Shown here: positions 1 to 64,000 of the stretch, piece after piece | Numbering within the stretch: position 1 is the first letter of the stretch | Layout of the letters: every line of letters begins with the position of its first letter | Origin: Artocarpus heterophyllus | Lineage: Eukaryota; Streptophyta; Magnoliopsida; Rosales; Moraceae | Assembly (NCBI GenBank): GCA_025403435.1 | Contig: CM046337.1 | Location: 7,501 to 71,500, forward strand | Direction of reading: 5' to 3' | Length of the DNA stretch: 64,000 nucleotides | The notes under the pieces: generated by a model | Told to the model about the DNA's origin: nothing | What the model saw: the letters and a program-made list of their open reading frames with translations, nothing else | Database searches by the model: none | Program-made: the position numbers and the translations under genes

Positions 1-80
1 CTCAAACCCTCAACCCCAAACCCTCAACCCTCAACCTTCAAACCCTCAACCCTAAACCCTCAACCCTGAACCCTACAACC

Positions 81-112
<32 letters not shown>

Positions 113-188
113 AACCCTCAAACCCTCAACCCTCAAACCCTCAACCCTCAACCCTCAACCCTACAACCCTCAACCCTAAACCCTAAAC
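1..188. repeat. Degenerate telomere-like (CCCTAAA)n tract
   Basis: The whole stretch is built from 7-8 nt units of the CCCTAAA type, mostly the variant CCCTCAA with interspersed CCCTAAA and CCCTACAA. This is the plant telomere motif read from the C-rich strand, in mutated form. It begins at the window edge, so its full length is unknown, and it ends abruptly where copia-derived sequence begins. Confidence 0.9.
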
Positions 189-394
189 GAATCACCTTAA
201 ATAGCCTGGCCGTGATAGTCCACTTATGAGAGGTATAATAATAGTCCACTTTAATGTCTTCGTTGAGACTATCCTGTCAAACATTAATCTATAATAATCA
301 TGTATACAAAATAGAAAACAGGATATATCGAGGACATAATAAGTGAGCTCAAGTGTCATATCATTAAAATGAAATAAAACATAATACATAATCA

Positions 395-1165
395 TTAATG
401 ACCTCTAATAACACCCATTCGTTCAACATGTTCAATAAATGTCTTGGGCGGTAATCCTTTTGTTAAAGGATCTGCAATCATAAGATTGGTGCTAATTTGT
501 TCAATTGACACTTTACGTTCTCGAACTTCTTGCTTAACGACTAAGTACTTAATATCCATACATTTTGCACCATCAGAATACTTGTCATTCTTGGCAAAGA
601 AGACTGCTGCGGCATTATCACAATAAATTTTCAGCGGCCTGGCTATACTGTCGACAACTCCAAGTCCCGAAATAAAATTTCGCAACCATAAACCATGACT
701 TGTGGCCTCAAAGCATGCCACAAACTCGGCCTCCATAGTGGATGCAGCAATGACGGACTGCTTCGCACTCTTCTATGAAATTGCTCCTCTGGCCAAAAGG
801 AACATATAACCAAATGTAGACTTTCTACTATCAGCACATCCGGCAAAGTCTGAATCTGAGTAACCAACAACTTCAAAATGATCACATCTTCTATAAGTGA
901 GCATATGGTCCTTTGTTCCTTGCAAATACCTGAGAACTTTCTTTGCGGCTTTCCAATGATCTATTCCTGGATTATTTTGATATCTTCCCAACATCCCAAT
1001 AGCAAAGCTAATATCTGGTCTGGTGCAAGTTTGAGCATACAACAAGCTACCAACAACAGATGCATAAGGAATGTTTTTCATTTGCGCTCGTTCCAATTCA
1101 TTCTTTGGACATTGCATATGACTAAATTTGTCCCCTTCTGAATAGGAACTATACATGCTGAGCAT
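395..1165 (-). pseudogene. Copia A RNase H domain (broken)
   Basis: The minus strand encodes the end of a copia polyprotein in two frames. 1165-773 carries the connection and early RNase H part, with the sequence YLQGTKDHMLTYRR and the metal-binding segment YSDSDFAGC. 736-395 carries the later part, with EAEFVA, YCDNAAA, and the HIDIKYL-like and DPLTKGL motifs that mark the end of plant copia pol. A frame break separates them near 760. The last codons before the stop at 395 match the usual end of the polyprotein. Confidence 0.88.
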
Positions 1166-2142
1166 TTGTTCATCTTAAATTTCTCTAAAACTTTGTTAAT
1201 ATAGCCTTTCTGAGACAATCCCGACAATCCTTGTGATCTATCATAGAATATTTCAATTCCTATCACATATGTTGCCTCACCCATGTATTTCATTTCAAAG
1301 TTCTTAGAGAGGAATTTCTTAGTTTCATGTAATAAACCAAGATTGTTAGCAGCAAGCAAAATATCATCAACATATAGGACCAAGAAAATAAACTTGCTCC
1401 CGGTGACCTTCATATATATACACCGATCAACAGTGTTCTCTTTAAATCCAAACGAAGTAATGATATCATTAAACTTAAGATACCATTGTTGGGAAGCTTG
1501 TTTAAGTCCATATATTGACTTCTTTAATTTACACGCCATGTGTTCCTTTCCTTTAATTGAAAAGCCTTCAGGTTGGTCCATATAGACTTCTTCTTCTAAA
1601 TTTTCATTGAGAAAGGTGGTTTTCACATCCATTTTGTGTAACTCTAAATCAAAATGAGCCACCAATGCCATAATAATTATGAGTGAATCTTTCTTAGAGA
1701 CCGGTGAAAAAGTCTCTTTGTAGTCAATGCCTTCTTTCTGAGTAAAACCTTTGGCAACAAGTCTAGCTATGTACCGTTCAATATTGCCTTTAGAGTCGTG
1801 CTTGGTCTTAAAGACCCATTTACACCCGACTCTCTTGCAACCTTCAGGCAACTCAACAAGGTCCCAAACTTGATTTTGATCCATAGATTTTAACTCATCT
1901 TTCATAGTATTGAGCCACTTGTCAGAATCCATACTTTTCATGGCTTGTGAAAACGAAATTGGATCTGAAATCGGATCATTATCGATTTTCAAGTCAATTT
2001 CAGACTCTTGTAGATAAACCATATAATCATCAGGAACAGCAAATCGTTTTTCTCTTTGAGATCTTCTTAATACTGTTTCTTGTGGTTCAGCTACTATTGG
2101 TTCCTCGAGTACAACTTCATTGTGAAGTGGTTGGCCATTCAC
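1078..2142 (-). pseudogene. Copia A reverse transcriptase domain
   Basis: This is a 354-residue open stretch with the hallmarks of copia reverse transcriptase (RVT_2): the W-L-E/D linker YLQESE, WVFKTK, RLVAKGF-Q-EGIDY-ETFSPV, MDVKT-FLN, KSIYGLKQA-QWY-KF, and an intact catalytic YVDD motif (LYVDDILLA). The domain itself looks nearly undamaged. The rest of the polyprotein is frameshifted on both sides, so a working enzyme is unlikely. Confidence 0.92.
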
Positions 2143-2985
2143 TTATTTTTCTTGAACATTTTTAGGTTGTACAACAATGTTAGGAACAATCTTGGAAGTT
2201 ACAGGTAGAGGTACTTCTACCCTAACTTCTTCAATGACCACATTACGTGGTTCTCCACTCCCACTAATTTCACCATTCTCGATGAACCTAGCATTTCCAT
2301 ATTCAACTATTCTCATACTATGGGTAGGACAATAAAATTTATACCCTTTAGATTTTTCAGAATAACCAATGAAATAACCTCTAGTTATCTTAAAATCCAA
2401 TTTCTTTTCATGTGGATTGTAAATTTTCACTTCCGCCGGGTAGCCCCAAACATGCAGATGCCTTAAACTAGGTTTCCTTCCCGTCCACATCTCAAAGGAG
2501 TTTTTGGGACTACCTTACTAGGAACCCTATTCACTATATACATGGTGGTCATTAATGCATGCATCCACAAAGATAAATGTAAAGATGAATAACTTAACAT
2601 GCTCCTAACCATATCCATTAATGTACGATTACGCCTTTCTGCTACACCATTTTGTTGTGGTGTACCTGGCATAGTGTATTGCGCACATATGCCTTGCTTT
2701 TCTAGGAATTTAGCAAATGGACCTAGACATTGCCCTGACTCATCATACTTTCCATAGTATTCACCACCTCTATCTAATCTTACAATTTTCACCTTTTTAT
2801 CTAATTGCCTCTCAACCTCATTAATAAATACCTCAAGGGCTTCAACAGATTGAGATTTTTCATGCAATAGATAAAGATAACCATAACGTGAAAAATCATC
2901 GATAAAAGTGATAAAGTACTTTTCTCCACTAAAGGATGGAGTATCAAAAGGTCCACATATGTCGGTATGTATGAGTTCAAGAGCT
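2143..2985 (-). pseudogene. Copia A integrase core and C-terminal part (broken)
   Basis: The minus strand encodes the integrase catalytic core, with the first Asp in HTDICGP near 2970, the second in RLDRGGEYYG near 2770 and the Glu in NGVAERRN near 2640. The D-D-E triad is therefore present. A frame change near 2480 precedes the C-terminal portion (2490-2143), which has the copia-typical GYPAEVKIY, GYFIGYSEKSKGY and FIENGE segments. A further frameshift near 2985 separates the core from the zinc-binding part upstream. Confidence 0.88.
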
Positions 2986-3868
2986 GTGCACTTCTTGTAG
3001 CCCCTTTCTTAATGTGTTTAATTTGCTTTCCTTTAATACAATCAATACACACACCGAGATCAGTAAAATCTAAATTCGAAAGAATTTCATTCTTTACTAA
3101 TCTCTCTATTCTTTCCTTGGATATATGACCCAAGCGTTTATGCCACAAGTAAGCAGAACTTTCATCAACTAAACTCCGTTTAGTTCCAATACTTCGATGC
3201 ATGGTTAGCAAAGTTTCAGCAAAAAGATTATCAAACTTTAACTTATATAAACCATCATAAAGGATTCCAGAGCCAATAAAATTATTATTTTTATATAAAC
3301 TGAAAGATCCAAATCCAAACTTACAATAAAATCCCGCTACATCAAGTTTTGATAAAGAAACTAAATTGCGAAAAAAAGTAGGTACATAAAGAGTTTGGTA
3401 TAAATCAAGATAATATCCAGTATCTAATGTCAAGCGATAAGTGCCAATTTCTTCCACTGAAGCTTTATCTCGATTCCCCATGTAAATAAAACTTTCATTT
3501 GCTCTTATGGGTTGGATCGTAAGGAATCCCTGCATCGTATTAGAAATGTGAGTAGTTGAACATGAATCAATCCACCAAGTATTATAAGGAACTTCAGTTA
3601 AATTTGATTCGAAACAAACTAAAGCACAAGGCTTACCTTTCTTTTCGAACCAAGCCTTACGTTTTTGACAATCTTTCTTTAAGTGCCCAAATTTGTTACA
3701 AAAATAGCACTTAACATTGTGTTCCTTCTTGTGGATTTGAGTTGACTCATTCAGGTTATGCAACTCCTTCCTGAACCCTTTCTTCTTGTTCTTTCCAGGC
3801 TTCTTTTTAGTGCTCTTTTCAGCCTTTTGATTCACAAGATGATCGGAATGAGGTTTCTGATTCTTCAA
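2986..3868 (-). pseudogene. Copia A nucleocapsid knuckle, protease, GAG-pre-integrase
   Basis: A lysine-rich stretch leads to a CCHC zinc knuckle (CYFCNKFGHLKKDC, C-X2-C-X4-H-X4-C) at about 3716-3675. The protease active-site region follows at about 3565, and then the HHCC zinc-binding GAG-pre-integrase segment (LWHKRLGH to CIDCIKGK) near 3160-3035. The protease motif reads IDSCSTTHI where family members have D-S-G. The catalytic-loop Gly is Cys here, so the protease is probably inactive. Confidence 0.85.
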
Positions 3869-3880
3869 TCTCGTCTCCTC

Positions 3881-4489
3881 TTAGATAAGCATACTGGTCA
3901 ATTCATTAATATTCCATTTATCTTTAATTGTGTTATAGCTCATCTGGAATGGACCATATTGTTCAGGAGGAAGCGAGTTGAGAATGAACTGTACTAGAAA
4001 GTACTCATCCACAGACATCCCCAAAGACTTTAATTTTGCTGCTATATTTGTCATTTCAAGGACATGCTCATGCATAGTATAAGAACCATCAAATTTCATG
4101 TTGGTTAATTTAGCCATTAATGTACCAGCAAGAGACTTATCAACAGTTTGAGAGCACTCTTCCACTAGTTTCATAAATTCCTTAGCACTTTTAGTCTTGG
4201 AAAGAGTACTTTTAATGTTGTTTGCTACTGTCATTCGCATGAACATTAAGCTTAATCTATTAGACCTTTCCCATAATTTATGAAAAGTTTTCTCCTCCTC
4301 ACTACTAGCATCAGTAATAGTAGTGGGTTCCTTATCTTGAAGTGCTAAATCAAGATCCAAGACACCTAAGTGATATTGGACTTGTTCGCACCAATCAGAG
4401 AAATTCAATCCATTAAATAAGGGAACGGATGAAGCATGCGAATGCAGAGAAACAGAAACATATACTACAAATATGCAAGAAACATTCAT
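3881..4489 (-). pseudogene. Copia A gag (UBN2-type) fragment
   Basis: The segment starting PLFNGLNFSDWCEQ and continuing through LGVLDLDLAL, AKEFMKLVEE, LMAKLTNMKFDG, LKSLGMSVDE and ILNSLPPEQYGPF is the plant copia gag domain. The last roughly 20 residues at the N-terminal side (4489-4430) look unlike gag and are probably read-through of leader sequence. It ends in a frame break just before the zinc-knuckle frame. Confidence 0.85.
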
Positions 4490-5345
4490 ACATTAATGCT
4501 TTGAGATGATCACATAATTAGATTTAAACTAAGACAGTAATTATATATCCTAGTTCTCCTTTGGGTGATACTAAGACATACAAACTATAAATGATGCTAA
4601 TTTAAAAGTAAAAATTTAATTTGGTAATCATAAATAGCCTAGTAAAAATGCTTGCTATCTTTGGATAAACAAACAAAAATAATAGGACATATTAATTACC
4701 AACTATTATATTCATCAATTATAAAGAAAGCTAATCAACCTTTGGGCGATTCCTAAGTTCTTATAATAGATGAAATTCAATGACCCATGATCTATAAATG
4801 TCATCTTAATCATAAGCATCAAAATTCATGAGTAATTGAACTTTTGTTTCTCAATTTGAAAATTACTAAACTTTAAAGTTTGGCCACTTTGGTGACTAAC
4901 AAACTATAATAATGTAATTTCAAAATTGGAAACAATACTTTTACTTGTTCCATAAAATAAATAAACGTATAGTTAACCATAAACCAACATGCAATATATA
5001 AATACTTTCTTTTCGGCTTTGGCAAGCCCATTACTTATGTTGCCACAATACATATTCCTTCCATAACTCGTCTCAGAAAAGCATTTATTGAAAAGAAAAG
5101 AAAAAAAAAAGTGTCTTCACTTTGACGTACAGGAACAATAAATGCAATTGAAGAGCAGTTATCTATGAATTACTATTATACGTGTTTGTTCTTTAATTTT
5201 GCTGCTTTTCTTTATATACATGCGCCATTTTTTTTTAATAAACAATTAGTGGCCATAAGCGTTAAACATGCATATCCAGGGAGACAAAGAAACGACGAAA
5301 AGAAAAGAAAACTTTTACTTTTCCTTGTTTTCTTTGCATGCCCAG

Positions 5346-5392
5346 TGTCTGCCCTTAAACCCTTTAGCCCTAAGCCCTAAACCCTAAACCCT
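5346..5392. repeat. Telomere-like CCCTAAA tract
   Basis: A run of CCCTTAAA, CCCTTTAG, CCCTAAG and CCCTAAA units is followed immediately by GGACTAAGAGGGGG and the gypsy integrase fragment. The same tract-plus-fragment join occurs again at 15,093-15,240. Confidence 0.85.
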
Positions 5393-6390
5393 AGGACTAA
5401 GAGGGGGAGAGATTCTGTATTTGTGGTAGTTTGTAGGTTTCTAAGATGGCCCACTTCATTGCATGTCATAAAATCGATGATGCGTCACATATAGCCGATT
5501 TGTTTTTCAAAGAGATTGTTAGGTTGCATGGCATGCCTAGTAGTATTGTTTCTAATAGAGATGCAAAGTTCTTGAGTTACTTTTCGAAGACCTAGTGGGC
5601 AAAGCTTGAGACTAAGCTGTTATTTTCTACTACTTGTCATCCGTAGACTGACGGTCAAACTAAAGTTGTGAACAGGACTTTATCTACTCTATTACGTGCT
5701 ATCATTCAAAAGAATTTGAAAACTTAGGAAGATTGTTTGCCGCATGTTGAATTTGCTTAAAATAGATGTGTTCATTCTGCAACTAAGTTTTTACCATTTG
5801 AAGTTGTTTATGGTTTTAATCCATTGACTCCTTTGGATTTAGCTCCTTTACCTTTGAAGGAACGAGTTAACTTAGATGGCAAGAAGAAAGCTGATTTTGT
5901 TAGGCAAATTCTTGAGAAGGCAAGACAGAACATAGAGAGGCGTACCGAGCAATATGCAAGACAAGCCAATAAGGACCGCTAGCAGGTGGTGTTTGAACCG
6001 GGAGATTAGGTGTGGCTGCATACAAGAAAGGAACGTTTCCCCAAACAAAGGCATTCTAAACTCCTTCCAAGGGGTGATGGATCATTTCAGGTGGTGGAAT
6101 GCATTAATGACAATGCCTACAAGCTTGATTTACCAGGTGAGTATGATGTTAGTGCTAGTTTTAATATTTCTGACTTAACTCCTTTTGATGCAGATGACGA
6201 TTTGAGGACAAATCCTTTTCAAGGGGGGAGAGTGATGCAAGTAATGGAGCTGCACAAGTTAGGAGTCATGTTCATGATCCATCAAGCCGTTCAAGTGGTC
6301 TAATCATAAGATTTAAGGCCAATCGTTTCAAGAAAGCATTGAACGAGCTCATGCAACAAGTTTGGACGTGTCACATAAATGAAGCCCTGG
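5393..6390 (+). pseudogene. Ty3/gypsy integrase-to-3' end pseudogene
   Basis: The plus strand reads the second half of a gypsy integrase: [45 protein letters not shown], and [15 protein letters not shown]. It continues through the C-terminal domain (KLLPRGDGSFQVVECINDNAY) to a tail with RTNPFQ. A one-base deletion near 5440 and at least six in-frame stops break it, including the stop at the TCHP-TDG site where the second copy (15,230) still has Gln. The purine-rich AAGGGGGGAGAG at 6221-6232 follows the coding part and is a likely polypurine tract. Confidence 0.85.
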
Positions 6391-8265
6391 CATAAGCCCA
6401 AATCAGTCTCAAGAGAGCCTAGTCACTATGATTAAGGTTCTAGAAGATTCATATTGATGATGGCGCACAATTCAAGTAAATTGTGGGGCCAATTTGTTAG
6501 ATTTGTAATTTTGGGACACTTTCCAATTTTGGATCGACACGTGAGCACCATGTCATTAAGTTCAAGCCTCGTCAACAATTTATTTTTTTATGTAATTTTC
6601 CTATTTTCTTAGTTGTCAAATACGGTTTTGTTAGGCATGAAACAAACCAGATACTTTCCCTCTTCTAGAATATGTTAGGTGCATTTTAAGGGAAAAATTA
6701 ACTACTTTCCTTTTTTGTTATTTCTGTTGGATTATAGCCAGCAAAGTTCAGATTTTAGGGCTTAATTTCACATGGGAAAAACACCAATTAAGGGATTTCC
6801 AAGTCAGCATTCACTTAGGGGGTTTTTGGGTTGAAAATCGTCTCTCATATATTTGTAAACACTTTGTTATTTTAAAAGAAAAGGAAAATCAGATTATCAT
6901 TCATGAATTTGGTGAGGTAGATTATCATTCATGAATTTGGTGAGGTTTTCTTGTGTTCTTCTTATTTTCTTGAGAAGACTCTTCAAACTTATGAAGATTA
7001 AACTTGTTGACTTATCATCTAGAGTTTTAAGTGTTCTTGCAATTCTAAGTGTGGCGTCTTACTATCCATGGTTCTCAGTTCGTGTCTTACTAAATTACGG
7101 GTCAAAGCTCAACAAATGTGTGTCTTAAGGGATTAGGGTTCAATTCTAGATTTGGTGTCGGGTCTCGTTGCGTTAGTCAGGGGGGTTCATATCAGTGTGT
7201 CTCCATCCTTTTTTCTCATTTTTTTGGGTTTTTATAATCCTTTTTGCTCTTTTTCTTTTCTCCCTTATGTTTTTTCTCCCTTCTTTTTAATTTGCACATT
7301 GTACTTTTTTTGTTGCTTTCTCTACCATATTATCCATTGTATTTTCAAAAAAAAATTTCAACTATTTTCTAATGTGTGTCATTGAAGTACTTTTTCCTTC
7401 TAATTTATCCTCATTCCACATTCTTTGAGATCTACTAAACTATTGTTTGTCAAGTGTAACCTCTAACTTTTGTTTATGTTTCTTCTTATTTTCAACTTCC
7501 CTTCATTTTGTCATTTTGGTTCTCAAATATTTCCCTACGTATATTTTTTTTCTAGTAACACTTTTAACTACAATTTGTCTTATAAATGTCATTCCTCAAA
7601 TTTGCCCATTGAAATAATTTCTCTCACATATGTCCTTACTCAATTATTTTTTAATGTGGTCTTCTCAATTGTTGTTTTCTCGTCATAACCCCTGATTAAT
7701 TTTCTCTATGATTACTATATTATTTAAGACATTATTTTCTATGCGCATTAACATGTTCTCCCTCACACAAACATTTAGCATGTTTTTGAAAATTTTGTTC
7801 GAACCAAAAAAATTCCACTTCAAATTGGTTTTGCTATAGTTTTCTTCCATAGAATTTGAATTGTTATAGTCTTTTTGTTCAAATTGACAATTCAAACTAA
7901 CAAAACATGTATTTGATCTTTTTTTCTGTTTATTCTCAAATCTTATGTCTTTAAATGAATCTAATTGAACTTTTCCTCCTTTAATATATTTTTATTCAAT
8001 ATTCACTAGTAGATAATAAAAGTCTAAAAAAAAAGCATTTGGTGTCGGTGTAAGTAAATCTTTTAGGAAATATGGTTATAACTAAAACTTTTAAACTAAA
8101 AACTGTAGCATGTAATAGCTTTACATTGTAGCTTACTTTTTTTTAACATTGTAACATGTGAAAGCTTATACTATAGCAATCAAAAATTTAATTAAAAGTT
8201 TGAATTGGTTTTGCCAAGTACCCAAGTAATGTCATTATCATTAGCCTAATAAAATCAAACACCCT
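6391..8265. other. AT-rich retrotransposon tail and unassigned sequence
   Basis: No gene is supported here. 6391-7190 is probably the untranslated 3' end or LTR of the gypsy element upstream, since it follows directly from the polypurine tract. 7190-8040 is T-rich with short spurious frames. 8040-8220 carries paired GTAACATGTG-AGCTT blocks that resemble 15,850-15,930, suggesting a shared small repeat family. Confidence 0.5.
6891..6946. repeat. Perfect 28-bp tandem duplication
   Basis: Two identical 28-nt units (6891-6918 and 6919-6946), beginning AGATTATCATTCATG, lie head to tail in the tail of the gypsy remnant. Confidence 0.9.
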
Positions 8266-8285
8266 AGGGTGTTTGGCAAAATAAG
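8266..8285. repeat. 20-bp perfect palindrome
   Basis: CAAACACCCTAGGGTGTTTG is identical to its own reverse complement. It lies at the left end of the small inverted-repeat element beside it, and its half GGGTGTTTGG is the terminal motif of that element. Confidence 0.9.
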
Positions 8286-8424
8286 TTAAAACTCATAAGT
8301 TTTAACTTAAATAGTAAAAATCAAAAAGTGAAAAATTATTACAAGATAAAGCTCTTATATGTTGTAGTGGTTTTAACCAAAATTGGTTCCAAATATGGTT
8401 CAACTCACTTTACCAAACACTGGG
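8277..8424. mobile_element. Small MITE-like element, hAT-type ends
   Basis: The left end GGTGTTTGGCAAAATAAGTT and the right end CAACTCACTTTACCAAACAC are imperfect inverted repeats of about 20 nt, enclosing about 146 bp of non-coding AT-rich DNA. GTGTTTGG-type ends are common in plant hAT MITEs. No clean 8-bp target duplication was found. Confidence 0.55.
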
Positions 8425-8671
8425 GCACAAATCAGGCCCCGAATTACCTATTCTATTCCGCATCTAACAGCCCTAAATCAATCTCGCCCAAAAATTAAAA
8501 AAAAAAAAGAAAAAAAAAAGAAGAAGAAACAAATCTAGAATTGCCAAATAAGCAAGAAGGAAATAATGAATGAAATAGGTTGCATCAATAAGTAGGTACG
8601 AATATTAATGAACTAGGATGCATCAACAAGTCTCTTTATCCCTTGCATAAAGTATTCTTCTCCGCTCCTTC

Positions 8672-8812
8672 TTGTAGCAGTAGTAATAATAGTAATAATA
8701 ATAATAATAATTAATTAATAAAAAAGCAACAACTATTAAAGCAGTTTTTTTTTTCCCTCTTCAGATTCAGAAAATGGCGAAAAAGAAAGAAGAAGAAGAA
8801 GAAGAAGAAGGT
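8672..8812. repeat. AT- and AAG-rich microsatellites beside carboxylesterase 3' end
   Basis: An (AAT)n-like run sits at about 8682-8720 and a (GAA)n run at about 8786-8810. The (GAA)n run ends right at the stop codon of the carboxylesterase gene and so lies in its 3' untranslated region. Confidence 0.75.
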
Positions 8813-9924
8813 TAGACTGACACAGTAGGATGCGATTGTGGATTAGGATAGATGAAGTCCCTGAGTTGAGTGAGGAGGTGAGTCGAGTCGGGCAACTCGG
8901 GAAAGATGTAGAAAGCGTGGATCATGGTTGGATACTCCCAAAGCCTGGCATCCTTTCCTGATCTCCTCAACCAGTGGTAGTACCTCCTCTGCCAATCCTG
9001 AAGAGGATCAAGTCCTCCAACTATCACCACCGTCCGATTAGGGAATTCCTCCAATCCTGATATGTCTTCCGCATGGGGCCCACTCACGTTGCAAACCGGG
9101 TGGTCCCTATTCGCCCCTTCTGGCAAGAACGCCTTCCACATCCAGTCACTTCTCTCCACCGTCACCACTGGGCCCCGCGGGAGTCTAATCTCCGACTCCG
9201 TCCTCTCCTCTCCGCCGAAGAATGGCTGTATCGATATCAGACCCTCTATTCTGACTGCCTTCCATGATGACGTTGACGATGATGATGATCTAATATTCCT
9301 CGCCACACGCACAGCCACGTGGTGGGCCATGTTGGCACCGGCGCTATCGCCCACCAGGTAGCACCTCGATAAGTCCGCCGCCCTGGGAAGCACGGCCTCG
9401 TGATTTCCGTCGAGGAAGTTGAGGACGTCAAATCCGTCGTCGTATTGACAGGGATAGCGGTGCTCCGGAGAAAGCCGATAGTTGACGGACGCCACAACAG
9501 CCGGGATTTTGCGAGCCATCCTGCGACAAACGGCGTCGTAGGCAAAAGAATCGGGACTGAGAAAGGCAAAGCCACCGCCGTGGAAGAAGACGAGCAGTGG
9601 AAGGGAATTGGGAGCGGCTGAGGCGGAGGCTGAGGCTGAGGCCGAGGCAGGAACGAAGAGGCGGAACCAGAGATTTCGAGAAGAGTCGACGGTGATGTCA
9701 GAAGTAGAGACAGATCGAGAGCCAGTGGTGTATTTGGGATTGGGAGTGAGAGGAGATCGGAAGTCGCAGAGACGGAGGAAGCGTCGATTGACGGTGCCGT
9801 TAGAGCGACGAGAAGTGTCGGTAACGAAGGCGAGGAATGCGATGGTCATACGGGTCGCCCACGGTAGAGAATTTCCGTTTCCCACGCCACCGTAGGACTT
9901 GGAGTTGGAGCTCGTCGACGACAT
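8812..9924 (-). CDS. CXE18: Carboxylesterase, GID1-like alpha/beta hydrolase (CXE18-like)
   Basis: An intact single-exon gene encodes 370 residues. It is a plant carboxylesterase of the alpha/beta-hydrolase_3 family, a serine hydrolase expected in the cytosol and acting on small ester substrates. Visible motifs are the oxyanion HGGG at residues 115-118, the nucleophile Ser194 in GDSAGAN, Asp306 in GGLDPLQD and His336 in MIHAFY, so the catalytic triad is complete. His at the last position argues for an esterase rather than the GID1 gibberellin receptor, which lacks it. The N-terminus (PWATRM, NGTVNRR) fits the CXE18 subgroup. Residues 93-103 are an Ala-Ser dipeptide run and 212-220 a Ser run, both low-complexity insertions. 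Coding GC is clearly above the flanks. The symbol is by family resemblance; the true substrate is unknown. Confidence 0.88.
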
Positions 9925-10047
9925 GTTGACGATGAATGATGTTGATGAGGATGATACTTTTGATAAAAAAACGATAACGAAATCTAATTCAATTTCAATA
10001 TTTGGTGTGGTGGTTCATGGTTGATATGGTTAGTTGTTGGTTGTTGG

Positions 10048-10053
10048 TTTATA
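10048..10053 (-). promoter_or_regulatory. Putative TATA box of the carboxylesterase gene
   Basis: TATAAA on the minus strand lies about 125 bp before the start codon at 9924, a plausible spacing for a plant promoter with a short leader. Position and motif are the only support. Confidence 0.45.
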
Positions 10054-11027
10054 CATGTACAGCTGTAACCCTATCAATTAAGGCTAAATCTCCTGACAAA
10101 TCAACTACTGCTACGTGTATCGCTGATTGGGAAAGGAAAGCAAATCTAATGGAATAGCATTAATACACAGAACGTGGCATTAATATCTCAAAGGGCCTAT
10201 ACTCTGACACTCATTCTGCGCCCTTGGGCCCACGGGAGAGCGCAACCAATTCAATTCTGTTTAGTTTTGTAGGTAAAAAGGGCGTTCGATAAATATGCTT
10301 AGAAGTAATTTTTTAATTATCAAATAATATAAAGTTTTTAAATTTTTTATAGTATAAAATTTTTATATGTTATAGTATTTTAAACTAAAAAAATAGTTAT
10401 AATTATATTTGTTAAACATTTTATAACCTGACTTTTTAGACTTAGAATTTTGATTGGATTTAAAGACACATGTGATGGCATCAATGTTCAAATCAATTTG
10501 AATCTCAATTGAATTTTAAGTGCAAAATTCAAGTTTTGGTCCGTTAAATTTACAAGATTTGAGTCCAAATGCTATAAAATTACATTTTTTTAGATTTTCT
10601 TTCTCTTATATTTGAAAAAAATTATGATAACTTCTTTATTTGGTATCCGATTGAGATAATTCTTCTTTCGTTGCATTCGTAATGAAGAGAGAAATAAATC
10701 AGTATCTATATTTTTTTGTTTTTCAATATCATGAACATTAATATTTTGTTAGATTTATTAGTAAATCAAAAACTTTTTGCACTATTTATCTAAACACAAA
10801 TTTCAATTTCATTCCTCATTCAGATTAACATTTAACTCATAAAAACATCAATTCATATAACAATTCAAAACATATAACTCAAATCAAAATATTTTTAAGA
10901 CCATATGGCTTTCACTCCTTCATCATTTTTTTTCTTTTTTCTTTTCCTAAAGGTTGGTCAATCTCTATCCGTTAGTTTTTTTCCTTTTAAGTTGGTATCC
11001 ATTATTTGTTGTAGATGTGAATTGGTT
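10054..11027. other. AT-rich intergenic sequence
   Basis: Upstream region of the carboxylesterase gene followed by AT-rich DNA. The block 10,265-10,450, with ATAAATATGC, TATAAAATTTT and similar, looks like degraded repeat sequence. No gene, RNA or intact element is visible. Confidence 0.5.
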
Positions 11028-12294
11028 AAATATTTAGGTTAATTTCACTTTTGGTCCATAAACTATGCAACTTCTCTTATTTTGGCCCTTGAACTTTAAA
11101 ACTAAGCAAATTCCACCCATAAACTACTCAACTTGTCTGATTTTGGTCCTTCCATTATTAAATATATTAAATTTTACTTTTGCCCTTTAAACTATGCAAC
11201 TTAACCTATAAACTTTAGACTATAATAAATCACACCCTTGAACTATGAAACTTATCTTACTTTGGCCTTCTAATTACTAAAGACGTTAAATATTGACGAA
11301 TTAACCCACATATATATATATGCACTTGATTGATTAATTATAAATCATCGATCGAGATTAAATCATTTGTAATCAAATTTCACACATCTCACACCTGCAA
11401 ATAGGGAATTTCATAAGCAAATTAATATACATTTTTGTTGACTTAAAATTAATTCAAATTTTGCGGTTTCTTTATGACTATTAAGTTCAATTAAGCGAAG
11501 TATTCATTATTATATCATTTATGTAATTTTCAACTCCAAAATTTAATTGTAAAAATGACAAGTAGATTGTATTATAGTATCTATGTGTCGTTTCCGTTAG
11601 GTACCATATATTTAAGTGTTTTTTGCTTCTCGTTTGTTCATATTTTCTTTATTATAGATCATATAGTGGAGAAAATTTGTTAAAACTTCTTGAGCAAAAA
11701 AAGAATAAAACTTTTATCAACAAAATTATAAAAAAGAAAAAAAATAGTAAAACTTATATAATAGATAAACAAAATTTAAATATTTTGACTTCAAAATATA
11801 TGTTGAAAACATACATAGAACCAAAAGGTCAAAATGTTCATTTGTTTTAATCCGTCAATATTTAACAGATTTAGTGGTAAAATGGTCAAAATGGGACAAA
11901 TTTCATGTTGGAAACACGGTGCGTGGCAGAATTTTAAAAATTTTCATCAGAGTAATTTTCAAAAACACAAGTTTGACATGTTATATGTATAAATTAGACA
12001 GATCTTACTAACCTTTGTGTGAAGAACCTCTGCAGCCTGTGAAGAGAAGTAACGTTCCAGAAGAGCCTCAACCAATTAGTCTTTCTTGCTATTCTCTATC
12101 CACAACAGGAGTGAGTGTGGGCTCACACGTACAGCTTTTCCACCGGTGACTCTCCTTCCAACCAAGAGAGAGAACCCAAAGCTAGTGTTTGTGATTTGTG
12201 AACAAAAGCTCTCAGGGAGTTTTCAGATGCTCACTAGAAGAGTATCACTCTTAATCTCTCAATTGATCTAAGTAAATCATGAGACTCACTCCCC

Positions 12295-12301
12295 TTTTAT
12301 A
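12295..12301 (-). promoter_or_regulatory. LTR TATA box
   Basis: CTATAAAAGGGG on the minus strand is matched by CTATAAAAAGGG at 39,741-39,752 in the sister LTR. This is the likely transcription start region of the L1 family. Confidence 0.6.
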
Positions 12302-12420
12302 GCCCTTGGTCCTGGGGTCAGTCATTATCAGATTAGGTCTCAAAAACTCGAAACAGAATCAAGTTCAGATCAATATCTAATAAGATCCGCGTGAAAACGA
12401 GTAATCTTATCTCCCGCTGA

Positions 12421-12475
12421 TCGGCAGGCCGAACAGGCCAGTTCGGCAGGCCGACCACGTCATTCGGCAGGCCGA
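12421..12475. repeat. Three copies of TCGGCAGGCCGA
   Basis: The near-palindrome TCGGCAGGCCGA occurs at 12,421, 12,443 and 12,464, spaced 22 and 21 nt apart, inside the LTR upstream of its TATA box. The sister LTR has the same cluster at about 39,569-39,622. Confidence 0.9.
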
Positions 12476-12629
12476 ACTCCCGAGAAAAATCTCCGTGAAT
12501 CTTTTATTTTCTACCCGAGATTCTAAAGGATAGAGTCTCAGTTTTGATTCAAATAACCCAATAGAGAAGATATCTAATCAAAACAAACTTTATCAAAATA
12601 ATCTCTAAGAAAATAAATCAATTCACAAT

Positions 12630-12792
12630 AATTCTACAAGTTTATCTTGATCTAATTTATCCAAAATTAAATCAACCGATAAACAGACAAGAATTATCTG
12701 ATCCAATAATTCAACAAGTTTATCTTGAACTAATCTCTTACAAAATTAATTCAACCAATAAACAGACATGAATTATTTGATTCTTACAAATT
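12630..12792. repeat. Imperfect tandem duplication inside LTR L1
   Basis: Two units of about 80 nt, each containing ACAAGTTTATCTTGA and AATAAACAGACA-GAATTAT, follow one another. The same duplication is present in the 38,129-40,137 copy, so it predates both insertions. Confidence 0.75.
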
Positions 12793-14171
12793 TGAAACCA
12801 ATCCGAGAAATCCGACATAAGTCACCAATTATTGAAAAAGCACGCCGTGTCGTTATAGGATTTTGTGAGCTAGCAAAGGGGCCCAAAATGGACCTATAAA
12901 GTTCAAGCTCATGATAATTATGAAACTCAATATCCCATATATATATTTTACAATTATCAACTCCAACGCTACTCCACTAAAAGCTTGGAGCTGCACTCTC
13001 GAACTTTATAGAATTACGAAGCTCGTGTAGCTAAGTCTCCATGACATATCAAAGTGTATCGTATCCCCATATGATAATCCATAATCGGCTTAAGGACAAG
13101 TTCTGTCTTACCTTCCCGATTATTTTTATCTTACGTTCCATTGTCTCACCAGTACAAAACTTACCATCCAAAGATAGTATACCATTCGGTTACACCTATG
13201 TATCCAAATGGTTGAGCGCTTCAGTTTTTCAATTACAGGACAACGCATAGAAGAGGATATCATTACTCCTAAAGAGGAGCTATAGATTCCATATCTATGA
13301 ATAACAAGTCTACACTATCAAGAGTCATGCCTCCAACGTACCGGCATGCATACCACCATAGAGATGTGGGAGTCACCCATTGGTACATCAAAAGACATAA
13401 GTCGAGACAACGGGCCCACTATTCATCTCAGGATTAAGATACAATACAATTGATTGTCTAAAGTGAATTGATTTGCCAAGACAGAATTATTAATCTAAAT
13501 CAATTCACTCTATGTCCCGATCCAACACATCGTCACCTATGACAACGCGCCAATGTTTCTATTCACGAAGTCCAATTTCGATGGCCAAGACAAACCATCT
13601 CCCAAAAGGGATATAGACAACGTAACAATCTTTAGATGAATAAAGCGTCCAACTTTATTCCATCGATTGCGGATCATATGTTTTAGACCGTCACCTTAAG
13701 ATTCGTGTCTTCTGCATAATCAGTCCATCATATGCCCAATTCTTAAGGTTTAGACTGACAGTCTCAGACTACTGTTTGCTTATCATACATTCAACAAACA
13801 TGAACGTAAAGAGGACAAGATTTGGTATATATATACAAATGAATAAATTCTTTATTGATAAAAATGTCTCCAAAAACGTATTACATTTTTCCTCCTTAGG
13901 GCATACATGTCTAACATTTCATAGCTCAAGGGTGTGATTTGTTAATGTTTAAAGTTAAAGGCCAAAATATAACAAGTTATATAGTTTAAGGCCAAAAGTA
14001 AAATTATTGGCTCAATTCTAGTAATATTTAAGGGATTTGGTAACGGAAGGACCAAAATAGGATAAGTTGAATAGTATAAAGATGTGATTTACTACGTTTT
14101 AAAGTTCATAGGCTAAAACAGGACAAGTTACATAGTTCAAGGGCCAAAAATAAAATTAATCCTAAATCTTT

Positions 14172-14456
14172 TTTTTAGGGATTAAATAATATTCCCTTAA
14201 AAAAACACATAAATATACAATATACATAAACAAGAAATAATACAATTATATAAAATTTGAAGAATTTTATAATTCTAAAGGGCATTTGGGAAGTTAGATT
14301 AGATTGGAAGATTATGAAATGAAACAAATTAGGATCAAATTGAGTACCTTGAGTTGAGATTCTCAATTCAAACTGGACTTAAACTGTAACGAGTTAAATT
14401 GAGGTTTCAGATGGATGCTGAAAACATTGGTTTAAATCGACATTATTTTCTAACAA
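14172..14456. other. AT-rich spacer
   Basis: Low-complexity AT-rich sequence between the inverted-repeat element and the truncated LTR. Nothing recognisable. Confidence 0.5.
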
Positions 14457-15092
14457 ATCTATGGATTCCATATCTATGAATAACAAGTCTACGCTATCAA
14501 GAGTCATGCCTCCAACGTATCGGCATGCATATCACTATTAAGATGTGGGTATCACCCTTTGGTACATCAAAAGACACAAGTCAAGACAACGGTCTCACTA
14601 TTCATCTCAGGACTAAGATACAACACAAATGATTGTCTAAAGTGAATCGATTTGTCAAGACAGAATTATTAATCCAAATCAATTTACTTTATGTCCCGAT
14701 CCAACACATCGTCACTTATGACAACGTGCCAATGTTTCTATTCACAGAGTCCACCTTCGATGGTCAAGACAAACTATCTCCCAAAAGGGATATAGACAAC
14801 ATAACAATCTTTGCATGAATAAAGCGCCCGGCTTTATTCCCTCGATTGCGGATCGTATGATTTAGACCATCACCTTAAGAATCATGTCTTCCGTATAATC
14901 CGTCCATCATATGCTCAATTCTTAAGGTTTAGACCAACAGTCTCAGATTATTGTTTGCTTAACATACATTCAACAAATATGAACGTAAAGAGGACAAGAT
15001 TTGGTATATAAATAATGAATAAATTCTTTATTGATAAAAATGTCTCCAAAAACTTACTACATTTTTACTCCTTAGGGCATACATGTCTAACA
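14457..15092 (-). mobile_element. Truncated LTR of family L1
   Basis: This matches 13,284-13,916 of the solo LTR in the same orientation, from GGATTCCATATCTATGAATA to the end GTCTAACA. The other two-thirds of the LTR is missing at the left. The right end, the true LTR terminus, abuts the telomere-like tract with no spacer. Confidence 0.88.
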
Positions 15093-15204
15093 AAACCCTA
15101 AACCCTAAACCCTAAACCCTAAGCCCTAAAGCCCTAACCCCTAACCCCTAAACCCTAAAACCCTAAACCCTAAGCCCTAAGCCCTAAACCCTAAACCTTA
15201 GGAC
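15093..15204. repeat. Telomere-like CCCTAAA tract
   Basis: About 15 units of CCCTAAA with variants CCCTAAG, CCCTAACC and CCCTAAAA. This is better preserved than the tract at 1-188. It joins the LTR end on the left and the gypsy fragment on the right. Confidence 0.92.
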
Positions 15205-15498
15205 TAAGAGGGGGAAAGATTCTGTATTTGTGGTAGTTTGTAGGTTTTCTAAGATGGCCCACTTCATTACATGTCATAAAACCGATGATGCATCACATAT
15301 AGCCAATTTGTTTTTCAAAGAGATTGTTAGGTTGCATGGCATGCCTAGTAGTATTGTTTCTAATAGAGACACAAAGTTATTGAGTTACTTTTGGAAGACC
15401 TTGTGGGCAAAGTTTGAGACTGAGCTATTATTTTCTACTACTTGTCATCCGCAGACTGACAGTCAAACTAAAGTTATGAACAGGACTTTATCTTCATA
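15205..15498 (+). pseudogene. Ty3/gypsy integrase fragment, second copy
   Basis: This encodes [44 protein letters not shown] and [15 protein letters not shown] in one open frame of about 89 residues, then runs into unrelated DNA at about 15,495. It matches 5393-5690 closely but lacks that copy's frameshift and stops. Only the middle of the integrase is present. Confidence 0.88.
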
Positions 15499-16599
15499 AT
15501 ATTTATAGTATTTCTTATCAACACAAGTAATACTTCAAACTTTCTAACAAAAAAAAAATGTAGTACTTTTTTAATGAAAGAGAATAGCGATGGACTAATA
15601 GTAAGGTGCTAAAAGGACGTCCAAAATGAGGGATCGATTGTCTTGTTTGCATTATCTAATCTAATCCGTTGAATTCCTTGTATTTCTTAATGAAACAAAG
15701 AAAAAGTTATACAAAAAATAGCATTTTCTAGGTAAATTCTAGTTGTTGATTTGTCAAAATCAAGTGTTTTCTACAAAGGATAGACTTGTCAATTCAAAGA
15801 TGAAAATTGGATATTGAGTAACAAAGCTAATAGGGATTTGAAATTCAATGTATAGTTTTGCATGTAACATGTGAGAGTTTTATACTGTAGCAACTATTTT
15901 ATTATTATTGTAGCATGTGAGAGCTTTACACAGTTCATAACCGAGATAGTGACCCGGACCGTGGTCCAGACTGACTTGCCAAATACGGCATAAATCAAAA
16001 TAAAAGGTGATTATTTGTGATAAACTCAAAAAAAAAAAGAGAGTAAAAATCGTAAGGAGAAAAGGGGTTGGGACCCTAAAAAGGGAGTGATTTTAATTAT
16101 CTAAGTGTCTAATTACAAGACATTGAACCTAAAACTGTCTACAAACTAATTCGATTATAAAATTGTCCCTTAGATTACATGTAAGACCATTATATCCTTG
16201 AATTATAACAGGAAATAATCAACCCCATAATTTAACAACTTTTTTTTTTTTTTACATTTTGATGTGGGTCATTAATGTTTTCATTATTAACGAAAAAAGG
16301 ATTGATTAGAGTACTAAAGCAAAGGAAAAAAAAAACCACGTTACACGGGCTAAGGTATTTTGAAAACGTAATCACTGATATCAAAAAAAAAAAAAGTCAA
16401 TGAGCATAAGAAAGCCAACAAAAAAGTTTAAAAAAAAAGCCAAAAACAAACCGTAATTAATGAAAGTTAAAACGTAATTACTTCCAAATTTCTCCATTTA
16501 AAAAAAAACTCATTATTAACACTGAATCTTTGTCAAAAAAAAAAAAAAACTGATTCGGTAAACTGAATAATATGTATATAATTTATGCGTTGAGAAATT

Positions 16600-17012
16600 T
16601 AGGTAAAAAACAAATATCTATTAGGAAGAAATTATAAAGTCTATGAAAAGTATTCTTTATATTCATCATTACTATAATTTATATATTATTTTTTTATATT
16701 CACAATTACTATAATTTATATATCATTATAGTAATTGTGAATATAAAAAAATAATCTTATATTATATTTTTATCATTGTCGTAATTTATATATCATTTTA
16801 GTAATAACCATAATCGTTTTGTACACATGACAACTATAATTTATTTGGGCATAATTATTTTCTTAGTTTTTTTCCTTTTTGGAGTTAGAAAACCGAATGT
16901 ATGTACAATTTATTCACAAGAGAAACTCAAGTAATAAACAAATATCTATTAAGGAGAAATCATAAATACTATGAAAAGTATTCTTTATATTCATCATTAC
17001 AATAATTTTATG
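16600..17012. repeat. Direct repeat pair of about 75-80 nt
   Basis: 16,605-16,682 and 16,933-17,011 share ACAAATATCTATTA and TATGAAAAGTATTCTTTATA, then TTCATCATTAC and AATAATTT, with a few differences. They are about 330 nt apart and bracket the perfect hairpin. Confidence 0.75.
16685..16755. repeat. Perfect 31-bp inverted repeat with 9-nt loop
   Basis: The arms 16,685-16,715 and 16,725-16,755 are exact reverse complements, with loop TTATATATC. The arms are AT-rich (core CACAATTACTATAAT). It could fold as a cruciform or as a small RNA hairpin if transcribed; no flanking element was identified. Confidence 0.92.
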
Positions 17013-18062
17013 TAAATACCGTTTTATGTCATTATGGTAATTTATATAAAAATAATTTATATATTATAGTAACGACCACATATAACTTATTTGGGCATAA
17101 TTATCAGTATATAATTACTGTTTTAGTAAAACAAGTTTGCATCTTAAGCCATACAAATCATAATCATAATGAAGCCATCATTATCGGAGTAGACAAGATG
17201 CCGATGCTTGGAATAAAAATGACAGCGTAAAGACAAAAACAATTATCTAAAGAAAACAAAAAAGTTGGATCACTAAAATATCATTTTGATGTGTTTAAGT
17301 CATATACGTTCTTCAACGTGAATAACCCACACAACGTTAACAAATCAGCATTTAATATAAAAAAATTAACTCGCCATTACAAGAATAAATGTTAAAAATT
17401 AGCCTGAATAATGCAGCCGATAACCAATAAATACAAAGTCAAATCTGGGTTGTATGTTTTGTACAAAGTCAACGTGGAACAAATGCACCCACAAAAGAAA
17501 AAAAAAAAAATCAGACGTGCAAAAAAATGGAAAAAATGAAACGTGCAGAAAAAGAAGGCATACACCCAGAATCAAACATTAAGGCAAAATAGGCAAATTA
17601 AATCATTAGTTGTTGAAAAAAAAAATACAATATTATAATATTGTATAAAAATAGACAATTTTATCTTTTATTTAGCTAAACGTGGTTCATACTATAAATT
17701 TAATTATGAACAATATAAAATTTTTACATAATACAATAAAAAAAAATTATTAAAATATAAACTTCTATAATACATAGCAACAGTTTTCGTTAACAATTTC
17801 CGTTACCAGCGAAACACCTTTACTTAAGAAGCATACAATGAACACTTTGTGCGGTCACTCAACAGGGAAAAAAAGAAGAGGGGGTGGGGATCAGGAATGG
17901 GCCTGGGAAAGCGGAGTACATATGTAGACCCCGTGTAGAGTAGGAGAAGCCCAGTAGGGTTAAGGCTTGAGCCTTGAGAGAGTGGGAGAGTGGGAGGGAC
18001 GAGCAGAGAATACGAAGGAGGAGGAGGAGAAGAGGGACTCGAGAGATTCGAGAGAATTGAGA

Positions 18063-21000
18063 ATGAACAACAACAGCAATAGTACTATTAATATGAATAA
18101 TAACAATAATAGGAGGAAGAAGACGACGAGGCTGAGATGGGATGAATCTGAAAAGCTTTTCAATCTTCTGAAAGGAGCAGACCACCGCCCTCTTATCGAA
18201 GTCATCTCTGACTTCGATTCAGCATTCCCACCTCTCTCTCTTTACCAATTCATCGCTTCCTTTTCTCTTTCCACCCTCTTACAGGTAATAAACCCCCTAT
18301 ATCTAATCTATTTTCATTACAATTTTCTCTCTTTTTTTCTTCCTTCTCAATTTTTCTTCTCCAATTTGTGTGATTATAAATTTAGTAAAATCATTGCTAT
18401 GAATTTTTACGATGACACGCACAGGACAACAAGTTGCTTAACTCTACACAGCGTTTGGTTGGTTTCGCAATTCTGCATCAGGCTTATTCTTCCCCCAAAT
18501 CTTCTTCCTCTTCCAATAGTAATTACAATAATCCTTTCCTTTCTCTATTAATTGCTGTAAGTCTGACTTCTTTCCCTCTCTTTCTGTGCGAATTTCCTCA
18601 ATTTTTTCTTTTCCCTGAGAAAATATCGTACAATCCTTTGATATCGTACACATACAAATGTATATATAATCTCAGGGTGCGTGTAATGAAGAAGGCGAAA
18701 AATATGAGAGAGCATTTATTCTGCAGCTGTTAGGCTCTGATTCCTCTCCCTCTCCCAACGCCAAGGAGGTCTTTCCTAATGCTTTCCTCTTTCATAATTA
18801 TCTGTTTCTTTTCTTTGGATTCGATTTGATTTTTATAGATAAAATAATTCGAATTTATCATCTCCATAGAGCTCTTGTTTCTTTTGTTGTTGCAGCTTCT
18901 TAAGCAATCCGCTGCCGATTACATCAAAACTTTTGATCCTTCACACTCACTGCATGTGTGTAAAACATACCTTTTCCTTTTCGGTGACATGTTCTTTGAA
19001 TGTCCTTTCGTTCATTTTTTCCTTGTTTTCTTATCAGGTGTTCCCTAATCGAGAACAGTTGGAACAACAGTACAGCGACAAAGCTTATCTGGAATCCTTT
19101 ACTTGCCCATTTAAGGATGCCTCGCTTCGAAATGCACTTCCCGACCCCGATGTTCCCCGTGGTTCTGATCCTAACTCTTCAGAGTATAAAGCCCCTCTCA
19201 TTTTCACTCTGAATTTTTTAAACCTTTTCTTTTCAAGTTTACTCTTTTTCGCTTTCCCTTTGACATTAAGGATCTTGTTCTAGGTTTGATTTACAGCGTG
19301 GAGCCAAACCTAAGCTTGGATCTGGTGATAGAGATGAGACCGTTATTGGATTGTTGTCAAGTTTGTCTCTGGAAGGCTTTGGTCCTCAATGGACCCGCCC
19401 TATTCCACCATCTCTTCCTGTTCAAGATGGTGAAGTAAGTTTTCTTTCTTTCATTTTTTGGGATCAATTTTCAGAGTATGATTTAGTATTTTGATTAATC
19501 ATCCTAATCATCTTTCAGCTGGTATGGCTAAACCCTGGTGATAACCACGAACTTTTATGGGACTATGGTATGTGTGTTGATACCAGCAGAGGAACAGCGG
19601 TGAGAGACTTAATTACAAAAGCCTTGAAGGGACCACTTGCTCCTGCACAACAAGAGGTTGCATGATATGTCACTTATAGAGAATTTATAAAATCTAACTT
19701 AGAATTCATATCAAGTCGTTTGCTAATATTGAATTCAAAGTCAAAATTTTTTAGATACAAAAAATAATAACTAAGAAAAAGGTACAACATAACTGAGTTT
19801 TGGGTTCTGGCTTCACATGATATGCAATATGCAATAATCTTTATCCTGTCCCTAATGTTCGTCAGGTGCTTTTCCTCTTTCTGGTTTTTAGGACAACATG
19901 ACACTGAAAAGGCAGTTTTTCAAAACATTATAAGTTTCTTTATGTGTAAAGCACTTATAGTTTAGACAGTATGTCTGATGTGCCATTTATTTGCATTGTG
20001 CATGAAAGAAACAAAATGCTATCAATACTCTGGTTTTAGTATAATGGATAAGATATCAGGATATATTATGGCACTGCTAATGAAATACTGTATTATTCAG
20101 AAGGCTACGTTCCACTAGGTTGTAAGTTGTATTAAATATCCGATGTTTCATTAGCACTTAGGACTATTGTTGGCATGCGACTTTCTGCTCATTTTTGACT
20201 ATGAGTGAGCAAACTAGAAGTATTTGCACCCCAACGCTATTAGTTGTGGTGGTGTTCTGATTTGTATTATTGTGTGTGTATGTGTGTTTCTGGGGGAGTT
20301 TAGGGAGACGACGGGAATTGTTTACTCATGCCAGCCGGGTGGCATGTGAGTGTGATTTGAGAACACAAGTCAAGAGCGTGCTCTCAGAAATTTTGGGAAT
20401 AATGGAATTCTAAATTGGACATTTTGAGGAAAATATGCGTCACTAGTGATAGGAAGAGGAGGTAGATTATATTAAATCTGAAGAGTAACTATAAATGAGA
20501 TTATGTTTTTGAAAGAATAATGAAGAGATCATATTGTTTATTTGTTATTATTACTTCTCCCGTTTGGAGCAATAGTTGACCCTGCGTTTTTCCTTACCGT
20601 TGTCCAGCAAGTTTTGTTGGAATTGGCAAATGACCCGAAACTTGTATATCATTGCGGGCTCACACCAAGAAAGCTACCAGTATGTGTTTCTGTAACCTAA
20701 CTGTTCATATGCATTGCAACCTTGGGATTTGTCATCATAATTCTTCATATCCATTTCAGGAATTGGTGGAAAATAATCCCCTTATTGCCGTTGAAGTTCT
20801 CACTAAATTGATAAACTCCCCTGAAATTGCAGAGTATGTGTTTGGTAGTGCTATGGTTTACTTTGTTTTAATTCTGCTGTAGCAATATAATTTCTGACTT
20901 TCTAATTCTGGCATCTCTTCTTTAACATAGCTACTTTACAGTGCTTGTCAATATGGACATGAGCCTGCACTCAATGGAGGTTGTGAATAGACTTACAACT

Positions 21001-21787
21001 GCGGTGGAACTTCCTTCTGAGTTCATACGAATGTACATAACTAACTGTATATCGTCCTGCGAGAACATCAAGGTAAGTCACCTCGCCACTTTGCAATCAG
21101 GATACCACTTTTACTTTTGTTATCTTTTATTGTCTGATGCCATGGGCACCGCCTATCGATAATGATAGTAATGCAAAAATTTATCCAAGCTTGTTAAGCT
21201 GTGATCCATGTCGCATTGGCTTGGTTGGTTCTTGTCTGGAGAAGCATTTTTAAGTCCAAAGACTTCCAACAGTTTTGAGGCATTAAAAGTACCTTATGAT
21301 TATCCATAGTTTAGTTGGACGAGGTGCTGAGGGATCTTATGGTTATATCCATCCAACATTGACTTGTGTATTTTGAAAAATCATTTCACACAGGACAAGT
21401 ACATGCAGAATAGACTTGTGCGGCTCGTATGCGTTTTCTTGCAAAGCCTTATCCGAAATAACATTATCAATGGTGAGTTCCCTTTGCGATCTTGGAGCAA
21501 CTGTTTCTTTTGATATCTTCGTTTTTGGAATGTTCAACTCAGTTTGGCACCCCTGTTGTGCCGTGGGATTTACCTCTTTCCTATGAGCGCTAATTGTTGA
21601 TTTTTAATGAAATCTGTTGCCTGCCCTCGACTAGTCGCATTTCCATGAATGTGAATATGGTTGGATGTATTTATTGGTTGACCTTGCAGTTAAGGATCTC
21701 TTTATTGAAGTTCAAGCCTTCTGTATCGAGTTCTCGCGGATTAGAGAAGCAGCAGCTTTGTTTAGGCTTCTCAAGTCATTGGAATGA
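18063..21787 (+). CDS. CNOT11: CCR4-NOT complex subunit 11 (CNOT11)
   Basis: Twelve coding exons: 18063-18284, 18425-18556, 18676-18768, 18896-18955, 19038-19183, 19284-19434, 19519-19656, 20608-20679, 20760-20833, 20931-21072, 21394-21472 and 21690-21787. They total 1407 nt, 468 residues, all GT-AG with phases that close. The protein is the CNOT11 subunit, which with CNOT10 forms a module docking on NOT1 in the cytoplasmic mRNA deadenylase complex. The C-terminal DUF2363 domain (residues about 315-468, exons 8-12) is very well conserved, including [37 protein letters not shown] and [19 protein letters not shown]. Residues 1-20 are Asn-rich, followed by a basic stretch. An in-frame non-ATG extension upstream is open, but 18063 is the first ATG. 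Intron 7 is the longest (951 nt). Confidence 0.95.
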
Positions 21788-22181
21788 TTTTAATAAACAA
21801 ACCTTGATCTTTTCACGATTGCCTGTTTTGAAGCATCTCTTTGTCATTTTGTAGATAGCAATGTTTTTGGTTTAGTGAATATTTCGTCTCCATGCTACTT
21901 TTATAGTTCTCTTAGGATCAGTACAAGTCTGAAGCTAAGAAGTTATTTTGAAGATTTTTGAATATCTATAGAATAATGAATGGGACGTTTCGTTGTAAAT
22001 TGTATCTCTTTGGCGGTTTTGAAGTGCCAATTATCACCCAAGGATTTTCACTAGTTTTAGGTCTCTAAAAACGAATCGTTCCAACTCCAAATGCGGTGGT
22101 TAGATTTTGCCCTGAAAAATGATTGGTAACCAAAAAAGTATTCAGTTTCCTTTTCTTCTTTTTTTGTTGAATAAATTATTT

Positions 22182-22305
22182 AGGATCTGTTTGGTTGGAT
22201 ATTCGAATCACAATTCGAATCATTTTTGCTACAGTATTTTCTCTCAAAAAATTTAAATTTTCATTCATATACTTTACTTAAATACTTGAACCAAACGGAC
22301 CCTTA
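22182..22305. mobile_element. MITE-like element, hAT-type ends
   Basis: Left AGGATCTGTTTGGTT and right AACCAAACGGACCCTT are inverted repeats with two or three mismatches around about 124 bp of AT-rich DNA. The ends are of the GTTTGGTT type common in plant hAT MITEs. Target duplication not resolved. Confidence 0.6.
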
Positions 22306-22455
22306 GTGTCCATTTAGCACCGCAGTTTCAACTTATCAGTTTTGTTCTAGCTATAAACAGTGTAAAGTTCTCAATAGTTATAGTAAAAAGTAAAAAAGTT
22401 AGAGTCACATTAAACTTAAAACTTCAGTGACAATTGAAATACCAAACGCACTATT
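22303..22455. mobile_element. Second possible MITE abutting the first
   Basis: Left TTAGTGTCCATTTAGCA and right TACCAAACGCACTATTAA are weak inverted repeats around about 150 bp. The two elements touch or overlap by about 3 nt, suggesting a hot spot or a compound element. Confidence 0.4.
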
Positions 22456-23519
22456 AATGTACCCTCCAAATTCTTGGTGAAAGTCTCCATTGATTTTAAA
22501 CCGGGTATTTTGTGAGGGTATAGTTAAACCACCTGCTATTCCATTAAAATAGCAAAAATTATTTTAATGGAACAATTTTAAGAGAGGAACAATTTTATAA
22601 TTTTCTTTGAACTAGTGTCAACATGCCCTTGCGTTTGTAAAAGTAAATAAGCGATGATTCTTTGTTACATGTCAAGGTTGGCGGACGGAGATGATGTAGC
22701 AAACCGATGGTTGAAAAACCAACTCCGCTACTCCAAGTGCCAAACCAAGTAATGATCTTCACCGATCATCATGTTGACGCGGGAGTTTTACACTTAATAA
22801 AGTGATCTTCACCATGTTGTATGATATAATGATCTTCAAATTATTACCAAGTTCAAAGTAGATTGAAAAAAAAATAAAAAAAAGACTTTTAAATATTTTT
22901 TATACCATGTATTCACATTTATTCATTTTTACATTCAGATTGAGATTATAAAAACCTTTAACTTTGTAAGGATAATATGAGAATTTAATTTTTTTTTTCC
23001 AGTCAAACTAGGTCATTGCAACAGTTCAAAATATATCACGTAAAAAAGATAGGCAAAAAAACTAAGTAAAAAACCTCCTTTTTTTTTTTTGAAGATGATG
23101 GTCTTTTTAACAGTGATGCCCTACACTGGCAGTGCACTTGTTAGTTTTTTAAAATTATACCAAAAATAAAAAATATATATATGTAAAATTAATTGTTTAT
23201 GATGCAAATCTAATGGTTGAAAACTGGTCCAAGCGAGATGGTATATTTTTCAAGCTCAAAAACCTCTGGAAATAAAACTATAGCGCATTTTTTTAAGGTT
23301 TTGCTGTCACCAAAAAAAAAAAATCTTTTGAAAGAAAGAAAAATTCACTGCCTCTCAAATTATAAATTACAATTCAAGTTTTTTTTTTTAAACGTTGTCT
23401 TCCCTTAGAAAACAAAATTGTTCAAAATTTTGAATCACATTCTTCTGGTTTCTTTATTGGAAAAGGAAAAAAAAATCTAAAATAAAATATACCGATCCTC
23501 TCGGTCCTCTCTTTTTTTT

Positions 23520-23659
23520 TTGGGGGTCGGGGGAGGTTTCGGTGAAAAAAAAAGAAAGAAGAAACCCTAAACCACAATTGGGAGAAGAGAAGTGAAGAAC
23601 AAGAATTAGAACACAACAGAAGCAGAAACGATCAGAGGACAAAGTGCAATTGCTGAGCT
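23520..23659 (+). other. Putative 5' untranslated exon of the ALP2-like gene
   Basis: A purine-rich leader-like stretch includes GAAACCCTAAACC and ends at a consensus donor (GAGCT then GTGAGT at 23,660). A matching acceptor (GAAAACAG) lies at 24,459, 55 nt before the start codon at 24,515. This predicts an 800-nt leader intron; inferred from splice signals only. Confidence 0.5.
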
Positions 23660-24514
23660 GTGAGTTTGGTTTTTTCCCTCTTCATTTCTTCTCTTTTTCT
23701 TTTCTATTTTCTCTACCAAATTCCAAACTTGGTACCATTTTCGCCTTATTTTTTGTTTGTTTTGTTTCGTTTCGTTTCTGAGAACGATGAGTCTCTTTTT
23801 TGTTTTTGGTTTCTTTGGTGTTAATAATCCCTGTTTTTGTGTGTTTCTGGGCGACTTTTTCTTAGAAAGAGTGTGATCGCTTTTAGAAGTGGGGAAATTT
23901 TTCTACTGTAAACTTAAAAATGTAACCTTGAATCTGTTCTAACATTATTCATTGAAAAATTCTCATTCTCCTTGTTATTCTTCGCTTCTACAATGTTGGT
24001 TATGAAATTTGAATTTATAAAAACACAAAAAAGAATATGAGTTGTTTGTAATTGCAAAAAACAAAAATAAAAACCATCGTAAAGGGTGAACAGTTTAAAT
24101 GCTAAATTAAAGCATTTGCAGACAGTTTATGGCACGAAACATATTAAGAATGCCCTCATATTTTGCAGGTTTTTTTTTTTTTGGAAAAAAATAAATATAA
24201 AGTGGTAGTAGTAGAATTATCATCCTTTCATATTGATTATTGAATAGCGATTTTTTTGAAACTGGTGCTTTTACATTCTTTCTTATGTGACTGATTTATG
24301 GCTCTTGCTTCTATTCTCTCTGTATTTTGCCTGCATTGTCCTTTTCTTTTCTTTTCTTTTCTTTTTGCCTTAAATATGTAGAAAACTAGGAGTGTTATGT
24401 TATAATTGTAGTAGTAAGTAGAAAGATTTTGGACCTTATTCTCATTGTTTTGAAAACAGTTGGAAGGAAGCGGAAAAAAAGTGACGTGTTGTTGATGTGT
24501 TAATAGTCTTAAGT

Positions 24515-24925
24515 ATGTCGGCTGATCCTCGTGCGCCAATGCCTTTTATGGATGAGGATGCTTCTTCGGGCTCTGGAGATGATGCGAACATGTTGGACGG
24601 GAACAAGCGCCAGTCAGGAATGCCATCAAGTTCAGGTCGTCGAAAGAGAAGCCGCAAGGCCACTGGCGATGCCATAGTTGATGCCATGCTAGAAATAGCT
24701 GCTGCTTCGAAGATGAGGGCAGCGGCCATCATGAAAAATGAGGAACGGTTTTCTATTAGCAAATGCATTAAGGTGTTGGATGAGATGCAAGGTGTCGATC
24801 AAAGGATCTACTTTTTCGCTTTGGATTTGTTTGAAAACCCCAACGCCAGAGAAATTTTCATATCCCTTAAAAGCGAGAGACGCTTACCATGGTTGCAAGG
24901 AAAGTCTGGCGCTTCCTCTAGTTGA
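24515..24925 (+). CDS. ALP2-like protein (Harbinger Myb/SANT ORF1-derived C-terminal domain)
   Basis: An intact 136-residue frame from the first ATG after a predicted leader intron. Residues 1-55 are acidic, Ser-rich and then basic (GRRKRSRKA), a likely nuclear signal. Residues about 60-130 contain [15 protein letters not shown], then [35 protein letters not shown] and LPWLQGK. This block is typical of the C-terminal half of plant Myb/SANT-like proteins derived from ORF1 of PIF/Harbinger transposons. In Arabidopsis such proteins include ALP2, a partner of ALP1 in the Polycomb PRC2 complex. The N-terminal Myb domain is absent, so DNA binding is not expected. The next gene downstream is the ORF2-derived ALP1-like gene. 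A poly-T/poly-G run lies just after the stop. Confidence 0.72.
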
Positions 24926-24956
24926 ATTAGGCCGAGAGTTATGCTTTTTTTTTGTG

Positions 24957-24960
24957 TTTT

Positions 24961-24991
<31 letters not shown>

Positions 24992-24994
24992 GGG
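24957..24994. repeat. T(14) followed by G(24) homopolymers
   Basis: Fourteen T residues at 24,957-24,970 run directly into 24 G residues at 24,971-24,994, 32 nt after the stop codon of the ALP2-like gene. It is a mutational or assembly-error hot spot; the true length is uncertain. Confidence 0.9.
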
Positions 24995-25227
24995 TGTGTT
25001 GTACAATTGAGTAGACTTGAGAACTTTAATTTTTGTATCTAGTACGACTTTATGGCCTTGTCTTTTTCCTTCATAATTTAGATGATAGTTCGCAGATATA
25101 GCCTTCATTAATTGATTTGAAATGGCCAGTTATTGAAGCCATGACAAGCTGCAATGCTTTTAAAAGTTCAACTGTTACTGTTTCTTGTACAACATTTAAT
25201 TCTTTTTATGCAGATACGTGAGCTGGA

Positions 25228-25314
25228 ATGCATGATTTTGACCTAGAACTGGATGAGATGGAATTGATTGCAGTTGCTGTCGGCTACAGTTACTATAACA
25301 ATGTCATGAGCTAA
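25228..25314 (+). CDS. 28-codon upstream frame, in frame with the ALP1-like gene
   Basis: ATG at 25,228 opens 28 codons (starting MHDFDLELDEMELIAVAVG) ending in TAA at 25,312-25,314. After the TAA the same frame continues without a break into the ALP1-like protein. The acidic start followed by YYNN resembles the usual N-terminus of ALP1-like proteins. A splice acceptor (TTTATGCAG) ends at 25,213. Either this is a lost N-terminus cut off by a nonsense mutation, or a real upstream ORF that limits translation of the main frame. Confidence 0.55.
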   Translation: MHDFDLELDEMELIAVAVGYSYYNNVMS

Positions 25315-25353
25315 CCTTGTCATAGCTTGTCACCCAAACGAGGATGTGGTTTT

Positions 25354-26594
25354 ATGAGTGAAGTGCTGAATGGTAATGACGATGTTTGTCGGGAGATGTT
25401 TCGGATGGACAAACATGTATTTCACAAGCTGTGCGGCATTCTGCCACAAAGAGCCATGTTGCGAGATACTGCTGGTGTTATGATAGAGCAACTGGGAATT
25501 TCCCTCAACATTATAGGTCATAACGAGCGCAACAGAGTAATCCAAGAGCGATTCCAACACTCGGGTGAAACTATTAGCCAGCATTTTAATAATGTACTGA
25601 AGGCAATCAAGTCATTGTCGCGTGAATTTTTACAGCCACCAGCTCTCACCATTCCTGCTGAAATCCTTTCAAATCAAAGATTCTATCCATACTTCCAGGT
25701 TCATATTCAAGCACATATATTTCTCGTCTGTGTTGTAATTGGCCAGTCATCTATTAACTTGTTTCTTATTGTTATTTCAGGATTGCATTGGAGTCATTGA
25801 TGGAATGCACATTCCTGCCCATGTCCCAGCCAAAGATCAATCTGGTTTCCATGACCGAAAAGGAGTTCTTTCACAAAATGTGTTGGGAGCTTGCACATTT
25901 GACCTGAAATTTATTTTCATTTATCCCGGTTGGGAAGGCTCTGCTGCAGATTCCCGCGCATTAAGAGCAGTTCTCAATGACCCAGATCAAAATTTCCCCC
26001 AGATTCCAGAAGGTTTGAGCAGTCAGACAGTACCATATTAGAATCATCCTACTTATAAATTATATCCCTTGAAGTATTTTTAAACAAGTGCTTTTTCTTT
26101 TTTTTTATAACAATGTGTTAGGCAAATATTACTTTGTGGACTCAGGATACTCGAATATGGAAGGATTTATTGCTCCATATGAGGGAGTCCGGCATCACCT
26201 TCATGAATTTAGAGGTGCTAATCAGTTAACTAGAAATGCAATGAAACTATTCAATCACAGGCATTCATCTCTAAGGAATGCCATTCAGAGGTCTTTTCAC
26301 GTGTTGAAGACTCGCTTTCCTATTCTCAAACTTGCTCCTCAATATGCCTTTCACATTCAGAGGGGCATAGTTATTGCTGCGTGTGTTGTGCATAATTACA
26401 TCCGCTATGTGGAAGACAAGGATTGGTTGTTCTCTAGTGTGGAAGGGATTAAAGCGGACGAATTGCCTGAGCTAGATGAACAGCCCGAAATCCAGTTAGT
26501 TTCTTTAATACAAGAACAACTTGCCTTTTCAATGAGAGATTCGATTGCCGCTGCAATGTGGGATAACTTCATAAATGAATGGGATGACTGGTGA
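25354..26594 (+). CDS. ALP1-like protein, domesticated PIF/Harbinger nuclease
   Basis: Three exons (25354-25698, 25781-26012, 26122-26594; 1050 nt, 349 residues) encode a DDE_Tnp_4 / Harbinger-nuclease protein of the ALP1-like group. ALP1 of Arabidopsis is a PRC2-associated nuclear protein, not an active transposase. The N-terminal part has FRMDKHVFHKLC, a DTAGVMIEQLGI segment and FQHSGETIS. The catalytic positions read Asp122 (VIDGMH), Asp172 (GSAADSR) and Gln248 (AIQRSF) where active Harbinger nucleases have Glu, so cleavage is not expected. C-terminal helix bundle and acidic tail end in EWDDW. The start used is the first ATG after an in-frame TAA at 25,312; an N-terminus of about 40 residues is lost or separately translated. 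No terminal inverted repeats flank the gene. Confidence 0.82.
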
Positions 26595-27156
26595 TAGCTT
26601 TCTTGGGAACGTACGACTGCTAACTTGTTACTTCGTAATTCTAGATTAAAACGACCATTTTCTTCTTTGCGCTTGTTTTATGATTAAGTTTGTGCTAACT
26701 TTGCGCTGGTCATTCTCCTGATATCTATTGCGTACATTCATGCCTTCCGTATTCTGCATGTAAAGCTCTCAATTCATTGACCGTTTTTGTTCTGTCTTTT
26801 AGTTTTGGAATTGTCAGGATGATGGATACTACTTTAGAAAATCTTAGCCTACGGTCTGGTCGTCCCATCAGAGACACGGATGAAATCCATATATAATATA
26901 TAATATATATCTAAACTATACCAGTTCACTAATTTAGCTGATTCATGTCTAACAGTTTCAGAAATAATTTTAAACAAACAAGCGATCGGGAGAGCGTATG
27001 TCATTGCTGAACGTGTTTGCCATTTTTGCCATTTGGGATGTTTTGGCCCACAGCAATATCCAGCCGGATTACCAATTGTAAGATGTTGTGCTATTTTTAT
27101 TTTGGGAATTGACATACAGGCCTACGGGCAATATTATTTAATGTTCTATACCTTTT

Positions 27157-27602
27157 ATTTTAGGTTAATTTAAAAACTATACTTTTAGTTTTTGATCTCA
27201 TCGAATATATACTTTTATATTAAATTTAATACACAAATTTGTACATTAACTCAGTCAATAGTTGTTTTTGACCTTCAAATGACTAAATTATCCTTAAGTA
27301 AAATATTAAAAAAAAGACCTAAAACTTTTAAAAAAGAGAAGAAAAGAAAATTAAAGCCACACAAAACATTTATTTTTGAATGTATTTTATGTATTTTTTA
27401 AGGCAAAAAACTCAAGTATAAAGTTTTTTTAAGTTTTTGATCTTATCTTATTTTTTTAATTTGAGGGTATTTTGATAATTTTATATGCTAAAAATAAAGA
27501 TTGATTAAACAAATGTATAAATGTGTGTATTAAATCTAATCTGAATGTATAAATTTGATGAGACCAAAAATTAAAAATATATGGTTTGAATAAACCTAAA
27601 AT
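27157..27602. mobile_element. 446-bp inverted-repeat (foldback/MITE) element
   Basis: The first about 100 nt (starting ATTTTAGGTTAATTTAAA) and the last about 100 nt (ending AAACCTAAAAT) are imperfect inverted repeats, sharing TTTTTGATCTCATC and AAATTTAATACACA with a few changes. The terminal AGGTTAATT is also the terminus of the element at 11,036-14,163, which suggests one superfamily. No clear target duplication. Confidence 0.6.
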
Positions 27603-28248
27603 GTAGAATATAGAAAGGTAAATAACCATTGTTTTATTGATCGTACTTTACTGTGACCACATCACTAATGGTATCGTGCATTGTGACTTATTGTCGTGGC
27701 ATTGGTGGTAACTTGTGAGGATGTCAAAAGGACTCGAAAGATATCATTTGCAACATAAGAATTACGATGAACAGAACAAATTTCGCTGAGCCGCCTCACG
27801 GGCACAACGCTTGCACACAACAGATGCAGGAAGCGCATGCTTTGCTAGTTGCCTGGTTAAGAAAATCTCCAGCAACCTTCGATTAGCCAGATTTGGCCAT
27901 ATCCGACCGAGAGCGCTCCCGTTGCTGATGCATTTAGCCAAGAGCGGTTGCATCGGCACCATGCCATTCATGCAAGTGTGGATAAATGAGAAATATGAGA
28001 AATTTTGATGGAAAATTTTACATGAACATTGGAGGTTTTGATTTGCGCTGCATCAATGAACTAGTCAAAAGTCAATAAAACATGGTATAAATCTACTCCA
28101 CAAAGTGGAAGAAATCCAAATACACCTTATTTTCTCCAAATAAATATGTACAAAATTCCTAGCCCAACAAAAGTGGATAACCCTTCCTCATTCTTCACGG
28201 ACAAATTTGCTACACAACCAAAAAAAAAAAAAAAAAAGGAAAAAAAGG

Positions 28249-28269
28249 GAGAGAGAGAGAGAGAGAGAG
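28249..28269. repeat. (GA)n microsatellite
   Basis: About ten GA dinucleotides follow a poly-A tract. Confidence 0.95.
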
Positions 28270-28975
28270 TTACATGTTATGCCATATTTTTAGAAATTGT
28301 ATGTATTGATGCCACACTTAAAAAGTTATATCACACTATTATTTATATTTTGTATTAAGTTGTGTCATAAATAAACATATATAATATTACTATCTTGAAA
28401 TATGGCATTTAAAAAACCCCCAAAAAAAAACACCGTTTCTATTATAGTCAGTAAAAGCCCGAGGCCGTAGGATTAACTTGATTGCCATTTAGTTTGAAAC
28501 ATATTATGGGAAATTGTAGAAAATATCACTTTTTCAAAACTAATTGTAGTAAGTGTCAAGTTTTAAATATATTAGTAGTAAATGTTAAGTTTATGATGTA
28601 AATAATTTATCTACTTCATTATTTATAATGTCAATAATTCTTATTTACATTATAAACACATTTATGGTACAAATAATATATTTAACTCCTCATTTATAAT
28701 ATAAATATTTCTTATTTACATAGCATATAAGTTGTTTATATTATAAATCTGATATTTACTGCATATATTTTTAAAACCTAACACTTCCGTCAAAAAGTTT
28801 CAAAAATTTGACCTTTCCCTCACTCTCCTAAAAATTATTTACTTGTAGAGAAAATCACATGTTGTGCCGTACTTTTAAAAGTTGTGTTTATTTAGTCACA
28901 CTTAAAAAAGTTTATGACATATTATCATACATATTACATATTAAGTTGTATCACAAATAAACATGAGTGGCATTT
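28268..28975. repeat. Direct repeat pair of about 130-140 nt
   Basis: 28,268-28,410 and 28,852-28,975 share ACATGTT-TGCC, GCCACACTTAAAAA or close variants, a TATTAAGTTGT block, and a CATAAATAAACAT end leading to GGCATTT. The copies are about 580 nt apart and moderately diverged. Confidence 0.65.
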
Positions 28976-29194
28976 ATAAAAAAAATAAAAATAAATAATA
29001 AATAAAAATTTGCATTTATGAAAATTTCCCTTACTTGCAAGTATAAATAAAGTTATGCTAGATCAAATAATGAAAAGGGGAAATATATTAAATTAAAACA
29101 AGTTTTGTTTATTCCATACATCAAATCCGGGCACATGCTTGTGTGGATAAACAAAATAAGATTAAAAAAGAAGAAGAAGATAGTTTGAGCACAA

Positions 29195-32100
29195 TTAATT
29201 CATAGAAAGAAAATGCACCCGAGCAAGTATGTATTCCTTTCCAGCAATCCAAACGCCAGTTTGTGACCATTGCACATCCTCCCACTCGAGATTCTCCTCC
29301 AACACCTATCCATACAAAACATACAATAATTTAATAGCAAGCATGACTGAAGAAGGGGATCCAATAAAGCCTCTTTTTTTTTTTTTTCTAATCATTATTT
29401 TGGCCAGACAAGCAAGAGAAAGGATGGTAGTAGTACCTCGACATGTTCAAGGGGCAGCGGAATCCCAACCGAACGCATCACTTTCTGGGGAAGAGGCTTC
29501 TTACAACGTGACCATCGGAATCCATCAACCACAACATTCTCACACTCGCCGTTTGCAGAATGTGAATGATGATTTTGCAATTTCTCTGATTCAACTTCAT
29601 GCACATGAGATGATTGCTGAATAGCTTTCACCACCTTCTCTCCGCTAAAACAGAGCTCATACCTTCAGATGATAGATAACTCGGCAATCAGAACCAACCA
29701 AGGAAAGAAAACAACCCATAATTTAATGAAATGAATGTATAACAAGTAAAATACCTGCACGAATGTGTCTCCAAGTACAACACTTCTCCCTTCTTCAAAC
29801 GCGCTGATGTATACAGTGGTTTCTTCAGACCCTTGTCAGCAACTATGCTTATACTGTACTTAATCCTAACGAAAACGAAACAAAAACTGAGAAAACAGGC
29901 TAATTGCGGTAAACCAAAATAGAATTGAAGGCAATCCAAAGATCAAAATTTTAGTATCATGGATGCCTTGAAGCTGAACGATCAAAACAAGATTTATTTA
30001 CCAAGGTTCATTACAGAGGTTGTATTGTATTGTGACTTCTCGTACAAATCTCTGTTGCCGTAAAGCGTTCTACGAAATCAAAATCATCATGCAAGTTAAT
30101 GGATATAGGAAACATGGTGGTGGTTAAAGTAAACAATAAGCACAAAATAAATAATAGTGTTCAATATATAAACAGTTAAAAGTAAGGTCAACATGCACTG
30201 ATAATATGAAAAGCATAAACCAATTTTTCCAGCACAAAAAGAAAACTACACACACAACACAGCGTTCAAAATATGGGGGGAAAAAAAAAGGAAAAATATA
30301 AACTGTAGTATTAAGGAAAAGTGGAGCAAGCAATGGGCATATTAACAAAGACCAAGCTGAAACAGAAGCGTGGACTTGAGCTGAGCATTAGATGCGAAGT
30401 AATACCGAAGCTGCAGCCCTTGTAGTCATAGTCCGCTCTACAGCCACAGGAGCAAGCGTAGGCTCCACTGTGGATGTATGTGTAAGACAGGGCTCCAAAT
30501 CAATGGTTCCGCCACCTTTCTGCAAAAGAAAATCGTAATGTAGGGGAAGTATCAAGATTTAAAGCCCAGTGGTACCATAATAAATACACAGTCAAGGATT
30601 TAAGTATCTTAGAAATCAATAAAATAGAGATTAAAAGAAACAATTGATAAATCTCAAGACTGGCCTCATAATCTTATATAAAAATCACCAAAACAAATTT
30701 GTACACACACATATATATAAAAAATTAGGACGTTCAAAACTACTCAACAATTCAGACTAAAAATTTAGCTTCACACTTTTAATACCTTCATGATGCAGCA
30801 GCGTTCAACACGGTAACTGCAGCCAATTGCAGCCCCCCAGGCACGTGAACGGACATTGTTTCTCAGTGTAGAGATATAACCTGATATAGATGTTAAATTT
30901 AGATTAAACAAAGAATGTATACGTTTATATGTAACAACAACGGCATCGACAGGAAGAACATAAAAAGATAATCAAGTAATTGAATAACTATAAAAATTCA
31001 ATTTTCCATAATCCAAATTTTCAAGATCATGATAGTGGAATAGATTGGATATAAAACTAAGACTTGTGCCAATGACGATTTAAAAAGCCCATGAACAATA
31101 AAAAGCCTTCGGATAAAAATTATTCCAACAGATTGAAATTGAGATCCAGTGTATAGTTCTCTCCATTATGCTACAGATATTAGGAAATCAGCACAAAAGG
31201 TGACCATGCTACCCCAATACAAACTAGTAGAGAGAGTAAGTATAAAGGATAGATACATTGTATGTAAATATAAGCAACAAAATGAAGTGCAATGAATCCT
31301 TCTTACAATCTTGTGGAGGTAGCACTCGAATCGTAGCACGTAACTCCTGTATAGCAGCAGGAGGAGGAGAAGCCGTAGGGCGGCAGTAGCCTGTATGCAT
31401 GAGAACTGCAAGGCAAAATTGGGACATTAATATTTGTTTAAACTATATCACCGAGTTTTTATACACCACCTAAAACCACGAGTCAATCATTACACTAAAA
31501 TACCAGCAACAAGATCTGAATCGTCCGTGTATATATCTGTACCCCATAGCTGGCCACCTCTAACCTGCACATGATTGCATACGGAATTTTCATATAGACA
31601 TACTGCAAATTAGAAATAATGTTGTCAAGAGACTTCCTATTAACGTGACACAGATCTTTACTTGGCGATTTGTGGCAGTAACATGCTCTGCCGGTATCCG
31701 AATTTCAAGAGTGGGCCCATTACTTGAGCTTTCACTGTTCTTTTCAGCCTGTGATGCTTCATACTCCTTCCACAATTTTGTCAACTCTTGCATGCATTCA
31801 CCGACTTTATAGACAACAGAGGACACTTCTGCTTTTCCTGTAACTGTGAGCAGCTTAAGAGAAACGTAAAAGGAAACTAACACCTAAAATACAAGACAGA
31901 ACCAATTTTGCTGTTCCAATAAGCAGAAATTATAAAGGTGTTAAATAACTTATTATTGCAAGGACTCAATCACCCTAAATAATACCGATACAATTCTTAG
32001 ACATTCAGCCATGTTAATTGCCTTCTTTAATTTAATATTATCAAACTCAAACTGAGCTCAAAAGTGACGGATTGTTAATTTACAGTAGACAGGAACGTAC

Positions 32101-34683
32101 AAGTTGCATTTGTTGTCTTTCTGCATTGGAACTGCCACAAGGGGCAAAGGTTTTTCCTAGTCTAAGGACCTTCTACTTCCTGATGCAAAAGTACTCAAAA
32201 TTTGGAGACTGTTATTATCTGAGTAAGCAAAACATTGCATTTTAAAGTAGATGATATTAAACTCCACCTATATTTTTCGATCGGTTGTATTTTGCAACCA
32301 GATGACACCCGGACAGAACATGGCAAGTCTTAGAGAATAATATTTTGGACCCCCATTAATCTTGTACCACTAATGAACTAGTCCGGATGTTTCACATTCT
32401 TTATTCTTCGCTAGGTTTCTATCCAGGTGCAGTACGACACAAACATATTGCAAGGTAAAACAGGGACTTCACCAAGGCTGAAGTTATCGCAAACTTAAGA
32501 ATCTCCAAATAATATGATTGAATATGACGGCTCACCTTGAGATCTGCAAAATTTCAAACACAAAAAAAAAAAATTTAAATAATGTACTGAACCCAGTTGG
32601 GGGGGATGCAACAGAAGTAGTTTCAGCAACAAAATCAATAATAAACTGTAAATTAACCTGTGTACCAAACAGAATGGGAACATGTGCCAAAATTCCACAA
32701 TTATGAAAAAAAAAATATTAGTATTGAATTTATGTCAATATATAAAATCCACAAAATGGTGACTGAAACCTTAAACTCTGGAAAATATGAAATACAGATA
32801 AACCCTAGACTAGCACTAATCCCTAATAACTTGAACAGATTTCTGCAATGAATCAACCGCTAAAAAATCCAAATCTTATTCATTAACAAGATGTTGTTTT
32901 TCAACTGACCCATCAAGATAACTCACAAAAACAAATCATTGTTAGTTAGTCTAACTCTTCCTTTCCTGCTTTCACAGCTACTAATATGACCTTGGCCATG
33001 GAAGAGTTAATGCCATTGATATTCTCTAGAACCTCTAAAATGGACAACTTATCCAACAGAACTTCCATCTCCTGCTCAGCCCTATTACTACTGCATCTCA
33101 TACTAATCAAGGAGATGACGGATAATTGTTGTCCTTGTTCAAAGATGGCGATAAATATGCCGTTAAAATGTATTTAAACATTAACTTCAGTGTTTGTAAA
33201 TAATTTGCACACAAAAGGACTGCGAAATATATCGCCACATATAAGAAATGATTTATAAGATATAGAGAGACCAGAATAAGAATCCAGCAAATTTCCATAT
33301 GCTCCATAAAGAATACAAAATCAAAACAAACCTAATCATACTTTAATCTATATAAGGTAATTAAAAAAAAAAAAAAGGAAGTATGACAGACCCTTCATTT
33401 TCTTGAGTACGAGTCCTAAAACGGGGCTCACGGCCGGCCACTTGAGGGCTACCCCTAGACCTTTGCATCCTTTTACGCTGTTGAACATTGTAATTATAAA
33501 CTTCCCTTTCCCGCTCCATACCCCCTTCAGCATCTGCTGCACATCCATCATCTGATTCTTTCTCAAATCCCCGGCTGCGCTTTTCATTCCTATCTACATC
33601 TCCATCAACATCCCGTTCCTTCCTCCTATCTCTAGATTCCTTATCAACAGTTTTCCAGCTCTCGGATTCTTTCTGCTGCTTATTATCTGAGATCACATTC
33701 TCTTGCTCATGCAATCTGTTTGATCCATCCCCCAAATCCTTCTCATTGCTCTCTTTGTCAGCTCCATTCCACAATTGCCTTTTGGTATGGTCCTTTTCCC
33801 TCTCTTTAACTCTTTCCTTATCTTTCATGGGATCCCTCCTCTCCCTTTCCCACCTCTCCGCATCTCTTTCTTCCTTGGTCGATTCTTTGCCATCGCCAAC
33901 TTGCAAATTGCTCCTACGATCAAGCTTTTCCTTCTCCCTTTCTCCCCAATCCCGATGCTTCACATCTTTCCTTTTCCTATCCTTGTCTTTAAATTTATCA
34001 TCTCCTTTCAAATCAAATCTGTTCTCCCCAACAGCCTCATGTGCTTCAACACGATCCCTCTCCTCAGTCGTTGAAGCTTCCTTTCCAGCCTCAGCATGGC
34101 CTTGAGAGCTACCGCGTGAAATCCACGCCTCCATACTTCCAGGAGGAGCATCTGAATATCTCTTTCCCTTGTGATATTCCTTAAAATCTTTCCAATTCAA
34201 GTGACTTGTTGGCACACCATAACCGTCCTTTTCATTCTTAACTTCACCCTTTGGATCATTATGACTCTCCCTTTCGTATTTTGCATCGTTATTGTCTTCC
34301 CCTCTACTCTCATGTCTTGAATCCTTTTCTAGGCCCTTGGCATTTTGAGAATCCCTCCTCATGTCGGCATACAACTCCCTAGACTCCCGGTTCTCAAAAC
34401 GGTGGTGATCCTTGGGATCCCTTGACTCCTCAGGAGCAACAGGATTGGTATCTACATGAGAATCGGTGGGCATTCTGTGGAACATTGTTGCGGGGAGAAT
34501 TTTCCTGTCAACGACATCGCGTGATTCGGTGCGGGGAATCTTGGGCAATGGAGCATCGGGAGCGACGTCATAGGGGGGATGGTAGTCAGAAGAGAACTTA
34601 GAGAATGAAGGGGAATCTTCGTGAGGATATTTAGAAGAGGAGTGGGCACTCTCTTCATGAGATCTTTTAGGTGCGCTGCTCAT
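29195..34683 (-). CDS. HDC1: Histone deacetylation complex protein, Rxt3 family (HDC1)
   Basis: Eleven coding exons on the minus strand: 34683-33392, 32543-32536, 31837-31662, 31564-31504, 31405-31307, 30880-30786, 30519-30406, 30069-30002, 29865-29755, 29662-29437 and 29305-29195. Total 2361 nt, 786 residues, all GT-AG with consistent phases. Exon 1 (about 430 residues) encodes a highly charged Lys/Arg/Glu/Asp-rich disordered region. The remaining exons encode the Rxt3 domain, with VYKVGECMQELTKLWKEYE, IRIPAEHVTATNRQ, QLWGTDIYTDDSDLVAVLMH, TGYCRPT and IGCSYRVERCCIMKKG. In Arabidopsis HDC1 (Rxt3-like) is a scaffold of plant HDA6/HDA19 histone deacetylase complexes in the nucleus. Exon 2 is only 8 nt. 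Stop codon follows FLSMN. The protein is somewhat shorter than Arabidopsis HDC1, mainly in the charged N-terminal region. Confidence 0.94.
32536..32543 (-). other. HDC1: 8-nt microexon of HDC1
   Basis: Exon 1 ends in phase 2 (GAAGG before GTCTGT) and exon 3 starts GAAAAGCAG. Joining them directly breaks the frame. ATCTCAAG, bounded by TTTTGCAG and GTGAGC, restores it and yields the residues GSQGKAEV, fitting the conserved run into the Rxt3 domain. Flanking introns are 848 and 698 nt. Confidence 0.82.
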
Positions 34684-35216
34684 CCCGTCGTATAATTAAA
34701 TTGAATACAGAAGTCGATACGATTCACGATTTTACAATACGCATACAAGAAATGAATGTTCTGTGTTCTCTAATTCCTTGAATGATTGAAGCATTTGAAA
34801 TCTGAAACCTGGGAAAAGCACAAACTAATTTTCACATTTAGGTTGAACTGAAGCGGCTAAAACCATTATAACAAAACAATATCGCAGGCATTAATTTCAA
34901 AACAAAAAAGAGAGCGAGATAGAGAGAGATTTAACCAAATAGATAAGTGAAAGTGAGAGTAAATTTTGAAGAACAAAACAGAAATAGAATACTAGAGAGA
35001 GAAGGATCAAATCAATGGCTGTGCGTCAACAAACGAATAATGAAAGAAAGACAAGAGCAAGTAGTAATGAAATTCAAAAGTATGAATCTTGAATAAAGAA
35101 AGAGAAAGAAAGGCTATATATTTTAATCGAAGAAAAAGGGAGAAGCTTTAAAGCAAAAATTAACTAAATTCAATTGAAAATGAAATGTTAGAAAAGAAAA
35201 ACCCTCAGCAAAAAAG

Positions 35217-35250
<34 letters not shown>

Positions 35251-35400
35251 CACCGTCACAGGTAAGACCAGCAACATCGTAATTCATTAGTAATTTCCGC
35301 AGTGAAGAGAAGAGAAGAGAAAGGAATTTAATTTATCAGCGAAACAAACCCTTTTTCTTTGCGGTTTCTTTTCCTTCCTTTTCGTTTCTGCTTCTCAGTT
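34684..35400 (-). other. HDC1 leader region with intron
   Basis: A likely untranslated exon ends at 35,254 at a donor (GACG then GTGAGC), and a good acceptor (TTTTCCCAG) lies at about 34,809, giving a leader intron of about 445 nt. The intron begins with a (CT)14 run in gene orientation (plus-strand (AG)n at 35,221-35,248). The transcription start is placed near 35,350-35,400 by the change to leader-like pyrimidine-rich sequence; no TATA box was identified. Confidence 0.5.
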
Positions 35401-37349
35401 ATATTTCTTTCCCACTTTTTATTCGACATGGGCTGGGGCTGGCCCATTTGCACATTTCTAACTCTTTCGTCTTACCCAGAATTCACCACACGCTCTCAGG
35501 TCGTTTGACCCACTCCCATGGTAAAAAACAAAAACAAGAGTTGAAACACAGTAATTTCTTTGGTAATTTTTATAATTTTGTACTACCAAATTACATAAAA
35601 TTTACTTAAATTCATTTTTTGATATTTTGCTATTTGTAAAATATTCTAAAATCTTTTGCTATATTTCAACATGACTAGTAAAACTTTGCTACGTGTCTAA
35701 CCTTATAACATAATTTTAAATTGTCAAATTATTTTATTATCAAATGCCATATGATCGGAGGATTTAAATCCGTTTAGTTTTTAATCTTACTATAAAATTT
35801 GACAGGGAAGAAGAATACGATTTGCCATATATGTACAATAAATATTGCAAGCAATCCCATGATTCGGGGTTGAAGTTAGAAGTGTTTTGTCATCTGTGCT
35901 ACCTTTCTATGTTTGTCATTTCTTGCGTTTTGTATTGTAATGTTGTATTTGGAAAGCCATCAGACTTAGGTCTTAAGGTTGTTAATGGATGGGATTCCAT
36001 ATCCATCACGTGGAAATGAAACAACAAGTGTTTTGTATTAAATTACATGACATTTTGTAGCTGAATCGATGTATTAAATTACTAATCAAAGTCATTGTTG
36101 AGATGTTGAAAATTGGACAAGAGAGGAAGAAGAAGAAAGGGGATTTACATCTACATTTACTTTTCACTTCAAAAGATAACAAAACTATGGACGAAATTTG
36201 GACAAAGGAACAAGAAAGAAACATGGTCAACTTGAATAAAGTTGTTGATGACTTCATTTGCCTAGAAATCAGAGACGAGACTATGTAATTAATTACCAGA
36301 TCAAAGCACCAAACTCTTGGATGATGGGATCGAAAGAGAATAGTTGAGAAGATCAAGATCCAGTGAGAGGGCAGAGAACAAGGCAATAATGATATCATCG
36401 TAAGCTGACGTTGTGGGTCCTATCAGGAACGCCAAATCAAACCATATTCCCCATCGTCAATGTGATTCCCAAATAGAATAGAAATAGGAAATATTCTCAA
36501 TATGATATAATCACATTCCCCAGCGTCAATGTCAATCCAGCACACAAGCCGTACAACCTCTGTTGTTTTTAAAGATTTGAGTTGGATTACAAAATTAAAT
36601 TGATATTACGGCAAATGAGATCAGATCTAGCTTGTCAAGTTAAATTTTTAATTAATAATAAAAAAAAAAACCTGCTTGGTGGGATATAATAAGAAAGATT
36701 ATGGAATCAAAGTGAAAAGTAACTAAAATAGTGACGAAAATCATTAATCTCTTTCCTATTCATATTTACTTGTACTGTTGATATTGTACGTAATGTGGGA
36801 CAGTCCATTTTTTTTTTATGGTGTTTACCAAATAAAAATAGAAATATTCTCAAAGTAATTATTAACATATATCACATTTGCTACGTACCATGTAAATGTA
36901 AGATTTCTAAATAAATCTAGCTATGTACATAAACTAAAGTGCACATAAAAGATCAAATGCGAAAAAAATAAATTAAGACCAAGAACTAACCTCCAGCCAT
37001 TGAAGATGAAGAGATGTGTGATAGGTATTTTTTATGAATGAAAATTAAGTTAAGAAGCTCTTCTAAACCTTAAGCAACTATAAAATATGGTGTATTATTC
37101 TAGATAATTGCTAGGCATAAGGACCCTTTATCACTCTTCTATAATATATATAGACCTGCCATTAAGGTTCAAAAACGAGATGAACATTACCTTAAAGTGG
37201 TTAGTTAGTTATAGAACGTGCCCTTTAATTCTCAAAAGTGAGTTAAACCCAATATCCCACCCTTTTTCAGTCGAGCATACCTTAAAATTAGACAACACAA
37301 TATGGACCATTTCAAGTTCTATTTATTTATTTACAAATATGAAAACATA
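35401..37349. other. Intergenic AT-rich region
   Basis: Upstream of HDC1. Short open frames occur (35,822-36,019 and 36,006-36,398) without recognisable domains. A short repeat, CATTCCCCA-CGTCAATGT, occurs twice at about 36,440 and 36,515. Nothing else is supported. Confidence 0.5.
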
Positions 37350-37689
37350 AATAAATAAACAAAATAACATTCTCTCATTTAGTCCATATATATTACCATG
37401 TCTAGGTGAGTAAAACCAACCAAACTCATACTTAAGAAACAAATACACGAATCATGCCAATAGGACCTCTAAGAACGAGTATTTTATTCTCTGTATTACA
37501 ATGCATTATGTCCCTTAATACAAACTCATATATGGTAACACAACTTAATGGATAAACCTATGTTTATTCTAGGTCAAACTTAATTTATTTTTTCTCAAAA
37601 TAACTGAATATGAAAAAACATCACAACTAAATAAGAGTTTCATTAGAATAACAAATGTACATACAATGAAATTCATATCATGGAACCAA

Positions 37690-38128
37690 GCTTAGTGCTA
37701 ACATGCTCAACGACCACTTTCTTCTCCTTAACACGTTCTCTTATAGCCAAGTACTTAATGTCGATATGCTTACTTTAACTACCGCTCTTGTTGTTTTTAG
37801 CCATAAACATCGCAGCTGAATTGTCACAATACAACATCAATAGCCTAGAGTTAGAATCCATAATTCTAACCCCCGATATAAAACTCTTCAACCATACAAC
37901 ATGTGAAGTAGCTTCAAAACAAGAAACGAACTCAACCTCTATAGTGAAGGTAGTAATCAAAGTTTGCTTCGCACTCCTCCGAGACGTAGCTCCACCTGCA
38001 AATATGAAAACATGACCAAATGTTGATTTTCATGAATCAACACAGCCAGCAATGTCTGGATCGGATTATCCGATCACTTCTAGAATGTTAGTCCGTCTAT
38101 ATATAAGCACGTAATTCTTAGTCCCTCG
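37690..38128 (-). pseudogene. Copia B RNase H fragment
   Basis: The minus strand shows EVEFVSCFEATSHVVWLKSF, YCDNSAAMF and IDIKYLAIRERVKEKKV, the RNase H end of copia pol. It is joined across the LTR insertion to 40,138 in the middle of the conserved RYLRGTK motif. Confidence 0.85.
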
Positions 38129-40137
38129 TGTTAGACATGTATGCCCTAAGGAGTAAAAATGTAATACATTTTTGGAAACATTTTTATCAATAAAGAATTT
38201 ATTCATTTATATATACCAAATCTTGTCCTCTTTACGTTCATATTTGTTGAATGTATGTTAAGCAAACAATAGTCTGAGACTGTCGGTCTAAACATTAAGA
38301 ATTGGGCGTATGATGGGATGATTATGCGAAAGACACGATTCTTAAGATGATGGTCTACAACATATGATCCGCAATCGAGGGAATAAAGTTGGGCGCTTTA
38401 TTCATGTAAAGATTATTATGTTGTCTATATCCCCTTTGGGAGATGGTTTGTCTTGGCCATCAGAGTTGGACTCCATGAATAGAAACATTGGCACGTTGTC
38501 ATAGGTGACGATGTGTTGAATTGGGACATAAAGTGAATTGATTTGGATTAATAATTCTGTCTTGACAAATCGATTCACTTTAGACAATCACTTGTATTGT
38601 ATCTTAATCCAAAGATGAATAGTGGACCTGTTGTCTTGACTTGTGTCTTTTGATGTACCAATGGCTGACTCCCACGTCTCTATAGTGGTATGCATGCCGG
38701 TACGTTGGAGGCATGACTCTTGATAGCGTAGACTTGTTATTCATAGATATGGAATCCATAGCTCCTTTTTAGGAGTAATGATATCCTCTTATATGCGTTG
38801 TCCTGTAATTGAAAAACTGGAGTGCTCAACCATTTGGATACATAGGTGTAACCAAATGGTATACTATCTTTGGATGGTAAGTTTTATAATGGTGAGACAA
38901 TGGAACGTAAGATAAAAATAATCGGGAATGTAAGATAGAACTTGTCCTTAAGCCGATTATGGATTATCATATGGGGATACGATACACTTTGATATGTCAT
39001 GGAGACTTAGCTACACGAGCTTCGTAATTCTATAAAGTTCGAGAGTGCAGCTTCAAGCTTTTAGTGGAGTAGCGTTGGAGTTGATAATTGTGAAATATAT
39101 ATCTAGGATATTGGGTTTCATAATTATCATGAGCTTGAACTTTATAGGTCCATTTTGGTCCCCTTTGCTAGCTCACAAAATCCTGTAACGATACGGCATG
39201 CTTTTTCAATAATTGATGACTTATGTCGGATTTATCAGATTGGTTTAAAATTTGTAAGAATCAAATAATTCATGTCTGTTTATTGGTTGAATTAATTTTG
39301 TAATAAAATTAATTTAAGATAAACTTGTTGAATTATTGGATCAGATAATTCTTGTCTGTTTATCGGTTGATTTAATTTTGGATAAATTAGATCAAGATAA
39401 ACTTGTAGAATTATTGTGAATTGATTTATTTTCTCAGAGATTATCTTGATAAAGTTTATTTTGATCAGATATCTTCTCTATTGGGTTATTTGAATCAAAA
39501 CTAAGACTTTATCCTTTAGAATCTTGAGTGGAAAATAAAAGATTCGCGGAGATTTTTTCTCGAGAGTTCGGCCTGCCGAATGACATGGTCGGCCTGCCAA
39601 ACTGGCCTGTTCGGCCTGCCGATCAGCAGGAGATAAGATTACGCGTTTTCACGCGGATCTTATCAGATATTGATCCGAACTTGATTCTGTTTTGAAGTTT
39701 TGAGACCTAATCTAATAAGGACTGACCCCAGGACCAAGGGCTATAAAAAGGGAGTGAGTCTCATGATTTACTTAGATCAATTGAGAGATTAAGAGTGATA
39801 CTCTTCTAGTGTGCATCTGAAAAACTCCCTGAGAGCTTTTGTTCACAAATCACGAACACTAGCTTTGGGTTCTCTCTCTTGGTTGGAAGGAGAGTCACCG
39901 GTGAAAGAGCTGAACGTGTGAGCCCACACTCACTTCGGTTGTGGATAGAGAATAGCAAAGAAGACCAGTTGGTTAAGGCTCTTCTGGAACGTTACTTCTC
40001 TTCACAAGCTGTGGAGGTTCTTCACACAAAGGTTAATAAGATCTGTCTAATTTATACATATAACATGTCAAACTTGTGTTTTAGAAATTACTCTGATGAA
40101 AATTTTTAAAATTCCGTTGCGCACCATGTTTCCAACA
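38129..40137 (+). mobile_element. 2.01-kb solo LTR (family L1), plus orientation
   Basis: It starts TGTTAGACATG and ends TTTCCAACA, flanked by CCTCG at 38,124-38,128 and 40,138-40,142, a perfect 5-bp target duplication. It interrupts the copia B RNase H frame. It is the reverse complement of 11,906-13,916. A TATA box (CTATAAAAAGGG) at 39,741-39,752 gives plus orientation. No internal retrotransposon sequence remains, so it is a solo LTR. Confidence 0.93.
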
Positions 40138-40617
40138 CCTCGAAGGTACCTTATCACCTTCTTTACAATTCTCCAGTAGTCAACATCTGGGTTACTCTGA
40201 TATCTACCCAACATTCTAATAGCAAATGCAATGTCAGGTCTTGTGCAGACTTAAGCATACATTAGGCTTCCAACGGCTGAAGCATATGGAATGTTTTTCA
40301 TTTGGTCCCGCTCAAGCTCATTTTTTGGGCACTGGTTCAAATTGAACATGTCACTCCTCACAATGGGTGCCACACTTAGTGAACAATCCTTCATCCAAAA
40401 CCTCTCTAGACCCTTGTTGATATAGGTTTCTTGAGACAAATCCAAAATGTCTTGAGATCTGTCCTTATGGATCTTAATACCAATAATATAAGATGCATCA
40501 TCCATATCCTTCATATCAAAGTTCTTTGAGAGAAATTGCTTCATCTCATATAGCAACCCCTTATCATTAGTTGCAAGTAATATGTCATGCACATATATCA
40601 CAAAGAAACAAATCTTA
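40138..40617 (-). pseudogene. Copia B reverse transcriptase C-terminal fragment
   Basis: The minus strand encodes ICFFVIYVHDILLATND, KQFLSKNFDMKDM, YIIGIKI-KDRSQ, LSQETYI and NIPYASAVGSLMYA. The catalytic motif YVDD reads YVHD, so an essential Asp is lost. A TAA-type stop interrupts the frame near 40,250. Confidence 0.87.
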
Positions 40618-43019
40618 TGTAACACATTTTTATTACATTAAAAATGCAATAATTTAAGGATTATATGAGATAAAAATACAGTTTAAGGAGAAAAATACTA
40701 CATAATAATATAAAAAATTTTACGGTATTAGAATAATGCAGTGTAAGAAAGTACACTAATAAAGTTATACAGTATAAAAATTACACTGCAAAAGTAACGC
40801 AGTTTAGGAATTAGACTGTTTAATATCATGCAGTACAAAAATTAGACTGTTTAAGTTAAAGTAGTATAGGAACATATATTGTTTGGAGAATATAGATGCA
40901 TAAGGAATGCTGTAACAATATAAAGAATGTACCGACAGTATAAAAAAAATACTGTCAATATAAATTTAGACAGTACAAAGTGAGATAATATTGGAATTAC
41001 ATTATATGATAGATGTGGATAAGTATTGGAGGTTATGGGACCTCATGAACTGTATAGAAAAGAATACCGATAGTATAGAAAAAATACTATCAGTATAAAC
41101 TTAGATTGCGTAAAAAGTTAGTGAGACACTTTGAAAGTTTTGATTGGGCCACCACATCCACTAATGTGGCCCAATCACATTTGGCCACCCAAAGGAACCT
41201 AATTGATTACCAAGGTGATGACTCATCACCTTTTTATTTAAAAAAAAGAAAAGAAAAGAAAAAAAAGGGTGAATTTACTCATTATATAAGAGACCATTTG
41301 GTCTCCATGGTGGAAGAAAAAAAGGAAAGAAACATGAAAGAAGGAAAGAAAGGAAAGAAAAGAAAGAAAGAAAGAAAGAAAAATGCTTTATATGCCTCCC
41401 AAGAAAAACCGTCCCTCTCTAGGCCTCTCTTTCTCAAGATTTCGATAAAATTCAAGCCTCCAAAGCATGCAAAGAAACAAAAGCAAGTGTTCTTGAGGAG
41501 TTTTTAAGGTAAAAATTCCAACCTTTTCCTTTAGGATTTTAATGGTTTTCTTCCAAATTATGGATGGGTTTTTGAGGGAGTTTTGCTATGATTATGTTAA
41601 GGAATTTAAGCCAAGAACAAGCACCAAAGAGGAGGTGTAAAAGCTTGAGAAATACCTTAGTAAAATTCTAAACTCAAGCCTTGAAAAGTTCATGTTTTTA
41701 TGTATACAAAGTGTTATGTATACAACGTGTTTGATGAAATGTTTAAGCCATGGCATGTAATATGGACATTATGGCATGATTATTTTATGTTATATGATGA
41801 TGGTGATGATGATGGAAAGAAGAAAGCAAGGGTTTTGATGAAATTCCAAAAGGGACTAAATTGCAAAGAAAAAAGAATTATCGACAAATTTGAAATCAGC
41901 CAAAAAGTCTCCCTAAACGTTAGAATTTTAAAAAAGTTACAACACAAAAGTTGTAGAACTTGTCGAAACTATTAGGACAAAGCAGACAATTTTCCAAGAT
42001 TCTACTCGATTTAGGAGTTATGAATTTTACAAAATTTGTTAAAGTTGAAAAGAAATCTTTAAGGAGCAAAAACGTCCTTTTACAAGAGGAATTTGGGTAG
42101 GGTACTTTAAGAAATTTGATCCTCTTGAAAAATGGGGACTAATAGTTTAAAAAGATTATTTTTGGTTTTGGGGGCAAAAATGTAAATATCTTTTATGTTT
42201 TGGGCCAAAACCATAAAATTGTGTGAAAACTAAGTTTTCACTAGGGAACATTGATTTCTTACACTACTGAAGGCATTGGGTAACCATAGTTGCCAAGTCT
42301 TTAAGGATTTAAAGTTTAGTCAAGGATTGAAAGAAAAGAAACAAACTTAAGGGCAAAATGGTCATTTTATGAAAAATGTTAAAATGGACCCGAAACGCCT
42401 GATGTCGGGAAACGTTCCTTAGTAGAAATTTTTTCGTAATATGTAGGTAATGGAACGGTGAAGTTAAGCAATGAGTTGTATAAAGTTGCAAAATGGACAA
42501 AAAACCCGTTAGGGGTAAAATCATAATTTTTAAGAAAACGGCTATAACAGAGTCGAGCACTCCTATTTAGCATAACATTCTTAGATGGAAAATGATTCGT
42601 AACATGTTAGGTAACAAAACCGTCATGTGAGATGTGAGATTTAACAAGGGATGTTTAAGTAAACGAGAGGTAACCCGGTGGGTTGCAAAATTATAAGTTA
42701 TAGAGATAAGTAAAAAGAGGGATAACCCGATAGGTTACGAAATTAAGTAAGAGGTACGATAACCTGATGGGTTACAAAGTTAAAAGCAACAAGGTACAAA
42801 GTAAAGAAAGGTTAACCGATAGTATACCAAGTTATGAAAAAAGGAATTAATGTTTAATGTTTACGTTTTATTATCAATCGAGTAGATTGATAAAGAGAAA
42901 GTTAATTAATGAGTCGGCTATCGTTTGATCAGGACATAGAAGCCGACAATGGAAGGAACGAGATAAGAACGGAATAGGGAATGCTAGAGCGTTATCTAAG
43001 TAAGTTTCAACCTCACCTA

Positions 43020-43700
43020 CAGCATGAAGTAAATGATTTTTAAATGCTTATATACATTTTTGCAATTGTTATGCAAGTAATTTTTAAAGTATGATTGCAT
43101 CTTTTATGCAAAAGGTTTTAAAGTTTAAATCATGATTTACAACGTATTTTGAAAGCATGATTGCATATAATATGCATAAATTTTTTAAAGATCAAGTAAA
43201 AGTTGCAATGTAATTGCAATAATTATATTTAAAGTATGTTTTGCATTTTATTAATGTATAATGTTTTACAGTATAAGTTATAAATGTTATGTTGCATTTG
43301 TTATGCAATAAGTTTTAGAGTACAAGTTATGATTTGCAAAACGTGTTTGCATTTTATGTTGCATTTGTTATGCAATAGGTTTTACAGTACAAGTTATGAT
43401 TTGCAAATGTGTTTGCATATAACGTGACTGCATGTGATATGCTCACTAAAGTTAATAAAAAGGTAAAGCAAAGATAATAAAAAGAAAGTGTCGTACCAGC
43501 TTCTTTGTTGTAAGGTACTAAAAGTAAAGTTAAAGTTGCGACCTCCTAGATGTGAGGTACACAAGTAAAGTTAAAGTTTGACCTCCTAGATGTGAGGTGC
43601 ATGACCTCGATGTTCGATGGTCTTAAGTCTTCCGCAAGGGAAGCATCATGTTTATGATCTCATGATTTATGATGTTGTACGAACACTAAAGTAAGATAGG
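43020..43700. repeat. Internal tandem repeats of LTR L2 copy b
   Basis: 43,020-43,440 repeats units built around GTTGCATTTGTTATGCAATA and ACAAGTTATGATTTGCAAA. 43,495-43,600 repeats GACCTCCTAGATGTGAGGT. The copy at 48,240-48,780 has shorter versions of the same arrays. Confidence 0.75.
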
Positions 43701-43899
43701 GAAAATTAAGGAGGATGGAAAGTTAAAGTAAGATAAGGAAAGTTAAGGGACAAAGATAGAAAATTAAAGTAAAAAAAAAAAAAGAATGTTAATAAGATGC
43801 TCATAAATGAAAGTTTATAATTGAGCATAAATGTAATCATGTATTTTGATTTTGCTTGAATTCTTTTTTATGAAATATTTATATGTTACGTTATGAAAG

Positions 43900-44110
43900 A
43901 CATTTTGAGAGATGTTTTACGTTAAATGTTTATGAAAAACATTTTTATGTTTTGAAGAAAAGGTTTATGAAGGACGTTTTAAGAAAAACGTTCAAGAAAT
44001 GTTTTACGAAAAACATTTATGCAAAACGCTTTAGAAATGTTTAAGAAAAACATTTATGTAAAACGCTTTCAGAAATGCTTTATGAAAAACGTTTTAAGAG
44101 AAAGGTATTT
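43900..44110. repeat. Tandem GAAAAACATTTATG-like repeats in LTR L2
   Basis: Repeated, diverged units with GTTTTACGAAAAACATTTATG and TTTAGAAATG run for about 200 nt. A shorter array is at 48,955-49,075 in copy c. Confidence 0.7.
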
Positions 44111-44716
44111 ATGAGAAGAGTTTTTATAGCATGTTTTAAATGATTTATGAGAATATGTTTGAACTTACTGAGCGTAAGCTCATAAAAAGTTCCTTCATGC
44201 TGTAGGTAGTTTTATGGACGACCAGTAGGACCCATTAGAAGAGTTGGGTGCTACGGAGGGCAAATGCAAAGATTTAGGCATGGATACCACCACAGTAAGT
44301 TTCCGCTATACAAAGAAAATGTTTTCCCACTATTTGATACAATGTTTTCAAAGTTCCAAAAAAAGTCAAGGTTTTGATAAAGTCAAAGTATTAAGAAATG
44401 TTTTCAAAGTTTTAAAATACAGTTTACGAAGTATTTTATATAATTATAAAATGAAGTTTTAAGCTATGATTTAATAAATGTTTCTTATTAAGTTTTAAAA
44501 AATGATTTAAAATAGTTTTAAAGGCAAGTGTTTAGCGAGGTATCAACTTGAATGGCGACAGAGGTCGCAACAGTTTTTTTAAATACTTTTTTCAAGGATG
44601 TTAAAAGGAAGAAAAAAATTATTTCAATATTTTTCTTACTAAGTAAGTAAGATTACTATTTAAGTAATGATGTTTTAAGTAAGTTAAGTGATTACCTGAA
44701 AAGGTCGGTCGTCACA

Positions 44717-45293
44717 TCTTACTCCCACTAACCTTCTAGTATATATATTGATCCATGATATTCTCTTCAAAACCAAATGAAGAGATAACGTCATGGAACT
44801 TTAGATACCACTGACGAGAGGCTTGTTTCAATCCATATATGGATTTCTTAAGGTTGCAGATTAAATACTCACCATCACTAGAGGAGAATCCTTCTGATTG
44901 TTTCATGTAAACCTCTTCCTTTAGATCACCATTGAGAAACGTCGTTTTCACATCCATTTGATGTAAATCCAAATCTAATGGGCAACCAATGCCACAATAA
45001 CTCGAAGAGAATCCTTTTTAGATATAGGAGAAAAAGTCTCCATGTAGTCGATTCTTTCCTTTTGAGTGAATCATTTGGCAATGAGTCTTGCTTATGTCTC
45101 TCAGTGTTGCCCAATAAGTCTTTCTTTGTCTTAAAGACCCATTTATATCTAATGGTTTTTACATTATCAGGCAACTCAATGAGATCCCAGACTCCGTTAG
45201 ATGCCATAGAATCCACCTTAACTTTTATGACACTATACCATAAATCAAATTCCTTAGAACTTATGGCCTGTGAAAATGTTTCAGGATCATTTG
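44717..45293 (-). pseudogene. Copia B reverse transcriptase N-terminal fragment
   Basis: The minus strand encodes NDPETFSQAISSKEFDLWY, ASNGVWDLIELPDNVKTI, YKWVFKTKKD, then MDVKTTFLNGDLKEEVYM and KSIYGLKQASRQWYLKFHDV. Frame changes occur near 45,090 and 44,970. Confidence 0.87.
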
Positions 45294-48200
45294 TGTGACA
45301 CCTGAGCATTTTTAGTATATTAAAAATGCAATAACTTAAGGATTATGTTAAGCAAAATATGTGTCATAAGGATTATTATTTAATCCAAATTTTATGATAA
45401 AGTCCATAGAAGTAAAAATGGGATTTTTAAGGATAAAAATCATGCTATAGTCTTAAATAAAGAAGGAATGATATGGAAATAAATTGAAAAACCTATTTGT
45501 TACAAAATATGTTGTAATACATGCTAAGACAAAAATACAGTTTAATAAAAATATTGTATAATAATATAAAAAATTATACAGTATTAGAATAATGTAGTAT
45601 AAGAAAGTACACTGATAAAGTTATATTGTATAGAAATTACACTGTAAGAGTAATATAGTGTAAGAATTTGACTGTTTAAGTTTAAGCAATACAAAAATCA
45701 GATTGTTTAAAGTTAAAGCAGTATAGAAATAATATTGTTTGGATGACATAAATGAGTAAGGAATGCTCTATAAACTCATAACACTATAGAGGATATACCG
45801 ACACTATAAGAAAAATACTGTTAATATAAATTTAGACTGTTTAAAGTTAAAACAATATAGGAATTACATTAAGTGGTGGACGTAAATAAGTATAGGAGGT
45901 TGTGGGACCTTATGAATTGTATAAAAAGGAATACCGACAGTATAAAAAAAATACTTTTAGTATAAATATGGACTATATAAAGTTAAGCAGTATAAATTTA
46001 GACTGTATAAAGTAAGGGGCCCATTAAGGGGACACCCAAAGGGTTTAGATTGGGCCACCACATCCCTTGATGTGGTCCAACCCCTTAATGCTAAATTAAC
46101 CCTAATCATGATTAAGGTGGTTAGTTACCAAAAAAAGGGGAAAAAAAGAGAAAAGAAGAAAAAAGAAGAAAAAAGGGGTGACACTCCAAGGGTGGAAAAT
46201 GTGTCACATCTCCCTTGGTGGAATTGACAAGTATTGTGGGAAATTTTTCCTTTGCAAACAAGTCCCTAGGGTGATGCCTATATATAGCCAATGACTTGTT
46301 GGAAAAAAAAGTTGGATTTTATGAAATTTTTCTCATTTTTTCCTCCCAAAGAAAACCGACCACTCCCATGGAATCTCCTCAAAATTTTTCCATGCACAAG
46401 CCTCTAAATTATGTTTGAAGCAAGTCTAAGTATTGAAGATCAAGGATAAGCAATTGTGGATGTAAAAATCCAAACTTTACTATGGGGTTTTTAGTTTATT
46501 TTATTCGGTTTTGGATAGGGTTTTCATGGTTGTGTTATAGATTTTTGTCCAGGGAACTTTGAAGGGTTTCAAGTAATGAAAAGAAAGGATAAACACCTTG
46601 CAAGGATTAGGTAGAATCCTAGTCTTTTTAATTAAGCTAAAGTTTATGTTTTATTATGCATACCAAGTGTTTGATATACATTAGGAGCTATGGTATGTAA
46701 GATGGACACTATAGCATGATTGTTTTATGTTTTAAATTGATGGCGATGATGATAGAAAGAAAGAAAGAAAGTAGGGGTGTTGGTATTTAAAAGTAGAAAA
46801 TTGTTAAACTTTGTATTTTAAACAAAGTTTAACTAGTTTTAAAGGAATGGGGTTTTGAGGGCCTTAGAGGCAAAATTATGTTCTAAGTAAGGACTGGAAT
46901 CTACCAAAATAGTGAGGGAAACAACTTTTGTGAACAAAGTTTTGCAAAATTCCAAAAGGACTGAATTGCAAAGTTTTGTAAAAAAATTCAACAGATTCAA
47001 AAATCAGCCAAAAAGTCTACCTTAATGTTGGAATTTCAGGACAGTTAAAACACAAAAGTTGTAGACCTCATCAAACCTATTAAGACTACATGGACAGTTT
47101 GTCAAAATTCTGCTCAGTTGAGGAGTTATAAATTTTACGAAATTTTGAGTATAAAATTTCATGAAATGATAATGTTATGAAATGTTTAGAATTTAACCAA
47201 GGCGCTTTTGTAAGTTTTATTCCTTGCAAAAAAAACTGAATGTTTTGGTATGAAGTGATTGTCTTTGGTTTTGGGGGCAAAAATGTCAAGATTTTTTGTG
47301 TTTTGGACTAAAACCATAAAATCGTGTAAAAACTGGGTTTTCACAAGGAAACGTTGGTTTTTTGCACTGTTGTAGGTAGTGAGTACTCATAGATGCTAAG
47401 TTTTAAAGGATTTAAAGTTTAGTCAAGGAATAAATGAAAGAAACGAACGTTAAGGACAAAAATGTAAAGATTTTCGTATTACAGATCAAAACTATAAAGT
47501 TTTGACACAATAGATTTTAACAAAGAAAAACTATTTTTTAGTTCTCTGCAATGTTATGAGAAGTAAAGAAATGAAAGTGATGTTTTAAAAAACGAGTTCC
47601 AAAAGTTTTTTAAGACACGATAAGGGCAAAATGGTCATTTTGTAAAAAAGGCCAAAATGGACTCGAAACGCCTAATGTTTGAAAAGCTTCTTAGCGGGAA
47701 TTTTTCCATTACATGTAAGAAATGAAAGGAAAAGTTAATCAAAAAGTTTAATAAGTTATGAACTTTACGAAAAACCCGTCAAGGATAAAATCATCATTTT
47801 TGAGAAAACGGCTAGAACGGAGTGAACACTTCGAATTAGCAAAACGTTCTTAGACAGAAAATGTTTCATATCTTGTTAGGTAAATAAAGCGTCGAATGAG
47901 ATGCGAGATTTAACTAAGGGACGTTTAAGTTAAGTTAAAATAATGATAACTCGATGGGTTACGGAGTTAAGTAAAGGGAAAGATAACCCCAGTGGGTTAC
48001 AAAGCTAAGTAGAAGAAAGGTAAACCAATGGGATATAAAGTAAAAGAAAGTAAACCGATAGTATACAAGTTAAGTAAAAAGGAATAAACGATTAATAATT
48101 AAGTTCTATTATCAATCAAGCAGATTAATAATATGAAAAGTTAACTAATAAGTCAGGTGTCGTTTAATCAGGACATAGAAGTCGATTAATGAAAAAAAAG

Positions 48201-49623
48201 CAATGAGACAGGAATGTTAGAGCTATAGACAAGTAAGTTCAAACCTCACCTATAGCATGAAGAAAATGATTTTCAAATGTTTATGTATATGCTTGCAAAT
48301 GTATGTGCAATTGTTATACCAGTTGTTTTTGAAGTATATTTTCACTAGTTATGCATAAAGTTTTAAAGATTAAGTAAAAGTTTGCAATGTATTTGCAACA
48401 ATTATGTTTAAAGTTTGCATTTTGTTAATACATAACGTTTTATGGTCTAAGTTATAAGTTTTATGTTGCATTTGTTATGCAATAAGTTATAGAGATCAAG
48501 TTATGGTTTGCGTTATGATTACATTTGATATACTTAATACTTATATGCTAAAGATATAGCATTTGATATCCTCACTAAAGTTAATAAGAAGGTAAAGTAA
48601 AGATAAAAAGAAAGCATCGTACCAGCCTCTTTGATGTGAGGTATACAAGTAAAGATAAAGTTTTAACCTCCTTGATGTGAGGTATACAAGTAAAGTTAAA
48701 GTTATGACCACGGTGTGAGATGGTCTCAAGTCTTCCACAAGGGAGGCATCATATTTATGATCTCATGATTAATGATGTTGGTACAAACACTAAAGTTTAT
48801 ATGATAAGGAAAGTTAAGGAACAAAGATAAAAAGTTAAAGTAAAAAATGAATGTTTATAGGATACGCATAATTGAAAGTTCATAATTGAGTATAAATAGA
48901 ATCAAGCATTTTAATTTTGCTTGTATTCCTTGTTATGAAATATTTATGTATTATGTTTATGAAAAACATTTTTAGGTTTACAAGAAAAGGTTTATGAAGG
49001 ACGTTTTAAGAAAAAACGTTTAAGAAATGTTTTATGAAAAATGTTTTAAGAGAAAAATTTTTATGAGAAAAGCTTATAAAGCATGTTAAAATGATTTGTG
49101 AGTTTATGTTTGAACTTACTAAGCGAAAGCTCATTAAAAGTTCCTTCATGCTATAGGTAGTCCCTATGGGTGTCCAGTAGGACCTGTTTGAAGAGCTCGG
49201 TCCTGCAGAGGACAAATGTGAAGATTTGGGTATGGATATCACTACAGTATGTTTCCACTGCTTAAAGAAAAATTTTTCCCACTACTTGATATAGTGTTTT
49301 CAAAGTTTTAAGAAAATCGAAGGTTTAAGAAATGTTTTCAAAGCTTTAAGATATATTTACGAAATGTTTTACATAATTATAAAGTTAAGTTTTAAGTTAT
49401 GATTCAGTTAATGTTTCTTATTTAGTATTAAGAAACAATTTGAAATGCTTTTAAAGTCAAATGTTGAGTGATGTCTCAATTTAAGTTGCAACAGCTTTTA
49501 AGTATGTTAAAAAGGAACGGAAAAAAAATTTATTCAGTATTTTTCTTACTAAATAAGTAAGATTAATGATTAAGAAATGATGTCAAAGAAAGTTAAGTGA
49601 CGACCCGAAAAGGCAAGGCGTCA
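45294..49623 (+). mobile_element. 4.3-kb LTR (family L2, copy c)
   Basis: It starts TGTGACACCTGAGC and ends near AAGGCGTCA, and matches copy b from end to end: AAAAATGCAATAA near the start, GGGCCACCACATCC, TAAGCTCAT-AAAAGTTCCTTCATGCT and the terminal GAAAAGGC. It separates two collinear copia B pieces. No matching 5-bp duplication was found, so the ends are approximate. TATATATA at about 46,280 may be its TATA box. Confidence 0.8.
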
Positions 49624-49819
49624 AAAGTTATGGCTCCAAAGTTATAGTCAGACTCTTGTAGATACACAATACAGTCACCAAGAATCACCGATCGCTTTAC
49701 TTTAGTAGATCTCCTTAATGTCGGTTCAACATTCTCTTAGGGAACATACTATTCAACAGGCTATTCAACTGGTTCCTGTATCTATTGTTCAGCTGGATCT
49801 ACTACTTCTTGATCAGTAG
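49624..49819 (-). pseudogene. Copia B linker between integrase and reverse transcriptase
   Basis: The minus strand reads EPTLRRSTKVKRSVILGDC and IVYLQESDYNFG, matching the RRSQREKR and YLQESE region that precedes reverse transcriptase in copia A. Confidence 0.8.
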
Positions 49820-50198
49820 TGTAATGACTAGGGAAATTCATTAATAAAATCTAATATTTAAATTGGGTTTAATTAATGAATTTACCCTTAAAAATTGTAA
49901 TTTTTGTAAAAATTGTGACAAGGTACAAATAAGCGGTATTAACTAGATGTTTCACTGCGAATGTGATACAATGTTGGATATTTTTAATACAGATTTTATG
50001 AGTTTGATTACTCAAAAATTTGTAAATAATATCCATAAAATGAATTTTATATCACAATTAATTATAAAATTGTGATACAGACGAACAGGTACTTGGTATA
50101 CGAATAAGACATAGAGTCCATCGAAACCCAACTTAGTGTAAAAACGAGGCCGATGCAGTATAAGTATACTGCTAAGTGAAAACGCAGATATGAAAAAC
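49820..50198 (+). mobile_element. Left part of 3.0-kb LTR (family L2-like, copy d)
   Basis: It begins TGTAATGACTAGGG after the copia linker and is interrupted at 50,198 by the 8.97-kb element. The other part is 59,166-61,760. Outer flanks AGTAG and AGCAG (one mismatch) may be its target duplication. Confidence 0.75.
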
Positions 50199-52551
50199 TG
50201 TGACACCCGTTATTCTCCTAACGGGTATTGAGGTAATTAAATTAATTTTTAATGTATAAAAAAAATTGCTTCATTTAAATTTATTTTATAATATTTATTT
50301 TTATCTATTTTTAAATTTTCTAAAATTCTCCTATATTTATTTAGTATGATTACTAAAAAGCCTTAGAACTTCTAATAAATCTCAAAAATGTCATATTGGC
50401 ATTATGTGTGTTAAAGTCTTTAGATGAGACATAAGGATATCTTTTCCAACTACTCTTGACCCTCATTTTCTTTATTTCCTCCGTGACATGCTTCAACATG
50501 TCTCCTCTATAATTGTTTCTATCACTTCTTTTCAAAGACTTCATCTTTTCTTCCTTTCTCTTCCACGGTTCCCACACTCTTCTTCTCATTTCTTTGCTGA
50601 AGCAAAATACTTAGAGAACTTCTTCAAGGCAGCCATAAAAATCAGCCATCATCACCTCCATTTGAGCAAGAATTTCAGTCATACCGAAGTAAAGGAACCT
50701 GTTTTGAAGCCATTTCAAGCTTCCAACTAACCATAATCCGAGGTTAGAATCTTATGAACAAATTTAGTCTTTCATTTATAAATTTTCTTTTATACTAAAG
50801 GATTATTCAAATTTGCGTTCTTAAACCTAAGTATATGTTTGTTGCTATTTTGGAGCATATGTATGAAGTCTAAGTGTATATGCCCTAGACAGAAAATTTA
50901 TATTGTTAAACTTTGTAATACCTCTATGGGCAGTGGTTATTTCTTGAAATTCTAAGATTAAATTAAAATGAATTTTATGAATTGGTTTGCATATTTGAAA
51001 AGTAGCATCCTAGGCTTTCTAACGAGCTATCATAAACCTAAATCGGAGTTGTATTTTATTTTCTAAGAATTATTTAATTTTTGTATTGGAAACTAGTAAA
51101 TCTACCAGTTTGTTATGGTATACCAGCTGCTAACCTGAACCAAGAACCCATCTTTGCTCACCACCTAATTCTTTAATGTCTTGCAACCTTTCCAATATTA
51201 TCCTAAGTGATTGATGAATCTTATTAGGGACTAAAACATATAGATTACTTGTTCACATTTTATATTGTGTTAAGACAAAAATTGTTTACTGTGGTATTCA
51301 AAAGAGATTTATATAAAAGCTTTAATGGCATACTAGTAAGATAAGTTTACACATGATTTATTTATGAATGTAGTTGTATGTTGTGCTTTAGTTTTAATTG
51401 TCCTTATGCACGCCTTAGGATCAAGGGAGTATGGAGCTAACGTTAACTGATTCCAGGATTAAAAGATTGTTGATAAGCTTAAAAGGTAGGGATTCTATTA
51501 CTCATCTTTTGTGAGGTTTTTATAGAATTAAAATTGATTGTTTTGCCGCAATATATATATATCTATGTTGAACTGATATTATATGATTATCACATATGAA
51601 ACTATGACATAGACTCGTCTTGTATTGTACGGCGAGGAACATAATGAATTGACACATGTTATAAATTGAGAAGCATGGTTAGGAAAACTAACTCTATTGA
51701 TAATGATTCAATATAGAGAAATTGTGAGACATGAAGAGGGCGACGGTTACGTCCTTGGGCATGAATACCCTAAAAGGTAAAATAGGGGGAAGGCGATGAC
51801 GCTTCCTTGGGTTGAAAGTCCCAGAACACACTGTACAGGAATCGATTTGGTGAGGACTCGGGGCTTGATGTCCCCTCACCGGAACACCCTTGGAATGTTT
51901 ATAGGGTGATCAAGTGCGCCCATTTGGGTTTCGATGAGTTGAGTGATACTCAATTTAACATGGATACCTAGGAACAATGATGATTGGTAATATTTGTATA
52001 AATGTGTAATTATGACACTTGGTAATGATTAATTACGGTATCCATAAGATGTGATCATAATAAACCTTATAATCTGGAATATGATGTAACCTACTAATCA
52101 TGCAGATTTTAATGTGGTAATGATAGAGGTGAGTAATAGCTTTCTCTACTGAGCATAGTGTTGCTCATTCCCTTATGTTTATATCTTTTCAGGACTCACT
52201 AAGTGTGAGGTGGCTACGAGAAATATAGTTGAGGAAGTGATCTAGCTATATTACATTGGGACTGCTTCAATTGTTGAGAATGTTCTTCATGATAATGTAA
52301 GCATCAATTGTTACTTTCTGTGACTGTATTATAATGTGTTGAGGGTTAAAATGATGATGACAACAGTTTATTTTATTAAATTTAAGGTGCTACATTAAAA
52401 CTGTGGTTTATTTATCGTTTATATTTTTATTTTTGAGTTGAGAGTTTTCATTTAAGTCCCGGGAAAATTTTAATCTTTAAGGTTTTACTTTTATTATTTA
52501 TTTTTATTTTATCTCATTAAAAACTGTTAACCCCCATATAGGGGCGTTACA
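50199..52551 (+). repeat. 5' LTR of the LOG-carrying element
   Basis: Identical to the 3' LTR except for one base (T at 52,033, C at 58,647) and one AT unit in a dinucleotide run near 51,551. Short frames inside are repeated in both LTRs and are not considered genes. Confidence 0.95.
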
Positions 52552-52558
52552 GAATTTT

Positions 52559-52571
52559 TGGTATCAGAGCC
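52559..52571 (+). promoter_or_regulatory. Primer-binding site, initiator Met tRNA type
   Basis: TGGTATCAGAGCC lies 7 nt after the 5' LTR and is the standard sequence complementary to the 3' end of plant initiator Met tRNA, where minus-strand DNA synthesis starts. Confidence 0.92.
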
Positions 52572-53699
52572 TAGGTTCGGTTAACCTAGGGAGTGTAGCA
52601 CCACTTTAAAAAATATATTTTTGAGATGGTTTTGAAGCTGAATTTTCAGTGTCATCATCAAAATGAACCTTCACATTGATTTATACAGTCTAGAAGGATG
52701 TAACATGGAAAGGCCATAGAATGAAAATATCAATAGTTATATGAGTACAATAATTATATAGAAGGAAAGTATTAATAGTTATAAGGGAATGATAATTATA
52801 TGGAATGAGTTTATAAGTAGAATGCTTATGAGAGATTCGTATAATATTTGGATCTATAAGCATATCTAATTCGTATAAACGATGAGAAATTCGTATAGAT
52901 ACGAGGATTTAAAAGCCTTTTGTCTCGTGAAAAACAATAAGAAATATAAGGTTTGATTTATTGATTTTAAAGTTTGACATAGATATGCCAAATTTTTCGT
53001 AATTGATTCAAACCTAAGTAATGATTATGTGTGGATTCGATGGAGCACATAAGTGTCAATGTCTTTTCTTAAAAGTTCTATATATTTGAGGAATATGATA
53101 TAAGTTGGGAATCATGGTATTGAATCTTGAGAGAAATAAATGTTAGACTTTTGGTCTGTTGAGACTGTGTAAAGTCTAGAATGCATGAATCTCAAAATTG
53201 GAATATTTCGTTACGTACATTGTATTTAAGTGTATCAGTGAATCTTTTGGTTACCTAAGGTTTTGTTATATGAGGAAATTATATATTGTATGAGTAGAAT
53301 TATGGGGATTGTAGATGTTCTTAAGTAGTAACATCAAGTGTCTTTGTTCATTGATATGGTCTACGTTGAAAGACGTAAATCGTATTGATTTCAAGGTTAG
53401 TCACATTCTAAACCCTTGGTAGCAATGATGATGAATCCATTGATAGATGTTAAGTATTAGGAATAACATATGGGTGTATGCATTGTTCAATAAGGTTTTG
53501 ATTAAAACAAAATTATTTGAGTTGCTGGAAGATTATGTTGTTATGAAATGATTTTAAATATCATTCAGGAAGATCCTTGTTGTCGTTAAATTAGATTTGT
53601 TGTTTATAGTTAACTTTATCTATAGTGGACTTTGAATTGGGTTTAAGATTTATACAAATTGGTTTTCAATTTTATGTTTGTTATTTAACTCGTTCCAAA
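52572..53699 (+). other. Non-coding leader region of the LOG-carrying element
   Basis: About 1.1 kb of AT-rich sequence without an open frame or recognisable retroviral domain. Gag would be expected here in an autonomous relative. Confidence 0.6.
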
Positions 53700-54039
53700 T
53701 GTGTTAAGGCCCGAAACAACCTGACCATTTTCAACTTAGAACATTTGGGCCTAGTTCAAATCTTAAATCAGTTTGATTCACACTGTCTCTCCCACGTGGT
53801 CTCTATACGTGTCATATACAGTGGTTTAATTAATGTTTACAAATACGTTTACTGTGTATAGGAGCTTATTTCTCCGAGTTCACTTTTTCTCTCTTAATTT
53901 GTTATTTTTTCTCTAAATCGCAAATCCTCTTCTTTTTCATTAGAAATTCTTCTTTTCCTCTAAAAGAAGAAGGAATTCTAGGATTCTGCAATTTACTATC
54001 TTAATTTTTCCTTTCTATTTACTCTTCTTTCATCTCATC
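53700..54039 (+). promoter_or_regulatory. Promoter- and leader-like segment before the internal genes
   Basis: It contains a G-box (CCACGTGG, 53,792-53,799) and a second ACGT core (TACGTGTC, at about 53,807). A pyrimidine-rich leader-like stretch (53,875-54,035) then leads to the ATG at 54,040. These look like features of a plant gene promoter rather than of a retrotransposon interior. Inferred from motifs only. Confidence 0.4.
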
Positions 54040-54561
54040 ATGGACCCAAAGTACCAACACCTGAGAAAGTATTTCCCATCACTCTCCCAAAAGATTCTCA
54101 GAAAGAAATACAAGGCTAGAATTACTCGGTTGTGGATTCTTATGCGTTTTGGTATCCCTTGTGATGTGAGAATGTTGATAGAGGGGAAAATCCGTCCGAG
54201 TGACTTTAGTCAAGATGTCGGTTTACCAGGAACAGGTACCAGTCGTAGTGCAATGAAAAGAAGAGCTCGTGCCATCGTGGTCACTTGTAACAAATGTGGA
54301 AGACAAAATTGTAACGGTAAATGTACTTCACCTGGTTATATGTCTACGAATAGAGAGGATAAAATAAGGTTTTGTAGGGATGGACTTTCAAAGGAGAACT
54401 TGGATAGCATCCATCCTCCTCTCCACGGTCACCCTAGTAGATATGTTCAAGGAGCTATTTTTAAACTCTGGCCTAAATTTTATACAGAAAGACAACGCCT
54501 CAGGAATATGGTATTTCTAGATCCTGTTTGCCAAGCCATAAGAAAACTGGATGGGGAATAA
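54040..54561 (+). CDS. Unrecognised basic protein with a Cys cluster
   Basis: An intact 173-residue frame inside the LTR element. I do not recognise the family. Residues 1-35 are strongly basic (RKKYKARITRL). A hydrophobic segment with IPCDVRMLIEGK follows, then a Gly/Thr/Ser linker. Next comes the basic run KRRARA (73-78) and four Cys at 83, 86, 91 and 95 (C-X2-C-X4-C-X3-C), probably metal-binding. The C-terminal third is aromatic and basic (FKLWPKFYTERQRLR). The layout, a basic run followed by a compact Cys cluster, suggests nucleic-acid binding. It is loosely like retrotransposon nucleocapsids and the small cysteine-rich proteins of some plant RNA viruses (carlavirus type); this resemblance is weak and unproven. 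Not a standard CCHC knuckle. Confidence 0.6.
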   Translation: MDPKYQHLRKYFPSLSQKILRKKYKARITRLWILMRFGIPCDVRMLIEGKIRPSDFSQDVGLPGTGTSRSAMKRRARAIVVTCNKCGRQNCNGKCTSPGYMSTNREDKIRFCRDGLSKENLDSIHPPLHGHPSRYVQGAIFKLWPKFYTERQRLRNMVFLDPVCQAIRKLDGE

Positions 54562-55206
54562 GTCATCGCTCTATAAAGGTTATTTAGTCTTTACTTATTT
54601 GAAGCAGTTTTAGCTGATGTTCAACAGTTTGTGTTTTTCTTTTACTCAGAATATTTGCTTTTGTGTTTGAAATAATTGTGATTATTAGATTGATACAGTA
54701 AGTGTTAATATCTTATTTAATTTATGATTTTCTTAAATATATATATATAATAAACTATATTATCTTATCAGACACGTTACATACGGTACAGTAATATGTT
54801 TGAATTTTGAAAAGCTTATCTAGATATTTCAAGATTTGTGTCTCAAATTTCAAAAGTTCTACAGTATTTGTCGTTTATATTAAATTTCTCGACTTGGTGT
54901 ATATTTGTCAAAAAGTCTACAGTTGTGTCATGAGGGTCTTCTGTCGAATTGTTCTCAATTGTCAAAAGTTATACAATTAGAGTCTAATCTTTTTCAAAAA
55001 GTGAATCAGATTTTCTGAAAACTATCAATCACCTTATCTTACTTTCTTATCCGCACAATATTTTGTTTAAATCTTTGGATTACCTTTTCATTACCTACTC
55101 GTCTATCTCTTTAGCCCTTTTTGTATATTTCTCATCTTTAAAATCTCATATAGAACCCGAAGTCTAAGTGGAGCAGACATTAAACAACCACTTCTATAAA
55201 CCAAAT
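54562..55206 (+). other. Spacer between the two internal genes
   Basis: About 645 nt, AT-rich, no long frame. It contains a TATATATATA run at about 54,739, about 465 nt before the LOG start codon, which may act as a TATA element. Confidence 0.4.
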
Positions 55207-55857
55207 ATGTCTACCTCCCAGTCCACGAAGAAAATAAAGAATGTCTGTGTCTTTTGTGGTTCCAGCCTTGGAAAAGATAAAGCTTATTTAGAAGCTGCAA
55301 ATCACTTAGGGCAAGTCCTAGCACACAAGAAGATTAACATAATCTATGGGGGTGGTAGTATAAAAATGATGGTAAATATGGCACTAGCAGCTAGGTCTAG
55401 CGACGCTACTGATGTAAAAATTTGGCCTCATATTCCAGTTGAAGGAAACCTTTGTAAGGAAGCCATAGGTAAGGGAGAAGGAGTCAGGAGTATCCCTAAA
55501 AATTTTAAAGACATAATCTATAATTCTGATGCTTTTATAGCATTACCTGGTGGTCTAGGTACTCTTGAGGAAATATTTATAGTTGCTTGTGGGCAATTGT
55601 TGGGCTTTTATTCCAAACCTTTGGGACTGCTGAACGTAAAGGGTTTTTATGACGGTCTTTTAAAATTTCTAGATTACGCTGTGGAAGAAAACATCACTAC
55701 AGAATCGGAGAGACAAATCTTTGTCACTGCTTCAACAGCTGAGGAATTGATAGATAAAATGCAAATCATACATCCAGAATCCGACACTGCAACATCCAAG
55801 CTTGAATGGGAAAGGGAAAGCCGGGAGCGGCCAATTGATTTGAATCTCCATCTGTAA
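55207..55857 (+). CDS. LOG-like protein (cytokinin riboside monophosphate phosphoribohydrolase family)
   Basis: An intact 216-residue intronless frame from ATG 55,207, the usual LOG length. LOG enzymes cut cytokinin riboside 5'-monophosphates to free active cytokinins in the cytosol. Visible are VCVFCGSS (13-20), YGGGS (47-51), SDAFIALPGG (107-116) with PGGLGTLEE (114-122; Glu122 is the expected catalytic Glu), KPLGLLNVKGFYDGLLKFLD (137-156) and a TAEEL segment. Missing or changed are the GLMG that normally follows GGGS (here SIKMMV) and the Met-His-x-Arg-Lys block before SDAF (here SIPKNFKDIIYN), which contains the catalytic Arg. Activity is therefore doubtful or altered. The C-terminus ends DLNLHL, an LxLxL EAR-like motif. 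Plant LOG genes have several introns; their absence is consistent with capture from mRNA. Confidence 0.85.
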   Translation: MSTSQSTKKIKNVCVFCGSSLGKDKAYLEAANHLGQVLAHKKINIIYGGGSIKMMVNMALAARSSDATDVKIWPHIPVEGNLCKEAIGKGEGVRSIPKNFKDIIYNSDAFIALPGGLGTLEEIFIVACGQLLGFYSKPLGLLNVKGFYDGLLKFLDYAVEENITTESERQIFVTASTAEELIDKMQIIHPESDTATSKLEWERESRERPIDLNLHL

Positions 55858-56796
55858 TCTTTTTGTTTTATCTTTGGCATGTAGGCATGTGTGTCCGTAT
55901 TTCGTGTGTTACGAATAACCGTTTACCTTGTATTCTGTGTTTCTTGTGGTACGTCGTTGTTCAATCTTTTAGATTCATTGAGCCTAATGCCGGGATGGCT
56001 GGATACGGAGTACTTGATGCTCTCGAAACGCATCCTTCTTAAGGTCCGATCTTTTGTTTATCGATGTTTTTGTATCCTCTAAGCATGCATGATATGGATA
56101 GCTGGTATACGGAGTGCCTTGTACTCTCGAAACGTATCCGTATTATGTTTGTAATGTGTAATATTCTGTTAATATTATGTGGAAGTACCAAAGTCAGTTA
56201 TGGGGATATTCCATATGAAATATGAGTATATTATTTGGATTGAATGTTTGTGTCATGAGGATAGCTGTTTAATGAAAAATATGTCGGGTATGTTTGCAAC
56301 CAGAGATTTCGTTTAATATCTCTATGAATAAGTTTAATGTATGGTTTTGAATATAAGTGTTTGTGATATATGTTTTATGATTATGTTTTAGTTTATTAGT
56401 TGAGGTATGAAATCAAATATATTTGACTTTTCCTTACTCAAAAAGGAAAAGGAACCTAAAGATGAAGTATATAAAATTTCTCTGGCAATCTCCTTAAATG
56501 TGATTGTAATCACAGTCCATGGACAATGAAGGACTGGAATCATGATACGGTCAATATGTATGCCTGATCAGATTCTTAGACTATTATACGGTGTTACAAG
56601 TTGAAACTTGTCAGAAATACTCTCATTGAGGGATTTAGGAGTAAGATTTATTATGCAAGTAAATAAGTGGAGATACGATGACTTAAATTTGGAGGACAAA
56701 CAACATTAACGGTTTAGACTCGGAATTGGAATCATAATGGAATTAAAATTTTTACTAGTATTGCTAGAATTGAAATTTCGAGGACGAAATTTCTTT
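55858..56796 (+). other. 3' interior of the LOG-carrying element
   Basis: Non-coding. Two related blocks at about 55,995-56,037 and 56,098-56,143 share GGATA-CTGG, ATACGGAGT and CTCTCGAAACG-ATCC. Then AT-rich sequence runs to the polypurine tract. Confidence 0.55.
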
Positions 56797-56809
56797 AAGG
56801 GGGGTAGAG
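56797..56809 (+). promoter_or_regulatory. Polypurine tract
   Basis: AAGGGGGGTAGAG directly before the 3' LTR, the plus-strand primer site. The preceding TTCGAGGACGAAATTT is typical of Tekay/Del gypsy elements. Confidence 0.9.
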
Positions 56810-56810
56810 C

Positions 56811-59165
56811 TGTGACACCCGTTATTCTCCTAACGGGTATTGAGGTAATTAAATTAATTTTTAATGTATAAAAAAAATTGCTTCATTTAAATTTATTTTA
56901 TAATATTTATTTTTATCTATTTTTAAATTTTCTAAAATTCTCCTATATTTATTTAGTATGATTACTAAAAAGCCTTAGAACTTCTAATAAATCTCAAAAA
57001 TGTCATATTGGCATTATGTGTGTTAAAGTCTTTAGATGAGACATAAGGATATCTTTTCCAACTACTCTTGACCCTCATTTTCTTTATTTCCTCCGTGACA
57101 TGCTTCAACATGTCTCCTCTATAATTGTTTCTATCACTTCTTTTCAAAGACTTCATCTTTTCTTCCTTTCTCTTCCACGGTTCCCACACTCTTCTTCTCA
57201 TTTCTTTGCTGAAGCAAAATACTTAGAGAACTTCTTCAAGGCAGCCATAAAAATCAGCCATCATCACCTCCATTTGAGCAAGAATTTCAGTCATACCGAA
57301 GTAAAGGAACCTGTTTTGAAGCCATTTCAAGCTTCCAACTAACCATAATCCGAGGTTAGAATCTTATGAACAAATTTAGTCTTTCATTTATAAATTTTCT
57401 TTTATACTAAAGGATTATTCAAATTTGCGTTCTTAAACCTAAGTATATGTTTGTTGCTATTTTGGAGCATATGTATGAAGTCTAAGTGTATATGCCCTAG
57501 ACAGAAAATTTATATTGTTAAACTTTGTAATACCTCTATGGGCAGTGGTTATTTCTTGAAATTCTAAGATTAAATTAAAATGAATTTTATGAATTGGTTT
57601 GCATATTTGAAAAGTAGCATCCTAGGCTTTCTAACGAGCTATCATAAACCTAAATCGGAGTTGTATTTTATTTTCTAAGAATTATTTAATTTTTGTATTG
57701 GAAACTAGTAAATCTACCAGTTTGTTATGGTATACCAGCTGCTAACCTGAACCAAGAACCCATCTTTGCTCACCACCTAATTCTTTAATGTCTTGCAACC
57801 TTTCCAATATTATCCTAAGTGATTGATGAATCTTATTAGGGACTAAAACATATAGATTACTTGTTCACATTTTATATTGTGTTAAGACAAAAATTGTTTA
57901 CTGTGGTATTCAAAAGAGATTTATATAAAAGCTTTAATGGCATACTAGTAAGATAAGTTTACACATGATTTATTTATGAATGTAGTTGTATGTTGTGCTT
58001 TAGTTTTAATTGTCCTTATGCACGCCTTAGGATCAAGGGAGTATGGAGCTAACGTTAACTGATTCCAGGATTAAAAGATTGTTGATAAGCTTAAAAGGTA
58101 GGGATTCTATTACTCATCTTTTGTGAGGTTTTTATAGAATTAAAATTGATTGTTTTGCCGCAATATATATATATATCTATGTTGAACTGATATTATATGA
58201 TTATCACATATGAAACTATGACATAGACTCGTCTTGTATTGTACGGCGAGGAACATAATGAATTGACACATGTTATAAATTGAGAAGCATGGTTAGGAAA
58301 ACTAACTCTATTGATAATGATTCAATATAGAGAAATTGTGAGACATGAAGAGGGCGACGGTTACGTCCTTGGGCATGAATACCCTAAAAGGTAAAATAGG
58401 GGGAAGGCGATGACGCTTCCTTGGGTTGAAAGTCCCAGAACACACTGTACAGGAATCGATTTGGTGAGGACTCGGGGCTTGATGTCCCCTCACCGGAACA
58501 CCCTTGGAATGTTTATAGGGTGATCAAGTGCGCCCATTTGGGTTTCGATGAGTTGAGTGATACTCAATTTAACATGGATACCTAGGAACAATGATGATTG
58601 GTAATATTTGTATAAATGTGTAATTATGACACTTGGTAATGATTAACTACGGTATCCATAAGATGTGATCATAATAAACCTTATAATCTGGAATATGATG
58701 TAACCTACTAATCATGCAGATTTTAATGTGGTAATGATAGAGGTGAGTAATAGCTTTCTCTACTGAGCATAGTGTTGCTCATTCCCTTATGTTTATATCT
58801 TTTCAGGACTCACTAAGTGTGAGGTGGCTACGAGAAATATAGTTGAGGAAGTGATCTAGCTATATTACATTGGGACTGCTTCAATTGTTGAGAATGTTCT
58901 TCATGATAATGTAAGCATCAATTGTTACTTTCTGTGACTGTATTATAATGTGTTGAGGGTTAAAATGATGATGACAACAGTTTATTTTATTAAATTTAAG
59001 GTGCTACATTAAAACTGTGGTTTATTTATCGTTTATATTTTTATTTTTGAGTTGAGAGTTTTCATTTAAGTCCCGGGAAAATTTTAATCTTTAAGGTTTT
59101 ACTTTTATTATTTATTTTTATTTTATCTCATTAAAAACTGTTAACCCCCATATAGGGGCGTTACA
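56811..59165 (+). repeat. 3' LTR of the LOG-carrying element
   Basis: 2355 bp, the direct repeat of 50,199-52,551 with one substitution and one 2-nt length difference. Confidence 0.95.
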
Positions 59166-61760
59166 AAAACATTACGTTTGGCCTCCAATGGTAAACCGAA
59201 AGTAAGTAAAATAGTTTATACAGTCTAAGCTTACAAGTTTGTACTGATTTGACCATGGCAATGTAGGAAAAATACTGTGTGGTGAGAAATTATACAGTGT
59301 AAATTTTTGGGCCCCCACAAAGTGGACACCCATTAGCTTTTTATTGGGCCACCAAGCCATGAAAGATGGCCCAATCCTATGGTGACACTTGGTAACCCAA
59401 GGGGTTACTTGTTGAGTAACCAAAGTGGATAAGAAGCATTAGATGCAAGCTTATCACAAAAAAATTTTCTTTCTTCTTCTTCCTCAAGCCACGACAGCCA
59501 TTAGAGAAGGTTTTCAAAAAAAATTTCAACCCCAAAACTTTGCAAAAACAACCCCACTTAAGTTCAAGAGGTGAGATTCAAGGAATTTCCACAAGTTTAA
59601 GGTAAAAACCTAAACTTTTTCAAGAGTTCTAGGGTTTTTCTTGGGGAAAAAGAAAGGAAGCTAATCTATGGTGTTTTTGCATGAAAATAGTGTTTTAAAA
59701 GGAGATCTAAAGGAGCCTTGGAAGGCTAGATATCAAAAGTGCTATTTGGGGTAAGTTTTAATTTTAAAGTTTTGAAATTTTTTTTGTTTTCTCTAAAGTA
59801 TATGGGTTCTTGAGCTAGTTTTTGGGTTGAACCCCTAGAAATATGAAGTATAACATGTTGATGTTGTGAAATTAAGGTTTAAATGTTGAAAAATGGTAGT
59901 TTGTGTAAATTATTTTTGCAATTTTAGTGTTAGTTTTTCAAAAGTGATGCTAGATATGATAAATGATTCCAACAAAGGTTGAAACTACATATACAGGGAT
60001 AGATTTTCACCAAAATACCCTAAGGACTAAATTGAAAGAAAAAGTTTTCCCTTGGTAGATTTAAAAAATGCCCAAAAACACCCCTGTACAGTGAGAATTT
60101 AGGAAAAGTTAAAACACAAAAGTTGTAGATCTCGATGAAACTGTTAGGCATAATAGACGGTTCATCAAAAAACTCAACCGTTTGTGAGATTTTGATTTTT
60201 TTCAAGAATTTGTTAAAAGTGAAAAAAATGTTAAAATGACAAAAATGTCATTTTTCAAAATGATTTAAGGTATGGTACTTTGAGTAAAAATGGTCCTTAT
60301 GAAAAATAGGAAATTTGGTTTAAAGAGATAAAATTTAGCCTTGGGGGCAAAATTGTCAAAATTTTCAGTTTAAGGACTAAATTGTAAAGTTTTATGAAAA
60401 TGGGGCATAGATGAGAAATATGGAGATCCGACCCACTAGGGTGTTATTTTAAAATTAGTATGTGGATATTTTTGTAAGAATAACGAAATTGAGCTCGGGT
60501 AGGTTAGTAGACTCATGGAGGACAAAATCGTCATTTTTGTCCGAATAACCTGAATCACTCCGAAATGTTACAAATAGGGAAAAGAAAATGATTAGAAAGA
60601 TTTTCGCCCTTCGTTAGTGACGATAAGGTAGAGTTAGATAGAAATAAGAAAACTAGTGGTTTTCGGAGTTGTATACAGTCATGCAACTCAATTTAATAAT
60701 TAACGAACGTTTTGTATTGAAACATAATAGAATATTGACTAATGGCTTTGAAATTGGTCAACAGGATCCTAGAAGTCTAGGACAGAGGAAAATCAAGGTT
60801 GATTTACGCGGTACACAAAATCAAGTAAGTACCATCCCACCTACAGTATGGAATTGTAGGTATAGAATGTGACATGTGTATATGTATACCTGTGTGTAAA
60901 TCAAAGTGTATACCTATGTGTATGTTATGATATGAGTATCTATAAGTATGTTGATGTATACTTGTGAGTATATTATATTGTATACCAGTGTGTATATTAA
61001 TGTATGCCTGAGAGTATAAAAGTGTGTACCTGTGTGTACAGTATTGTACAAAAACATTTATGTTTTGCGTATAACATGTGATTATTGCTTCATGCATGGT
61101 ATGATAACCATAATAAATAGACTGGTAATTATATCACCAGAAATTGAGAAAAGTGTCGTACTGACTCCTGACTCAAGAGGAATTTAAGGATACAATATGG
61201 TCACGGTGTTACGTAGACCTAAGTGCGCAATGGTACGAACACTTGGGCCCTAGTTAAAGATAAGAAATGAAAATGATAAAGGAGGTTTATAAGAAAGCAT
61301 AAATGGATCATGCATTTTATTGAATGTGCATGTGGGTTATATGGGACTTACTGGGCATAAGCTCATTAAGTATTTCATGCTGTAGGTATTCCGATGAAAA
61401 GATCAGAATAATTTTATTGATGAGCTGGCAGAGGGATGATTGGTGTGCAGATTGGGTATGAGATTCCGCCGCTATTAAGTTTCCGCTGTATCGTGTTTTT
61501 ATTATTTTGAAATGCAAGGTTTAGAAAATGGTATTGTATAAGAAAAGTTGTTATGTAAGTACAAGTATAAACTTGTGTTTTCAAAGTTACTAAAACTAGT
61601 AATGTACGAACGAGTGAGTTAAGTAAATATATGTAAATATTTATGTTTCCAAAGGTATTAATTCTTGTCTGTGAAAAAAAAATTTTGCTAAATTTTCTCC
61701 TTTCTCCTATACGCAAGTAAGAAAAGTTTTATCACAGCCCAAAAAAGGCAGGTTGTGACA
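59166..61760 (+). mobile_element. Right part of 3.0-kb LTR (family L2-like, copy d)
   Basis: It continues from 49,820-50,198 after removal of the 8.97-kb element. Similarities to copies b and c include GGGCCACCA near 59,345, CACAAAAGTTGTAGA near 60,115, the TAAGCTCATTAAG-TTCATGCTGTAGGTA block near 61,360, and the end GTTGTGACA. It is shorter and more diverged than b and c. Confidence 0.75.
60865..61055. repeat. Minisatellite-like GTATACCTGTGTGTA repeats
   Basis: About five diverged units around GTATACCTGTGTGTA, spaced about 30-45 nt apart, inside LTR copy d. Confidence 0.7.
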
Positions 61761-62413
61761 AGCAGTCTATGGAATTTAAACGATTGGTTGTTGTTCATCA
61801 TGCATTTGAACTCTAGGCGTGTTGTGTGCAACAATCACTCTATCACATGAGGTGGAAGCTTGAGCATTTATATGATCTTTCTCAAGAATGGTGTTCTAGA
61901 AATGATTGCTCCCACTAATCAAGTCGTTCTCGAGAAATTTTGTGTTCCTTGATTCCACAAACCTAGTAGTATGTGATGGACAATAAAATCTATATTCTTT
62001 AAACCATTTAGCATATCCAGCGAAATACCCACTAATGGTCCTTAGGTCCAACTTTTTTTCTTGTGGATTATAAACTCTTACCTCATACGGGCATACCTAA
62101 ATGTGTACATATTGCAAACTCAGCTTCCAACCTTTAAATAACTCAAAAGGCGTCTTTGGGACAGCCTTAATTGGAACTCGGTTTAATATGTACGCTGATG
62201 TTTTAAGAGCTTTAGTCTACAAGGACTCAGGAAGTTTGAAGCAAGCAAGCATACTCTGCACCATGTCCAACAATGTTTGGTTTCTTCTTTCAGCTACTCC
62301 ATTCTGGTTTAGAGGACTAGTCATAGTGTATTGGGCAACAATCCCATGCTCGTAAAGAAACTTTGCAAATGGACCAGGTGATTGTCCATGCTCAATGTAT
62401 CTACCATAGTACT
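61761..62413 (-). pseudogene. Copia B integrase fragment
   Basis: The minus strand encodes KYYGRYIEHGQSPGPFAKFL, IVAQYTM, NQNGVAERRNQTLLDMVQSM, and later GYFAGYAKW and YRFYCPSH. The catalytic Glu region GVAERRN is intact. The piece ends at 62,414 in the middle of the GGEYYG motif, where an unrelated sequence begins. Confidence 0.85.
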
Positions 62414-63386
62414 TGTTCGGTGGTAACGCCCCAAATGAAATGTTTATCTTCTTAATAATAAACGGCGGACGTATGTAGTATAGAAAGATTGTCGTATCCA
62501 CAGGGAGGTGAAAATTTTTAACTCGAGAGATTGTTAAAAATAAACGGTCAAAAAGGCAAGCGGTTTTTCAGATCAAAGTTTAAAATGAAAGAAATATTTT
62601 TGTGGTTTTTATTTTATTTAATTCAAAATTTAAAGCATAAAATTAAAATGGTGAAGCTTTGAGAATCCCTTGTATGTTTTGCAACTGATATGAAATTTTA
62701 ATTCTAATTAATAATTATCTAAAGCATTTGATTTATTATATCTTTTCTCATTAATTGCAAGCACATTTTACTAATTATATAGGTCAACCTAAATCGACAA
62801 TATAGCAAGCCATAATGCAGTAAGGGTTTTCCTATAAAAACTAGCAAAATAATCATCTGTCACTAATGATTTGGTGTACTAATTATGAAAATTATAACCG
62901 TTGTCACTCAATTATAATTAACATAATTTTAAGATAGAAAAGATAATAACAAATCAAAATTAATATATTTTTATGGAATAAATTATTGCGTTAATTTCGG
63001 CAGCACCCCGACTTATTAATTGGTCTAAGAATACACTATGCCATCCTCTGTCTACAATAAATCAAGAATTACCAAGCATTTACTGTGCCAGTCTATGTCT
63101 ATAATGCAGCAGAAACTCAACTTAATAAATGAGCATGACTTTAGTATTATTAATATTAATTATGCAACACAATTAAATTACATAAAGAAAGCATGACTGA
63201 ATTTATGTAAAAATTGACAGCATAACAATAGTAACAATAATTATTAAAAACATAAAGATATAATTTATTCCACAAAATATAAGCATTAACACACAAATAT
63301 AGAGTTAAAACCCATACCAGAGTACTACGCATACAAGATCATCTCTCTGCCTCACCAGACTCTCTACACTAATTTAAGTATTATTT

Positions 63387-63418
<32 letters not shown>

Positions 63419-64000
63419 TTTTACCTAAGAGATAAAAAAGGGGAAAAGGGAAAAATGGGGAAAGGGGAAAGGGAGGCCCGAAGGCCTTAAGGGGGTGTGT
63501 CCTGAATGAGGGGGGAAAGCCCCCTATTTATAGTGAAAAAATTTCACTATTTCAGATTTTTTTATTATTATTTTTTTCTTTTCTTCTCTTTTCTTTGGCA
63601 GGAGCGGGCCCAACTTGCACTGAGATTCATGTGAACATAAAAATTTTCTTCGCTTCTGTGCTAATCCGCGTTCTTTGATATGCGAATTTTAGTTTGGAAT
63701 CTTGTACTTCGCAGGTCATGGCAGCACGAAACAGGCGCAATCTGACCCGTTGAACGATCGATCCAATGGCTGGCAGAGGCGTTCGAGAATGGGCCTAGGT
63801 GGGACCAGTGGGACAGCAATTTTGGACCGTCAGATTGGAAGAACAGCTGCACATGGACTCACCCACACGCAAGCAGACACAGCCTGCGACTCCCCTCTGA
63901 CGCGTCTGCAGCTTGTCGGCGCGTGAATCACACGCGCTAATCGTTCTTCGACACGTGGACTGTACCCTGAGATTCCGCTGAAGCACCAGATGACGCGTTG
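62414..64000. mobile_element. LTR-like insertion running off the window
   Basis: Sequence starting TGTTCGGTGGTAACGCCCC replaces copia B integrase mid-motif at about 62,414 and continues to the window end. TG start and non-coding content fit an LTR. CTATTTATAG at 63,524-63,533 may be a TATA box on the plus strand. A (TA)n run is at 63,392-63,418, and the last 400 nt are much richer in GC. The short frames there show no recognisable domain. The right end and target duplication are outside the window. Confidence 0.55.
63392..63418. repeat. (TA)n microsatellite
   Basis: Thirteen uninterrupted TA dinucleotides inside the last LTR-like insertion. Confidence 0.95.

Follow-up and report, generated by a model that had tools for sequence, protein, structure and literature searches.

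The window, a 64,000-nucleotide stretch of the Artocarpus heterophyllus genome, contains an LTR retrotransposon whose boundaries lie exactly at positions 50199-59165 (Table 1). This element, a copy of what is here termed family A, has the features of a non-autonomous LTR retrotransposon, including paired TG...CA LTRs that differ by one mismatch and one 2-bp (AT) indel, a target-site duplication, a primer binding site that we take to be of the initiator tRNA-Met type, and a polypurine tract, with GAGGACGAAATTTCTTTAAGGGGGGTAGAGC directly before the 3ʹ LTR. All of these parts, and the coordinates themselves, had been proposed in an earlier note on this DNA and are borne out. The note also described an interior that codes for a LOG-like protein and a basic Cys-cluster protein without any recognisable retrotransposon enzyme, and the list of frames agrees. 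Stop-to-stop frames of at least 90 aa within 50000-59500 are those of the LOG-family protein, the Cys-cluster protein (NABP) and one per LTR; the LOG and NABP frames are the sole interior frames of that length, and gag-pol is not among them. A further 19 interior frames reach at least 48 aa; ten of them were scanned and gave no Pfam match at E ≤ 0.1, and the element gave no Rfam match at E ≤ 1.

Table 1. Features of the family A element in the window.
Feature	Position	Strand	Remarks
5ʹ target-site duplication	50194..50198	.	AAAAC
5ʹ LTR	50199..52551	+	2353 bp, TG...CA
Primer binding site	52559..52570	+	TGGTATCAGAGC; 7 bases past 5ʹ LTR
Leader	52571..54039	+	without its own frame of at least 90 aa
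NABP	54040..54561	+	173 aa, basic Cys-cluster protein
Spacer, NABP to LOG	54562..55206	+	
LOG-family protein	55207..55857	+	216 aa, single uninterrupted frame
RNA hairpin, copy 1	55992..56036	+	6-bp outer stem, GGAGU inner stem, GAAACG internal loop
RNA hairpin, copy 2	56095..56140	+	
Polypurine tract region	56776..56810	+	with GAGGACGAAA signature
3ʹ LTR	56811..59165	+	2355 bp
3ʹ target-site duplication	59166..59170	.	AAAAC

Family A is a non-autonomous LTR retrotransposon that has amplified recently. A search of the 985-Mb host genome with a 53-base LOG-core pattern (at most 3 mismatches) finds 2926 places, compared with 0 for the reversed pattern, and the 38-base junction of LTR and primer site occurs at 3861 places, compared with 0 for its control; given these empty controls, the counts are not due to chance. 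Among 20 LOG copies sampled from the 150 matches listed, both LTR ends are present in 18 (the 5ʹ LTR of one being shortened), and 15 of these 18 are flanked by perfect 5-bp target duplications, every one different. The earlier note had named a genome search for further copies as the test of mobility, and these copies, which share both LTRs and the LOG frame and differ in their target duplications, indicate that the LOG frame moves with the element. At six loci (from four elements) chosen by their LTRs, the genome-wide 5ʹ LTR search having used the first 1002 bases as query, the same interior adjoins the LTR in all. Every family A copy read is a complete or partial LTR-NABP-LOG-LTR unit in which no gag-pol frame was recognised. 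The LTRs of 18 copies, including that in the window, show 23 mismatches over 38,590 sites, and eight of the 18 show none, in keeping with the young age that the note had assigned to the element.

The LOG frame matches Pfam family PF03641 (E 9.5e-22), and its best Foldseek match is AtLOG3 (E 8.1e-17). The PGGxGTxxE motif is kept as PGGLGTLEE, and with it the protein may still bind nucleotides. At the catalytic Arg column (MHxRK), the window LOG has Asn; among the LOG matches listed that contain the anchor motif, Arg occupies this column in all 13 canonical proteins and in 83 of the 94 others. Additionally, all five prenyl-pocket positions named in the available part of PMC4979012 are changed. 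With catalytic Arg and prenyl pocket both lost, the protein is, judging from its sequence, probably a pseudoenzyme. Its disordered C-terminus (...IDLNLHL) bears a short EAR-like LxLxL motif, an ending found in 91 of the 107 non-canonical LOG matches listed and in none of the 13 canonical ones. The window LOG is placed outside the canonical group, together with LOGs mostly ending in LxLxL; among the 120 LOG matches listed, one is 99% identical to it and the others at most 49%. The LxLxL-ending proteins that group with it include one from Populus trichocarpa named LOGL10, and database LOG proteins with this ending may be transposon rather than hormone genes. The 17 LOG loci found in IMG/VR (25-62% best-segment identity) were taken as presumably distant microbial LOGs.

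NABP has a pI of 10.2 and a Cys cluster of the form CX2CX4CX3C, putatively of zinc type. On the strength of profile matches, it is probably related to the nucleic-acid-binding proteins of carlaviruses and allexiviruses. The window NABP alone gives weak Pfam matches under both cut-offs (Viral_NABP, 0.013; Carla_C4, 0.11). In set A1, at E ≤ 1, Carla_C4 is matched by all eight proteins (best 7.3e-6) and Viral_NABP by seven of the eight (best 6e-7). Relatives P0223 and P0154 lie above the Carla_C4 cut-off and P0194 above that of Viral_NABP. IMG/VR holds no NABP relative, a PDB search with NABP and P0223 gave no meaningful match, and the AlphaFold model of NABP (pLDDT 45.5) is too poor for a structure search.

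The same two genes are found in a second carrier, family B, which we take to be Athila-like. Its copy L057 encodes gag (PF03732, E 1.7e-5), a protease-like frame (profile E 0.028, under its cut-off), NABP and LOG, the last two in the order seen in family A, and NABP precedes LOG in all five family B copies read. The primer site of L057, TGGCGCCGTTGCCGGGGA, is of non-chromovirus type and presumably of the Asp-tRNA type. In this one 9.9-kb copy, no frame of at least 90 aa resembles reverse transcriptase (RT) or integrase (INT) by eye. Downstream of NABP-LOG, family B has a doubled RNA hairpin, as does family A. The tails of the two families align with a Smith-Waterman score of 34, where 95% of 500 shuffles score at most 27 and the maximum is 37; this similarity does not exceed all shuffles, and it is covariation that supports the hairpin. 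Given the same gene order, the protein homology and the doubled hairpin, NABP-LOG looks like an accessory cassette common to two element lineages. The earlier note had pointed to simple capture of a host gene, as in Bs1 of maize, but this does not fit a LOG that lies outside the canonical group, is paired in fixed order with a flexivirus-like NABP and recurs in family B.

Family A is without a recognisable RT, INT or chromodomain, and its RNA would be packaged, reverse-transcribed and integrated by the proteins of a chromovirus-type element. Borrowing from such an element is proposed because the primer site and the polypurine tract are of that type. The tRNA-Met primer site of family A is that of the chromovirus lineage, though it is not exclusive to it: in the available text of PMC6317226, such sites are found in most chromoviruses and in Ty1/copia, and never in non-chromoviruses. 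The polypurine tract signature is common to family A and long-frame chromovirus-type elements of the same genome, matching (33 bp, 91%, E 6e-7) an element with a 1578-aa frame that includes an SH3_Tf2-1 domain; two such families (2 of the 150 matches listed) share the signature and have unrelated LTRs. A gag-pol partner with the same LTRs was not found among the LTR-chosen loci, a 13.2-kb LTR pair, two chromovirus-type 3ʹ ends and the contig-1 junctions, gag-pol being judged at the loci read by recognisable frames. The LTR pair 13.2 kb apart, a candidate for this partner, is a tandem of the LTR-NABP-LOG-LTR unit. On contig 1, 12 of 64 LTR/primer-site junctions lack the exact LOG pattern; three of these were read, two being diverged NABP-LOG and one N. 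Further odd LTR spacings, of about 5.7 and 6.3 kb, occur among the LTR matches.

Several other readings of the locus can be weighed against these data. That a host LOG gene came to lie between unrelated LTRs through a one-off insertion or an assembly join is refuted by the number of LOG-core places, the different target duplications and the common interior of the LTR-chosen loci, and no point in its support was found. The earlier note had further suggested that the element could spread a cytokinin-related enzyme. An active, cytokinin-activating LOG would accord with the LOG fold, the intact frame of normal length and the retained PGGxGTxxE motif, but with the Arg-to-Asn change and all five named pocket positions altered, such activity is predicted to be highly improbable; in the LOG of C. 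glutamicum, replacing AMP-binding or catalytic residues by alanine leaves hardly any activity (PMC4979012, in the part available). NABP could alternatively serve replication, as a zinc-knuckle-like chaperone that helps to bring element RNA into the particles of a partner, accompanied by LOG in a structural role. Its basic character, a Cys cluster recalling the CX2CX4HX4C knuckles of retroviral nucleocapsids and its position after the gag and protease-like frames in family B speak for this role. However, the profiles that it matches belong to viral CRP/NABP families, with no zinc-knuckle family among those listed, the spacing and residues of the cluster differ from those of knuckles, and LOG and its tail are left unexplained, making this role rather unlikely.

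The two genes could also be neutral cargo, with frames intact merely through a recent burst from one or a few master copies. The nearly identical LTRs of family A would be expected from such a burst, the copies read had been selected for their similarity, and stops occur in several copies: in NABP of L017 and L021 and in LOG of L028 in family A, and likewise in several family B LOG matches. On the side of selected cargo, the dN/dS of family A NABP is 0.26 for shared variants and 0.57 for singletons, and the gene pair persists in the more diverged family B with a pooled pN/pS of 0.37 for LOG and 0.25 for NABP (five copies, L059 with a stop in NABP), ratios biased low by the choice of LOG copies, in both families, by protein similarity. 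Moreover, NABP relatives occur in plants of what we take to be at least five families, and a cotton gene model fuses NABP with a LOG end. Neutral cargo is thus considered unlikely.

The explanation that we favour, and hold to be reasonably probable, is that family A is non-autonomous, runs on borrowed chromovirus-type machinery and carries a shared cassette of NABP and pseudo-LOG. This cassette would have been transferred from an Athila-like to a chromovirus-type element. That it makes no cytokinin and would instead dampen host control of the element is plausible, our judgement falling just short of an even balance. NABP would resemble carlavirus CRPs in binding RNA or in entering the nucleus; the pseudo-LOG would provide a scaffold for binding, and its LxLxL tail would possibly recruit TOPLESS-type corepressors. 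More tentatively, and with some doubt on our part, NABP and the EAR-tailed pseudo-LOG may form an old, portable Ty3/gypsy counter-defence cassette, with NABP shared with plant RNA viruses by capture in either direction; the cassette may have crossed from an Athila-like element into a chromovirus-type parasite that retained hardly anything besides it and has even so expanded, in recent times, to about 3000 LOG-core places.

The extra genes of plant retrotransposons have long posed a puzzle. According to the available text of a review, PMC7264820, most antisense extra genes are of unknown origin and without similarity to viruses. In the cargo of family A, viral relatives can be recognised for one gene, and the other belongs to a family with solved structures, which renders both testable. 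If NABP acts like carlavirus CRPs in suppressing silencing or altering transcription, plant retrotransposons and RNA viruses would have counter-defence genes in common, and an element without gag-pol at about 3000 LOG-core places would show the worth of such genes. If the portable-cassette reading is true, this would be a retrotransposon selected for defence suppression and not for replication enzymes of its own.

LARD-type non-autonomous LTR elements and Bs1 of maize have LTRs, a primer binding site and a polypurine tract without gag-pol, and Bs1 has captured host sequence on board. Family A differs from both in its two conserved frames, its abundance and a cassette common to another lineage. 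Two Athila-like elements with similarity to LOGL4 were reportedly described by Steinbauerova et al. in 2011. A YgdH/LOG extra domain has been documented in Ty3/gypsy elements of Citrus sinensis, C. clementina and Populus trichocarpa (PMC9289625, which, in the part available, cites Steinbauerova et al. 2011), and these elements likewise have a LOG-family frame within gypsy LTR retrotransposons. The marker of that screen was reverse transcriptase, because of which an RT-less element would be missed. Family B, with its gag, protease-like frame, LOG and presumed Asp-type primer site, may be of the same kind as the Citrus and Populus elements. The presence of LOG in gypsy elements is therefore already published; for an RT-less carrier, a virus-like partner gene and a lost active site, no report was found in the available literature text, section 12 of PMC9289625 being silent on an NABP, on a lost active site and on an LxLxL tail, and its main text, as available, containing neither "carla" nor "nucleic acid binding". 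Orchids have gypsy elements that carry an AlkB RNA demethylase gene, likewise an accessory gene of a kind known from plant RNA viruses, but these elements are large, keep gag-pol and encode an enzyme active in vitro (PMC9289625, same portion). Carlavirus CRP/NABP proteins (Carla_C4, Viral_NABP) and NABP both have a basic stretch immediately before the CxxC cluster, whereas the Cys spacing of the carlavirus proteins is CX2CX12CX4C (PMC8839810, in the part available). NABP is longer and retrotransposon-borne; carlavirus CRPs are silencing suppressors, one of which is linked to a host transcription factor. Similarly, plant LOG phosphoribohydrolases (AtLOG3, 2a33) have their fold and PGGxGTxxE motif in common with the window LOG, which differs from them in its lost catalytic Arg and prenyl pocket, its LxLxL tail and its one uninterrupted frame.

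The LTR retrotransposon in the window is a mobile, multicopy unit with two reading frames and no recognised replication genes. A single base and a 2-bp AT unit distinguish its LTRs, AAAAC lies on both outer sides of the pair, TGGTATCAGAGC is found 7 bases past the end of the 5ʹ LTR, and a purine tract directly precedes the 3ʹ LTR. The LTR, AAAAC, primer-site and purine-tract coordinates were checked and place the element exactly where the earlier note had it. Only two interior frames reach at least 90 aa, one for a basic Cys-cluster protein (NABP) and one for a LOG-family protein (LOG). There are 19 further frames of at least 48 aa, and the 10 of these that were scanned matched no Pfam family at E ≤ 0.1, in agreement with the earlier description of an interior without a recognised retrotransposon enzyme. 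The upstream flank (49820-49870) looks by eye like the beginning of an LTR of the chromovirus-type family at locus L055, and insertion of the element next to or within an LTR of that kind is possible. Elsewhere in the window, frames resemble by eye a copia-type gag-pol in several pieces (398-4492, minus strand) and a PIF/Harbinger-type transposon pair of DNA-binding protein and nuclease (24485-26591, plus strand).

Coordinates of the window element and of the hairpin pair in L057, a copy from a second element family
Feature	Position	Detail
5ʹ LTR	50199-52551	2353 bp
3ʹ LTR	56811-59165	2355 bp
NABP frame	54040-54561	173 aa counted from ATG
LOG frame	55207-55857	216 aa counted from ATG
RNA hairpin pair, window	55992-56036 and 56095-56140	behind LOG
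RNA hairpin pair, L057	about 6676-6780	behind LOG

Both frames move with the element; for LOG this had been proposed. Across the whole host genome (985 Mb, 334 contigs), a 53-base LOG pattern (≤3 mismatches) occurs in 2926 places and the LTR-end/primer-site junction in 3861, each against a control of 0. In frame searches, for which only the best-scoring part was listed, 149 of the best 150 of 6181 LOG candidates are free of stops and 98-100% identical, and stops are found in 0 of the best 150 of 5818 NABP candidates. Both LTR ends are present in 18 of 20 copies fetched from the 150 scored LOG places (L014 and L015 lack an end; the 5ʹ LTR of L020 is shortened), and 15 of these 18 have perfect 5-bp duplications, every one distinct, with mismatches in L019, L022 and L027. 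The same interior adjoins the LTR at six loci chosen by LTR (L031-L036, four elements). On contig 1, the exact LOG pattern lies 2-5 kb downstream of 52 of 64 exact LTR/primer-site junctions; three of the other 12 were fetched, and two carry a diverged NABP-LOG pair while one reads N.

The youth ascribed to the element is likewise borne out: LTR pairs from 18 copies (the window copy included, L014, L015 and L020 left out) mismatch at 23 of 38590 sites, with zero mismatches in 8. If substitutions accumulate at 7e-9 to 1.3e-8 per site per year, the ages come to ~20-45 thousand years, biased young by the choice of copies by similarity. LTRs of the fetched copies fall into two length classes, ~2360 and ~1974 bp, both young; a subfamily including L011, L012 and L016 lacks LTR positions ~785-1162. 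One locus, L037, holds a tandem interior-LTR-interior inside two outer LTRs, probably from recombination between copies.

The window protein has the LOG fold. Its best phmmer match is 2a33 (At2g37210; E 2.5e-43), which is also the best Foldseek match (E 8.1e-17, TM 0.86 by target) of an AlphaFold model with mean pLDDT 74.4 and a disordered tail. In C. glutamicum LOG, Arg99 and Glu122 are the proposed catalytic residues, Met96, His97, Lys100, Glu125 and Trp129 line the prenyl site, and alanine at AMP-binding or catalytic residues nearly abolishes activity (PMC4979012). With this numbering transferred via the motif, the aligned window LOG has I-P-K-N-F for the canonical M-H-x-R-K, Ile at Glu125 and Gly at Trp129, and keeps Glu121/122 and PGGxGTxxE. 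The catalytic column holds Arg in 13/13 canonical LOGs and, among the 94 other database LOGs that have the anchor motif, in 83; in the remaining 11 it is replaced by K (5), Q (2), N, S, L or P, and the protein with Asn is P0001, which is 99% identical to the window LOG. Rather than the spreading cytokinin-related enzyme suggested earlier, the window LOG is, by these substitutions, probably a pseudoenzyme.

The protein ends in ...IDLNLHL; the EAR repression motif has LxLxL among its forms (PMC6479872). Among 120 LOG matches listed of 7859, an exact LxLxL end is present in 91 of 107 non-canonical versus 0 of 13 canonical proteins. An unrooted 38-row tree, with 14 of 35 inner branches open, splits canonical LOGs (9) from the others (29) at 100/100 and places the window protein among the 29 on a long branch (1.45). 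Populus proteins with LDLSLxL ends (P0005, P0009, P0021 and other entries), one of them named LOGL10, group with the element LOG; here annotation may have mistaken transposon genes for hormone genes.

A second NABP family (rows matching 1-182), carried by Athila-like elements, emerged from a genome search with P0142, an NABP from an unnamed ENA cluster that by eye is close to Populus P0143. L057, the copy read longest, carries frames for gag (PF03732, E 1.7e-5) and for a protease-like protein (PF13650, E 0.028, which is below cut-off), then NABP and LOG (55% and 50% to the window proteins). Its LOG retains the catalytic Arg (GIPERIRDM), its primer site is TGGCGCCGTTGCCGGGGA, and no RT/INT-like frame was found among its frames as judged by appearance. 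NABP lies upstream of LOG in 5/5 copies read, and a search with this LOG scored at least 150 places, those listed being 83-100% identical, with stops in some. In other plants, a Gossypium barbadense gene model, one of 121 NABPs tested, ends in a LOG C-terminus (E 1.5e-7); a second LOG match in this set was weak (E 0.003) and was taken as chance. An Orobanche minor gene model fuses NABP to a stretch that we take, by its motif, to be protease-like and that matched no profile. Some NABPs (P0194, P0154, P0221) extend beyond the usual end with a common FKPxLD(V/I)KPxEDVSxNxNY, and P0221 then ends in NLSLSL, resembling a LOG tail, as though LOG had been spliced on.

The tRNA-Met primer is not used by non-chromoviruses and is used by most chromoviruses and Ty1/copia (PMC6317226), and two long-frame chromovirus-type elements match the window polypurine region, one over 33 bp (91%, E 6e-7) and the other over 36 bp (81%, E 3e-4). 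For these reasons, the NABP-LOG pair appears to be a cassette present behind both chromovirus-type and Athila-like ends. Because LOG (YgdH) domains are reported in other gypsy consensuses, from Citrus and Populus with RT used as marker (PMC9289625), and the window LOG is derived, transfer would have run from Athila-like to chromovirus-type elements. No report of NABP, the NABP-LOG pair or an RT-less carrier appeared among the openly accessible papers listed in searches on LOG, retrotransposon and carlavirus topics.

The two families, whose LTRs are unrelated, also share two tandem copies of one hairpin behind LOG; 19 of 20 fetched copies have two and the remaining copy one. In four sequences, the same four from which the structure was drawn, its 11 pairs are standard in 44/44 cases, with both sides changed in 4 pairs. 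Shuffles scored as high for paired cells in 2/500 cases, for covariation (0.636 vs 0.363) in 2/500, for pairs changed on both sides in 35/500 and for further pair types in 204/500; in slid controls, pairing drops to 41-66%. Folding single sequences gives only a slight advantage over shuffles (z -0.9 to -2.5), and the window element has no match in Rfam. That the hairpin serves packaging or export is a guess.

The element would be mobilised by a chromovirus-type partner. That the cargo acts against host control is the reading we prefer, at a little short of even chances: NABP would serve as an RNA-binding or nuclear factor, and LOG would be a catalytically dead scaffold whose tail binds a corepressor. 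A nucleocapsid-like helper is unlikely. An active cytokinin enzyme is very improbable.

Slightly more doubtful than a helper is a neutral passenger, on which the selection ratios bear. In the window family, the LOG ratio of 0.07-0.09 is biased, with copies mostly chosen by LOG similarity, and NABP in the same copies has a ratio of 0.26 among shared variants and 0.57 among single ones; copies with stops in NABP (L017, L021) or LOG (L028) were excluded. In the Athila-like family, rough pooled pN/pS comes to 0.37 (LOG) and 0.25 (NABP), from five copies taken from LOG and NABP search rows and hence biased, with L059 retained despite a stop in NABP.

The window NABP alone matches Viral_NABP (E 0.0095) and Carla_C4 (E 0.1) under the cut-off, with the unrelated MCM_OB (E 0.089) ranked between them. 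In its first alignment, at E ≤ 1, Carla_C4 is matched by 8/8 members (best 7.3e-6) and Viral_NABP by 7/8 (best 6e-7), and the element's Cys protein accordingly looks virus-like in sequence. At E ≤ 0.01, a profile search yielded 566 proteins; the 120 relatives listed include Populus, Xanthoceras, Gossypium, Hibiscus, Acer, Rhamnella and Orobanche, and their clusters have as many as 566 members. Carlavirus CRPs bind nucleic acids, suppress silencing and determine symptoms, their basic nuclear signal lies directly before the zinc cluster, and the chrysanthemum virus B protein has been connected with cell proliferation and with a transcription factor of the host (PMC8839810). The element NABP resembles these proteins in having a basic stretch followed by CxxC but differs from them in the spacing of the later cysteines.
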